DNA of 64,000 nucleotides, taken from assembly GCA_013054445.1 (NCBI GenBank), contig JAAMPI010000109.1, positions 1-64,000 on the forward strand, in the 5' to 3' direction. Positions within the stretch are counted from its first letter, which is position 1, and every line of letters starts with the position of its first letter. The notes beneath the pieces were generated by a model, which worked only from the letters and a program-made list of their open reading frames with translations, was not told the origin of the DNA and did not search any database. Positions 1 to 64,000 of this stretch are shown here, in pieces. The position numbers and the translations under genes are program-made. The stretch is from Cudoniella acicularis (lineage: Eukaryota > Ascomycota > Leotiomycetes > Helotiales > Helotiaceae).

Positions 1-728
1 TAAACTTAAATTTTAATAAATATTATATATTATAATATATTAATTGTTTCTGGTAATGACGTTACGCCTTATGCCTACTTCCGATATCAACCTCTCTATT
101 TTCTTTTATGGTGTTCGTCTATAGATCAGTACTTGATTCTCGTTACGGAACTCCGCGCTGAAATGTAGAACAAGAGGAATTGGAGCATTCAGTTTCTACA
201 CCACGAATCCGCATGATAACCCCCCCCCAATGACCTCTACTCACGCATGAAGTCCATAGCGGTCTGTAACCTACAAATCATCACCTACCTTTATGCCCAC
301 ACCGACCCGTTCCAAACCCCCCACCTCCACCGCTACCGATTACGCACCTTCAAAACCTCGAACTAAAATTAAATCCAGGATGCTGAGTTGGATACTGTAC
401 CCTCACCAGTAGAGGAGTTGAGCGATCGAATATCACTTGACAAACCAACTATGTCCCTATTTACACACCTCACGAAGAAGTAATCCCCCTCGTCAGGTCC
501 CTCTCGAACAAAGGAAATATTTGCTATACTTTGGGAAAGCTTACTTCTGCTATAATCGACACCGTTCTAGCACCTTAATGCCTTCTAGGAGTGTTTGCTT
601 AAAACCTCGTGTCGTCCTATAATAATTTCGAGAGGCGACATGTCAGATCTAGATATCATCTAGGTACTCTTCTAAGCGAACTGCTAGACTCGCGGTTCTA
701 TAATCTGCTTGATATTTTGTATTATATA
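1..728. other. Intergenic, left edge
   Basis: No gene is supported here. The first 50 bases are almost pure A/T, like the AT-rich islands elsewhere in the window, and a run of C lies near 220. The short open frames have no recognisable family motif. The 3' end of the MHYT gene, read leftward, lies at 729. Confidence 0.5.
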
Positions 729-3411
729 TTATCCAAACCCCATAGAAATAGCAAACAATTTATCAACATACGTCTCTCTATCCTCTACCTCGTTCATTAC
801 CCGGCCCCAACCCCCCATCTGTGTATCCTGCGTTTCTTCTATCTCCTTCACACCTAATTCACCATCGACTTTTGCCCCGGAACTCTCATCCGTAAGATCT
901 CTGACATCAATGTCACCCTCCTGACCTGCCTTACTCCCCCTAAACGTTTGCGCCTCCACCAATTCTGTTTCAGGGTCTCTATCAGAATTCACCCTCGGCT
1001 GTGTTTTCAGTTCTCTATCAGTATTCCTATTCCAGTCTCTTGAACCTGAGTTCTTAGTATGCGCATTTGACACCAATGCCGGCAGCGAAACGTCTGATTG
1101 ACCCATAATACCCTGCATGCTCCTACTCTTGGGATTCCTGATAGAGTTAAGAAACCTCGCACTCTTTAGATTCTTCCAACCGCCCCCTTTGCTCATCCTC
1201 TTTCTATTTGGAGCGGATCCAAACTCTTCATGGATATTCCTTGCAAAGAGTGCATGGTCTGAACTATTGTTTTCCACGGCCTGCTGCGTCCTAAAGAATC
1301 CGAGATGAGTGAACTCGAGGTTTTGGCCCGTGGCGCGGAATTGGGTTGGTAGAGTAAGCCGGAACGCGATGAGTATTGCTTGGTTTGGTTTCCCATCTTC
1401 ACCAACCCCACAAGAAGGCGCTGCGACCGTCGTTCCGATAAGGAGGGCATCGTCGAAAAGAGGGTCATTGATTTCTTGTCTTAACGCCTCGAGCGTATGG
1501 CATAATTGAGTCGCAAAAATCTGTTCTCTCTTTAGGATCGTAGAGCAGACCAACTTCGATCTCAGAAACGTTAAACACGCTGTAACAGACCAACCGTCTA
1601 GACGAGACAGGTAATTAATCTTCCAGTCGTTTAGACAGTCGATTGGTAATTGCGTGGCGGGAAGTTGGTTTCCAGCTCCTTTGCGGACAAGGACGTCGAA
1701 GCCGCCGCGAGGGCTAGACCGGATGGCGAAACAGGCCAAGTAGACGCCAGGCCTTAGGATGTTTGTGCCGTTGGCGTATTCGCACATGCGAGAGAAGGGG
1801 CCCTGGAGGTCGTGACAATTGATCTGCATGCTGCGGGCTATAATGTTCACGACGTGTGTGACTTTGGCGAAGCGGTAGCCAGAGGCTGAGAGGCGGTCTG
1901 CCTCTTTTCTATCCGCCCGGCGGACAAGGAAAAGGAGCCGACCTCTGCCGGGCATGGTTGGGACCATATCGTCTCTTTCTAGGTCGACGGAGGTTTCTGT
2001 GGTGCTTTGCCGAGCTTTAGATTTTTGGACAGCCACCTGACCCGTACTGAATATCTCATGGAAGAGAACGCCCACGTCTTCCAACGGCTCGTTCAGCTGC
2101 TCTGCTAGATCGGCTGCTGCAACGCAGAATAGTTGACGGAAGACAGCTGAGTAGTGCTCCGCGGCCATGCCTTCATCGCTGTTGAGGTCGACGTAGGAGG
2201 TCGGCGAAGTTGAGGTAGAGTAGAGGTGGTTCCGCATATTACACAGAACATTAGAGACGCTGCTCCAATTGCGCGATGCTCGGAAGGTCCAGTGAAACAC
2301 GGGATGGGAAATTCCAAGTATGTCGTCTAGCGACTGCTCTCTTGGTTATTACGTGCCCATCGAAGAGAGTAATGCGATATACGTACCCATTCAACATAGG
2401 AAGTCATAATCTTCTGGTTCGGGAGACGCCCTTCCGGTGTCACCATAATCCTCCCATGCTGGTCAAAGATGGCAGAAGCGAGGACTACCTGTTGAGCTCT
2501 GTCGGCAGAAAGAGCCCTTCTCCTCTGTGCAACGGTCGTGAAGACGACAAGAATGAGGCAAGCAGCGATAGACTAACTTGATATTAGTATAGCTTCGGGC
2601 CGTGGGAGTGAGAGGGAGTATACCAGAACGATAACAACGACAACAGTCGAATCTCTTGAAATGTTATGGGATGAGGAAGGATCAGTTTTCTTTAGACGAT
2701 ACTGCGTGCCTACAGATGCAAGCCAATGCATGCCAAACACAGCGCCCGCAAGAATAATAGCGCAAAGTGCCCTCTTCCACCAGGAGTCCGTCCAGGTAGC
2801 ACGAAGAACGAAAAACACGGATAGCGCCACAATGCTAGCAGCGACAGCGACAATAGCGGATCCCACAACATTTATAATGCTGTAAACACAAGTGTAGTTT
2901 GAGATGCCGGCTTGGCCAAGATAATGCATCCCACAGATGGCTAATCCGGCAAGAGTGCCCCCTGCCGAGACGCGAAAAAGGCTGACACGATCGTTTGACC
3001 CGAAAGCCGTGAAAGCGGCGAGGAGCACTAGGATTGGGACGAAGAAGGATATGGCCGTAAATCCGGGGTTGTATGCAATCTGAATCGAAGTTTGGCCATC
3101 GCCGAGGGTGATTGCGCGGTTGCTGATGAAATGCATACACCAAATAGCAACGCCTCCCATAGAAATTGATGCACCAAAGAGGAGAGACCTGTAGGGGCTC
3201 TTTAGCTTTTGCTCGGGGGACGCCTGCGCAACTGAAAATAATCTTACCAATTGTAAAACCCTCTCCCGAAAGTCCTCCGGCTAATGAGCTCCAACGTCGT
3301 CCATGCCCCAACGAAGCTGACCACATATGATAGTACGACATATCCAGTAGAAAATTCCCTCGGGACGATATGCCCCTCCCACTCCTGCCACAAGGCAAAA
3401 TCGTCCGACAT
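729..3411 (-). CDS. MHYT-domain integral membrane sensor protein
   Basis: Predicted four-exon gene with exons 3411-3248, 3188-2624, 2572-2387 and 2333-729, giving about 839 residues. The introns (59, 51 and 53 bp) have GT/AG ends and keep frame. The N-terminal third is hydrophobic and carries three evenly spaced MHYT-type motifs: CMHF near residue 73, GMHY near 139 and GMHW near 208. In MHYT proteins these residues are thought to bind a metal, possibly copper, and sense a diatomic gas. After the last membrane segment comes a soluble region with the motifs AQQVVLAS and MVTPEGRLP, familiar from the fungal MHYT signalling protein family, then a long low-complexity acidic tail. The start is the ATG at 3411, because it precedes the first membrane segment (VVSFVGAWTTLEL). 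Membrane location is inferred; the ligand and output are unknown. Confidence 0.85.
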
Positions 3412-4658
3412 CGAGTTCCGATGAGCTTGTCGCTATGGCTGAGACAAAGCTCAAGCCTCTTCGCGCGGAGCTCGAGAAGCGCGAGAGGCAGCCTTTAGTA
3501 CTTGAGGTTGCTCGTAAGAGCTGGGATAAAATGCATGGACGCTTGGACGCTTGGACGCTCAGCTCAACACATCCACAGGTGGACCAGGCTGGAGGGTTAG
3601 CCAAGCCATGGCGCACCTTAGACACTGTTCCCCCGGCTGTGAGAACAGGCCAAAATGTAGCCCGTGAGCCTCAGATACAAGGCATAGCATAGCGGCCACA
3701 GAACGACCGTCGGACCTGCTAAAATAAGTAACATTTATTCAAAGGGATAGCGGGCGAGATAGTAAGAGAAGTTTCTACTTTGCAGAGAGGTACAACGAAA
3801 GGAACATTCTCCTTTATGCATACCTCTCGGCATAGGAAGATGGTTGGCTACGAAGAACCCAACACGGGACGGGATTGTTATTGGCGACGCCACAGTCTCT
3901 TAAACCGGTAATGATCTGCCAGAAACCCCTGACTATCATTACAAACCACTTAGAACTTCGTTCCCGCCCCCCTCAATCCACTCTCGGGCATCTCAAAAAC
4001 TCCTCAAACCCAGGACCTATTCCCCTGGGAGTTAGCTCCCGCGTTTGGAGACAGCAATGTGGGGATTGCGGACGGAGCGTAACGGTCAGCGTCTGCAGCG
4101 ACATGTCTGCATCCATGGCTTGTGGTGCAGGTGCTGGCGAAGGCAATCGACCCTCAGCACTAGATCCTACGGCGACTCTCGAGCCTTGATCAGGGACGGA
4201 GTGTGACTTGGGACGGTGTGGTAGGGCTCGGAGCGTGGTTTAGGTTGGTGGGTAGACCTTTGCTGAAGATGATGCTTGCGCTTCTTCTGCGTTGGGCCAT
4301 CGTAAAACAAAAACCTCTGCTATGTCGAGCTATCAAGGACACTGCTATTCAGTGCGTGGTTGGACAAAGGTTATGTCGTGGACAGTGTAAAATGTTTTGA
4401 TTTGATTTGATTAGTAATTGATTACTTTGGTCACGTGACACCACTTTGCGGAGGAGGATGCCAAGTTCGATTAAGGTTTAAGGTTATCGGAAGCTGAGCC
4501 CATTGTGGAAGGTGCATACGAGAGAAAGCTTCTAATTGGCCTGAAAAAACTTCTGGGATCTGGAAGGCTCTGGAAGGCTCTAGTAGCGGCTACGGGGCGC
4601 TCGGCTAAGACGGAACGCTACTGGGCCGACTGTTTGGCGACTCCGAGCCCGTAGAACT
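3412..4658. other. Intergenic upstream of MHYT gene
   Basis: Several short open frames occur (for example 3435-3692 plus), but none has a recognisable domain or coding-like neighbours. The first few hundred bases are probably the promoter and 5' leader of the MHYT gene. A run of TTTGATT/GATTAG-like words near 4395-4425 resembles subterminal repeats seen by the hAT remnant at 56.5 kb. The direct repeat CTGGAAGGCT lies at about 4560-4580. Confidence 0.4.
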
Positions 4659-4893
4659 GTTACAGGTCTGCAAAGGCACTAGGGCGCTGACGTCACGTGG
4701 GGACGTATTTGCAAGAAGGTGCTGTATTACGAAGAAACTAAGCTTAGGAGAGAAGAAGAGAGGTGGCCCTGAAGGGGCCTTATATACAGGAGGTGAGTTC
4801 CGCTAAGCGATGACACGTGATAATAGGTCAGGGGGACGCGTCGGGTAAGGGGGACGCGTCAGGTAAGGGACGCGTCAGACCAGGTCTATAACA
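4659..4893 (-). repeat. LTR-like dispersed repeat, copy 1
   Basis: Read on the minus strand this segment begins TGTTATAGACC and ends CTGTAACA, short inverted ends typical of long terminal repeats. It contains a TATA-like stretch (ctgtatataag) followed by a pyrimidine-rich leader. About 170 bp of it closely matches plus-strand sequence at 37.89-38.07 kb, including the words CAAATACG, GTGCCTTTGCAG and TTATCACGTGTC. I found no matching target-site duplication, so a solo LTR is the best guess but is not proven. Within it, 4827-4880 holds about three tandem copies of a GGGACGCGTC unit. Confidence 0.5.
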
Positions 4894-5780
4894 GGCTCTT
4901 ATTTTATTTTATTATATAAGATAAGAGAGTAAGTTAGGCTAATAAGTGTTAAGAAGTAGATAAAGCTTATCCTAAGTAATAATTAAAAAGCGATCTCGTT
5001 ATAAATAAAGATAAATTAAAGTATATTATAAGATTATTTAAGTAATTTAAATATAAAGTTCTTATCTAAAAAGAAACCTATTCTATTTATATAGAACCTT
5101 TTAATTTTAAGATCTAAAAGTTAAACCTTTAATCTTTCGATCTAAGTCTAAAAATCTATAGACCTAACTATAGCTTCTTTAATCTATTATATAACTAGTC
5201 ACGTGACTTTCTTTCTTAACACACTTAGATTACTAATATCTATTAGTGCCTTATAACCCTAGTTCTCTATACTAGCGTTTGTAGAGACTAGCCGAGCCTT
5301 AGGCTAAGGTTTATATATAGTTATATTTATAATAAAACTAGTAATAATAAGTTTAATAGCTTTATATATATAAATATATAAAGTCCTTTAATATATAATA
5401 AATTAAAGGCTATCTAGTATTTTAATCTATAAATAGTTAGTATTTAATTTTAAATAAATTAAATATTTAAATAAGTTATAGAAAACTCTAGTTCTCTATC
5501 TTAAAAGCTTTTATTTAAGCCTTTAATAGATATCTATTCTCTTAATTATATTTAAGGCCTATTATAATATTTTAAACTTTTTATTAAATAGAATAACTTA
5601 TTTATTATCTAATCTTCTTTCATATCCCTTTCTTAACCTTTTTCTTCGTTATATATTTCTTAAGTATATAATATATCGTAATCGTTTTTAATAAGAGCCT
5701 TCTAAAAATATAATCACGTAACCTAATAATTAAAATAATAATCTATTCTAATCACTAATCTACTCATTTAGTATACTGAC
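4894..5780. repeat. AT-rich, RIP-like island
   Basis: About 0.9 kb of sequence dominated by A/T, rich in TA dinucleotides and poor in CA/TG, bounded fairly sharply by normal-composition DNA. This composition is what repeat-induced point mutation leaves in old transposons. No frame stays open long enough to name the original element. Confidence 0.6.
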
Positions 5781-6844
5781 TTTACTCGAAACCTTGTTAT
5801 CCAGAAAGAATTGCCTTGGCTTAGATCAAGAGATGCTTCGGAATTCCGTCCGCAGTACGCCTTACCACCTGTTAAACCGAACACCAGTTAGCTAGAGGAC
5901 CTTGCGGGATTAGACAGAAGAGATCAGAGTCAGCAAGGAAGGTAATGGAGAGCTAAGAAGGCATCTACGTATTCGTATTAACGTAGCCTTCTTCCCTATA
6001 CCTTAAAAAGTCAGTAGGGATGTCAGATTTAGAGGACTCTCCGAAGAGGGTCAATGTTAAATTTTTATCACAACACGATTCTCTCAATCGTTGAGCCAAA
6101 ATCCCCAAGTGAGTAGCTGTCAGTGAGACTGCTCGGCAGTGCACGTCACATATTGCTTCTTCTTGCTGAGCTCTGTTATGGCTATCAAAAGGTCTCGGAC
6201 AGAAAGCTAAAACCAGAAGCTTGATTCATAGTGCGGGAATCGAAGATATAGAGCTCTTTATTTCTTTCATAACCACAGATCAGCGCATGAAAAATGACAG
6301 CAGATAGATATATTACGATCTCGAGGCAAGGCGCGGAGAAAATACAGATCATTCCCGAGAAGTAGGAATAAACTGAGAGGCGAGTGTATGTCTGGTTTGC
6401 GCCTTTGTGGATTTGGGCAAGATTTTGTATTTCGAACTATTTACTGCTCTTGAGTCCTTGATAGGTTGATTAGAAAGCATTGGCTATCATGTTCTCGCGG
6501 TATAGGCGTCCGGCCTTTACTGCAAAACACACAGCCTCATAATGGTCGGGCCTCACGAAAGGTGAGGCGAACCTGCAGGCACATTGCACAACATACATGA
6601 GATCGGCCTTTTTACACGGTGTCTGGTTCTGGCAACGCCAGGATGGTGGCTGTTGCAGTCGCGGTGACACACAGCCAATCGCCAATAGCATCAGAACTTA
6701 ATAGGCTGGCAAGTCTTATACTAATTCTGAGATTCAGGCTGTGCACACGAAGAATATTTAATATTAAACCCCACCCCCCGGACAGTGTCATTTGACGCAA
6801 TTACCAGCGAAAGTGTCCGACTAGCATTCGTATTGTAACTTCAG
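5781..6844. other. Intergenic and promoter region
   Basis: Composition is normal. No convincing open frame or RNA gene was seen. The last few hundred bases are presumably the promoter of the gene starting at 6845. Confidence 0.4.
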
Positions 6845-8981
6845 ATGGCGCTATCCTACACAGGCGGCACCGTCGCTCTGTCATCATGGGGCTTTGGCGC
6901 TGGGGACATCATTTCCATGGTAGGAGCTGGCCGAGCTGTCGGAACTTGGTTAATGGCTCAACATGAGGATCGCGGCTTCCTCAATCTCCTTGGGTCCTCA
7001 TCAAGCGACATTCTTCGCCGCAAGGGTCTAGTTGATGCCGAAGCACTACACCGGCGATGGGATAAAGAGCTGACCCTCCTTCAAAATGGGAAAATAATAA
7101 GTATACGACACCCCACTATGTCAGGAACAATGATACAAAGCATGGATCGCTTCACTTGGTGCATGACATTGTTTGTAGCTGCTTTGGACGCAACAACCGA
7201 TACGAGGGTGATGCGTCGGATCTTGCAAAATTTCATGATAAAGACCTTGGAAGACAGGACGGATGCGGGCTCTGAAGAGCTGCTCATACACGGACTTCAG
7301 AAACATATAGAAGGGTGGCGCTCGGCTGCTTGTGTGAGAGGCATAGCTCTCGAAGCTCGCGAACATTGGAAGCGACTAGCAAAGAAGGGGAAGCATTTGC
7401 CAGGGAACATTCCTGTGAATGATTCTGCGGAAATTGAGCGTATGCTGTTATGGATGACCACTGGCCAAGAAAATCGCTTTATCACAACATCGACAGACGT
7501 GTACTGCCTAACAGATATTCTGGCACATATCGGATTTGAAGACCAGTTGAAAACTACTTGTAATGCAGCGGAGGACTGCGACGAAAGTCAAATGCTTCTT
7601 GTGCTGGATACGTCATTCGTACCTGTTCACAACTTCATTATCTCAAGGATTCATAAGCTTGAACTTCGGCGTGGCATCAGGATCCCCCTCGATGCGATGG
7701 AAGAGTCGGTATCGCAGTGGGCCGGAGACACAAAGAGAGGCAACACGCGCAGAGACATATTCAGCAGCGGAATGAGAGCAAGTCGCGGCGTGAAGCTCAC
7801 TGTTGCACTCAAATCAGAGACACTGTACGATATGGATGATGATCTTCTCGACGTATTCTATATCGTCCGCAAGGATTCCGAGGCAGAGCTTCCGCGAATA
7901 CAGAAAGACATGTACCGACTTCTAGATGGATTCTTCCTAGCCTCCACTCCTAGCACAGCAGATGGACTTAAAAAACTGGTTTCGACATGGTCATCTGACC
8001 GCATTACCGAGATTGGATGGTGGTTGCAGGATCTACACACTGATCGCGACACAGATGAGGAGCTCGATAGCCTCGATGCCACCACGACAACTCACCTTGC
8101 CGACCTGGTCATATTTGTGCTGGGCTACTACTATGCAGTCCTGATGCCCTTGATAGTTACGACACAGCTCAGCAATCAAGAGGCCATCGGATCCTGGGGC
8201 TTCAACGACATTCAGGTCTTACGTGTTCTTCGGCAATTCAAGTTATCGGCGGATGCGAGGAATGAAGGCAGATTTGCCCGCCACATGTTACTCCGCGTGC
8301 TTGCGTACATGTTCGCCGGCGCACACTTCAAAGACCAGCTACCTTCTGTCTCAGAGCGCGCCGTCGGGGTACTAGGTAAGCTAGTCCTAGTCTCGGGGCA
8401 GTGTGGTTGGTCAAGCAGACTGTCCGGAAAAGGTTGAGAAGTTTTGGCTCCTCGATATCGACCAGAGCTGTATTCCGAGCAATTCTCGAGGTATCGTCGT
8501 ATCTGGCAAACAATCACGTTGTCCAACAACTCCGCCATCAACTCCGCCATCTACTGTTGATGTGTTAGTTACTGCAGCCGAGCCAGTCTTTGACTTCACA
8601 TCCCATATTGAGCCGGACTGGGAGTACGATGTGCAGCGCGTGCTCGTGGGATATCGGCACGCGGGTCGAATGGTGCATCGTATCAGTCCGATTGACAGTG
8701 ATATCGCTGTCATCAAGTCGTGGATTGAGCCCAGCGCCGCCGAGATCACGTCTCTCCCACGTGCAATCCCAGTCGCCCTCGAGGAATTCCATGGGGGATT
8801 CATTGTCAAGAAATCAAACAATAGTCCCCAACTAGACACTCATCTCGTTTCCCTAACGAAGTCCTTACCCAAGGCCCGGACTTGTATTACTGCTATGTAT
8901 GGCGCCAATGTTGCGGCACTGGCTTCGAATGATATTGCAAGCGCCGCTGGGGACAAGGAGCCAGTTCTTGTTATTGCTTGA
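6845..8981 (+). CDS. Fungal-specific protein of unknown function
   Basis: Starts at ATG 6845. The long open frame (530 codons) overlaps a second frame that carries on to 8981. A 43-bp GT/AG intron at 8376-8418 would join them in phase and give about 697 residues. The N-terminus (ALSSWGFGAGDI, VGAGRAVGTWL) resembles a large family of fungal proteins without assigned function, often found next to accessory genes. The C-terminal part contains LLDIDQSCIPSNSRGIV and a block around HIEPDWEYD, also familiar from that family. No catalytic motif, signal peptide or clear membrane span is visible. The proposed intron is very short. A one-base indel in the GGGG run at about 8395 would join the frames equally well, so this junction is uncertain. 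Confidence 0.7.
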
Positions 8982-10613
8982 ACTCTATGCTCTCCAAAGC
9001 GGATGTATTAGAAAACTATTATACCGTGAACTTAACTGTCTCTCTAAACCACAAATATCTGCTTCTTCTACTTTATTTTTCTGTGCCGCATGTTTTCTTG
9101 GCTGATTCGAAGTCGAATTTATATCTTATAGCTAGGAATACCGAGCTCTAATATATCGGCGTAGAAGTCTATCTGCCTATGACAAAGACACTCATGTGTA
9201 GTGCAGGGCAATGCGGTAAAGTCGTTCACGCTATGAGGAGAGGAGATTTGACCTAAATTGCCAAGATCCGCTTGATTTATTGCGCCAGCATCGAGATAAA
9301 TTCAAAATTATCGAGCTCTTCATCTATCTGCAGCGTCAGATTGGTACCAAAAAAATGACACCAGACAAAGATATTGTATCGCAGTTGAAGGTACGGACAC
9401 ATCCTTTATGCTATCCAAAACAAAGAGCAAGCGTCATGGTACAGTAAGGAGTCCCAATTCAGGTTTCTTTCTTTCAGTATAGAACTCCAGCCACGGCCTC
9501 ACAAATCGACACTCGCCTCCATCCCAGTACCACACTACCAGTCCAATGTCCTCCAACTCCATCCTCTTAAATGCACAATAGCTCGCCAGCTCCTCGACAT
9601 GAAAAACCCAACCCCCAATTGACTTCATCGGCGTCAAGATCCTTGGCACTGGCTCCTAAGGCATCTCAGGTCTGTGCTCCTACACTAGTCCCTTATCCAA
9701 TGCACCACCAATACAACAACAGCACGTCGTGGTCAAACAATTCGCAACAATAGACTCCACCGCCATCGGACTCAATCGTTACATCAAGGGCCGTCTCCTC
9801 TATCTTCTCCAAGATAAAATATTTATAGGGATATTATATAATCTTTAATAAAAGGTTTTTTATAAATTATTTTACTAAGAAAAGTTTATTTTTAAAGAAT
9901 CACTTATATAGGTAATTAATAAAAGTTTAATTTATAATTTTATAATTTTTATTAAGTTATTAAAGATTTCAGTTTATATATAAATTATATAGGTCTTTTT
10001 TATATTTTTTTAAAGATTAATATTATAGTAATCTATAAGCTAAGAATTTTTATATTTTTTATATTAAATGACTTATATATAAATAGCTTATATTTTAAAT
10101 TTTAGATAATTATATTTAAAGTTTTGATAGAACTATAAATACCTAAAAATAGCTATTTTTGGTGTAAAAGGTGGGCTAAAGGGGGTGGGGACTTATAGGG
10201 GCAGGATGGCCTCCGGAGTGAACGCTCACATCCAAGTAAAAGATGCCAGTTGACCAGGTGCTTCATCATTGGCTCTGCAGTAAAACCAGCGAATAAGAGT
10301 AATCAGAATTCTGGAGCAAAAAGACGCGGATACAGATATTATTCTCTGGGGCCAAGTACGAAGTAATGTCGCATTAGTTACCAAAATGCCTCGAATTTCG
10401 AATCGCTAATCTCTATGGGGCAGGTGGCAGAGGTATCAATGTGGCGTGACGAAGGTCAGGCACTACTTTACGCCATGCTTACAAAATACGCAGTATGCAG
10501 GTACCGTCACCTTGTAGCCTACCCCACTGCTGTTTCATCTTGGACATAAAAGAATCATTTTATCGAGATCGGAACTCAGACGAGGTCTATCCGCTCCAGT
10601 TCATCCACACAAC
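8982..10613. other. Intergenic with AT-rich, RIP-like island
   Basis: The stretch at about 9825-10140 is almost pure A/T with sharp edges and no open frame, a degraded repeat. Either side has ordinary composition. The short frames at 9434-9753 show no family motif. The final 100 bases before 10614 are presumably the promoter of the peptidase gene. Confidence 0.5.
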
Positions 10614-11919
10614 ATGAGAATCAGCGCTCTTTCACTGTTGGCTCTGTCTGCTTCCGCAGTGAGTGCCCGATATATAGAGGAGCATGAATCAGGCCAGAAA
10701 GTTATCAATGTCGCTCTCGAGGAGCCGAAATATCTGATTGAGCTGAACTTTGGCGAGACGAGATGGGTGACCGAGGACGAGAAATGGCAATTAAGAAGCG
10801 TTCGTCTCCCTCATCATTCCCCCATCAATTTCTAACGACACACAGGAGGGCCAAATGTTCATGGACATCACCGATTTCCGCGACCTTGGGAAGCTCCGCA
10901 GTCACCTAAACACGAAAGTCCAATACCCATCCAAGCTCGCCTTCCAGGATAAGGTATTCCCCTTGCTTGACAGGCTTAATAAATCGAACATCCAATCACA
11001 TCTGGAGACTTTCACGACCTTCCATAACAGATTCTATAGATCTGAGTATGGAGAGGCGTCGTCTAAGTGGCTGTTGAAGACGATTCAGGAAACTGTTCAG
11101 GAAGCGGGGGCGGACAAGTACGGAGTTACGGTGGAACCTTTCAAGCATCCCTGGCCTCAGAGCAGCATCATTGTCACGATTCCTGGGAAGAGCAACTCAA
11201 CGGTCGTTATCGGGGCGCATCAGGATAGCATCAACCACGCAGCACCGATGACTGGACGTGCACCAGGAGCAGACGACGACGGAAGTGGCACTGTGACGAT
11301 CCTGGAAGTTCTCCGCACTGTTCTGGGTTCTAAGGAGCTGCTTGAGGGGAAGGCGGAGAATACTGTGGAGTTCCATTGGTATGCTGGTGAAGAGGGGGGA
11401 TTAATGGGCAGCCAGGCCATTTTCTCGGAGTATGAGAAGAGCGGAAGGGATGTGAAGGCCATGCTGCAGCAGGATATGACGGGGTTTATTGAGCTCACTG
11501 TTGAGGCGGGGAGAGCGCCTGAGTTTGGACTTATGCTGGATTTCTGTGAGACGACTCCTCTTTGAAATTGATACATCGAGCTGACTGAATGTAGTTGACA
11601 AAGATCTGATGGATTTCGCAAAGATCATCATCGGGGAGGTAAGACTCTCATTCGTGTCACCCAAATATTGACTAAAGTTTCAAAGTACACATCAATCTCC
11701 TGGATCGAGACAGTATGTGGACGCTGCGGCTCCGACCACCAGGCCGCGCTGAAGGCTGGCTACCCCGCGATATTCATCATCGAGGCTGAATTCCCACTTT
11801 GCGACAATCATCTTCATGGAACTGAGGACCTTATCAAGTATCTGGATTTCGACCATATGATCGACCACGCACAGATGTCTCTGGGATTTATCTATGAGCT
11901 GTCTTTTGCAAAACTATAG
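10614..11919 (+). CDS. Secreted M28 family leucine aminopeptidase
   Basis: Four exons (10614-10799, 10846-11545, 11595-11638, 11686-11919) give 387 residues, the usual size of fungal Lap1-type M28E aminopeptidases. These are zinc enzymes that remove N-terminal residues from peptides outside the cell. The first 18 residues are a clear signal peptide ([18 protein letters not shown]), followed by a propeptide-like region. The metal-site motifs are present in order: [28 protein letters not shown] and, in the last exon, the His of [10 protein letters not shown]. The pair of cysteines in [11 protein letters not shown] matches the disulfide of the family. All introns are 46-49 bp with GT/AG ends. 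Nothing appears broken. Confidence 0.9.
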
Positions 11920-12467
11920 GAGAAAAGACCGGAATTGGACTTTGAATTCCTTGTTATGAGTTCTGTATGAGTGGTCTTCCCAGATGAAATACGAAAGGGG
12001 AGTTCAAGTAACAAGATTTGGTTGAGGAGAGAGAAAGCCACATTGGAGACTGGAGGTTCCATTGCTTGTAGAATATATTGAAGTACTCTTGGTGACTTTT
12101 CATGCAGAACTTGACTTGAAATGAAAAGTATCATGGACACGTCATTGCCCCCAGAATGACTTCAGCAGTAAGTTTCTAGTTTGATATTACTTTCAGGCTT
12201 CCCGATTGCATCCGTAAACGACGACTGGTGACAATAGTTGCTGCATGTTTTGTTACAAAGCAGGATGGTTTGCGGCGTTCGGTGCTCGGTGACCGGCATT
12301 TTGGGGGCTGATGGGCAGAAATTGTGCCATGCTACTGCTGCATCGTGATAGGGCGTCGCTTGACCATTAAAGACCCACCCTCTCCCGCGAAACTCTCCAA
12401 GCTGCATTTTCCCCTCCAACGGTTCCATAAATGACAGTTTTGAGACTTTGCCAATAGCCACGTCAAG

Positions 12468-13716
12468 ATGACAGTCCCATACACCAAAGACTGGGCGTCC
12501 CTAGCGAAGCTCAATCCCGAGCTGGAAACAGTGAGCCAAACCTTCCCATTATCCTCCGATAAATTCTCACATTCAGTAGTTGCTACTACCTCTCAAAGGT
12601 TTCCAACTCGTCATCCCAGGTGTCACAACTCTTGAAATGGCTCGCGCTGGAGCGGCAAAACGTCGACCAACTGAGCCTTGGCCAGAGGTTCGCGAGAAAG
12701 ACATCCAGATCCCAATGAGAGATGGGACGACAATTCGAGCGCGTGTGTATAGTCCCTCAGAGCCGATGACAGTGAGGAAGCCTCTTGCTGTCTTTGCGTT
12801 TGGTGGTGGTTATGTTTTGGGGAGTCTTGAGACTGAGGAAGCGAACTGCAGGACGTGGGCGAAGAGATGTGGTGGGGTGGCGGTGAGTGTCGGGTACAGG
12901 TATGTTGAGACGACTTTCCAGAGCTGGTGATTTGACTGAATTGATTGAAGAGTTGCACCTGAGCATTCATGGCCGGGGACAGTTAAAGATGCGTATGATG
13001 CCGTGAAATGGGTTCGTATCTTTTACCCGTTCGACAAGGCGTGCTGATGGAGACTATAGGTTGCAGAGCATCATCAAGAGCTCGGCTCAGACCCCTCCAA
13101 AGGCTTCATACTGGGCGGAACGTAAGTAATGTCTCCAGAGGTATGGCTTGGTCTTAAACTTACCTCTATAGTTCTTCGGGTGCAACCACCATGGCCGCCA
13201 TCTCCCATCTATGGCGCGATGAAGGTCTGACCCCTCCATTGACAGGCGTCTTTCTCGCTGTCCCTGCTCCCTGCGTCGTTTCTGCTCTTCCCGAGAAGTA
13301 CCGCCATCGAGAAATGTCTTGGGAGCAGAATAGAGATGCACCTATTTTCAATAGGACAGCCAGCGACTTCAACTCCAGTAAGTCTTCCCCCACCTGCAAA
13401 TATCCAGAGTTGACGCATTGTAGGCATAGCGAAGTTCAAGGCTGACGATCCATTGCGATCACCACTGCTGTTTCCTACGGGACATAAAGATCTTCCGCCA
13501 ACGTACTTCGCCGTAGCGGGTGCTGATCCTTGGAGAGATGCTGGTCTGTTGTACGAAGAGATCTTGAGAGAGGAGTGTGGCGTGAAGACAAAGGTTGATA
13601 TCTATGGGGGCTTGACCCATGGTTTCTGGGGCATCTTCCCGAATGCGGAGTTTTCCAAGGAGTATAGGAGGAAAGCGGATGAGGCTTTGCAGTGGCTGCT
13701 CGAACAATCGAAGTGA
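12468..13716 (+). CDS. Alpha/beta hydrolase fold-3 esterase (HSL type)
   Basis: Six exons (12468-12530, 12580-12899, 12951-13011, 13060-13121, 13172-13377, 13424-13716) give 334 residues. The protein belongs to the hormone-sensitive-lipase-like esterases that hydrolyse short acyl esters. The nucleophile motif GGTSSGA is interrupted by an intron; the Ser is near residue 170. The acid (ADPWRDAG) and the histidine (LTHGFWG) follow near the C-terminus. The oxyanion-hole motif, usually HGGG, reads FGGGYVLGS, so the family histidine is Phe. No signal peptide is seen, so it is probably intracellular. It lies downstream of the aminopeptidase on the same strand, but nothing indicates a shared role. 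Confidence 0.85.
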
Positions 13717-15171
13717 AGTGACGATGTGGACTTCGAGTGTTCCGAATTGATTCTCCAGACCAGTCCTGCCAGTTCAAGAGAGAACTGAAAAACAAAGCAA
13801 TCATTATAATCTGCAAAAGCCAATATAGACTAATGGTTCAAAGCGGCGCAGTGAACTGGAAGGCGAATGCAGTATATACTTAGCTGCATTCGGTGAACAA
13901 AACAACCAATAAGCCATCCAAGACGGTCTTGCTCCTGCCCCACTCCCCAACGAGCTCTGGAGACAGTCAGCAATCCCGAAAACTTCAACTTCGTGTATTA
14001 ACGCCACGACGGAGGTCGAGCATAGGAACTGGGCCAATATCCGGCTTTCTATCTCGGCGGAGCTCACCCATTTTGGTGTGACCTAGCACTGGTGAGCTTC
14101 ATTGCTCCCTAGGGACTTCAATTGCCTTCACCGCCACACATTCGAGAAAATGTTCCCGAGAGTGGAGAGCTTCCTCTAATAGCTCGGACCATTTTTGGGG
14201 CAACCAAGAGGCAAATCTAATTTCAAATCGACTTGGTAGGTTGAGAAATCTTCTTGTGGAGACTCCCGACTCTACCGTGTTTGCCTCCCAGTATATAATA
14301 ATCCGGATATGCCTAAAGTAGATGGCAACAATTTTTCTTCAATAAACTAAAAACTATGGTGGTATTATTCTTCGCGTAAAACATATTGAATTTGTGGCTG
14401 ATGATGTCTCGAATAGTCATAGTTGGAATCTACGAGGCTGCTTGATTGGAGCCCGAACAAATGCCAAGTCGGTAGCGATCTCCTCGACGAGCATTACAAG
14501 CCATATACTCGTTCGATTTTGTCCTCGTGCCAGGAACAAATATTTATCGTCCAATGGATATGCCACCCAGAAAGTCTGTGCAACAACCGAGAGCTATTAA
14601 GCGACCATAATTCAGGGGCTGAGTGGAGGTTACATCACGGCGTGGCTGCTCTGGGCTGCCCACCACAAAGCCATTCGCGTGGTGGCAGTCTCGTTTTCCT
14701 CTGGGGACGAATCGGCTCAGGTTGAGGATGACCAGACCCAAGACTCGCAGACGTGGAGCAATCAGACTGTAGAAGTCGAAAGTACGTTCAATGATCTGCA
14801 GACTTCTCTTATACCCTATACTGACAAGATCAGATTCCAGTCAAAGTTACTTTTCTCTCGGGTTTATCGACAAAGGGGAGAGACGACAGAATTCTTACAT
14901 CGCTAGTCTTGTGGAAGATTTGGTGCAAATAGTTATTGCCCGAGCTATATCACTTAAATACAACGAATATGCGAAACTATCTGCATAGTGCTCACGGGAT
15001 TACTATTGGCAAGACACCCAACTCTGGTCGTACGGCAACTACTAAATATATATATATATATCTTATTACCAGATTCAAAAATGGCAATCAGGGGAGGAAA
15101 GCTAGCTATATAGGAATAGCTCAATCCAGCTACAGCACAAGAGCAGATAGACATCAATACCATCACTCCAC
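13717..15171. other. Intergenic, with (TA)n microsatellite
   Basis: No gene could be supported. A short TA dinucleotide run lies near 15045-15062. Open frames of 60-145 codons occur at 14394-14725 and 14936-15373, but they have no recognisable motif and several lack an ATG start. The second overlaps the 3' part of the MFS gene in antisense. Confidence 0.4.
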
Positions 15172-17344
15172 TCAAGACTTCTCAGCTTCGGCATTACCCA
15201 AAGCACCAGCCTCCTCATTCCCAACTCCATCCTTCTCTTGGACCAAATGCTGCGTAGTGACATGCTCCTGGGTCATCGAGTATCCCTTCACCGTCAAGCT
15301 CAGTAACAGACCCGTAGCCGAGAACGCCAGCAGTGACAGCCAGATCGAACTCCAGGCATCTGAGAATGCCTGAATCATTCGCGTCTTGGTATCACCGTCA
15401 GCCATGTCCTGGATCAGAGCGACTATCGTCATGGCATCGCGCGAGTACTCGTCGGCGAGGGACGCGAAATCCGGGATTCGAAGGAGTTTCTGCTTCAACG
15501 AGTTCTGGAAGATCGCTCCCGGGATCGCGACACCGAGGGCTTGGCCGAAGATCCGGATGAAGGAGAAGAAACCTGCGGCTTCGCCGTTGAGCTCGGGTCT
15601 GCAGGATGTTAACAGGTCAAAACCCGGGAGTCCTGAAGAGGGATTCAGCCGGATGATGAATACGTACTTAGTGGCGGCTTGAATAGCCAGGATATCTGCC
15701 GTGAAAATCATGCCAGTCCCAATGCCGAACGGGATATTCAAGAAAATCCATTGGATAACAGTAGTGTCTGTGCCCAGGAGGTATAAAAGGCCAGAACCAG
15801 CGGTTGTCAGAACGCATCCTCCCCACAGGGCCCAGCGATATCTTTTCATCATGCCCGTTATGGCTCCCACCGCAACGTTCGAGAGGGATAGACATACTGT
15901 CACTGGAAGTAGAGCGATCGCTGAAGTTACTGGTGAGTACAGCTTTACGGCCTGGTAAAATAGGGCTATGGAGAATGATTAGCTTTGATGCTCAGGGGAT
16001 GTCCTTCGGTCTGTGTTGGAGGTAGCATTGTCTCACTGAGGAAGTATATAGCCGCCCACAAGATGAGGCCGTGTAGCATCGTCTGGATGTATACGGAGAT
16101 TGCCGTCCAAGTTTTGAAGATGCGCTTGTCCACGATGGGCTCCGAGGCAGAACAGAACTCCCAATAGACGAAGCAGAACATTCCTGACAATCCGACAATT
16201 AGCGGTATAAGAGCTTGATAAGATGACCTACAGCTTGTCAGTACCCCTTTGGTTGGAGCAGCAGAAGATGCCTTGCTACATACCATGGGAACCTGACACC
16301 CCCGGTGGTAATACCAAACAAGAAGCCGGCAGAGCTGACCGAAAACAGTACGGAGCCAAGCCAGTCAAACTTCTTGAGCTTCTCAACAATGTGCCCCGGT
16401 ACCTGGGCCTGCTTCAAGAACAGCGTGACAAAGAGCATCCCAAGGCCGACGATAGGCAGGTTGATCCAGAATATCCACCTCCAAGACTTTCAAAGAATCA
16501 GCTTCGTCGCTAAAATACTGCAATTGTGATACGTACGACGTCCTGGGCAAATCCAGCTCCGATCAGGGGCCCGGTGGCAGTGCCGAGACCCCACATGGCC
16601 GAGCTGATGCTGAACCAAGTACCGCGATGTGCAAGAGGCACAAGATCGGATATGAGAATCTTGCAGGGGTGTCAGTTTCGCGCTGTCCAGACTCCTGCGC
16701 TGCAGGAAGCAGGGGCGGGGTTTACCTCCAGAAGCACGATGAGCCCTCCACCTGATGACATGATAAGTACGAATTTCAATTCTAAAAGTGGTTCGACGGC
16801 CCACCTCCTGCTCCCTAATTTCTGTTAAACAGTAATAGAGTATCTGTGGCAATCTTATACACACCTGGATAGTCCGTCCAACAAGCACGACGTTGAAGTT
16901 CCGCGCAAGTGCAGCAATGAGTGAACCGCCCACGAACCCAGCACTGCTAACATACAGCATCTGAATGGCCCGACTTAGCGCACCCCCTCATCCTCGAGCG
17001 AGCGGGGGACCTACTATTCTTCGTCCCAGAATATGCGACATTGACGCGACCGTAGGCTGGATCACCGTCGAAGCTAGAAGAAAACCGGTCCCAGACCAGA
17101 ATGCCTGTAGAGCTGTACCGCCCAAGTCCACACTCATGATGGGGAGCGCGGTGGGCAAACTGGTCGATTCAATTGCCACGGCTGACACGATCGTCAGCAG
17201 CGACATGAAAGCCAGGAGGAACCGTTTGGTGGGTTTCCAGCCATCATTGTCTGGGCCAATAACTGCCTCGTCGTTTGGCGTTGCCGTGATGCCGGGAGCC
17301 GCTGCGGGTGCCCGGATCGGCAGAGGAGTGGGTGTTATCTCCAT
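15172..17344 (-). CDS. MFS drug efflux transporter (DHA2, 14-TM type)
   Basis: Nine exons: 17344-17015, 16960-16865, 16814-16805, 16751-16726, 16659-16537, 16486-16284, 16227-16037, 15965-15668 and 15598-15172. They give about 567 residues, the usual length of DHA2 proton antiporters that export drugs or metabolites at the plasma membrane. The polar N-terminus is followed by the first helix (FLLAFMSLLTIVSAVA). The conserved block GRTIQGAGGGGLIVLL is recovered only by including the 10-nt third exon. Later motifs include LISDLVPLAHRGTW and GPLIGAGFAQDV, as in motif C of drug:H+ antiporters. All eight introns have GT/AG ends and all phases agree, so the gene looks intact. A MITE-like insert starts 137 bp upstream of the start codon. 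Confidence 0.88.
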
Positions 17345-17480
17345 TGTGGTTAGTTATTACAGCTGGAATTCAAAGTTTTGTGGAGGCGAACCTGCTAGAA
17401 ACATCAGCGTAGGGGTTTATTTATTCTACTGTAGAGGAAGAACTCGGACATCAGATTGTTGCATGTAATCCCTGCAACAC

Positions 17481-17698
17481 CTAGACTGCGTGATGGGTAC
17501 CCGTACACGGACCAGTTGGTCCGTGCCTAGCCGTGCGTCGGGTAAAGCCCTAAGATTTTTTTTTAATAAATATCGTATTTTCGTAATAAACTCGAAATTT
17601 CTAGTTCTGTCAAAAAATCCGTATTAAATTTGGCCTAGAAACAAAAGAGAAGCACAGCCGAATGGGTACCCGTGGGTTACCCATCACGCAGTCTAGCA
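17481..17698. mobile_element. MITE-like element with terminal inverted repeats
   Basis: The left end CTAGACTGCGTGATGGGTA is repeated in inverted orientation at the right end (ACCCATCACGCAGTCTAG, about 17680-17697). The element is about 218 bp, AT-rich in the centre, and has no coding capacity. Just inside the left end is a near-perfect hairpin, CACGGACCA-gt-TGGTCCGTG. The ends fit insertion at a TA dinucleotide (Tc1/mariner-like), but flanking bases are too few to decide. It sits in the probable promoter of the MFS gene on its left. Confidence 0.65.
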
Positions 17699-17920
17699 GC
17701 ACCCAAAGGCGTGCGAAATTAAGCTGGATATCTTCCCCTGTTCCTTGCGGGAAAATGGTATTAGCTGACGGCAGGGCGTGGTTGACCACCTTCCCGAAGC
17801 CTAGGTAAAATTCTGCCACTAGTGTAATTTTCTTTGTTGGGATAGAGCATAGCAACTCTTCAACTGACCTTTAAATGAAACTATGTGGAAAGCACTGTTT
17901 TTGCATTGATTATGCAGTGA

Positions 17921-18877
17921 GTCGATACTCACAGCCACGCAGTGCCACCTGGATGGAGAAAGTACTGTGTTCAGCTGGGGTGGGAGAAGCCAGACGGAAT
18001 GGCAGGCATACCAGTGAGTGAGAAATTTCATAAGTAAATGGAACATGGATGATAATTAGATCTCTAAGGAATGGGACATCGAGGCACACCTTAATATCAT
18101 GGATCGCGCACACATCTCAAAGAGCATCCTCAGCATCACTTCTCCTAGCGCATACCTGGCGCCGAGAGACAAGCACCTTTGCCGGATGTGGAAGGTTCAA
18201 TTGGGGAGATTGACTACGCTTTGGACCATCTAGACGCAAAGGGTTTCGCAGTTCTCACGAACGCCAATGGAATCTACCTCGGCGAACCTCTCTTGGACAA
18301 AGTCTTTGAGAAGCTCAACAAGCGCAAAGCTGTGGTCATGCTTCATCCCACAATACGCCAGATATGTATCGGCTCAGAAGATAGAAACCAGCAGGTGCGG
18401 TCTCAGGAGGCGGTGCCACTCCTCCAGTACCCCCAACCGATACTGGAATTCTTCTTCGACACAGCGCGCGCTGTGACTCATTTGATTTTATCCAAAACTG
18501 TGGAGCGAAATCCAGATATCACTTTCATTGTACGACACTGCGGTTCTGTGCTTCCATCGATCATCGAGCGCTTCACATCATACTCCACCCACGTTTATGG
18601 TAATAATGCCATTTCAAGCGATGATGTTCGGCACTTGTTCAAAACGCGCTTCTACTTTGATCTGGCGGGCTTCCCATTTCCAGATCAGATCCATGGGTTG
18701 CTGAGGTTTACAGACTCTTCAAGATTGTTGTATGGAACGGATTTTCCGTTTCTACCGGCAGGTGCAGTAGTCCGGGCCGCGGACAGGAATGATGAGGAAG
18801 TGGGGAAACTGTTTGGGCTAGAGATTCAGAAACACATATATTCCAAAAATGCTCGTGTTTTGTTAAGTTTAGAATGA
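17921..18877 (+). pseudogene. Amidohydrolase-2 (6-MSA decarboxylase-like), broken
   Basis: Homology begins near 17921 with DTHSHAVPPGW, the HxH metal motif of the ACMSD/6-methylsalicylate-decarboxylase amidohydrolases. It runs through GWEKPDGMAGIP, then a canonical 55-bp intron (18014-18068), then EWDIEAHLNIMDRAHIS. At about 18168-18178 the frame shifts directly into APLPDVEGSIGEIDYALD. By family comparison roughly 25-30 residues are missing there, and no GT lies nearby to allow an intron. The remainder to 18877 keeps the metal and catalytic residues: MLHPT, VRHCGS and YGTDFPF. A proper start codon upstream of the HxH motif was not found. I read this as a pseudogene with an internal deletion plus frameshift. 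A gene caller would likely report only the C-terminal part. Confidence 0.7.
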
Positions 18878-19367
18878 ATTACTGTTCCGACGTAATATTG
18901 TAATTTTTCAACCATTTCAAAATCGTGTGATGCACCTTTGGAAGACAGTCGTCTAGTCGAAACCGAAAAATACTTCGCACTCTCTTCTTAAATAACCATG
19001 TGATCAAACTTGTGCATTTTTCAACTACATTTATAATTGAATTCTTGACTGTACGCTGTTGATTTCTCAAAAATATTCAATTACTACTTTAGGAATGGTT
19101 TTGGTCGCTGTATTATAGCTCGGTGCCCCATTTGAGCAGTTAGCACTGTCTGATTGTGTGTTTGACTTGACTAGTTCAAGCGCGCCCTCCGACTAGTCAG
19201 AGGCTACAGATTTTGAGAAGTCTCTGATACACATCAACAGAAACCCCAACTGGCTTCTATTCATAAATGGAATGTTTCAATCAAACGTCGGCCGACGAAC
19301 ATCATCTGAACACCGACTGCAGCAGCATAGCCAGCATTGAAGCCGCCCAATACCGTTCTGCGACACC
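18878..19367. other. Intergenic
   Basis: No gene or RNA recognised. It separates two genes transcribed rightward, so it presumably holds the promoter of the oxygenase-like gene at 19368. Confidence 0.4.
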
Positions 19368-20140
19368 ATGACTACATCCGACTGCGAGATCCCAACAACC
19401 AATCTCCAACCATGGCTAGATAAAAGCGATCCCGATAAATTTATCGCGGATATCCGATCCGCATGTATGACTTACGGATTTTTTCAACTCGCAGGACACG
19501 GGGTCCCACTGACGCTGCAACACAAAGCATTTGAGTCAGCCAAGAAGTTCTTCTTGCTGCCGCTTGAGAAAAAGCAATCACTGGCTAAGGACCCGGTGTC
19601 GGGTCGAGGATATGAGATAATTGGGTCGCAAGCATTACAGGCCGGGCATCCCAACCTGAAGGGGGTAATGAAGCTCGTTATTGCTTTCAGGTATTGGCAG
19701 ACTACCATAAGACCAGGCAATGCGTGTTGGCAGAGAAGTTCCGCCAGACGATCCAAAATACGGCGCTTTTTTCTACGGGCCAAACCACTGGCCAAATATA
19801 CCCGAGCAAGAGTTCAAAGTTCCAGTCATGGAATATCGAGCTCATTTACTTAAGTTGGCTATAGAGATTATGAAGATCCTAGCAAAAGGGTTGCCTTACG
19901 GTGATGATGTGTTCAATAAATACTTGGAGGATCCCGTTGCCAGCGTGAAAATGTTGCATTATCCACCACAGCCAGTGAGTGGAGAGTTAAGGCTTGGAGG
20001 TAAAGTCACTCCCTTCTGTCCAAATTGGTCAATCATTGTGATCATAAGTCTTTGGAATAGCTGGTGCACATACCGATTTTGGTGCTATCACCCTATTTAT
20101 GCAATATCCTGGCCAAGAAGGCCTCGAAGTCCTACATTGA
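19368..20140 (+). pseudogene. 2OG-Fe(II) oxygenase, C-terminally truncated
   Basis: Three exons (19368-19664, 19717-19999, 20061-20140) give 219 residues, whereas isopenicillin-N-synthase-like oxygenases usually have about 320-350. The N-terminal DIOX_N region is good (FIADIRSACMTYGFFQLAGHG; GREVPPDDPKYG). The first two iron ligands are present in GAGAHTDFGAI. Soon after, EGLEVLH meets TGA at 20138. Past the stop the frame reads VTEG and reaches a good GT/AG intron, but the expected distal His and the Arg that binds 2-oxoglutarate are not found. The product would lack the complete iron site, so it should be inactive. A single C-to-T change could have produced the stop. Confidence 0.68.
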
Positions 20141-20658
20141 GTGACCGAAGGTATGTCCTTTTCTTTCTCATCCTATCCCCTCACATGATTATATCTTGTG
20201 CTTAGATGTGTCCCATCTTCCTTACACTCAGCGACATCCATACGCAACGGCATAGCCCTATATATCTATGTCCACTTGGCATTCCCAATCTTGGCGGTCC
20301 TGCGTGATTCAATAAGACCAAGCACATTATGAAATGATTGTGTCTGCGTTCTGATTCCGAGAAGGAAACTGTACCAAATTTCTGATAATATATGTGTTTA
20401 TCTAACTTACAGCTAATCAACAGTCTCAGTACTCATCATCGCTATCATTGTAATTTGGCTCCAAAAACTGCCGATTACTTTGTCGGCCATGTAGCAGGAG
20501 GATGGCCTCTTTTGCATGTACCTTATCAAAGGCAGTAAGTCGAAAACTTGTAGAAAACTCAACCCATTTGCATCCGTTCTACCATATAATATTTTCTTTC
20601 TTTCCTCTAGTTTCACAGCTTGCACCACATTTTCACTTACCCATCAATGTGTTGCTCT
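20141..20658. other. Intergenic, possible oxygenase 3' remnant
   Basis: The first 100 bases may be decayed 3' coding sequence of the oxygenase. The rest shows no recognisable gene. The amidase remnant converges on this space from the right. Confidence 0.4.
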
Positions 20659-22171
20659 TCAGTCATTTGCTTTCTCCCAACTACCTGCAATCTTGAGTAA
20701 CAGAGCTTCACCAAGCTTAGGACCTATGAGCTGCATCCCAACAGGCAGCTTGACTTGGGCATTGTCTACTGCAGGTACGAAACCCACCTGTATTGACATT
20801 GCTGGATGCCCTGTAGCATCAAACGGAGATGTATTAAATGTCAATCCAATTGCACTCGACAATCGCTGAACAGAATTGCTATGTACCGCATGCCTTGGAG
20901 CTGCGGAAGGGGTCGTGCGTGTTATCAGAATATCGAAGTCTTTGAAGACGCCATCATAGTCGTCGTTTATCCCAAAGTCAGTCATGGATCAAGGCAGGGC
21001 AAAGGGGTTGTCCTATACACTTAGTTTGTGTGAAAGATTCTTGCACCGCGCGTACAAATTCGGTCCGTGGTGACGATCAAGAAATAGTCCGCTGAGCAGT
21101 ATGTTTCTAGCCCCAACACCCGCAGCATCGAACTCGACCTGTCCCACTTTCGACCTTTGAATGCGTTCCGTCATGTATACCTGTTTTCGACCTTGCATAT
21201 AGCCGAGAGCTGCCTGTCGATAGCCTCCTGCAAACGTCGACAAGCCCCAAATCATCTGGCCTGTGCTATGCCCAGGCAATGAGCATGTTTGAACGTCAGC
21301 ACCCAAGTCTTTGAACTTCTCGGCGGCGGCCAAAACAGCGCTATCTACGTTGCAGTCACAGTACTCCAAGCCAAATCCTTCAGCAACAATTCCAATTCTA
21401 ATACCATCGAGGAGGTAGCACGTTTTACTTGTTTGCAAGAAATGTGACAATGTATCTGCATACTTGACAGCACTATGTTCATGAGCAATCATCTAGATCA
21501 TCCAGGCCATCCGAGCCCGCTATTACTTCAAGAAGTAGAGCACAATCCTGAACGTTTGCTGCCATGGGGCCAATTTGATCAATACTGGCATCTAATCCAA
21601 TGACTCCTGTGTATAGGACAAAACCCCAAGTTGGCTTGATACTGACAATGCCACAGAACGAAGCTGGCATTCTAATTGATCTGGAACTCGCACGCGTCAA
21701 TTTTAACACCTGCCAATATTTTAACCGTCTAACAGAAGAGAACGAGAAACCTACCCTCCTTGATCGCACCCGATTGACATATTTACGGCACCAGCAGTGC
21801 ACTTGAGATTCATCTGTTTTCCTCATCAGTCACATCTCTCAGTCAAGCAACTCACCCGAGATAAGTACCTTCAAAGCCCAGCCTCCTCGCACCGTATCAA
21901 TTGGCACATGAATGTCTGCGCGTGGATATTTCTCCAAATCTATGATGGACCTATAGTTATCCAAGGCCAAAACAGCTCGCGCTGAGTCGTCTAGTCCATT
22001 TAGTACTTCTGCCCATTCTGCCTCATGCGCAAGTGGTGGGATAATGCCAGACTCTGCCGCCAACTTGACAGCGTCTGCTGAACTAACTCTATGGGCATTA
22101 TCGACACATTTCGTTAGAGTTGGGGGCTCATGTGAAGGGATCGAAGCTTCTTGATACGAGCCCACGGCCAT
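20659..22171 (-). pseudogene. Amidase signature family gene, deleted and frameshifted
   Basis: Read leftward from ATG 22171, about 98 codons resemble the N-terminus of fungal amidases. They end at GGWALK, and a plausible intron leads directly to [16 protein letters not shown]. In this family about 100 residues normally lie between, including the catalytic Lys and the GGSSSG motif, so the active-site core is deleted. A 74-bp intron then restores [12 protein letters not shown]. At about 21490-21510 the frame shifts between GSDGLDD and [14 protein letters not shown], with no splice site. Near 21015-20990 two in-frame stops fall between NLSHKLSV and DYDGVFKDFDILIT. The C-terminus (NTSPFDATGHPAMSI, LPVGMQLIG) is well preserved. 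This is a clear pseudogene, although a caller could force introns through some lesions. Confidence 0.78.
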
Positions 22172-22615
22172 CGCGGTGATCGACGGCGGTATAAAGAGAG
22201 AGGCACTTCGCTTTAAATTTCTGCGAATCAGTCAGACCCAATAGAAGTGCAATGAATATAGACGTGAGATGGAGTGCTTTACTCTGTCGACTGTCAAATA
22301 TTATAGTTTATGAGGGACTTCGGATGATCGGTCAAAAAAGCCCTTTACAAACATGGACGAACAAAATTATGAAACGGAGCAAGTCGCTTAATCGGGGTTA
22401 TCTTCCCTATTTTCTAAATATCCATAGGCTAAGTTTCTATGCAGCTGGAATACCAGGTCATATACGCCCTGCCCCGGTCAGTCAAGTTAGGAACGAACTT
22501 AATTTAAATAAACGGCTAATGATTCTTAGTAAAGTAACTGGCAGCATCTATGCACATGATTGATCAGAGATCTTGTCTTTAAGAATCGACAGCTGGAAAC
22601 CTATAGCGCAAAATC
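22172..22615. other. Intergenic
   Basis: One open frame (22252-22563, plus) shows no recognisable motif. Nothing else was seen. Confidence 0.35.
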
Positions 22616-22978
22616 CTACTGAGAGAAAGATTGTGCGAACATAAAGCTTTCCAGATCAATTCCAACGACAGGATCACTGCTCCCAGAGGAAATAACGGCA
22701 TTTACATTAATATTTTCGATGTCTGCATCTTTTTCCACTAAGTTCCATAACCCAGGAGCTTGAAAGTTCAAATGAAGGTGCTGATACTCTGCTGCAAAAT
22801 CAATAGGATTCTGCAGATCTCGGTTGCCATATTCGAAATTGTCGTTTGAATGGACAGTAAAAGGATGAACAGAAAAGTTGTTGTTCATGGTTCTAGACAA
22901 GGGCGTGTTGGACCTTAGAGTAAGGGCGCCAGTGACCAAAGCAACCTCACAACCAATCACGCAGACATAATAATACAT
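22616..22978 (-). CDS. Hypothetical ORF or 3' gene fragment
   Basis: A 120-codon frame starting at ATG 22978. The last 80 residues, around NPIDFAAEYQHLHLNF and IDLESFMFAQSFSQ, are acidic and aromatic in a way often seen at the C-termini of fungal transcription factors, but no DNA-binding domain lies upstream. It may be the last exon of a gene whose 5' part was lost, which would fit the decayed surroundings. I do not recognise the family. Confidence 0.3.
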   Translation of the reverse strand: MYYYVCVIGCEVALVTGALTLRSNTPLSRTMNNNFSVHPFTVHSNDNFEYGNRDLQNPIDFAAEYQHLHLNFQAPGLWNLVEKDADIENINVNAVISSGSSDPVVGIDLESFMFAQSFSQ

Positions 22979-23138
22979 ATTATAGTCTCATACCGTCCTT
23001 ATTCTTGGTGAATTATCAGTTCTCGACCCTTCTTTTGCTCATATCTACATTTTCGCCACTTTTTTTTTGGCAATTACTGTTTGACTTCAATATTTATATT
23101 TTTAATATTGGCTTACCACAAATGAATCTTGTCTATAC

Positions 23139-23262
23139 TTGATCTAGACATAAAGAAGGTTGAGGTCAAAGAACCACATACCACACCTCTAACTGGGGAT
23201 ATCGAGGATACCGTCTTTGATCCAGAAGAGCAAAATAAGGTTTTCCAGAAGATATTAATATA
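23139..23262 (+). pseudogene. MFS permease N-terminal fragment (relic)
   Basis: A frame reading EVKEPHTTPLTGDIEDTVFD then PEEQNKVFQKI resembles the cytosolic N-terminus of fungal Dal5/ACS-type permeases, where an acidic stretch and a DP-E motif precede the first helix. Instead of helix 1 the sequence enters an A/T block with stops in all frames. No ATG is in frame. I take it as the 5' remnant of a transporter gene cut by a repeat. The match is short, so identification is tentative. Confidence 0.4.
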
Positions 23263-23506
23263 AGTCTTAATATTATTATGTTAAGTATTAGAAAAAAGAA
23301 TAGAGATAATATTTATTATTATAAAGACATTTTAAATACGTTCTTTAAACTATTTTTTTTTTAGAGAAAGAGATTAGCTTATAAAAAAAAAGATATTAAT
23401 AGATAAAAAAGTTTTAGTTATAAAACTAATCTCTAGTTCTAGAGAATCTAGAAAATCTTTCTTTTTATTAGTTATCTACTTTTAATAAGAAGCCGATATT
23501 ATAATC

Positions 23507-23543
<37 letters not shown>

Positions 23544-23600
23544 TAATATAATATATATAATAAAATTCCGATTTAATCGTCGGCCTTAGGCTACTTTAGC
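23255..23600. repeat. AT-rich RIP-like island with (TAA)n microsatellite
   Basis: About 350 bp of mostly A/T sequence. Near 23507-23541 a run of about a dozen TAA/AAT triplets forms a microsatellite. The rest is TA-rich like the islands at 5 kb and 57 kb. No coding frame survives. Confidence 0.6.
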
Positions 23601-24281
23601 CGAATATATAATGAAACATATAATTAAAAAATCGACTAATTGATTAGTAATAATCTATTGCTGGTACTTATAATAACGTTAAAGGCAGCCGTAACTGCTT
23701 TGCGAACATGACTATTGGTCGCGCGAATTAACGGGCCGTAAACTTTATACTATAATACGATTAGAAGGGTTCGGAAAAGAGATCTCATTTCACTTTTGTT
23801 ATTTTTTTTTTGTATTGTAGAAGCGGGCGGTCCAATTATCTAAGCATCGATTTTTAAATGCTGTATGTATAATTAAGGTTTATATGAATGAAGCGTCATG
23901 CTCAAAGACTGCAGAAAAGCCTCGTATATTCATGCAGACATTGCGCCAGGAATTTCACTAGCTAGACACATTAGAAGAAAAATGCCTGTTATATTTCGTA
24001 GCTGTGTCTCTCGGAGAAAGGATCGTCGATTGTTATTATTTCTCTATCCAAGAACCAGAACAATAGCAATGTTCCTGTGTTTATCTTAATTCCAAGACAC
24101 CGCCAGCCACCTTGAATACTATTTACCAAGTTCCAATAACGCCGAAGATGCTACCCATACTCAAATTGGACCCCTGACGTAGCACCCAGTATGTATACAT
24201 ATTCCGTCCTGCCCGACCTTGCCTGTTCCTACCATGCCAACGCCATGATTTACCAATTCGTCAATCGCAGACCCTCCCGCC
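23601..24281. other. Intergenic
   Basis: Mixed composition grading from the AT-rich island to normal DNA. No gene seen. It ends at the 3' end of the lipid-transfer protein gene, read leftward. Confidence 0.4.
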
Positions 24282-27238
24282 TCACACCCCAGCATCTTCA
24301 TCCACTAAAACAGTTTTGGCCCTCGCCTCTTCCTCTTGGGCTGCTATCCAAGATGGCAATTTGTGGCTATCTTCTTCAGGACTGCTTGAGAGCACCCGAG
24401 GTGGTAGTCTCCTTTTAGGCAAGCGAGGGGGCTCAGGACTAACATTACGTTCCTTGATCGGCGGATTAGCCTTTTCTTCCTTTGCCTCTTCTGCGTCAAC
24501 TTCAGCATCCTCGACCCATGGCCGGATGTATGTTGGCATGCTCTCACTCATAGGAGTCGTAGGCTCAGAATCGAGAGCTGGAGCGGCAACGACAAAAAGC
24601 CCGTCATCGGTATGCTCATGAGAATCCTGTGCCTGATCTCGGCTTCGTCGTTTAGGCAGTGGAGGTGGTGGGAGCGTGTGTCGTGGAGTTGGCTCTTTGA
24701 TCTCATCCTTGTGTCTTTGGGGTAGACTAGGTGGGGCGATAGGCTTCCGTTTGGGAACTGGAATTGGTGCTGTCTTCGTTTTCTTGTCAGGCGGAGGCAA
24801 AGGTACTCCTGGAGGTGGCAGAGGTTGTCCACGGCCCATAACCAAGGGACGAGAATGCTTCTCGAAGTCCTCTGCGGATCCATCTAATTTCTGGTCACCG
24901 TGCCGCTGGATATTCCATCCCCATTTTTTGGCAGTTGTGGCAGCTGCACTTGTGACGGCCGCCAGAGACAACCGCTTGACCTCGCTTGGTGTCGAACTTC
25001 CAGAAGATGATGCAGTGTCTTGTCTTCGATCCCAAGAGAATGATCCCAAGGACTTCGGTGTTTGATTTTCGGATTTGAATGATGTGATGCTTGCACTAGC
25101 TGGACTCGGAGGATAAGGGCTGCTGTGGATGCTCCTGTCAATGTCCGAAGTAGCGATCGAAGCTTGGGGAGTCAGTTCATTTTGCGATCCGGAATTCAAA
25201 TGCAGTGACTCGCGTGAAGATACTGAAGACTGGCTGCCCGACTTCTCAACTCTAGTGGACTTTGCTGGGGAGCCGACCGGTGTTTGGACTGGCGAATTAT
25301 TTTGAGAGAGGGCAGATATTGCAGCCATAGCAGCAACCGCGTGGCTATGCTCTGGTGGGGTAGAGCTTTTGATCGCATCGGCATTGATGCTATCAGTTCC
25401 AACTATTGGTGATGAAGCACTAGCAAAGGAGCCAGATCGAAGGACTCTCGGTTTTTCAGGAGTTGATGTTTTCGTTTCCACGCTGGAGGATGCTCCGCTG
25501 GATTTCGTGCTGGAAAGATCCAAAACAGACTTCGCACCCTTTCGCTGGTGAGCTGTGTTGGGAACTGAAGCATCGATGGCAGGCATGCTCATGCTCTTTT
25601 CCATCTGCGGTAGAGCCATGATTGACTCCTCGCCCTCTAATTGCTCTACCTCATCCACATCACCGTTTTGCGATGCAGCAGTTTCGAGATCCTGAGATTG
25701 GCTTGCCACCCTGCCATCAGCCCAAATACCCCCTCTCCAGAGTTGAGTCTCGGTCTGATAAAATGGAGAGTCATCCCAATTTGGAAAAACAAGACTCTCG
25801 GCCACAACTTCCTTGATCCGATTTTCAATTTGACGTAGAATTAAGGTGTATGTAATTTGCCTCGAACTCACAATTGGCTCTATAGTCATGTCGATTTTCG
25901 GCATCGTCGAGAATGTTATCCAAAAACGATTCGAAGGTGGTGGCTTAATCCTCAACATCATGTGCCCTTCGGCCCTCTTCACTACGACTGCTAAAAGAAG
26001 ATTTACTTCTCTAGCCTTGAATCGTGAACCTAGCTCTATGCGAGCTGTAGCTGCTACCTCGATTCTGAAGTTTCCCGTGTATCGGACATCTGCTTCTACG
26101 ACCATTTCACCGTCCACTGTTAGCTCCTTGAGACGAGGGTTTGTGATAACTGGTGCAGCCGATCCAGTATCGATATTTCTTAGGGAAATTTTCGAGAGGA
26201 AAGACGGTGTCTTCACTCGGGAGATCTTCTTGGTAATCTTGGACCGGATGAAGTTCTCGACCTCGGGAGCCTTGTACAAGCCAGAAATAACCTGCCAATT
26301 ATAGCATTAACCCATCTTGTCTGCAGATGCTCTTCTGAAGAGTGTAGCCTCTGAACCAACGTTATAATATCCTTGACATCATATTGCAATGGTGATGGCG
26401 GGTTGTTCTCGGCGTCTGGTCTTCGCTCCTGGTTTCGTAGCAAGGCGAAATAGAAGTCTTCTTTTTCTGAGCAGTTTTCCGAAAAGAGGTAGAAGGGTTT
26501 TGAGGCTTTCCCGTCTGGCGTAAGTTCCCCCACATCGGTCCTTCTCGAAAGACACAAGGCATTCCTCTTTATGAATAGCTCGCCTTCTGGTGTTATATCG
26601 CCGCCCGAGTAAACACTAACATTATGATGGGCCAACGAGACTACATGGCGGACTTCGAGTTGTTCGTCGTCATCGAAGAGCATTAGGTGGCCGTGCCTGC
26701 CGGAGCGGAGGTTAGCATATCTGCTGAAAGATATTTGAAGCAGTAGAAGGGAAGTTTCATACCTCAAAACCACGTAGAACACATTACCACCACGCTTCTG
26801 AGGCCGTCCATTTCCCTTATTATCTAGGGGACTAGTATTCTGTTTCCTTTCGAAAATACTCCTGTACATGCTTTGGTAAACACTGGGGCTTGCTGCAGAA
26901 ACAGTTGTGGACCCTATGGGGGTTGTTCTCTCAGGTGGTTTTCCATTGACCCCGCCTGGTATGTATTCCCGACACACCGCAAAATACCCAGCAGCGACAT
27001 CTGGTTCATGGCCTGTTCGGGGTTGGAATTTCTCTCCTAGTGTTTTCTGCGCCCGCTTAATAGCATCGATATCATCTCCCGGTTGCACAATCGAGTCTGT
27101 GTTGGGTTCTCGGTATGCTGTGTCCTGGTGGATTGGGAATGTGATGTAAGCGTGGAGGAGGACAGCGATGAGGACGAGCGGAATGAAGGTAAAGCCGCCG
27201 AGGATATAGATGAACAAGAAGCCCACCAGGCTGCCCAT
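24282..27238 (-). CDS. nvj2: Nvj2/TEX2-like SMP-domain lipid-transfer protein
   Basis: Start ATG 27238; one 66-bp intron (26762-26697); total about 963 residues. The order matches yeast Nvj2 and human TEX2, tether and lipid-transfer proteins of ER contact sites. An N-terminal membrane anchor (FLFIYILGGFTFIPLVLIAV) comes first, then a linker, then a PH-like domain (about residues 155-275: HGHLMLFDDDEQ, KPFYLFSENC). An SMP domain follows (DIITLVQRLHSSEE, SKITKKISRV, TIEPIVSSRQITYTLI), and last a long Ser/Pro-rich disordered tail. Within the SMP domain, at about 26275-26290, the frame breaks: IIGRLFL is followed by YKAPEVENFI one base out of phase, and no intron fits. The gene is otherwise well preserved, so this is either a one-base sequence error or a recent lesion. 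Confidence 0.82.
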
Positions 27239-27766
27239 TATGGCATTTATTGGGTGTGTTTGCGACAGCGACAGCGACAGTAACCTGTCTGCGCGATCTG
27301 ACACGATAAGGACAGGACAGCTTCAACGAGCTTGATGACCAGGCTGAAGTCAAGCGACGCTTCCGTCCGCCTTGCACACTGCCAGACGGTAGCGCTGAAA
27401 CCAGTGCATGCGAAGCCCAAACCCAATCCTGTTGAAGTATTGAAACCGTGGGCCACTGGGCAGCTTGTTTATTGGCATCTGAAACACTCTTTATGCTTTT
27501 TCAAAATGATTCATGTCTGAAAACGTCGCTGAGGCCAGAAACGGGCCATTACCTAGGAATTTCCAATATCACGATTCACGAATCATAATTTCAGTCCGAC
27601 ATACAGTATCGCATTTCCCAGTTGGGTATTCCGTATCCTATTCTCTAACCATGCTCCAATATTATTCCCCCATTCCATCCCAACGCAAACTCCAAGCACG
27701 ATGCTACCTAATATACAATCATGCGCCAGCCTTGCGCAATCGACAACGTTCAAAAAATATGCTACT
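27239..27766. other. Intergenic between Nvj2-like gene and REV3
   Basis: Contains the promoter of the Nvj2-like gene and the 3' end of REV3, both read leftward. No further gene seen. Confidence 0.4.
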
Positions 27767-30700
27767 TTACCATTCCAAATCCGCCATATCCACAATAGAA
27801 TTGGAAAGCTCCTTCATAACTGGCTCCGCAATGGCCTTCTCTGTTTTCAGTCGAGCCTTTTGCCTAGTTCTTGTGTAAAAGACTGGGCAGTCCTTGCTGT
27901 CACAAGTCACCTCATCAATTGGCGATATCCCTGAACAACCTTGACATATCTTCTGCAAGTCCAAGTACTTTTTCTCAGCACTATTGAGTCGCGTGCGAAG
28001 TGACAAGAGAGACCTTGGTTTGTCGGCTAAGCACTTAGGACATATAGGTCCTTCCAGTTCGAGTTTCTCCTTGCAGACAAGGCATGAGGAGGATTTCATG
28101 TAGGATTCTAGAGTCTTCTTGCTAATAGCAAGCTCCTTTGATTGACCCTGAAGCTGCAGATTCGCATCTACTTTCCGAACTCTCTGGTATTTTGGCATTT
28201 CGTCATACCAATTGCGGACGTTGGCTCCTACTAGATTGAAGATGCGCTCGAGCGGGGGTATAAGATTCTTGGAAATGTAATACTCTGCGTCAAGTTCACT
28301 GTGGTCATTTTTGAGAAGCTCCTCTGGAGCTACGCAACGATCAATCAACCGGGCTCCAGGGGCTCCAGTAATGACAACATAAGGGACTCGTTCACCATAC
28401 TGTGGCTCTGTACGAGCATCTTCAAGCATCCGTTTGGTGCTAATAAGAGCACCGGGTGGGGGGGGGTCCTTTATCACTGTAAGTCCCTAGCTTAACTTCT
28501 CTAGCAAAGCAGAAGTCTTGCACAGATACAGATCCCTTCATAATTTTCTCGCACTGTTTCTGGAAGTAGGCCTTGACTTGGCTCAAATCAGCTGTACGAA
28601 ACAGGATTTTGAGAGCCTTTTCTTCGATTTTCTGCTCCGCGGGCGTGCCATCTCTACGTACTGTCTCGATGCCTTTGGCGTCAAAGTCCGGCTCGGATTG
28701 ACTTCTATGCTCATACTTGAAACCGACGTAACGCTTTTTTGCTAGTAACACGCATGGCAGATAGACCTTTTCGAATTTGAGCTTGATAGGCCGTGGATTC
28801 ATGTTCGTAACTGTTTTTGCAATTTCTTCGCCAATGTTGAATGCTTGGTCTTTGGTCCGGCCCTTCAGATAGACGAACAAACTATCCGTGTCACCGTACA
28901 CCACTTCAGCCCCCCAACGTTTAACAGAGTGTATGAGTGCAATGGCTTTCTCAAGTGTCTCGCGGCCTGTTTGAACAATGCTGTCTGCAATTTCGGAGCA
29001 CGGCATGCGTCCAGAGAACGATGCCGAAGTGTAGCCATAAGTGACATTAGCAATGAGCTTCAATGCCAGCTGTCTGTTATTGAGAAGTCGTTGAAGTGTT
29101 TTATCATCTTTATCGACTTTCATTCCGCTCTTGACCATAACTCGGGTCTCGAGAATCTCACCCAGCATTTTTGCTAATAGCGACTTGCGTATTTCAGGCT
29201 TTGTGTACATCATGCCGTTTGGGGAAATGTTGATATGGTCCTTGAGAAGTTCAAGCAAACGCTGTTGTCTCTTGAACTCTGTGAAGCCCATCTTATTCGT
29301 GCCACGCCAATGGATAATTCGTCCCAGAAATGTTGAGTAGCAATAGTTGTACGCGATCATAACACTGGGGTATAAACTTTGGAAGTCGAGAACCAATAAC
29401 GGACCGTTGTAAAATGCGCTTTGGGGCTCCATGACCAGAGGTAAGCACTCAAGTGCATTTTGTCCCCCGACCTGCTTCCGACTTGGTGATACCAGCATGA
29501 AGTTCTCAGGTTTTGCTATCCGGAACATGAGTGATTCGACTTTAAACTGCGAGCCACGTGAAAATACAGAGAAGAAATCTATTCCTAGAAGCCGAGCCTG
29601 TTCGCTAGTCCTTGGAATCAATTCGTTCTCTTCAAGAATCTCCAAATCCAGCTGCACTCGAGATATGTAATGATTAATGACTTTTGCTAAGTCTCGAGGT
29701 TTCTCGTTGGTGTACCATTTTGTTAAGTCAGCCCATGTGAAATGAGGAATTCGTCGGTGTAACAGGTGGAAAACAACATTCTCCATCGTGTACTGGAGCA
29801 GATTCAACTCGCCACGCATAGCACGCCATATATTGATCATATGCCTACCTGTCACTCGAATCGTTGATGTGTTATTAAAACCCCATTCGTCGTTTTCTTT
29901 GCCAAATCGTCCATGTGATTGGCTCTTCATGCATGAGAACTCGTCACAGAGATTGTAGTCATATTTCAGCCGAGCACGCTCGATCAGATATCCCCAAGAG
30001 CCCCCGTGAACTTCGTAGCCAGTGAGAATATCTGGATCACGTGTCCGGACGATCTCAACCATTCGAATCATAAGATCCAGCTCGGTATCTTCTTCCTGAA
30101 CCTCAATAGGTACTTGCTTAGCAATTTTCTGAGCCATCGAACCATCCTCAGACAGTGCAACGATTCCAAGATGGGCTCCATCAATATTGCCATTCCTTTC
30201 AAGTCTTTCATCGTCAGATTGCAAGCACCAAAATAAGCACTGAACTTCATCTTCTTCGGGATTGGGAACAAAATTTCCTCTGGTATTAACGTGAATCTCC
30301 AAACTCATGGTACTCATATATTGTGCTTCGTGTTTGACACTGGTCGTTTTTTGATTTTGCGTGTACTTGAATCCGTGCTTATTTTTCTGCGTCGGACCAT
30401 CAATTTGGGAAAGCTTGCCCTTTGCTCGAGGGCTCTGTCCTTGCTGCTGATTCGGTATTCGTATCGCTGTCCCAGCTATCCTTGCGGACACTTGTTCACG
30501 GCTCCATCGATCGACTTCAGCGAATGTTGGTGGTGGGTCCGCAATCATCCAGCTCCGAAGACTACAAGCAAGTCTTTTTCGTTGATAATTTCTTTCTTCC
30601 TTGACTTTGTCTGGTATCGTGGGGGGTTTCATTCCGAAAGTTGCATCAGACGATCCCGAAGCATCGAATTCTGGTAAAAAAGGGACTGTAGAACTTTCCA

Positions 30701-33031
30701 ATTTGAACTCTCTGCCCGCCCATTCCCGGGCGCGCTCGGGGACATCTTCTTCATTACTATAGTATGCGTCTTGGTATATTACTGATGGCAGTTGAAAGTC
30801 TTGCAAGGTTGACATGACAAAGTCTCGAGATGGTGGGAGTTCGGGAAGAAGTAAGAAATTATCCTTCCGCTCGAGCCCACGGAAATTAACTCGCATGTCC
30901 TTGTTTAAGGCCAAATTAGGAGATAATCCAGGAAGATCGTTGGGCTGAGTGGCTGAATTGGAAAACCTCGAGCGTTCATGTGGAATTGCCGGAGCTGCCG
31001 CAGACGAATCGAAAGAAACATGTTTCTTGTTGTCCGGAGGGCTTAGTTGCGAGGTGCTTTTCTGACTTAGCCGTATCACTGTACTAGGCTCTTGAGGATC
31101 TTTGACAACAGGAAAATTAAGAGGCATGGGCTTCTGGTCTTCCTTGAGGCTCTCTTGTGATGATTTTGTAGTCTCAAGGACTACTTTAGCGACAGAAGAG
31201 CCATTGACTGTAGGCAACTTTCGCTTCCTTGATTTCAGCTCTCGATCGTTTTCCTTAGAGGCAGGCAGGATTAACGATCCATCTCCCTCCCCATTGTTGG
31301 GCTGGGGATTCAGATCTGAAGAATTGCTTCTGGACAGCTTTCGACGTTTCACTGAGGAGTCGTTTGCCACTGCTGGCGAAAGCGATCTTTTTGGCGGAGC
31401 TTCAAACATAGATAATACCGCTCCTGGTATTTTTGTGCCTAGGTTATCATCAGATCGGGCTGGCTTTGGATCGGCGTGACGAGACACAGTCTCATTTCTT
31501 GAAGCTGCTGACTCTTCAGTATCCTCCACAGTATTGAGAATGTAGGTTTTGTCCGCAGGATCCAGAAACTGTGCTAAATATTGACTACCGCCTGGGTGTG
31601 ATTCGTCATCAATATCATGCTCCGCTTTCCCTACATTTTGGGATTCTAGGTATTTTTCTTCCACTTGGTCTCCCTTTTTGCGTTGAGAAAGCTCAATTTC
31701 CCGCATGATCTCTTCATCAGATTCATAGGGGAAATCGTCATCTTCGTTGGCTGCATTGAAAGTCAGAATCTGATTCTCATCCACTCCCCGGCCCTCTTCA
31801 TCATTTATATCGTAAGAGTCACCATTCGCGACAATCCCGGATGCCAATCCAAGAGCCCGACCTAAGTTTTCTGGATAGAGGTCTTCCACAGCTTCTAGAC
31901 AAGTCTTAGTTATCGAATCGAAAGGCGTAGGCTTCACGAAAGTATTGAAGGATATTTTGGTACCATCACTCTTGTTTTTCTCATCCACAATGAGTGCTGT
32001 AATCATCTCCTTATACTCTTCTTCGTGAATCCAACCACCTGACTGAGAACTTCTGGGATCGGCAGACATCGAGATCATAACTTCAGCCGGAAAGGGGCTG
32101 CTGCCTGGATCTAGGTTAGACATTCTTGACTTTCGTCGACGGGTTTCGTCTTTCCACAGCCCAGCCATGCTATGAACCAGCTTCTGGTCTGGAGGTAAAG
32201 GATTGAGCCGTTCTATGAAGTCGTGGTGGAGAGATCGAGACTTGATTTCATCTCTGTTCAGGATATCCTGCACACAAATATCCACCTCAATCGAGCAATG
32301 GCTAACCCTGGGAAGTTCAGATTCTCTGGTGACCAGCTCTGCGGGTACTGAACGATCATGCCACAAATGTGCCGGGTTCTGGAGTTCCTCATACTGAGGC
32401 AAAGGGCTTCGAAAGACGGCTTTTCTGCAATCTATGTATCCACATCCGTATAGGTTGTAATCCGTCATCCATTGAAGTAAGTATTGTAGGTGTGCTTCAT
32501 AAGGCTGGAAAACTTTCTTCATAACAACGCCTTGTCGCAAAAGATCACCCAGCCTTGTCATAACCATTGGGTTCAGCATGTATATCTTCAGGTAATACCT
32601 GTATCCCACATGAAAACCGTAAAATGGAATGCCTTTGACCAAGGTAACGCGCGCAACAAATTTCGCCTTCCCATCATATACGTTGCGCCGGTAGCTCATG
32701 GCGAGGGCATAATCGATGGAGAGATGAAGACGGTGGATATAAGCACCCACTATAAGATGGTTAACTGGGGGAGTGACTTAAGAAGACACTTCTTACCATC
32801 ACCAGGGACCAGGCTTCCAGTGTATTCGATATAAAGATATGGAAACGCTCCATGAATATGAGCGCAGACTTTTTGACCAGTCTCAGTCGCTCCAAAAACT
32901 CTGATTACTGGGACTTGGGGCTCTTTGTCTAGTTGTGATGGGCTGATATTGTTCCGAAGGATGGGATCGAACTTCGTGGGAGTAGATTGGTAGTTGTCGA
33001 TACAATTCAACCTTACTCGAAAAAGTTCCAT
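27767..33031 (-). CDS. rev3: DNA polymerase zeta catalytic subunit REV3
   Basis: Translesion DNA polymerase, B family, about 1738 residues. Exon 1 is 33031-32797 (ATG 33031, MELFRVRLNCIDNY); a 47-bp intron follows, then one very long exon from 32749. Visible in order are a divergent N-terminal domain, a long acidic/Ser-rich linker and a degenerate exonuclease region (LSLEIHVNTRG; DPDILTGYEVHGG). Then come polymerase motif A (DFQSLYPSVMIAYNY), motif B (KLIANVTYGYTSASFSGR) and motif C (VYGDTDSLFV), and the C-terminal CysA (CLVC...CPKC) and CysB (CQGC...C-x5-C) clusters; CysB binds a 4Fe-4S centre in this family. At 28455-28463 a run of nine C shifts the frame between YSDKGPPP and GALISTKRM. Eight C would restore the conserved reading. 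It shares a 263-bp divergent promoter region with SLU7. Confidence 0.93.
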
Positions 33032-33294
33032 TGCAGAAGCCACTTCAATTTGGAGGACGCAAAAGCGATATTGCTATGCTTGGCATGGCTGTTTGCAAAA
33101 CAGCAAAGCGCGGAAGTGAAAGATGTGAGTGAGGTCGTGTTTTGTTTTGGTGACGCGGTTGAATCGCGGATTCGCGGTGTCACGTGGAATCCTTGAACCC
33201 GATTTGGATTTAGGAGGGGCCAAGTCTCCCAGCGCAACCAACCACTTTTCTCGACTTTCCACCACTTTTTTTTACTACCCAAATCACATTCAAG

Positions 33295-34710
33295 ATGCCT
33301 CCAGCAGGGGCGCAACCAAGAAAGCCGAATGCGCCATCGGCGGCAAACAAGGAAGCAAACGAATACATACCATCCTTCATCTCAAAAAAGCCTTTCTATA
33401 TCGGCGAAGATGATGACCAAAACGACTACCTGGAGCATCAGCGTCTTCAAAAGGCACAATCAGATCAGTCAAAATGGTACGATCGAGGGAAGAAGCTTGG
33501 TCCGGCTGCGACAAAATTCCGCAAAGGCGCATGCGAAAACTGTGGTGCGATGACACACAAGACGAAGGAGTGCCTAAGTCGACCAAGAGCTAAAGGTGCT
33601 AAATGGACTGGGAAGGATATACAAGCAGACGAAGTGGTTCAAGATGTCAGTCTGGGATGGGATGCTAAGAGGGATCGATGGAATGGCTATGACCCAAAGG
33701 AGTACCGAACGGTAATCGATGAATTTGCCCAACTAGAAGAGCTAAAGAAGACGGTTCACGACAAAGAGGCAAAGGAAGACGAGGATGAGGACGGCGAAGA
33801 TGGGGCAAAGTATGCAGAAGAGTCGGATATGGGTAGGCAACAAAGTACGGCGACAAGACAGTTACGAATTCGAGAAGATACAGCAAAGTACCTGTTGAAT
33901 TTGGATTTGGATTCCGCAAAATATGATCCCAAGACAAGATCTATGGTCGATAGCGGAGCCACCGCAGATACGGCAGCTGCTTTAGTTGCGGAGGAAGGCT
34001 TTATGAGAGCCTCGGGAGATGCTGCCGAATTTGAAAAGGCGCAAAAATACGCCTGGGAGTCGCAAGAGAAGGCTGGAGACACTAAACAACATCTTCAAGC
34101 AAATCCTACAGCAGGAGAATACTACAGACGGAAAGAGAAGGAGGAGGCCGAAGCCAAAAAGACAGCTCATAAGAAGATGCTCTTGGAGAAGTATGGAGGG
34201 GAAGTCAATCCCCTGGCTGCAAAACTTCGTGATGCTGCTGTCACCGAGTCTGAAAGATATGTGGAGTATGATGAATCTGGCAGGATAAAGGGCGCTCCAA
34301 AGGTCATCACAAAATCGAAATACCCAGAAGACGTGCTCATCAACAACCACACATCTGTTTGGGGAAGCTGGTGGTCGAATTTCCAATGGGGCTATTCTTG
34401 TTGTCACTCCATGGTCAAAAACAGCTATTGTACAGGCGAGGAGGGCAAGAAGGCTTTCGAAGAAGCCGATCGGCTTCGGACTGGTGGGGCTTTTGCAATT
34501 GAGGAGCCGCCAAAGGAGACTGAAATGCCCACGAATGAGGTTGCTGAGAAACCAAAGGACGAAACCGTGAGCTCACTACTTGCCAAGAAGCGAACAATGG
34601 ATGAAATGAAGGGAGGAGTTTCGGAGGAGGATATGGATGAATATAGAAGAAAAAGGACGGCGGCAAACGATCCCATGGCGGCATTCCTAGGGAAGGATGA
34701 ACTATTATAA
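33295..34710 (+). CDS. slu7: Pre-mRNA splicing factor SLU7
   Basis: Single-exon gene of 471 residues. SLU7 acts in the second step of splicing in the nucleus, helping select the 3' splice site. The N-terminus ([18 protein letters not shown]) and the CCHC zinc knuckle at about residues 80-97 ([19 protein letters not shown]) are diagnostic. Further family signatures are [35 protein letters not shown] and the WGSWW-x5-WGYSC block. Length is close to other fungal SLU7 proteins. It is divergent from REV3, whose start codon lies 263 bp upstream, so the two probably share a promoter region. Confidence 0.95.
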
Positions 34711-35137
34711 TATGGCATTAAGGGGTCATTTTGCTGGATTAGCGGGCGCTGGGAAAATGCATAGGCTGGCTTTATTTTGAGAATATGTATTAATTGTGCA
34801 ATCCAGATCTTATCTGACCATCTATAAACTTCGATTGTGATATTTTATAATTACTTTATCAAATTGCTTTAGGCGTTCTAAAGCTAGGGCTGTTTACAAA
34901 GAGTAATCAGAGCTTGACAGGGCGGGTGTTCAAAAACAATCCACAAGACTTCGAAAATTTGCAAATCCATCAAAATTTGGATGCTGAATTTTTCATTGCT
35001 ACTCATGATGAAATGCAATGCATATCTGTAACGCCTCGAGGTATAATTTACACTCGATGCCCAGTGATGACTCCCAGATGACATCCGTACCCACAGCCAC
35101 GGCCACAGCTACTTCCATATCAACCATGTTGAATCAT
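34711..35137. other. Intergenic between SLU7 and RPS9
   Basis: Convergent 3' ends of SLU7 and RPS9. No gene seen. Confidence 0.5.
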
Positions 35138-35957
35138 CTACTCATCATCCTCATCCTCAGCATCGTCACCACCATCCTTCTTCTCGGCGGCCTTAGCCTT
35201 CTTTCTCCGGACACGTCCAGGTCGTCCACCTCCAAATGGCGAGCTCAAAGCGAAGTCGATGTGCTTTTGGGAGTCGAGACGAACAACGAAAGATGGGACA
35301 TTAACGATTTGCTTTCCAACACGGATATGTCTTTGGCGGATGAGAACACGGGCATGATGGATAGACTTGGCGAGACCGAGCTTGTAGACGCAGGTTTGCA
35401 GACGACGCTCTAAGAAATCCTCAATCTTAAGAGCCAACACGTAATCGAGCTTCATGCGGGACTCATCAAGCACACCAACACGTACGAGACGGCGAATGAG
35501 GGCATTTCCTTCGAAGAGTCGCTTTGGGTCTTTCTCGTCAAGGGTGAGCAATTGACTAGAGAAATTAGTTATGTACGTCCTCAATTCGCTTTATGTATCC
35601 ATTTCCATACCGGGCAGCACGACGAATCTTGGAGAGAGTAAGCTGGACACGCCAGACCTCACGCTTGTTGCGGAGTCCGTACTCTCCAACGAGCTTCAAC
35701 TCGGAGTCCCTGCGTGGACATAATCAGTGACATGAACAGAGACAAGCTCTGGCACAGTGGTCAACTTACAAACGGGCACTCTCAAATGCTGTAAGAAGTC
35801 AGCATGAAGTCAATATTGGTAGCCTGTAGGGCGAGGGCGCAATTTTGAATATCTCGGCTCGTGAGGCCTTGATGCGCAACGTCAAGAAAAAAGCGAGGAA
35901 AGAGCACATACGTCTTCTGGGGACCTTGTAGGTCTTGGAGTAACTGCGAGGCGCCAT
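35138..35957 (-). CDS. rps9: 40S ribosomal protein S9 (uS4)
   Basis: Four exons (35957-35912, 35788-35770, 35709-35611, 35555-35138) give 193 residues, the normal length. The protein belongs to the small ribosomal subunit body and binds 18S rRNA through its S4 domain. Diagnostic stretches are [18 protein letters not shown] at the start, [20 protein letters not shown], and the S4 motif [20 protein letters not shown]. It ends in a Lys/Asp/Glu-rich tail. The second exon is only 19 nt. All introns are GT/AG. Its start codon is 284 bp from that of RPL21 on the other strand, an arrangement suited to co-regulation of the two ribosomal genes. Confidence 0.95.
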
Positions 35958-36241
35958 GATTGTGATCCGGTGGAGTGTCGAATCGTAGTTGGCGTCGAAG
36001 TCGAAATCTTGTCGTGTTGCGAGATCTTTTGAGGATTTTCACTACTTGCGGTTGTTGGCGGGTTGTCGCTTAGGATTTAGCTCCCCAGTCAGGTGACCTT
36101 CAAGCAGGTTCTTGCCCTATGGGTTTTTGGCAAACAAAAAAAATAAGCGAAGACCCTCGGAAAAGTGGAAAACACCAGAGAGAGGACATCACAACATCAC
36201 GACAACTCCGACACCCACGACACCCATAAAAATCCTTCAAG

Positions 36242-36940
36242 ATGGGTCATCCAGCAGGTCTTCGCGCCGGTACTCGGGTACGTATTCCCTTTAATCTACA
36301 TGTTCCAGTTATCGCTTCTTTGTCTTTATTTCAAGACATTGGGATTCCATTCTCTGCATTCAGACCTTGTTAACTATTTCCAGTATGCATTTTCCAGACG
36401 ATTCCGCGAGAAGGGTATGATCAAGCTATCTACCTATTTACGCCAATATAAGTGAGTTCTCTGGGTTGGAATTGGGCGCGGGGCGGATTCTAATATGTTG
36501 ATAGAGTCGGAGATATCGTTGACATCAAGGCGAACGGTGCTGTGCAGAAGGGGTCAGTCGTGAACACCAAAAGGACTAATTGAATCGTTGAAGCTAATTA
36601 GCAGAAAAGAATGCCGCATAAGGTTTACCACGGAAAGACTGGTGTCGTCTACAACGTTACGAAGTCCGCCGTCGGTGTCATCATCTACAAGAAGGTCAAG
36701 CACCGGTACATCGAGAAGCGCGTCAATCTCCGAGTCGAGCACGTTTCGCTGTCGCGATCGAGAGAGGAATTCGTCCGTCGGGTCAAGGCCAATGCTGAGC
36801 TGAAGAAGAAGTCAAAGGAGGAGGGTACACACGTCCACTTGAAGAGACAACCAGCGATGCCACGGGAGGCGAGAACCATTTCGATGAAGGACAACGTACC
36901 GGAGACCGTCGTACCGATCGCATACGAGACAACTATTTAA
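36242..36940 (+). CDS. rpl21: 60S ribosomal protein L21 (eL21)
   Basis: Four exons (36242-36277, 36384-36451, 36505-36552, 36610-36940) give 160 residues, exactly the usual size. It is a structural component of the large ribosomal subunit. Family signatures: MGHPAGLRAGTR, then YAFSRRFREKGMIKLSTYL, VGDIVDIKANGAVQKGMPHK, YHGKTGVVYNVTKSAVG and PREARTISM. Introns are 106, 53 and 57 bp; the last ends in AAAG|A, chosen because it restores GMPHKVYHG. Divergent from RPS9. Confidence 0.95.
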
Positions 36941-37845
36941 GCGTTCGGGATGTATGGGCTTTACTTGGGTTTCTTTGCGGTTGGGATGACCACGACTCCA
37001 CGAGGTCAGAGGCTTTTAGCGTTGCATAATACATGGTAACTTGTGCATATCTCAAGGAAAATGAGAGCTAAATTCATCGCCAAAATTTTTGACGTGAGTG
37101 ATATTGGTAAAGTGGGTGATGCGGTGACGTTTAGTGAGACTTCCAAGTCTCAAATTTACCACTACAATATATGCGACGGAACCGTTTTTGTCACGCTTAA
37201 GAAGATTTTACCCACTCCTCTTTAGGCCCTCACAGTGTTCCGAGAATGACTGTATCAGATTGGGCTTCTGTTACCTGGACTTCTCTTTTCAAGGCAGCCC
37301 GGCCCAATATGAGCACATTTATCCAACTGATAATTTCGTTACGTTGAGTTCATTGCTTCTACCATCTATATTATTTCCGGAGCTGGAAATATTATAGCAT
37401 GAGAGGAGTCGAGATTTATGAAGGGAAGGATTCTTTGGGAGGTTGAAATACTGGTAAATCTAAGCTTTCAGTTAGAGGCTCTAGTGCCTCTGTCACCCGG
37501 GTAGTCAATATCGGATAGGTACCCCTCAAAGGCACTCGTCACCTCCGATTTTCTTATGTCATTTTCCCAGACTCGAGAGCTACCCGGAAATACTTTCCCC
37601 GCATAGAATTCGCTTGGAGCAGCACCAGTCTGCGTGAATTGCCTTAATACAATCTTCCTATTGCCAATCAATGAATCCAGGCCTCAAATCGCTCAAAAAT
37701 GTTTTACACTCTTATTGATAGGTAACTCCAATTTGAAATCTCTCAACTGGGAAGAATAAGTTTCTGAATTTTCTCGAATCGATAAAAACCTATAGCAGCT
37801 CTATCTAATAGCCTGTATAGGAATCTCCTTTCCTTACTAGTCTTT
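36941..37845. other. Intergenic
   Basis: No gene recognised. Open frames such as 37043-37397 lack family motifs. The stretch leads into the LTR-like repeat copy at 37.85 kb. Confidence 0.4.
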
Positions 37846-38067
37846 GTAATGCCCACGGACCTCCGACGCCATCGCATTACAGGCACGGCGCCTGACCCCT
37901 TATCACGTGTCCTGGTCCGTGCCAGCACTCACATCCTGTATATAGATCCCTTAAGGGGCACCTCTTCCTTCTCTCCTTATCTGAGTTTCTTCGAAAATAC
38001 AGCACTTTCTTGCAAATACGCCCCACATAACGTCAGGGCCCCCGTGCCTTTGCAGAGCTGTAACATT
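37846..38067 (+). repeat. LTR-like dispersed repeat, copy 2
   Basis: Begins TGTAATG and ends CTGTAACA, and contains the TATA-like stretch CTGTATATAGATCCC. From about 37885 onward it closely matches the reverse complement of 4.66-4.84 kb, sharing TTATCACGTGTC, GTTTCTTCG, ATACAGCA, TTGCAAATACG and GTGCCTTTGCAG. The two copies are about 33 kb apart in opposite orientation. No target-site duplication is obvious. Probably an old solo LTR. Confidence 0.5.
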
Positions 38068-38682
38068 AGATAGTAGAGATAATAATAATTGACGATCATT
38101 TTTCTGAGACATAGCTACGAAATACAAGAGGCATTTGTCTTTTGATGTGCTTGGCTATTGACATTCCTGGCACAGTATAAGCCTTACTATATGAATATAT
38201 GAGGCTATTCTGCCGAGTTTAAGCATCATTCATATAAATTTAATTGTTTAGGTAGCATCTCAAAATAGATCCTAAGACAATTAAACCGCCACTATTGTAG
38301 ACATAACCAGGAAATAACGACCATTTCTCCCAAAAAAGAAAAATAATAAAGGTTAAGATCTCTTTTCTTTCCCGAACCCGTCCAATCGGATTACGGAGTA
38401 GACTTTACAGCCAAACCTTACAGCCACGGCTTTTTAATTCGTGTGATGACTGTCACGTTCGCAGAGAAGTTGCGGCTGCCTTCAGCGCCAACGCCACACA
38501 ATTACGTGGGCCCCTCCGCCAAACCGCGCTAAAGGCTCGTCGGCCTCGTCTCCCCCAAGACATCAACTCAAACACTGTATTTTTCTCGATAGCCTTCGAC
38601 TCTTCCCACATTCATTTTGCAACTAGTTGTTACTATCCTGCGTTGTTGCATCAAGTTTATTGCGCGCTGAGCGCCTGTGAAA
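38068..38682. other. Intergenic, SLA2 promoter
   Basis: A moderately AT-rich start gives way to normal composition upstream of SLA2. No gene seen. Confidence 0.4.
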
Positions 38683-41600
38683 ATGGCTCTTACCTACGCC
38701 CCAACGACGCGAAATGTTGACCACACCAAGTAAGTTGCCCTGCAGCTTCCAATTTCTTATCTATGCAGTGCACCGGTTTTATTTTCACTTCAGCAGACTA
38801 ATTTAATAATACTGTAGGTCTGAGGGTGAGCTTGCGATCAACATCCGAAAAGCAACTAGCATCGAAGAGGCGGCGCCGAAACGCAAGCATGTTCGGAGCT
38901 GCATTGTCTACACGTGGGACCACAAGTCCTCGGGGGCCTTCTGGGCTGGTATGAAAGTGTCAGTCCCATCTTTTGTTCAGTTCAGAAATAATGGCAGATG
39001 TGTAAGAGCTTTGAAATTGAGCTTCTATGCCGGAAATCCCGCGAAAATATAACTGGCCGCGTTGATGAAATTACGGAGCACGAGGCTGATGATAATTGAT
39101 CTCAATACAGGCAGCCTATTCTTGCAGATGAAGTGCAAACTTTCAAGGCTCTAATTACGGTCCACAAAATACTACAAGAAGGGCACCCAGCCACTTTGCG
39201 AGAAGCAATGGCAAATCGAAATTGGATCGATAGTCTGAACAGAGGCATGTCGGGGGAGGGTTTGCGAGGATACGGCCCATTGATTAAGGAATACGTGAAC
39301 TTTCTTCTTGCGAAGCTATCTTTCCATAGCCAGCATCCGGATTTCAATGGCACATTCGAATACGAAGAATACATCAGCTTGAAGGGAATTAATGATCCAA
39401 ATGAAGGCTATGAAACGATTTCCGACCTAATGGCCTTACAAGACAGAATTGAACAATTTCAGAAGCTAATCTTCTCGCACTTTCGTGGTGGTGGAAATAA
39501 TGAATGTAGGATATCAGCACTGGTACCACTGGTGCAGGAGAGCTATGGAATCTACAAGTTTATTACCAGCATGCTTCGGGCTATGCATACAAGTAGGCTT
39601 GGGCGCTTTTACTATGCCTTCTATATTCTGACGTTATATAGCTACCGGTGACGACGATGCCCTCGAGCCGCTGAGATCAAGATACGATGCCCAACATTAC
39701 CGTCTTGTCAAGTTCTATTACGAATGCTCCAATCTACGATACCTTACAAGTCTAATCACTGTCCCCAAGCTCCCTCAAGACCCTCCAAGTCTCCTCGCTG
39801 AAGACGAATCCGCCCCTCAATTGCCTCAAAGACCTAGGCAAGAAATTGAAAAACAAATCACACCTCCGCCAGCACCCAAAGCAGAGGAGCCAGATGATAT
39901 TGGAGAATTCTGGAAGAACGAGCAAGCTCGGCAGAATAGAGAGTATGAGGAACAACAAAGGGTACTCGAGGAGCGCCAGGCACAGCAGCTGTACACCCAA
40001 CAGCAGGCAGCTCTCCAAGCCCAGCGAGATTTCGAGGAGCAGCAACGACTATTAGCAGAGCAACAGAGGCGGGAACAAGAAGCTCTCTTAGCTCAACAAT
40101 ACCAACAACAAACTCAAGGTCGTATGGCGCAACTGGAACAAGAGAACTTTGATGCTCGCGCCCAATATGCCCGTGATCAGCTTATGCTTCAGCAGTACGA
40201 TCAAAAGATCAAGGCTCTGGAGGGAGAGCTCAACCAACTCCAGCAAAACTACAGTCAACAGATTGGAAGCAAAGACGACCAGATCAGGGCACTGCAAGAA
40301 CAAGTCAACACGTGGAGAACGAAATACGAAGCTCTTGCCAAGCTATACTCGCAGTTGCGTCACGAGCATCTGGATCTGCTCCAGAAATTCAAGAGTGTGC
40401 AGCTCAAAGCTGCCTCGGCACAAGAAGCGATTGATAAACGAGAGAAACTCGAGCGGGAGATAAAGACGAAGAATCTTGAGCTTGCCGATATGATCCGGGA
40501 AAGAGATCGTGCCTTGCATGACAAGGATCGACTGACTGGCGGAAACCGAGAAGAGTTAGAGAAGCTCAAGCGGGAGTTACGAATGGCTCTTGACCGTGCT
40601 GACAATCTAGAACGCAGTAAGGGCAACGAGCTCTCTTCAATGCTGTCTAAATACAATCGTGAAATGGCAGATCTTGAAGAGGCTCTTCGAAAGAAATCTC
40701 GTGCCCTTGACGAGGTCCACGCCAAGTACAGCGAAGGTGGCTCGGACGCTGAGCGTTTATTGAGGGAGAAGGAAGACGAGCTGGAGGTGTACAAGCAAAG
40801 CTTGGATGATACTCTCCTCAAGCTCAACGAGCTGGAAATGTCCCGAGGCGCTACCGATCAAGCCTTGGATGGAGAGATTGATGCTATGCTTCTGTCAAAC
40901 ATTGGCAAGATTAATGATATTATCGACTCTGTTCTGCAAAGTGGGGTTCAAAGAGTTGATGACGCCCTTTATGAGCTCGACTCTTCCATGCAGGCAGGTA
41001 ATCAGAATGCAACGCCATCTTATGTCCTGTCCCAGATCGAGAAAGCATCTTCCAGTACGACAGAATTCGCAGCCTCGTTTAACAACTTTATTGCGGACGG
41101 CCCCAACAGTAGCCACGCTGAGATCATTCGCACCATCAATGTCTTCTCAAGTTCGATTGCTGATGTTCTCAGCAACACCAAAGGTCTTCAACGACTTGCC
41201 ACGGATGATAAAAAGGCAGATCAACTCATTAATACCGCACGTCAATCTGCACAATCTACTGTTAGGTTCTTCCGCAGCCTTCAAAGCTACCGGTTAGATG
41301 GCATGGAACCCGAACAGAAATTGGAAGTCGTTCTCAACTGCATGAACGAGGTACACATCAATCTGCAGAAGCTCAACAAGCTCGTAGATACATTCGCCCC
41401 GAGCGGCGGCAGGCTGGTCAATAATAAAGGTGACTTGGGTGATCTTGTCGACAATGAGTTGAACAAAGCTGCAGACGCAATCGCCGCCGCCGCAGCCAGG
41501 CTAGCAAAGCTCAAGTCAAAACCCAGAGATGGATTTTCAACATATGAGTTGCGCATTCATGATTCTATCCTGAATGCCGCGATGGCTGTCACGAGTGCCA

Positions 41601-42195
41601 TTGCTAGGCTGATCAAGGCTGCAACCGTCACCCAAAACGAGATTGTGCAGGCTGGCAGAGGCTCAAGTGATAAGACAACGTTCTACAAGAAAAACAACCG
41701 ATGGACCGAAGGCCTGATATCCGCCGCTAAAGCGGTTGCTTCGTCGACAAACACATTGATTGAGAGCGCGGATGGAGTTCTGTCTGGTCGCAACACTCCT
41801 GAACAACTTATCGTTGCTTCCAACAATGTTGCGGCATCTACGGCACAACTTGTCGCAGCAAGCAGAGTCAAGGCAGGCTTCATGAGCAAGAGTCAAGAAT
41901 CTTTGGAGGAGGCCAGCAAAGCAGTGGGAGCAGCATGTCGCTCATTGGTCCGGCAAGTGCAAAGTATGATCAAGGATCGTTCAACGGATGAGGATGGAGT
42001 GGATTACGCAAAGCTGGGCGCCCACGAATTCAAAGTTCGAGAGATGGAACAACAGGTTCGCATGATTTGTCTCTCCGTGAAAGAGTTGATAGCTAACATG
42101 TGTGCAATTAGGTCGAGATTCTCCAGCTGGAGAACAACTTAGCGGCAGCACGGCAGAGATTGGGAGAGATGAGAAAGATATCCTATCAGGAGTAG
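38683..42195 (+). CDS. sla2: SLA2/END4 endocytic actin-clathrin adaptor
   Basis: Five exons (38683-38729, 38818-38958, 39111-39592, 39642-42055, 42112-42195) give 1055 residues, as usual for Sla2/Hip1R. It links clathrin coats and membrane lipid to actin at endocytic sites. The N-terminal ANTH domain is plain (SIEEAAPKRKHVRSCIVYTW, VQPILADEVQTFKALITVH, YEYISLKGINDP-like block). A long Gln/Glu-rich coiled coil occupies about residues 330-620. The C-terminal talin/I-LWEQ (THATCH) domain follows, containing RWTEGLISAAKAVASST. The final short exon supplies VEILQLENNLAAARQRLGEM. It is the conserved left flank of the MAT locus in most filamentous ascomycetes. Confidence 0.95.
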
Positions 42196-44123
42196 GTTTG
42201 ATATCATGGCTGCGGGGATTAGTGTGAATAGTATTGTATCTACGTTATTGAGTCAGTAGGTTGCAGTGGCTTTTCTAAAATGCAAACATATTGCTATGCA
42301 AGGAGATTCGAAAAGTAACGCTGTCCTGTTGGAGGAAAACTACCCCATCTATGTTAATAGGCATGAAGTGACTTTGGCCAGATGTCAAGTGTTATAAAGG
42401 CTTGTCTACAAATTCGAAGTCAGTGCTGACAAACAAAACTGTCTCACCCCTTTCACTAAGTTGAATTACTGTCGAAAGTAGCTGTTGCCCATTTACCCAG
42501 TAATCCTGTTTACCTATGATTTCCCCTCAATTTCACTTTACCCACAGGTCAGCAGAATTTTGAAAGATACTGCCCAGAGATCAGAACTGTACCGGTGCTT
42601 TGCTGCAGCGCAGTTGGATGCAGAGATCTACGCAAAGGAGTACCTGAAAATCACTAATTATGCTAGCACGGCAGCCTTCATTGGCCCCAGAGACTCTACG
42701 AAAAGGGCAGCCATTGGCCGAGTTTCTAGACCAAGGAGTGCGAAATTTACAGGGGAATGCGGGGAGGTCTTGAGCTCCCGCTCAGGAAGCTGCAGCCGTG
42801 TTCTTGGGTGCCAAGGCCCAGGTGAGGGAAGGATTCGGGTACCACCCTGGTTGCATTAGCTTGCAGGCAACGCCAGCTTTATTTTCACGACATGGCAACA
42901 AAGAAAACTTCGTTTCGTGGCGGATGAGAAGAACGAATCGGGGAGTGCTTTTTATGACCTTTGTTAATTGATTCGCTATGGCACACTAGGAAAAAAAGAT
43001 GGCTGCTGGGTACATTCGATCGAGGGCCGCCTGTTCCTCTTCCTCCAATCATACCGAGTAAACCTATGATACCGTCCTTCCGAAACCTTTCCCAAATCGT
43101 GCTACAGGCAGGAAAAGGGGATATTAGCTGTAAGATACAGGCTTGATGCCAAGCAGACCTTGTGGGTTTGATGAAATGCGTGCTGCCGTAACAGCTCAAT
43201 GGATTTTCCGATTTTCCGATTTCCGTAGAGGGATGCATATGCTGACACAAAGATAGCTTCCTCCTAATAAATGTTACCATGCAGGGTGGACTTGAGGTTT
43301 CAAGCTTCGACGCAGGAACCATGTGATTCTAGTAAAGGTCGAGCTAGCTCTCGTTGTCCGGTACTGAGAGAGAAAGTCAGCCAGTATTCATAAACTTGGA
43401 TCGAGTCGACTTACCGTTTGGAGTCATGTAACCTTCCTGAAGACCTCCGTTCTCCAACAGATCACCAAAATTAAGACATTATGTATTTCGGGCAGCATCA
43501 TTGCTACATAGTTGTCTAGCATCTACCACTTGTGGGGATTCAAACAGAGAGCGAAAAGGTATGCAGTGATTTCCTTGCTATGCTCTTTTAGATGAGGCTC
43601 CATGACTTTTAATGCCCATGTTGGGCTCGCTGGTAGCAGCTTTCTGGACGTTTTAAGACACCTGACTCGTTGGCAAATATTTACAGCCAAATCATGATCA
43701 AACATACAACGATTAAAATTATTTTGTACAATCAGGTATGTTACCCCAGAGAGTGGAAAACCTAAACATACACAGTTTCCAATGTCGAAAAGGGAGCGTG
43801 ACCGAGTCAAGTCTATCTTCACCTCGAATTTGGGGAGTAAGCAGCACTAACAACAGTTTTTCTCACTCCTATCAATCCCCACCAGAAAGAGTGATTTTAC
43901 AAGAAAGATATAGTGGCTACCTGCATTCTTTTCTGAGACACAAAACATAGGTTATTCTCGAAGTTTAGCAATTGTAAATGCACTGGTGGCAACTATGCAC
44001 CGGTATTCATTTGATGAAAAAAGTTTTGTCATGTAACGATTGACGCTTATTTGTGAAGCACTGGCGCTGCACTGATGCGCTGCTTTCGCTGCCTAGCAAC
44101 TACAGTTTCGTCAGCAAAGGCAC
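42196..44123. other. Intergenic between SLA2 and MAT idiomorph genes
   Basis: Probably contains the left border of the idiomorph, which cannot be placed from one strain. Two open frames on the minus strand deserve mention. One is 43322-42885 (145 codons with an ATG). The other is 43822-43523 (99 codons, no ATG, ending around MEPHLKEHSKEITAYLF), which looks somewhat protein-like. Neither matches a MAT family I know; I saw no alpha-box. Confidence 0.4.
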
Positions 44124-45237
44124 TCACAAATACGCTTCTAGAAACTCACGCATGAGGCCAATCCCCAATTCTGACAAGTTAGGTAGAACTGGCAGGCGTC
44201 GCACATTTCCGAACACATCCCGCGCATCCTCTTTAGGGACAAAGCTCGCGATGAATGAAATCTCCGTAGGATTCTCGGCACCGATCCATCTGCTGCGCCC
44301 GTCGATGTATCGCATAATTTTTGAAAACATTTCGCACTCATAGAGATATCTTGTGCCAAGCTTCAGCTCATCAACGAATCTCATTATCACGCTGTGGATC
44401 TTGTTAGGCCTATCTCATTTCAAAAAGTCTTGGGAAACCTACTTTCGGATATCTCTACGGATGCTCATTCTCTGGGCCGAAGGTAACCAGGCTATTGGAT
44501 CTTCTCTGCCAAATTTCATGCACAGAAGTGTAGCCTCAAATTTGATGTAGTGGTCTCCAAGTGCTTTCTCAAGGTTGACCAGTCTATCAAATTGCATAAG
44601 GTGCTTCTCCGCGATGCCCTCTAAATCAAACTTTATATCATACTTCACAAGTCCGATGCCACAGTCAGCCTGCGGGGCTTGGATATTATCGTCTTCACCC
44701 TTGCTGACCTTCTCAATGCTGAGTTCGGAGCCTTCATTGTCAATTTTCATGTCCTCGTCATCAATTTCAGCGTCATCGTCGTCGAGCTGGAACTCCTCCG
44801 CAAAGGTGCTCAACTCGGCAAGCCAATTTTGAACAGTTATCTTTCCGCTTTAGGATTTAATCTCTTGGGTTTGCAACAATGTTTTGATCGTATTTGGCGG
44901 TACCATAGTTGTGAAGTCTGGAGATACTCGCGAAATAAATTTTAGTTGTGTATTCGACGAGGTGTTGCTGGCTTGGAAAGAAATTCAAGGACTTATAAGA
45001 TCCCAGAGGGTTGGAGATAGATCGTTCTGGTATTCATTGTGCATAGGTGCGCTTATTTGCTGATTTGCCGGAAATCTCTAGCCGCGAAAAGTGAATCTTG
45101 AGGTGTCTTGATTCGGGAAAGGGGACAAAGAACTTGTGCGGCTCCTCACCTTTGAATCTCGCTTGGCCAAGTCTCTCCTCAATCATCATTGTTGCTCCGA
45201 TCTCTTCAACCTCTGAGCCAAGATTCGCAACAATCAT
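44124..45237 (-). CDS. Putative second MAT1-2 idiomorph gene, structure unsettled
   Basis: The well-supported part is exon 44840-44443, a 51-bp intron with a CTAAC branch site, and exon 44391-44124. It encodes about 222 residues with an acidic stretch after STFAEEFQLDDDDAEID, then YIKFEATLLCMKFGRE and LGTRYLYECEMFSKIM. I recognise no domain. Upstream, the frame starting at ATG 44906 meets an in-frame TAA at 44850-44852, bypassed only if a 63-bp intron directly follows that ATG. Further upstream another frame starts at ATG 45237 (MIVANLGSEVEEIGA), hits TGA near 45034, then stays open to about 44855. A GTGAGG donor near 45150 could skip the stop. The position between SLA2 and MAT1-2-1, opposite strand, matches where some Leotiomycetes carry an extra gene (MAT1-2-4, later called MAT1-2-10). 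Orthology is inferred from position only; the gene may be partly degenerate. Confidence 0.5.
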
Positions 45238-45246
45238 CTCGCCGCA

Positions 45247-46440
45247 ATGTCGACCCCTCAACAACAACAAACAGTTCCAGTCGGACTCGGCTTGGTACGC
45301 ATGACTTCTAACGCCGCAATGCTCTGGGGCCATTTGTCTATGCAACTCAGCGCCGCAAACACTGTCATTACCATGCATAACTGGGAGTTTGCGACCTTCT
45401 CTGACTCTCTAGATCTGAGTTCAGCTTTAACATGCTACAAGTAAGTTTGACTCCTACTTCATCAACTTTTCACACATGCTGAGAGTATGCAGAGAGGTGG
45501 TTCAAGTTGATGGTATGTTTGTTAGAGATGGAGTTCTTCCTCGTGTTTTCCTCGGTCCTGCCGTGTGGTTCAACACTCAAAACGTTGTTCACTACCCCAA
45601 TGGGCTACCTGTACTTCAGCCTTACCCATCGACGGACCCTGGCATTTACAATAGCCCAACTCCTGAAGGAGTCGAGAGAAGCACTGGAGAGACTCGTGAA
45701 GAGGGCAAGAAGAGCAAGATTCCTCGACCTCCAAATGCCTTCATTCTCTATCGCAAGCATCACCATGCCTCCGTCGTCCGACAAAATCCTGGCAAGCACA
45801 ACAATCAAATCTGTAAGTAGAAGAAGCCCCTAGCTTTTTTTCCCCGCAGTACTGACGACTTTTAGCGACTATCATTGGCAGGATGTGGGCTCTTGAGAGT
45901 GCCGAGGTCCTTGCTCTATTCAAAGCCAAGGCGGAGCAAGCAAAGCTGGACCATCTTCAAAAATACCCTGGATACCAATACCAACCACGCAAGCCTTCAG
46001 AGAAGAAGCGCCGTGCCAAGAAGCCTCGAGTCGCTCAAACTGCTAGTGCCATTGCCGCAGAGAAATTCGCCAAGACTCCCCAAGACTCTGGCAAAAACAC
46101 ATTTGTCGAGGCAGAAGGCCATGTCACTCTCACCTTCCCTCTTTCCGAGAAGACTAGCAAGGCTGTTGTCGAACATAACAAGAGTACCAGCCCATTGTCT
46201 GCCGCTGCTCCTTCAGCTACTGGTAGTCAAATCAATATTTCTGCTCATACCGAAGCTACCGATATGTTCGATGTCGCTGCCTTTGGCTACACTGGTCCTC
46301 TCGATTTCACCGACTTCGATAACACCGCTCTTGCCTTGGATGGCGGCCTCGGAGCAACTTTCAGCGCTGATTACTTTGATGACTTGGTCAACATATTCGA
46401 CACTGGTTCTCCATGGGAGAATTCCACTTTCTTTGCTTAA
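45247..46440 (+). CDS. MAT1-2-1: Mating-type protein MAT1-2-1 (HMG box)
   Basis: Three exons (45247-45440, 45493-45812, 45866-46440) give 362 residues. This transcription factor sets the MAT1-2 mating identity and controls pheromone and fertilisation genes in the nucleus. The MATA_HMG box spans about residues 140-214: KIPRPPNAFILYRKHHH, then HNNQIS split by an intron, then IIGRMWALESAEV, ending near YPGYQYQPRKP. The intron falls inside the codon for Ser (T|CG), the conserved position in ascomycete MAT HMG genes. Upstream residues AAMLWGHLSMQLSAANTVIT are also typical of the family. The start at 45247 leaves only 9 bases to an opposing ATG at 45237. A second Met (MTSNAAMLW, 45301) is an alternative start. 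Flanked by SLA2 and APN2. Confidence 0.93.
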
Positions 46441-48066
46441 ATTTTCATGAGAAAACCCCTATGCCGTTACTTCGCATGCATGCCTGCTCATATTTCAGAC
46501 CGCTATTCCTCATGCAAGTCTATGGTACCACGGTCTTCAATTTGTCTCCATCATCAAGGATCGGCTCTCGGCACTAAAATCAGCATTCTATTCTTCATCA
46601 TTTCTGTCTCGGCATTGTCATCACGATACTCCCGTGGGTGGAACTTCAATTTACGACTCAACCCTCTCCAGCATATGAAAATACCCTTCCAACAACATCA
46701 GAACCTGCACCAGACGTAGCCCGCTACTGTTTGCATCTCGCAGTTTCAATATCGCCATCTTTCGACTTGGGGAGCTTGACTTTGGTCTCGCTGCTCGAAG
46801 ACTGGATATCGGAACGGACAGTATTTTACAGCAGTTTTCCTTTTATTCTTGTGCTTTTGTATCGTATTCGTGTTTTTTTTCGTGCTCTTGCTTCTGGCCC
46901 ACGAATCTCGCTGAAGTCAAGCACATTATTGTATTCAGGAAGAAACGGAGGATATCCAAATTGGCGCAACGAGCAAACCAGAGGGGGATTTCAATGGTAT
47001 AGGACCCATTTATTTCTTGTGTCCTTAGGATCTCTCGGTGGAAGGGCGTGTGGTATCAGGGAAAGCAAAGCCGAAATTGGTTTCTTTGGCTCGGCGGCGG
47101 AGAAAACAATCACAATGATCCACTGTATTCATTGTTTTCTTAGTTTAGTAAATGGTTTCTTCGGCATCCGGCAAGCATCATGAGCTGGAGTATGGGGGGA
47201 GGCACTGGTTTCGGCGACGGCTCTCTTGCGCTTTACTCAGATACCCAGAGAGTCAAATAAAATCAATTAAAGCAAAATCATTTTCTTAATAGTGACTGCA
47301 ATGCTTCTAAAAACTAAATCTACAAAGCCTGTGAAGGCTGCGTTGTGGCGTTGTGCACCTATGCTTTCGCCCAATTCTGCTTCCAAAATGCGAAGGTGAA
47401 GTTTGGAGCGCAGAACCTAGCCTTGTTGCCGTGTCAATAGTGAATGCTGCAGTTGCCCGTTTCAGATTTCGTGGGGCCTCGGAATCGTTTGTGTGGGAAA
47501 AGCTCCCACCGCCTTATTTTGAGCTACAAACGGCAAAAAGGCGGTGGCTGGAAACCTAAGGCAGCGGTAGAACAATGCTAGCTAAACTGGAAGGCTGAGG
47601 CGAAAATCCGTTGAATGTTGCTAAGGAAATATGATATTGAATTGGAAAATTGGGAAATGTGCGCAGGGGTCATGTGATTGATATCAGAGGCGACAATGCT
47701 GCAGTCTGGGCTTAAGAGAATGCTGCCGAGCAATGCAGCGAAATACTGCGCTTATATATATCCTTGCTCTTCCGAGCTCTAATACATACATCTTGATATT
47801 GCAATGCAATTCCAATATGTTCCATTTTTGGCTTGCCCCTTTCCTGAGTGCTAAGGCAGATGCTCCTGATCTTGGCATTTGGCCCCAACTCGCCTCACAG
47901 ATATATTTTTCGGGTATCAATTAATGTCGCGATCGTCAGTTCGCGTCTTTAAATTGATAATCAGCATTTCATGTTCTTGAAAGCGATGGAAATCTTCGAT
48001 ACCTTCATGCAGAGGAATTCTCGTGAGCCAGAGCCAAGGGGCTGGGCCCTTCCAAGTGCAGGCCCT
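46441..48066. other. Intergenic between MAT1-2-1 and APN2
   Basis: Includes the 3' UTR of MAT1-2-1. The longest frame (46638-47183, plus) lacks an ATG at its start and has no recognisable motif. The right border of the idiomorph probably lies in this stretch or within the 3' end of APN2. Confidence 0.4.
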
Positions 48067-50216
48067 TCAAGTGCCATCACCAGTCCAATCACTGCTCCAT
48101 ATAAATGTATTACATCGCCACTGGGTGTTTTTTTCCTTCTGGCCCGAAGGCCCTAGGGGTCGCGGACACATGTAGAAAGATCTACCACAGTTGACTCCCG
48201 GCTTCTTTGTGAGCATACTGACGCATGGCTCATTGTGTTCGCATCTAGGAACTACACGTTTCCCCAAAAGCTTCGACCATGATTCCTTGGCGGCAATGGG
48301 ATCAACAACGCTTTTCTGATCAGCAGGATTGAACTTCTTGCTTGGTGTTGAATTCTCCTGGTTCTTCGCAGCGGATTCAGGGAGCAAAGATTCTGGGACA
48401 GCAAACTCCGATGAAGTTTCGACAGGTGTTGCATTGTCCGAAGGTTGATATGCCTCAGATAATGACGACGCTTCACTTCCTCCTTGATCATTTGTTTGGG
48501 GGGTTTTAGGTTTGAAGAAGCCCATTAGGCTACTTTGCCCCTTTCCCTGCTGAGTCTTGCCATTCGTCGCCGACTTCGTTGAGTTCCCAGATTTGCCACG
48601 CTTTTGAGGTCGGCCTGTGCCGTTCATCTCCATTGGCCGTTTCGACTTAACAGGGCTATTAAAAGAAGATGCTTGCGACTCGCTCTTTGTTGTATATGCT
48701 GCTGCTTCAGATACCTCAGTAGCTTGAGAATGCTCGCAAGAGAGCTCTGTTCCTTGTACAGCCCAGTCTCTGGCAGAAGTTTGCTTTCTTTTTCTTGTCC
48801 TTGCGAATCAATGTCTGACATCGACAACGAGCCCTCTTTGGTGGATAATGACGGCTTCTTGGTAAACATATCGCGGATGCTTCGTCGCCGATCAAATTCT
48901 GGAATAAGTTTCGCTGACATCGGCAGAAGATCTTTGATAGACCACTCTCGTTTCTTGATTCCTCCTTGGAACATGCCATTGCTCATCAAGTCTTTTATGT
49001 AAACCTCATGACCATTTACTTCCACCTTGTCCTTGAATACGGCATACACTGGACAGTGATCAGAGCCCATTAGACCTTCTTGAATGTTTGATTCGGAAAA
49101 CCAATCATGCATATCCACGCTGCAAAGAATGTAGTCAATTCGAGAGCCAAAGTTTCCCGGTCGAGCATTGATCTTTTGTTCCCAGCATGTGAACATGCCT
49201 TGGCGCTTTGGGTGAAAGGATCTGCAAATATCCCACATGACTGCCCGTTCCCTCCCTTCGTCTCTTTCGCCAATAACTTTCCCATCAACAACGAGCTGGT
49301 TGAGCATACGTCTCGCTGGGGTGGATAGATATTGCTCGGATGTTATGCCTTGTCTCCTCAGCTGCTCTTCTGCTTTGGCTGTATCCAGTTCATCTCGGAT
49401 GATGTTCAAGTCCCCAGTCAAGAAAACTCTTTTACCCTGTGCTATGAGATTGCGGACCCGGGCGTCCAAGGCAGTGAGAAAGCCAATTCGGAATTCGTCT
49501 CGAGTCTCGTCACGATTTGCTGGGCAATAGGTCCCGATGAGTACAAAAGCAGGAAACTCGAGGACTACACAACGACCTTCTGAATCAAGAGTGGCGGCAT
49601 CAAGAGCGCAATCGCAAAGCTGGCTGCCAAGAGGATATCCGCCAATCTGCTGATCTTGAGGGAGATCACGAAAGCTTGTTGTGGAGTTGGGAGGGGTCAA
49701 GATCCCAGTGATGCCTTCCTCAGCTCGGATTGGGGCACAAACGGCATTTCGAGTATAGATGGCAACTCCAGAATAACCTTCAAGGTGGAATGAGTCAATA
49801 ATTCTAGGTATTGTTGAGAATCACTTGCCTTTCTTGTGCTTTGGTAGACTGAAATACACATCCCATCCGGGAACAAGAACCATATCATCTTGAAGGTCTT
49901 TACGCTGAATCTTGGTTTCTTGCATGACCACGATATCGGCTTCCAGGATCTCGAACATGGCCTGCAGACCAGTTAGCATGACCATTTGATGAAGCAATAC
50001 AAGTCCTCAACATGCAGCAAAAGTCCTTTCTTGACGCCATGGTTGATAGCCAAACGGATTTCTTTCTCGGATCAGTACGAAAGCTATACAGGCTTCAAAA
50101 GAGGCCCAACAAACCTGATCCCATTCACTGGCACAAGTTAGTCTCTATTCATCAAAGCTAGTGCATGCAGACTCGCCGTTCCATGTCGTGATTCGAAGAC
50201 CTCGTCGTTCCTCCAT
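48067..50216 (-). CDS. apn2: AP endonuclease 2 (DNA lyase) APN2
   Basis: Six exons (50216-50177, 50127-50115, 50061-50016, 49961-49829, 49777-48715, 48655-48067) give 627 residues. It repairs abasic sites and 3' blocks in the nucleus. The exonuclease-endonuclease-phosphatase core shows LRITTWNVNGIRNPFGYQPW, the metal-binding Glu of VVMQETK, FLTGDLNIIRDELD, RIDYILCS and the catalytic GSDHCPVYA. A PCNA-binding motif QSSLMGFF (QxxLxxFF) and a C-terminal GRF zinc finger (CEHNEPC...FYMCPRP...RCNTFIW) follow, as in other Apn2 proteins. Three of five introns appear to start with GC, and exon 2 is 13 nt; both are forced by conserved residues. Conserved right flank of MAT; starts 287 bp from COX13 on the other strand. 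Confidence 0.93.
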
Positions 50217-50503
50217 TCTTTACTTAGGATCGGTTTCTGACCGATATTTGAAATTAAAAGGCATCCCCCTCTTCACTCCTCATGCAACAAATTCAACTAG
50301 AACAAGATTCAGTAAGACATCAAGTCACGTCGCTCAAGAGAAGCGCGTTTCCGTTGTCGCGAAAATGACCCGTCGTCACCATTAAACACGTGACTCGCCA
50401 AATCCCGGTAGTCGCTTCCTGAGCTCTCCGGAAATCAGCAAACAACGTACGACACCCAAACCTTCAATTGAGCACAACGATCAATTGAACCACCAACGAC
50501 GCC

Positions 50504-51189
50504 ATGTTCCCCCAACGCACGATGCTTCGAAATTCCCAGCGCTTTGCTGCTAAGCTGCGCTCACCAGCTGTGCGCCAGCCTGCCCAACGACGATTCGCGA
50601 GCGCTGAGAGCTCTGGATTCCACGGTGCCGAGGATAATGCTTTCAACCGGGAGAGAAAGGCCGTGAAGGACCATGCGGCTGCTACAAGTGGTGCGTAGCA
50701 AGAGGAGAGCTGTCCGAAGGTGAAGCTAACGATTGGCAGATCTCTGGCGCAAGCTTTCCATCTAGTAAGAGTTCCTTGGTGGAGGGGTGATGGGTTTGAG
50801 GGAAAATGGTACGACACCATGAAGGGGAGCTGACATGAACAGCGCGACCATTCCTGCCTTACTGATTGCTGGCGCCAATGCATACAGACTTTGGAACGAG
50901 CATTGGGAGCATTGGGAACACCTGGAGCCTTTGGAGGAAAGACCTGAGTACCCATACCAAAACTTGAGAATCAGGAACTTCTTCTGGGGAGATGGAGACA
51001 AGGTGAGTCTTCCCCAATCCCTTTGAAATTGAAAGGGGCCTGACTTTTGAATACAGACTCTGTTGTAAGTACTACGAACAAAGATCAACCCACGAAGACT
51101 GGAATGGGGCATGGCCTGAAGAAGGCACATGAGCTGAACTGACTTTGAATAGCTGGAACGATAAGGTCAACTACCACAAGAAGCAATAG
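50504..51189 (+). CDS. cox13: Cytochrome c oxidase subunit VIa (COX13)
   Basis: Five exons (50504-50690, 50740-50764, 50843-51002, 51057-51064, 51153-51189) give 138 residues. It is a small inner-membrane subunit of respiratory complex IV. An Arg-rich mitochondrial presequence (MLRNSQRFAAKLRSP...RRFASAE) leads to LWRKLSIYATIPALLIAGA, the single membrane span, then HWEHWEHLEPLEERPEYPYQ and the family end FFWGDGDKTLFWNDKVNYH. Exon 4 is only 8 nt (51057-51064) and is needed to code TLF. COX13 between APN2 and APC5 is standard at ascomycete MAT loci. Confidence 0.93.
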
Positions 51190-51725
51190 AGGTCGGGAGT
51201 GACTTCAGACCTCGGGCTCTAGTTGTCGCGAAGTAACGAGCAAAGGGAGGAAGTATGTGGCTGATAGAGGTGGGGTTGCTTGAGCCGGTAGACTGGTTGT
51301 ACATTTCTCTTTGAGTCCTAGCAATATCAGAAGTTGAAAACCCCATATATCCACACAACCCTTGATCTTCGTGTTCATACTATTATCTCCAATTTATATC
51401 TCAGGTCGGAGATGGGTTTTTAATTCGTGGTCGACTCCATATATCATAGGATCATATCATCTCTCATGGCAACAATTTTTGTGGTGCGATGATCTGTTAG
51501 CTGCCCCGAGCTGCACAGGAGAGAGTGGCCAAACGAAAAACTGTTGTTGGAGACAGGGTACGCAGAAAGATTTTGGGATGCTGATTCCAGCATACATGAA
51601 ACCTCAATCAGTAAGGACACAAGTTACTTTAAGTTCAAGACACACCAACACCTTGGAACAAAAAATTCTACAACGGAGAAGATTTAAGTCATAGTTCCAA
51701 AGTTTATTTATGGGTATCATCAAAT
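51190..51725. other. Intergenic between COX13 and APC5
   Basis: Convergent 3' ends. The open frame at 51362-51694 shows no recognisable motif. Confidence 0.45.
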
Positions 51726-54156
51726 CTAAGCCTCTTCCAACACCGCCTCCTTTTTCAAGTCCAAGTAAGCACTTGCATAATCATTTGCCAAGACCTTTTC
51801 ACCCATCACTCTCATGATGGTGGCCTTTTTGGCCATCATTTCACATTGACCCTTAATATCCTCGATCGCAGAATACTCGCTGAATGACCTGTCGATATAT
51901 TCCAGACACTTGGTCAAATTCTCTTTCCGCTTCAGGCTTCCACTCTCGGCCTGACCTGCTAAGCCCATGTGCGAATCGACGAGGAAGGAATAGAGTTGTG
52001 CGTTTGTTGAGCAGTTCTCACACTCTAAGGCCCGAGGTATAACAGATACTAATATTTGTGACGCGGCCTGGAACTCGGAGAGCGAGTTTAGGATGTTCGC
52101 GATGGCGCCCGTGGCGATCCATAGCGCTGGGATTAGCCTGGCTCGCCATGCTATACTCGTAGCTCGAACTGCTACTGAGAAGCCCTTCTGAGGACGACCG
52201 GATTTCTGTTGCAGCATCGCCTTCATAGTAAGCAGCTTAACTCTCAAGTTGATATCATCGCCCTCGGCCTGCATTTGCGAAGCTAGCTGTTCGACTTTAG
52301 CCAACGCTTTGCCGTAGTCAGTTCTTCTTATCAGATAATCAATATGAAGGCTGTTTATTTCGAATGAGAGTTCCGGGTCGGTGTCAATGCCGTTGGACTG
52401 CAGGAGTTGTGAAAGGAGTTGATCTGCTCCATTCAAATTATTCTTGTGAAGATCCCATTTCAATCGAAGAATACCACGGTACTTCAACCAGTACTGGTTG
52501 GCTTTCCATGACCGCAAAGAGTTCTCATCCAAGTTATCCACCCACTTCATAGCCTCTTCATATCGTCCCTTTTCTGCTAGGAGATGTGCGATGCGGCATG
52601 TAAATCGTAAGGCATCGTCGAAAAGCGCAAAGCGTGCGTAGCAGCTTAAGAATATTTCGCAATACTCTCTCGACAAATGTGCCACTCCTAAGCGTCCCCA
52701 TATTGATGAGCACATGGCCATCTGTGGCCCCATCATGCTCTTCATGTTTTTGTCCACAATGAGTTGTGAACTCTTCAGAATATTTTCGAAAACCGTTGCA
52801 ATACTCTCTCCGCTAGACATGCCCAGCTTTGCCTCGCTTAAAAGAGAAGAACTCAAAAGGGTCCACATCCCAGTCTCTTTGGCCTTCACACGCAAAAAAG
52901 CAAGGCTTTCTCTTTCAACCCCAAGCATGCTGGTTGATTCGGACCCAGGGATAAGCTTGGGGTGTGCTTTGCCAAAGTGGTATAGCCAGTTTAGAGCAAA
53001 ATTCAAACAGGGCATGTCTTTATTTTCTCGGGCAGTGGAAACAGTTTCCAACATCGCAGCAACAGCTTCGTCAAAACATCCAAAATCTGCTTGAAGCACT
53101 GCAAGATTCATCAGAGCGTACTGGTAGAAAAGACGATCTCTGTTGTTCATAGTATAGTCGAAGTATCGATGAAGACTGTCAAACGACGTGGGATAGTCGC
53201 CGGCCCTCCAAGCATCAAGAAAGCTGCTATAGTGTTAGCCAATAATGGCAAAGAGACAGGCCACACTTACTTCAAGTAATGGGATAAGCTGGGGACCATA
53301 ATGCTTTCTTCCATAACTGCCTTGAACTTGTCTTTAACCTCGAATGGTATCCTGTTGCCGAATTCTAAGTATTTTAGTAAATGACTTTGAAGCAGAACTT
53401 CTTGGGGGACTCACTCTGCATCTGCTCAACCTGGAATTCCAACAACTTTTCCACGTCATCTGTGCTGACACACCCTTCTTCTGGCCCCCTAGGGTCGTCC
53501 ATACCATAAGCCACTAGTTCCAGCATCTCTGTTGCGTCTGGGCCCCAATCTTCCTCTCCCTCCTCCAAAGCCTTGTCCCCAGCCCATCTTCCCAACGCAC
53601 CGTTCCGTCTCGAGTAGTAGGTATTTGTTGACTGTCGCCACTTTGCGAAAGCTATCCACAATGCAAGGGCGTCACAGAATCTTAAACGCTCGAATTCAAC
53701 TTTGGCTCTGCGGACAAAGCTTCCAAAGGGGGACGTTCTGGAGAGGAGAACCATATCTGGAGAAGGGGGAGGGATTCCGAGTTCGCCATCCTTCTTGATG
53801 TCATCGGGCGTCTTAGCTAGCAGATTTGTTCGATTCGCAAAGAATTCGTGCAAAGCGTTTAGACTATCTATGCCCCATAGCTTCTTAAGGAACTGGTCCC
53901 ACAAGGTTCGGCCGGGGAAGCCAGAGGCTGCTGGATGCGCGGCAAGGAGAGTTTCGAAGGCATTAAGGTCGAGAAGGAATGGCAGATCTTCTAATGATTT
54001 GGAGCTTCGCGCCTGCGTCTTTACGGTAGAAGGTATGAGTTGGTTAAGTATGAACGACAAGATTGGGATTGTGGACGAAGTCGGGACAACAGATTCGGTA
54101 TAGAGCTCGACAAGAGCCAGAAGGCCAATTTTCGAGGGGGTTAGGAAGCGCGTCAT
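51726..54156 (-). CDS. apc5: Anaphase-promoting complex subunit 5 (APC5)
   Basis: Three exons (54156-53415, 53364-53271, 53226-51726) give 778 residues. APC5 is a TPR-type scaffold of the nuclear ubiquitin ligase that drives anaphase and mitotic exit. The N-terminus MTRFLTPSKIGLLALVELY and the region HRYFDYTMNNRDRLFYQYAL, NLAVLQADFGCFDEAVAAML are characteristic; the rest is helical repeats (SREYCEIFLSCYARFALFDD; LFRWE-like hydrophobic spacing). Introns are 50 and 44 bp, GT/AG, in phase. It is the last member of the conserved MAT right flank in this window. Confidence 0.9.
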
Positions 54157-55426
54157 GGCGGCGGATTAAAGAGCTGTTTTGGAAGGTAAAATCGGATCTC
54201 CATCTCCGTACTCAGATCAAACCGTGATGTTGTTGCGATTTGTCGCTTCAAGAAGTTTGTTGACGCGCTGACGCGAATTGCTCTTTCTTCCTGTGGCGGA
54301 ACTGCCCCGCATCCACCCCTGTCTTTCCCAACTTTCACTTCATGGCTTTCTTCTCCAGAATCAAAAACAATCACATCATGAAAACGTGTCAGGTGAGAGA
54401 TTTTTGCCCCAAAACTGAGGACAAGACCCTGAAGGCTCCATTTCTTGAAAAAGAGTAGATTCAGGCCTCGAAATAGTTGCAGGAGCTCCAGCGAGTGATT
54501 CAAAGACTGAAGCAACTTCCTCTTTTATTTCATAATCGTATAAATTCATACTCTGCAATAATAGAACTGTAACTATTGAGACTTTCTCAAACAGGTTCTA
54601 GATTCCTCTTTTGCAAAGTTCTTCGTTTCCCCTTAGCTTTTCTCCCTACCCTCTGCCGAATGGCAAAGATTTCTGCTCTAACATCTATGCGTCAGAACAC
54701 ACTAGAAAATCCAAACTTCCTTTGCACATCCTGAATACCTATCAAATGAACTACTTTTACAGAGTTTTGCCATTACCTCAAATAAGTCTTTTTATTCAGA
54801 ACGTGGTTCACACTGCTATACGTTTCACGAACTTACAAGACCAAAGGAGAGTGAGTATTGTACTCGCTGCCTGCTTGCTCATGTATATTGATTATACGCT
54901 TTCCCATGCCTTCAATCCCTTTCAAGACCGGCGGCTCCGAGATATCACCCTTTCCCGAAAACAACAAAAGACACCAGTCCAGATTCCTAAGCTCACCATA
55001 TGCCTCGAAACAATCAAAGTCTTCTCCGATTGCTTCTGTCGCTACCGACACATCACGGTCTGTAGGTCCCACATCGAACACCGCAAATTAAAAATCGACG
55101 CAAACCCGTGCCCGAAGCTCAGAGGAAGTATTCGAACCGTAGATGGAGGTTGTGAGGAGAGTCCTTGTCTTCAGAAGAAGAGGGTTGGTTACAAGTTTGA
55201 GTCAAAGAAATACGAGACCAGCAACGACAGTGGTAAGGCTTCCGCTTTGGAGGTCTTGAATCCCATGAGATAGGAGCGCGGAGAACTACTGATGAGATTT
55301 GGAGGGGATGATGGCGATCTGGACTTGGGATGGCAGGCGCTGTTTGAGCTACCTTTATGAATCCTTACAGTAGGGTAGCTTTCCATCAATATGAAGTTTT
55401 TACATTTGATTTCACATATATTACAC
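54157..55426. other. Region with unresolved overlapping ORFs
   Basis: A 220-codon plus frame (54611-55273, first ATG at 54748) overlaps minus frames at 55081-54833 and 55479-55189. Some, such as TDRDVSVATEAIGEDFDCFE on the minus strand, look protein-like, but I could not join them into a convincing gene. Another minus frame at 54558-54376 begins MQSMNLYDYEIKEEVASVFE just upstream of APC5. A small intron-containing gene on the minus strand is possible. Confidence 0.35.
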
Positions 55427-56315
55427 TCAGCACGGGTCCTTTGTGGCCTTGTCCTCTCCCCACTTAATCTTCTGCCCATGCTTGCTCTTCAACTGCCCCT
55501 CTTCCACCCTGTCATCCTCCTTCAAAAACTCATCAGTCAACCTATTCGTCGCCCAAATACGCTCGATACTCAGATCAAATTTTCCCGGAATCCTATCAAT
55601 CAGCCCAATACCCACCGTCCGCACCTTCTGTTTCAACATCTCCCTCTGCGGCTCAACCACAATTCCATGATTCGTCCTTACAAACTCGGACCATTTTATA
55701 AGCACTGTTTCCCATTCGCCAGGCCGTCGAGCATATAATCGATGCTGATGTATATCTGTAGGCACAATTGATTCCGTCTGCAGGTTCACAAAATATTTCC
55801 TCCCATCACTCTTTATCCGCAAGGCCAGAAACGCGTACTGATCCATATTCCACAAGCTCTTCCCAAAGATCGTGGGCGGCCGATCGTATGTTCGCCACGC
55901 CGCGAAGCCTGTTCTTTGGACTTGTGGATTGTTGGCTGGGAGTTCAATGGAGATGTTGCCGTGGAATCTGGCGTGGGCATTCTTGTTTTTCCTTGGGCTT
56001 GGGTTGGTAGAGGTTGAAGGAGGGATCCAGTCAAGGTTCGAGGTGGAGAATCCGCCGATATCGCGATCGGACATTACTTTGCATGCTTTGATGGATTCGG
56101 GGTCGCTGAAGGTGTGGAGGGGAAAGGGCTTGGTCGCGCGTTTGACACCTTCGCCGGTTAGAGCTATGAAGCTGTTAGTACATTTGTTGACGGGGGTGGA
56201 ATTGAAGCTCGCAGAGGGGAATGGAGCGTTGGATTTTACCGAAAATGGAGAGTCTCTTGAATTCATCGAGACTCCGGCCTACGAAGCCTTTGCACAGTTG
56301 AGGAGTGGCCCTCAT
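55427..56315 (-). CDS. CIA30/NDUFAF1-like complex I assembly protein
   Basis: Two exons (56315-56240, 56163-55427; 76-bp intron) give 270 residues. CIA30-family proteins assist assembly of mitochondrial NADH:ubiquinone oxidoreductase; a related paralogue group has other roles. Recognised by CKVMSDRDIGGFSTSNLDWI, ARFHGNISIELP, RTGFAAWRTYDRPPTIFGKS and NLQTESIVPTDIHQHRLYAR, then GEWETVLIKWSEFVRTNHG. The start MRATPQLCKGFVGRSLDEF matches the family; the longer frame through the intron was rejected. No clear mitochondrial presequence is visible. Confidence 0.88.
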
Positions 56316-56456
56316 CGTGGCCTCAATTGGGTTCCGCACTTAGAGATGCAGATGTTTGTGCAGGAGATTCGGGGTGCATCTTCATCAACGCTTAGGCTGC
56401 AGTGAGATCATAGCGTTCGGCACGAGCCGAATGTCTACCCTAACCAGTGTGGGAAA

Positions 56457-57140
56457 AGATTAATCATATTAATCAATTATTAATCTAATCTAATCAATGA
56501 ATCATGATCAGATTTTGATTAGTGGCCTCTGAATATGGCTTGGTTAGATTAGAATAATTAATCAATTAAATTTGATTAATTTGATTAATAGCTTAGTCAG
56601 CAATGCTTTTCACAGAAATACTTATTATATTTAAATCTTATTAAACAACCACTAATTATTTATAAAATATATAAGATATATTAATAGATATAGACTCTAA
56701 ATATGTACTTATTCCTTTGGTTTAATAAAAAAGACATTATCCTCTTCTAAAAGACTCTCTTTTTCCTTAACCTCTTCGTTATATTCCTTGCTAATAAAGA
56801 TCCCCTAACTCCTAAGACGTATAATCTTCTCAAAAGTCTCTTTACTAAGTCTATTTCTTATTTTAGAAATAATAAGAGACCTTTGAGAAAAGAATTTCTT
56901 ACTACTAGCTAAAGAAGCAGGGATACCTAAATACTTCCTAGTTATTAAAGCTAGAACAGGGTATTTAGATTAATTAATCTTCTAGTAATCAAGAGGCTTA
57001 ACCTATATGTAAATTAGTATACAAATATAAAAAAATCAATAAGAAATAGTTATAGATAATATAGAATAATAAAGTGTTTATATATCTTTTTATCTATTCT
57101 TTTTTCTTTTAAATAGCTCGATAATTTATTAGTAATAATA
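56457..57140 (-). mobile_element. RIP-degraded hAT transposon remnant
   Basis: An AT-rich island. Read on the minus strand between about 57000 and 56709 it still codes for the hAT dimerisation domain: PLDY-stop-KIN-stop-SKYPVLAL, then GIPASLASSKKFFSQRS, ISKIRNRLSKETFEKI and IRLRS-stop. In intact hAT transposases the first and third stops are usually Trp (DYW, LRSW), so TGG has become TAG, as RIP produces. Short ATTAATTTGATTAAT-type repeats at 56457-56600 resemble subterminal repeats. The 5' part of the transposase was not identified. Confidence 0.75.
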
Positions 57141-58372
57141 CTAAGCTAGCAGCATGCTACCTTTCACCAAATCTATACCCTTAATCACCGTCTCCATACT
57201 ACCTTTTAGTAAGCACAAAGGATGGTGGCGCAACTTGCCCTCGTCCACCAACTTTTGCGCAAGACCAAATAATTTTGCACCAAACCTTCCAACCTCATCA
57301 CTGGGTGGCCGTCCATATGGCTCAGGTTAGGTTGACCCCTCGCCGAAAATAATCGGACCAAGGACCCAATCGGCGCTAATGTTCTTTCTCGTAGCAGCGT
57401 AGGTAGCGAACGGGTCTAGAGACACATATTTGCCCCCAGCACGTCCAATGACGTTGAAGCATGCCTGAGTCGACTCTGCCGTGGTGATGCAGTCGATGAC
57501 GTATCTCAGGTTATTCTTGGTATAGGCAAGCTAGAGGTTTGCACTCCGGGTCAGCATTGTTGAAGAGAACGTGCTTGAAGTTAGGAATCCATGGAAACAC
57601 TCACAATTTTAGCCGCACAATCTTGGTCACGGTAGTCAAAGAAGTCTTCGGCTCCGTACGACTTGACTAGTTGGCCGTTCTTTGGCGAGTAAACAGCAAT
57701 GGGTACCATGTTGGCTCTATCTTTCGTTTAGTTTCTTGGGTTGAGAACGCTCAGATACCGTTTAGTTGTGGCACAAAAGAGAGCATGATAGAAGTTAGAA
57801 GTCTTACAGTCGCAGTAACTGGATTATAATGGTTCCTGTCGCGGTGCTGCCCCATAGACAAGTACTCGCGTTGGCTTTTCGAGGGGAGCGTCTGGTAATG
57901 GGAGACCCAAAACCCTGATCGCAAGACCAGCAGTGCTGATTCCGGCTCCAAACGACGCCCCCTCTTCTGTTTTCATGGTGGGTGGGATCTTGAGCCAGAC
58001 ACGTCCAGCAGACACATTGTACTGGCTAAAGGCCCCGCGGTCCGGGGTGTCTGCCTTCATTGCGTGCTGGGCTCCACAGATACGGTCTCCGACTTCTACA
58101 TCTTTGACCTCGGATCCCACAGCGACGACTCTCCCCGCGTAGTCTGTACCGAGAATTCCCATAGGCGTCACAAAGGGGCCGCGCATCTTTGTGTCGCTAG
58201 GGTTGATGGCTACAGCATCTGTGTGAGCCACAAACTGGCTGGGTCCCATGGCCGGCATTGGGGCATCGCTGCTCACAAGAACATTGTCATGAGCATCTAT
58301 GATGACGGCTCGTTGGGTCCTAGGCGGAACAAAAGGTGCATCTTTGGTCGGCATCTTGATGTCTGCGAGCAT
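57141..58372 (-). pseudogene. Trans-enoyl reductase-like (LovC-type) MDR, disrupted
   Basis: Three exons (58372-57808, 57716-57605, 57530-57141). The family is the zinc-free medium-chain reductases that act in trans with fungal polyketide synthases, or their ADH-like relatives. Recognised by VAINPSDTKMRG, ILGTDYAGRVVAVG, GDRICGAQHAM and GAFSQYNVS, then STATGTIIIQLLRL and AVYSPKNGQLVKSYGAE. At a GGGG run near 57858 one base is missing, so VLVYG and GSTATGT are out of frame. Further on, GEGST is followed by TAA where the family has Trp (about 57328), and the last 20-25 residues are absent. With at least two lesions it is probably non-functional. Confidence 0.72.
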
Positions 58373-58713
58373 AACGAGAAAGATTGCAAAGTAATACTAA
58401 GCAACGGCTGACAGCAGACAATACTGAAGTATCCATGGTCTCTTTAGATGCCTCGATGCATAAAGGATTTGCTCCATGCAACTGAGAAATAAGTCTAAAC
58501 AACACAACATGGCTTCTTTGCGGGACAAGGCGGCATGTCCGTCCTCGGCGTTTTTCGGCGTTGTGTCAGAGTCGATCATGCCGCTGTGAGCGTAAAATAC
58601 ATGTCTACGTACTCTCGTTAAGCGTAGGGGTCCCTAAATGGACATAGAAATGTGAAGAGGTATGGCATGAATAAACTGGTCAGCTTGCTTCAACTCTCGC
58701 AAGCATCATCCTC
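58373..58713. other. Divergent intergenic region
   Basis: Lies between the reductase (leftward) and the FSH hydrolase (rightward), so it would be a shared promoter region. No other feature seen. Confidence 0.4.
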
Positions 58714-59424
58714 ATGACATTCAACATCACCGGCACTGGCACCAGGCCATCCCTGGCCCTGCTTTGCTTCCACGGCACGGGGTCCTCAGCAGCCATATTC
58801 CGCATTCAACTTTCCAAACTTCGACTCGCACTCAAAAATCACTTCGAATTCATCTTCGTGGATGCCCCAATCGAATGTGGCCCCGGACCAGGTGTGCTCC
58901 CCCTTTTCGCCCGGGCAGGTCCCTTCTACAGCTGGTTCGGCATCGACAACCCTACCATCGAGAGCGCACTACCGGGCATCTACCAAAGACTGTCTGAGGC
59001 CGTGCAGGACTGGGAGGCCAGCAAGACTCATCCCGAATCGCGCATTGTCGGCTTGCTGTCCTTCTCTGAAGGCACCCTGGTCTCGTCACTTCTTCTCTGG
59101 TAGCAGCAGCTGGACCTGGTGCCGTGGCTGCCTCGGATGAACTTTGCCGTGCTCATATACTGCTACTTCGCCCCCGAAGCCACGTCTCTGATGCGTGCCG
59201 AGGCCGAGATCCACGGGAAGGAAAGTGCATCTATCAACGTTCCAACGTTACACTTACACGGCCGTCGGGATTTCTGTTTGTCTCGCGCCCGAAAGCTAGT
59301 ACAGGATCATTATGAAGCACCGTACGCAGATGTCATGGAGTTTGAAGGGGGTCACCACTGTCCAGGGAAAAGAGACGAGCATGGCGAGATGAAGAGGCGT
59401 ATACTGAGACTTGCTCAATTTTAG
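58714..59424 (+). pseudogene. FSH serine hydrolase (LovG-like) with nonsense codon
   Basis: A 237-codon frame with one in-frame TAG at 59101-59103. The fold matches fungal FSH1/LovG hydrolases, which in polyketide clusters release the product from the synthase. Seen are LALLCFHGTGSSAAIF, FIFVDAPIECGPGPGV, the nucleophile region LLSFSEGTLVSSLLLW, the acid in LHGRRD and the histidine in EGGHHCPGKRD. The stop falls just after the nucleophile helix; relatives have Arg-Gln there, so CGG-CAG to TGG-TAG (two C-to-T changes) would explain both odd codons. The same frame continues cleanly to 59424, so the lesion may be young. It could be a sequence error, but that is less likely than for an indel. Confidence 0.72.
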
Positions 59425-59718
59425 AACTTTATTGTTTCCATTTTCTTTTTTTTAGTTCGTTCCATTTCGGTGTATGGTATGCATTACATCAATTTCAGTC
59501 AATATTAAAAACAATGATTAGGTCAAGTCTTGGGCCTTAAATGCCAAAAACTAATATCATAGATCCATATCGTACCAAGAACTATGTAGCAGCTACTTAA
59601 TGTAATATCATCCTATCTTACAGGGTCAGGGTCCAATCTTCACACACACCATACTCTTAATTTCAACTCCGAACCACATTGGACGGAGTCCATAGCTTAA
59701 TATTTCCCGAATTTTTCC

Positions 59719-61571
59719 TTAGGCGGCTCCCCCAGCTTCCTTTATCTTTTTCGTATCCAACCGTTTCCAGGGCATGAAAGTGCTAATGACGAAGGAAAGC
59801 ACAGCGGAGCCAGTAGCAATTGCAAAAGCCACCTTAATACCGTCCATATAGGCCAAGAGAATACCAGGCACCTCATCAGCCGTGAACACCTTGCGGAGAT
59901 CAGTGGCACCGGTGGCAATCAAAAGGATCGGGTCCACCCCTGGGACGTATGTCGCCACGCGTTGGAGAAGCTTGTTGACGAAGCCCGACTGCGCCGCAGA
60001 CACAAACAGTGCACCACCAACCGTTTGAAACAAGAGAATGAGTGCAGTGACTGACGAGAGATCCGCCGGATCCACGCATGATTGAGATACAATAATCGGG
60101 AATCTGGAGTCCCATGCCGAGGCCGAACCCAATGAGAACCTGGTAGCCGATCCACATGCCCATTCCGGTCCCGATATCCAACGTGTAAAGAAGACCGGCT
60201 CCAACACTGACTATGGCGGCCGCGACAATCATTATTGGCGTTGCAATACCCGTCATGGTGATGAAGGTACCCGAGGCAATGGACGCGATGGTCACAGATA
60301 TGATCAAGGGAAGATTGCGGACTCCAGAGTTAGTCGGGCTTTGCCCATCGATGGACTGGAAGTATATTGGCAGGTAAAATACGGAGACGTAGTAGGAGCC
60401 CGTGAAAAATAAGACGAATAGGGCGTTAACCAAGACCGTGCACTTCTTCACCAGTCTGGGCATAACCATGGCCCGCTCGTCCTGATACCACTCCCAAAGG
60501 CCAAAGACAATAGTGAGCAAGCCAGCGCCAACGAGCAAGCCTACTACCATAGATGATTTCCATGGATAACCTGTTCCACCGTACTGGAGGGCGAGAATAT
60601 AGGCGATGACTGCACCCATCACCAAGAAGGCGCCGACAATGTCCATCTGAAGCAATTTCTCTGTCACTGTGGCCTTTTGGGGAGTGGCAGCCAGTGGCGT
60701 GTGGAAGAAGAGCAGGATGCCAAGTGCAGAGACAGCACCGATTGGGAGGTTGATGTAGAAGCACCATCGCCAGTTGGCTTTATCCGCAAAGGCGCCGCCT
60801 AGAAGAGGGCCGATGACGCTCGCTATGCCGTAGGCAGCCCCGATTAAGCCAGTCAGGGCAGGTCTGGATGGCTCTGTCAGCGTTGATTTAACTTCCAAAG
60901 AAAGAAAGGAGGAGGGGAAAACTGCTTACCTCTTGTGGGGCTCAGCAGCAAATCCGATAATTGTATAACAACCAGCTCCAATTCCGGCGGCCCCAACACC
61001 AGACAAAGCGCGGCCCACGATGAGGGCTTGTGACGAAGGTGCGGCTCCACACACAAGACTTCCAGCCTCAAAGATGCCAATGGCTGTTAAAAACCCTATC
61101 TTCAGCGAGAAATACTTGTATGCTTTCCCCCAAGGCGCCTGGAAGCCGCCAACCGTCATAAAAAAAGCCGACGCGTACCAAGATACGTCCGAGATGCTGT
61201 GGAAATTGTCCGTGATCTTGGGGATCGCTGTCGCAACGATGGTCTAGTCTTTCCTTTAGTATTTGCATGTGCCTTCAGGATCTATGAAGCGTGAAAGAAG
61301 AGCTTACCATGTCCAGAGCAACTAAGAAGTTGCCGAGAAGAAGGGCGACCATGATCATGCCTAGTTGCAGCCCAGTGGGATACTCAGCCTTGTTTTCAAC
61401 CAACCCCTCATTGAGGGAGAACTTTTCGGCGGTGGCGTCGTGAGGATTGCTTAGTTTAGCTTGGTGCTCGGGCTCGGGCTCAACCTGCAAGCCATCATTC
61501 GTCATTTGCGCTGTGATATCGTGTGCCGGCTGTTGGCCAACGGCGTTGGCTGCGTCTGCTGTTTTTGACAT
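59719..61571 (-). CDS. MFS transporter (DHA2-like), frameshifted
   Basis: Exons 61571-61308, 61243-60930 and 60863-59719, about 573 residues if the frame is restored. It resembles the 14-TM efflux pumps of secondary-metabolite clusters: [40 protein letters not shown], the motif-C-like [20 protein letters not shown], and [11 protein letters not shown]. Directly after GLQIP, at about 60090, the frame shifts by one base into [15 protein letters not shown], which continues to the end at 59719. No intron can bridge this. It is either a one-base insertion error or another lesion of a decaying cluster. It is divergent from the P450 gene. Confidence 0.75.
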
Positions 61572-62192
61572 TTTCAAAGTCACCTTAGAAGGCAGTGATG
61601 CTGTAATTCAAATACAGTAAGAAAACTTCCAGACTGCAAGTTGGTGATGCACGATGGTGTTGTGAATTGAAATGATTTGGTTAGTTTAGTGCACACGTAG
61701 GATGTTTATAAAATTCGCCTTAAAAGGATTAGAACACAGTCTCAAATGTTGATCAGGAGAGATTGTAAGAACAGTCTCTATATGCCCTCTTATGTTTTGG
61801 ACAGGTATTTCTGTCCTCCAACATAAGCGAGGACGCATTAATCGTTGGCGAGTCATAATCTTTTTTTTTTTCGTGAGTTTATTGAGGTTTAATTTCTCGC
61901 TAACCGCCGGTCCGGTGGTTGGCAAAATTTCACAAAAGCAATCATCCTGTCTCTACTACCCGGCAATGATTAGGAGGCCAACTAACTATTCCAGCAGTCA
62001 TAAGTATACCCTACAATTAGCTACCAAACAGGGACACCTTAATAAATTGTCAGTTTGCACGCCATTCAGTAAATTGCTGACTGCTGTTTAAAGTTGTCCC
62101 CTGGATAAGTTATAAATATAGATTCAACCTTGGTTTCTAGGAATTTTATCTCAAATTGAGCACATGATGTGTCTTGTCCAACAAATTTCGCT
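61572..62192. other. Divergent intergenic region MFS / P450
   Basis: Presumably the promoters of both flanking genes. A poly-T/A stretch lies near 61860. Nothing else recognised. Confidence 0.4.
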
Positions 62193-64000
62193 ATGGCTTC
62201 GCAAGCCAGTGCCACCAGTTCCGCGTTTTGGGCGACAACACCCAAACGCCTTACAGATCTCGAAGATTTCACCAGCACTCAACTACCTTACATTCTGACT
62301 GCATTCTTGTTTCTTCTAATTCTTTACTCCCTTCAAGGGCCCAAGTCCAATCTTCCATTTCTCAACCCGAGAAGAACATTTGAATTCTCAAATGTCCGGC
62401 CCAAAAAGGAATTCATAGTAGGTGCTAATGAAATGATTGGAAAATGGTTCAACCAAAATCCAGACAAACCTACTCGTGTCACTACCGACGCAGGTGTCAT
62501 GACCTTGCTACCACCCAAGTTTGCAGATGAGATAAAGAATAACGGAGTGTTGGATTTCGAAGGCTTTGCCCACAAAGTAATGCTAGCTTGCATTAAAATT
62601 TGATATCCACAGCAAAAGAGTACTTGGCTAACTTAACTAAATTACAGGCTTATCATTCTCAATTCCCTGGCTTCGAAGGTTTCCGAGACTCGTCACTTGT
62701 TCATCGAGTTATTGAGAAGGATATCTCCAAGTTCCTTAATACTTCGACTAAGATCCTTTCAGAAGAATTCGACGAGGCCATGCCAATATACTTTCCGGAG
62801 AGCAAGGGTAAGTGGATTAATCCGCCAATTTAAAATCCTATAAAAAGTGGCAACTAACCACAAGATGATTCGTGGCACAGATTGGACTAGCATTTCACTT
62901 TGCCCTGCCATATTGACGCTGGTGACGCGCACATCGTCGCGGGTATTCCTCGGACCTGAAGTATGCAAGAATGAGAGATGGCTATGAGTCGCTCAAGTCT
63001 ACGCAACCGACATTTTCGCCGCCATCTTTCAACTACGCATCTGCCCCGCATCACTCCGATTCCTATTCCAATGGTTTCTTCTCGCCTGCTACACAGCGCG
63101 CAGCCATGTGAAAGAAGCCCGCAGTATCATCAATCCGATGGTGGAGCGGCGCCGCAAGGAGAGAGCTGACTTGAAAGCCCGTGGAAAACCCATCGTCGAG
63201 CATCAGGATGCCATAGATTGGCTGGAGAAATATTGCAATGGGGAAAAGTATGATGCCACGGAGTCCTTGCTCATCTTGGCCATTGCGACTACGGCTACCA
63301 CTATGGATCTTCTCTGCCAGACCATGATCCATCTTGCCAAAAACTCAGAGATCCTTGAGCCTTTGCGGGAAGAGACGCGTGCCTGCATTAAAGAAGAGAG
63401 ATGGACGAAGGTATCTTTGTATAACATGAAGTTACTTGACAGTGTCATCAAAGAGAGTCAGAGACTGAAACCTCTTTTCACTGGTAAATCTCCACTCTCC
63501 TCTCTTCATTTCTTATAATTCACATCTAAGTTATTTTCCACGCATTCAACTGAAGTCCGTGGCTAACAAACCACCTTCAAATAGCTGCAATGGTTCGTGT
63601 CGCTATGCAAGAGGTCAGACTCTCAGATGGAACCCTCATTCGCAAGGGCGACATGGTAGGCGTCACCTCCCGTCGCATATGGGATCCCACCTTGCACAAG
63701 AACCCCACACAATGGGACGGGTACCGCTTTCTTCGTATGCGGCAGCAACCAGGCCGAGATAATGCCAACCAGCTTGTGAGTATGAATCACAATCACCTTG
63801 GCTTTGGCTGCGGAATGCATGCGTGTCCTGGTCGCTTTCTGGCCGATAACGAGATCAAGATTGCGCTGCTACACATTCTGTTCAAGTACGACTGGCGTCT
63901 TCCGGAGGGGGCCAAGACAGAGCCAGTGTGTTTTGGGTTTAACATAAATATTGATCCGGGCCTCCAAGTGGAGATTCGGAGACGGGGTGAGGGAGTTCCG
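62193..64000 (+). pseudogene. Cytochrome P450 with nonsense codon, 3' end off window
   Basis: Exons 62193-62576, 62648-62807, 62881-63483 and 63585 to the window edge. The N-terminal anchor (LPYILTAFLFLLILYSLQ) marks an ER microsomal P450. Family signatures: RVFLGPEVCKNERWL, an atypical I-helix (LILAIATTATTMD), the ExxR motif KESQRLKP and the heme-binding FGCGMHACPGRF, of the CYP68/ent-kaurene-oxidase-like sort common in fungal clusters. Right after NERWL the frame meets TGA at 62985-62987 and then continues VAQVYATDIFAAIF in the same frame for about 165 codons, so one CGA-to-TGA change would explain it. No intron can remove the stop. The final residues lie beyond 64000. Confidence 0.75.

Follow-up and report, generated by a model that had tools for sequence, protein, structure and literature searches.

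Two mating-type loci and a putatively invertible MAT1-1-1 segment in the assembly of Cudoniella acicularis

The genome of Cudoniella acicularis has a MAT1-2 locus between SLA2 and APN2, and the same assembly holds a MAT1-1-1 gene at a second locus on a separate contig. We consider it probable that this second locus contains an invertible segment through which the strain toggles between two mating states, and that two related genes, X and Y, act as accessory mating genes. What looked like a textbook MAT1-2 annotation can thereby be tested as an instance of mating-type switching beyond the Sclerotiniaceae in which the invertible unit differs; if the module flips, it would constitute a new route to two mating types from one genome.

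The window, a stretch of 64,000 nucleotides, shows the classical gene order of SLA2 (+), MAT1-2-1 (+), APN2 (-), COX13 (+) and APC5 (-), and domain matches for each gene agree with the order and orientation given in the initial annotation. SLA2 (38683..42197, plus strand, with the start as initially annotated) forms the left flank of the locus and has its ANTH and I/LWEQ domains in plus-strand frames at 39100-42142. APN2 (48067..50150, minus strand, both ends approximate) carries an Exo_endo_phos domain (PF03372), and APC5 (51726..54165, minus strand, 5' end approximate) the ANAPC5 domain (PF12862). COX13 (50573..51002, plus strand, outer ends approximate) matches PF02046 in two pieces, at 50573-50701 (26.8 bits, with one internal stop, as an intron would give) and at 50844-51002 (89.3 bits); within the assembly, matches to this family are confined to the window contig. 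MAT1-2-1 itself (45247..46440, plus strand) consists of three exons, 45247-45440, 45493-45812 and 45866-46440, a model which is an exact copy of the public protein G7Y89_g2484, and it has an intact HMG box (PF00505, 65.7 bits). A protein search groups the product with mating rather than non-mating HMG proteins, the relatives including named MAT1-2-1 proteins such as that of Hymenoscyphus albidus (E 4.8e-49), and the proposed identity of the locus as MAT1-2 is borne out.

The strain itself had also been assigned to MAT1-2, and the presence of the HMG idiomorph only had been read as consistent with heterothallism, with the caveat that an alpha-box gene might exist elsewhere. Neither statement passes the check proposed with them, and the caveat proved justified: a search of the assembly for the alpha box found a single such gene (PF04769, E 6.4e-27) at C1357:7307-7696. 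C1357 is a 32-kb contig in which neither the 6.8 kb to one side nor the more than 21 kb to the other matches SLA2 or APN2, and in its assembled orientation MAT1-1-1 is intact. A heterothallic genome has no gene of the opposite idiomorph, whereas this one has the alpha-box gene; the pair that defines the homothallic gene set, MAT1-1-1 and MAT1-2-1 in one genome, is present, and at the level of the assembly this is a homothallic-type gene content. Because the alpha-box gene lies in the same assembly and the tests for a mixture discussed below were negative, the genome is not simply MAT1-2.

On C1357, a perfect inverted repeat of 329 bp (100% identity), with only two copies in the whole genome, bounds a segment of 1.9 kb (C1357:8118-10026). 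One arm lies inside MAT1-1-1, where it stops at residue 194 next to the alpha box, for which the Pfam alignment starts at residue 189; the segment contains the start codon and promoter of MAT1-1-1 together with the divergent gene Y. If the arms recombined homologously, the segment would flip and the alpha box would be separated from its start codon and promoter; inverting the segment in silico yields a 295-residue protein that lacks the alpha box. The strain would then toggle, like Sclerotinia sclerotiorum, between a state with both alpha and HMG and one with HMG only. The stretch of MAT1-1-1 encoded by the repeat is only 69% identical to its counterpart in Tricladium varicosporioides, versus 82-84% elsewhere in the protein; the arms are identical despite this fast divergence, so they would either derive from a recent duplication or have been kept equal. 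The frame that follows the right arm was considered as an alternative coding tail. It is unique in the genome and has no support from codon use (score -0.12), in a test that is weak, as the MAT1-1-1-coding arm itself scores -0.22; an open stretch of this length is expected by chance in 0.6-3.5%.

By analogy, the arrangement on C1357 resembles the MAT inversion of S. sclerotiorum, with different parts on the flipped segment. In that species, a single MAT locus between APN2 and SLA2 is described in which a 3.6-kb segment flips, flanked by a 250-bp repeat belonging to MAT1-1-1; the flip inverts MAT1-2-1 and MAT1-2-4 and truncates MAT1-1-1 at its 3' end (PMC3574095). In S. sclerotiorum and Ciboria shiraiana (250-bp repeat) as on C1357, the perfect inverted repeat is a piece of MAT1-1-1 with one arm inside the gene, a flip would interrupt MAT1-1-1 at the alpha box, and the gene set is homothallic. 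In contrast to S. sclerotiorum, C. acicularis has two loci, and in place of MAT1-2 genes its segment carries the 5' head of MAT1-1-1, the promoter and gene Y, the head still being homologous to that of MAT1-2-1.

A conceivable, though rather unlikely, alternative is primary homothallism without switching, in which the two separate MAT loci would both be expressed and the repeat would be an inert recent duplication. Such a two-site arrangement is described for Hymenoscyphus fructigenus, which like C. acicularis has MAT1-2-1 at SLA2/APN2 and MAT1-1-1 elsewhere, there among hypothetical genes (PMC10569646), and our assembly contains only one orientation of the segment. However, H. fructigenus carries MAT1-1-3, and its description, as far as that account goes, mentions no inverted repeat (PMC10569646). 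Moreover, an inert duplication is hard to reconcile with 329 bp copied without a mismatch right up to the alpha-box edge, in an otherwise faster-diverging stretch, and the Sclerotinia precedent also argues against it.

The switching reading raises the question of why an alpha-box protein and the HMG protein should have related heads. The MAT1-1-1 head on the 1.9-kb segment and the head of MAT1-2-1 are homologous and have an intron in common, in position and phase. In a tree of seven head sequences (supports 38-98), the MAT1-1-1 head does not fall among the MAT1-2-1 heads, and by score those of Claviceps are about as near to it as those of Hymenoscyphus albidus; since these scores are about equal, the head may go back to an ancient common domain and not to a recent fusion. 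No signal was seen when, as controls, the head was compared with P0001, P0003, the Pseudogymnoascus HMG protein P0060 and the MAT1-1-1 of Halenospora varia, whose annotation may lack the first exon. In T. varicosporioides, an alpha gene with a head seems to lie on one contig with an HMG gene whose annotation lacks a head. At the window's own joint between head and HMG in MAT1-2-1, repeats are only short and imperfect (19-27 nt at 70-85%). The window reads MAT1-1-1 tail relic (-), X (-), head (+)-HMG (+), and C1357 reads alpha tail (-)-head (-), Y (+). A more far-reaching scenario, which we regard as doubtful, is that in Cudoniella and Tricladium an invertible module of head, promoter and divergent accessory gene joins either an alpha or an HMG tail, so that a flip swaps the DNA-binding half of a single mating-type gene; the C. 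acicularis loci would each represent one orientation of the ancestral module, and T. varicosporioides would have a working switch.

It is very unlikely that the species is heterothallic and that the culture contained MAT1-1 and MAT1-2 nuclei together, as a mixture or a heterokaryon, with C1357 as the other idiomorph or a contaminant. Wilson et al. caution about mixed cultures when the genes sit on separate contigs (PMC10569646), and identity to T. varicosporioides is lower for MAT1-2-1 (51%) than for MAT1-1-1 (82%). However, an allelic idiomorph should have SLA2 and APN2 flanks, and C1357 has neither; a C-terminal piece of SLA2 (836 residues) and a piece of APN2 (398 residues) each match the assembly once, on the window contig (C102). 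The MCM family gives six matches on 6 contigs, the TCP1 family, found on 9 contigs, shows no excess, and a repeat on C1357 has at least 39 further near-full copies (94-99% identity) on 39 other contigs, 40 of the 486 candidates having been scored. T. varicosporioides, too, has both MAT genes, apparently on one contig. The single SLA2 and APN2, the six MCM matches and the common repeat speak for one genome rather than a mixture, as judged from sequence. With the alpha box present, SLA2 and APN2 found once each and six MCM matches, heterothallism of the sequenced genome was rejected; contamination by a second fungus is unsupported by the TCP1 and MCM counts and by the repeat common to C1357 and other contigs. 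An assembly artefact as the source of the inverted repeat is extremely improbable, for although the assembly is fragmented (1836 contigs) and C1357 contains two single N, each arm has two sharp ends with distinct sequence on both sides, a pattern that one chimeric join would not produce and that would take two separate misjoins with matching ends.

Two parts of the window locus are absent from the initial annotation, gene X and a probable 3' relic of MAT1-1-1. Gene X (about 44050..45189, minus strand; public G7Y89_g2483, our P0001, 251 aa) has uncertain first and last exons and ends at about 44124 in our own model; it diverges from MAT1-2-1, as gene Y diverges from MAT1-1-1 on C1357. Y is the sole relative of X detected in the genome (shuffle z 16.7), and the two are homologous at the sequence level, with an intron whose position nearly coincides (in our own models its phase is 2 in X and 0 in Y). 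We infer that they are accessory mating genes, one per locus, and their homology offers a reason for the presence of an accessory gene in each idiomorph. A precedent is Botrytis cinerea, which is described with one accessory gene of unknown function per idiomorph, MAT1-1-5 and MAT1-2-10, the deletion of either stopping the stipe-to-disk step (PMC5821092). X and Y differ from that pair in being mutually homologous. Neither X nor P0003, the orthologue of Y, has a Pfam match, and their predicted structures (mean pLDDT 34 and 37, respectively) offer no usable fold. A profile search for relatives returned three proteins, from C. acicularis and T. varicosporioides only; because the method requires shared 5-residue words, it is silent on orthology to the MAT1-2-10 and MAT1-1-5 of Sclerotiniaceae.

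A tblastn search with six MAT1-2-1 or like proteins found no HMG-box MAT1-2-1 on C1357, where the sole match at E up to 1 covers 23 residues (E 0.38, 13081-13149) outside the segment. MAT1-1-3 was not identified among seven HMG matches on six contigs, none of them on C1357, of which four loci, all outside C66, were read in forward frames: the match on C425 reads as a general HMG protein, presumably of the NHP6 type, and the other three loci showed nothing recognisable in those frames. Wilson et al. were unable to annotate STE2 for C. acicularis. Pieces of it are present on C8, covering profile positions 5-279 without stops, the last of them below the cut-off, and its loss was dropped as a sign of homothallism.

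The minus-strand element between SLA2 and X (about 43344..43476, ends counted by hand) is probably the 3' remnant of a MAT1-1-1 gene, as suggested by tblastn and shuffle scores. It comprises about 20 codons, a 51-nt intron (GTAAGT...CTGAC...CAG), six codons and a stop. In tblastn, one of seven query proteins matched, the MAT1-1-1 of Halenospora varia, with 10/15 residues identical (E 0.024). Compared with five MAT1-1-1 C-termini, the joined reading gave a shuffle z of 10.7 for H. varia, 5.5 for T. varicosporioides, 3.0 for the C1357 protein, 2.3 for P0008 and 0.6 for P0006. The MAT1-2 idiomorph of Botrytis cinerea is likewise described as bordered by a dead fragment of the opposite gene, MAT1-1-1 (PMC3158057), but the assembly of C. 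acicularis also holds an intact MAT1-1-1, whose C-terminus the relic resembles less than that of H. varia.

The order that the initial annotation gave for the mating-type locus in the window is borne out by domain matches and exon mapping, as SLA2(+), MAT1-2-1(+), APN2(-), COX13(+) and APC5(-). The exons of MAT1-2-1 reproduce the public C. acicularis protein G7Y89_g2484 exactly, the HMG box scores 65.7 bits in Pfam, and named MAT1-2-1 proteins are among its best relatives (best 120 of 331 proteins). A C-terminal stretch (...GWI or ...GWIS) of the Hymenoscyphus albidus and Tricladium varicosporioides proteins is missing from the window's MAT1-2-1 (45247-46440), and a piece of a ribosomal protein L21e gene lies left of SLA2 (36602-36940). 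The inference of heterothallism from the HMG idiomorph alone, however, did not hold, as both MAT genes are present in this one assembly of C. acicularis, a member of the Leotiomycetes, Helotiales, Helotiaceae. Its single PF04769 alpha-box gene, MAT1-1-1, resides on the separate contig C1357 (32,035 bases, whole contig) and encodes the full-length public protein P0004 (G7Y89_g7857, 487 aa; alpha box 121.8 bits in Pfam). In the first 20 kb of C1357, one of ten frames matched the alpha box, and three others AAA, DUF7730 and SNF2-helicase domains. The gene is not new, since it is already mentioned by Wilson et al., 2023 (PMC10569646). The species assignment rests on the public names of four proteins encoded in the window or on C1357 (G7Y89_g2483, g2484, g7857 and g7858).

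A perfect inverted repeat is located at the edge of the alpha box. Self-comparison places its two arms at C1357:7789-8117 and 10027-10355, the only matches to the arm sequence genome-wide; the arm codes for residues 85-194 of MAT1-1-1, and the alpha box starts beside its end (Pfam alignment from residue 189). Between the arms lie the MAT1-1-1 start, a divergent promoter and gene Y, an accessory gene. When this segment is flipped in silico, the MAT1-1-1 start leads into a 295-residue protein without an alpha box, while the alpha half comes to follow an open stretch of 79 codons that contains a single ATG. Codon use gave no coding signal for the replacing tail, but the test is weak: the repeat arm, which is coding, scored even lower. 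The MAT1-1-1 proteins of C. acicularis and T. varicosporioides are 69% identical in the repeat-coded part, 84% in the N-terminus and 82% in the rest. In life, the segment between the arms would invert and so set the mating state. There is a close likeness to S. sclerotiorum, in which 250-bp repeats derived from MAT1-1-1 flank a 3.6-kb inversion truncating the alpha box (PMC3574095); the unit that would flip, however, differs. We found no mention of a repeat of this kind in C. acicularis in the literature searches or in the consulted passages of PMC10569646.

The accessory genes of the two loci are homologous, judged by sequence comparison. MAT1-2-1 is accompanied by gene X, whose single detected genomic relative is gene Y beside MAT1-1-1 (E 5.2e-6 with a 136-residue piece; z 16.7 against shuffled sequences), and each diverges from the primary mating gene of its own locus. 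Gene Y has an orthologue in T. varicosporioides, 68% identical; for gene X, a protein profile search returned none. In the public model P0002 (G7Y89_g7858), gene Y is fused with the right arm of the repeat and with the frame that follows, probably by misprediction, because the T. varicosporioides orthologue has a different end. In Botrytis, deleting the accessory gene of either idiomorph gives the same phenotype, and joint action of these genes has been proposed (PMC5821092); if X and Y correspond to them, common descent would explain the shared phenotype.

The two C. acicularis mating genes likewise have a head in common. The first ~85 residues of MAT1-1-1 match the MAT1-2-1 N-terminus of H. 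albidus (z 15.7), of the window (8.4), of Coleophoma (6.1) and of protein P0012 (5.1), with no match in the shuffle test to the Pseudogymnoascus HMG protein P0060 or to three controls. Among the best 120 relatives listed, 101 combined a recognisable HMG start with an N-terminus of 50 residues or longer, and five of these proteins exceeded z 5. Intron 1 lies at an aligned codon (55 vs 65), in phase 2 in both genes. The head is possibly an old domain of both gene types, as Claviceps MAT1-2-1 heads (scores 68-98) are roughly as near to it as those of H. albidus (93-100) and a tree of heads did not show which way any exchange went. Halenospora varia MAT1-1-1, as annotated, is without the head, and an annotation error may account for the missing head of the T. 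varicosporioides HMG protein.

A probable relic of a MAT1-1-1 3' end, including the last intron, lies in the window between SLA2 and X. By shuffle comparison of C-termini it is nearest to H. varia, not to the C1357 gene, and two of five MAT1-1-1 C-termini gave no clear match. As the order is relic(-), X(-), head(+), HMG(+) in the window and alpha tail(-), head(-), Y(+) on C1357, the head/accessory module is opposite in orientation relative to the MAT1-1-1 tail; as ground for an ancestral invertible module, this mirror order is suggestive only.

Do the two loci belong to one genome? SLA2 and APN2 (query pieces of 836 and 398 residues) each have one genome match, both on the window's contig, C102. 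MCM gave six matches on six contigs, six being the expected number, and the TCP1 family 14 exon matches over nine contigs, without excess, one of them in a 2163-codon frame that is presumably FAB1. GC is similar in C1357 and the window, and their common DNA consists of short dispersed repeats only (window 4655-4843, 23826-24051 and 37891-38290; C1357:18933-19054 and 23836-24023). A 187-bp C1357 repeat (23837-24023) has at least 40 near-full copies including itself, 39 of them at 94-99% on 39 other contigs, with 40 of 486 candidates scored. T. varicosporioides has MAT1-1-1 (P0005, 82% identical), gene Y (P0003) and an HMG protein (P0011), which we take to share one contig of length 2,529,518; the identity of only 51% between P0011 and the MAT1-2-1 of the window counts against a single genome. 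In parts of C1357:18000-26000, on the contig that also bears the alpha-box locus, GC falls to 36-39%, which resembles fungal DNA that is rich in repeats and point mutations. The STE2 receptor could not be annotated in C. acicularis by Wilson et al. (PMC10569646); pieces at C8:3898-4924, the last below cut-off, span profile positions 5-279 with no stops.
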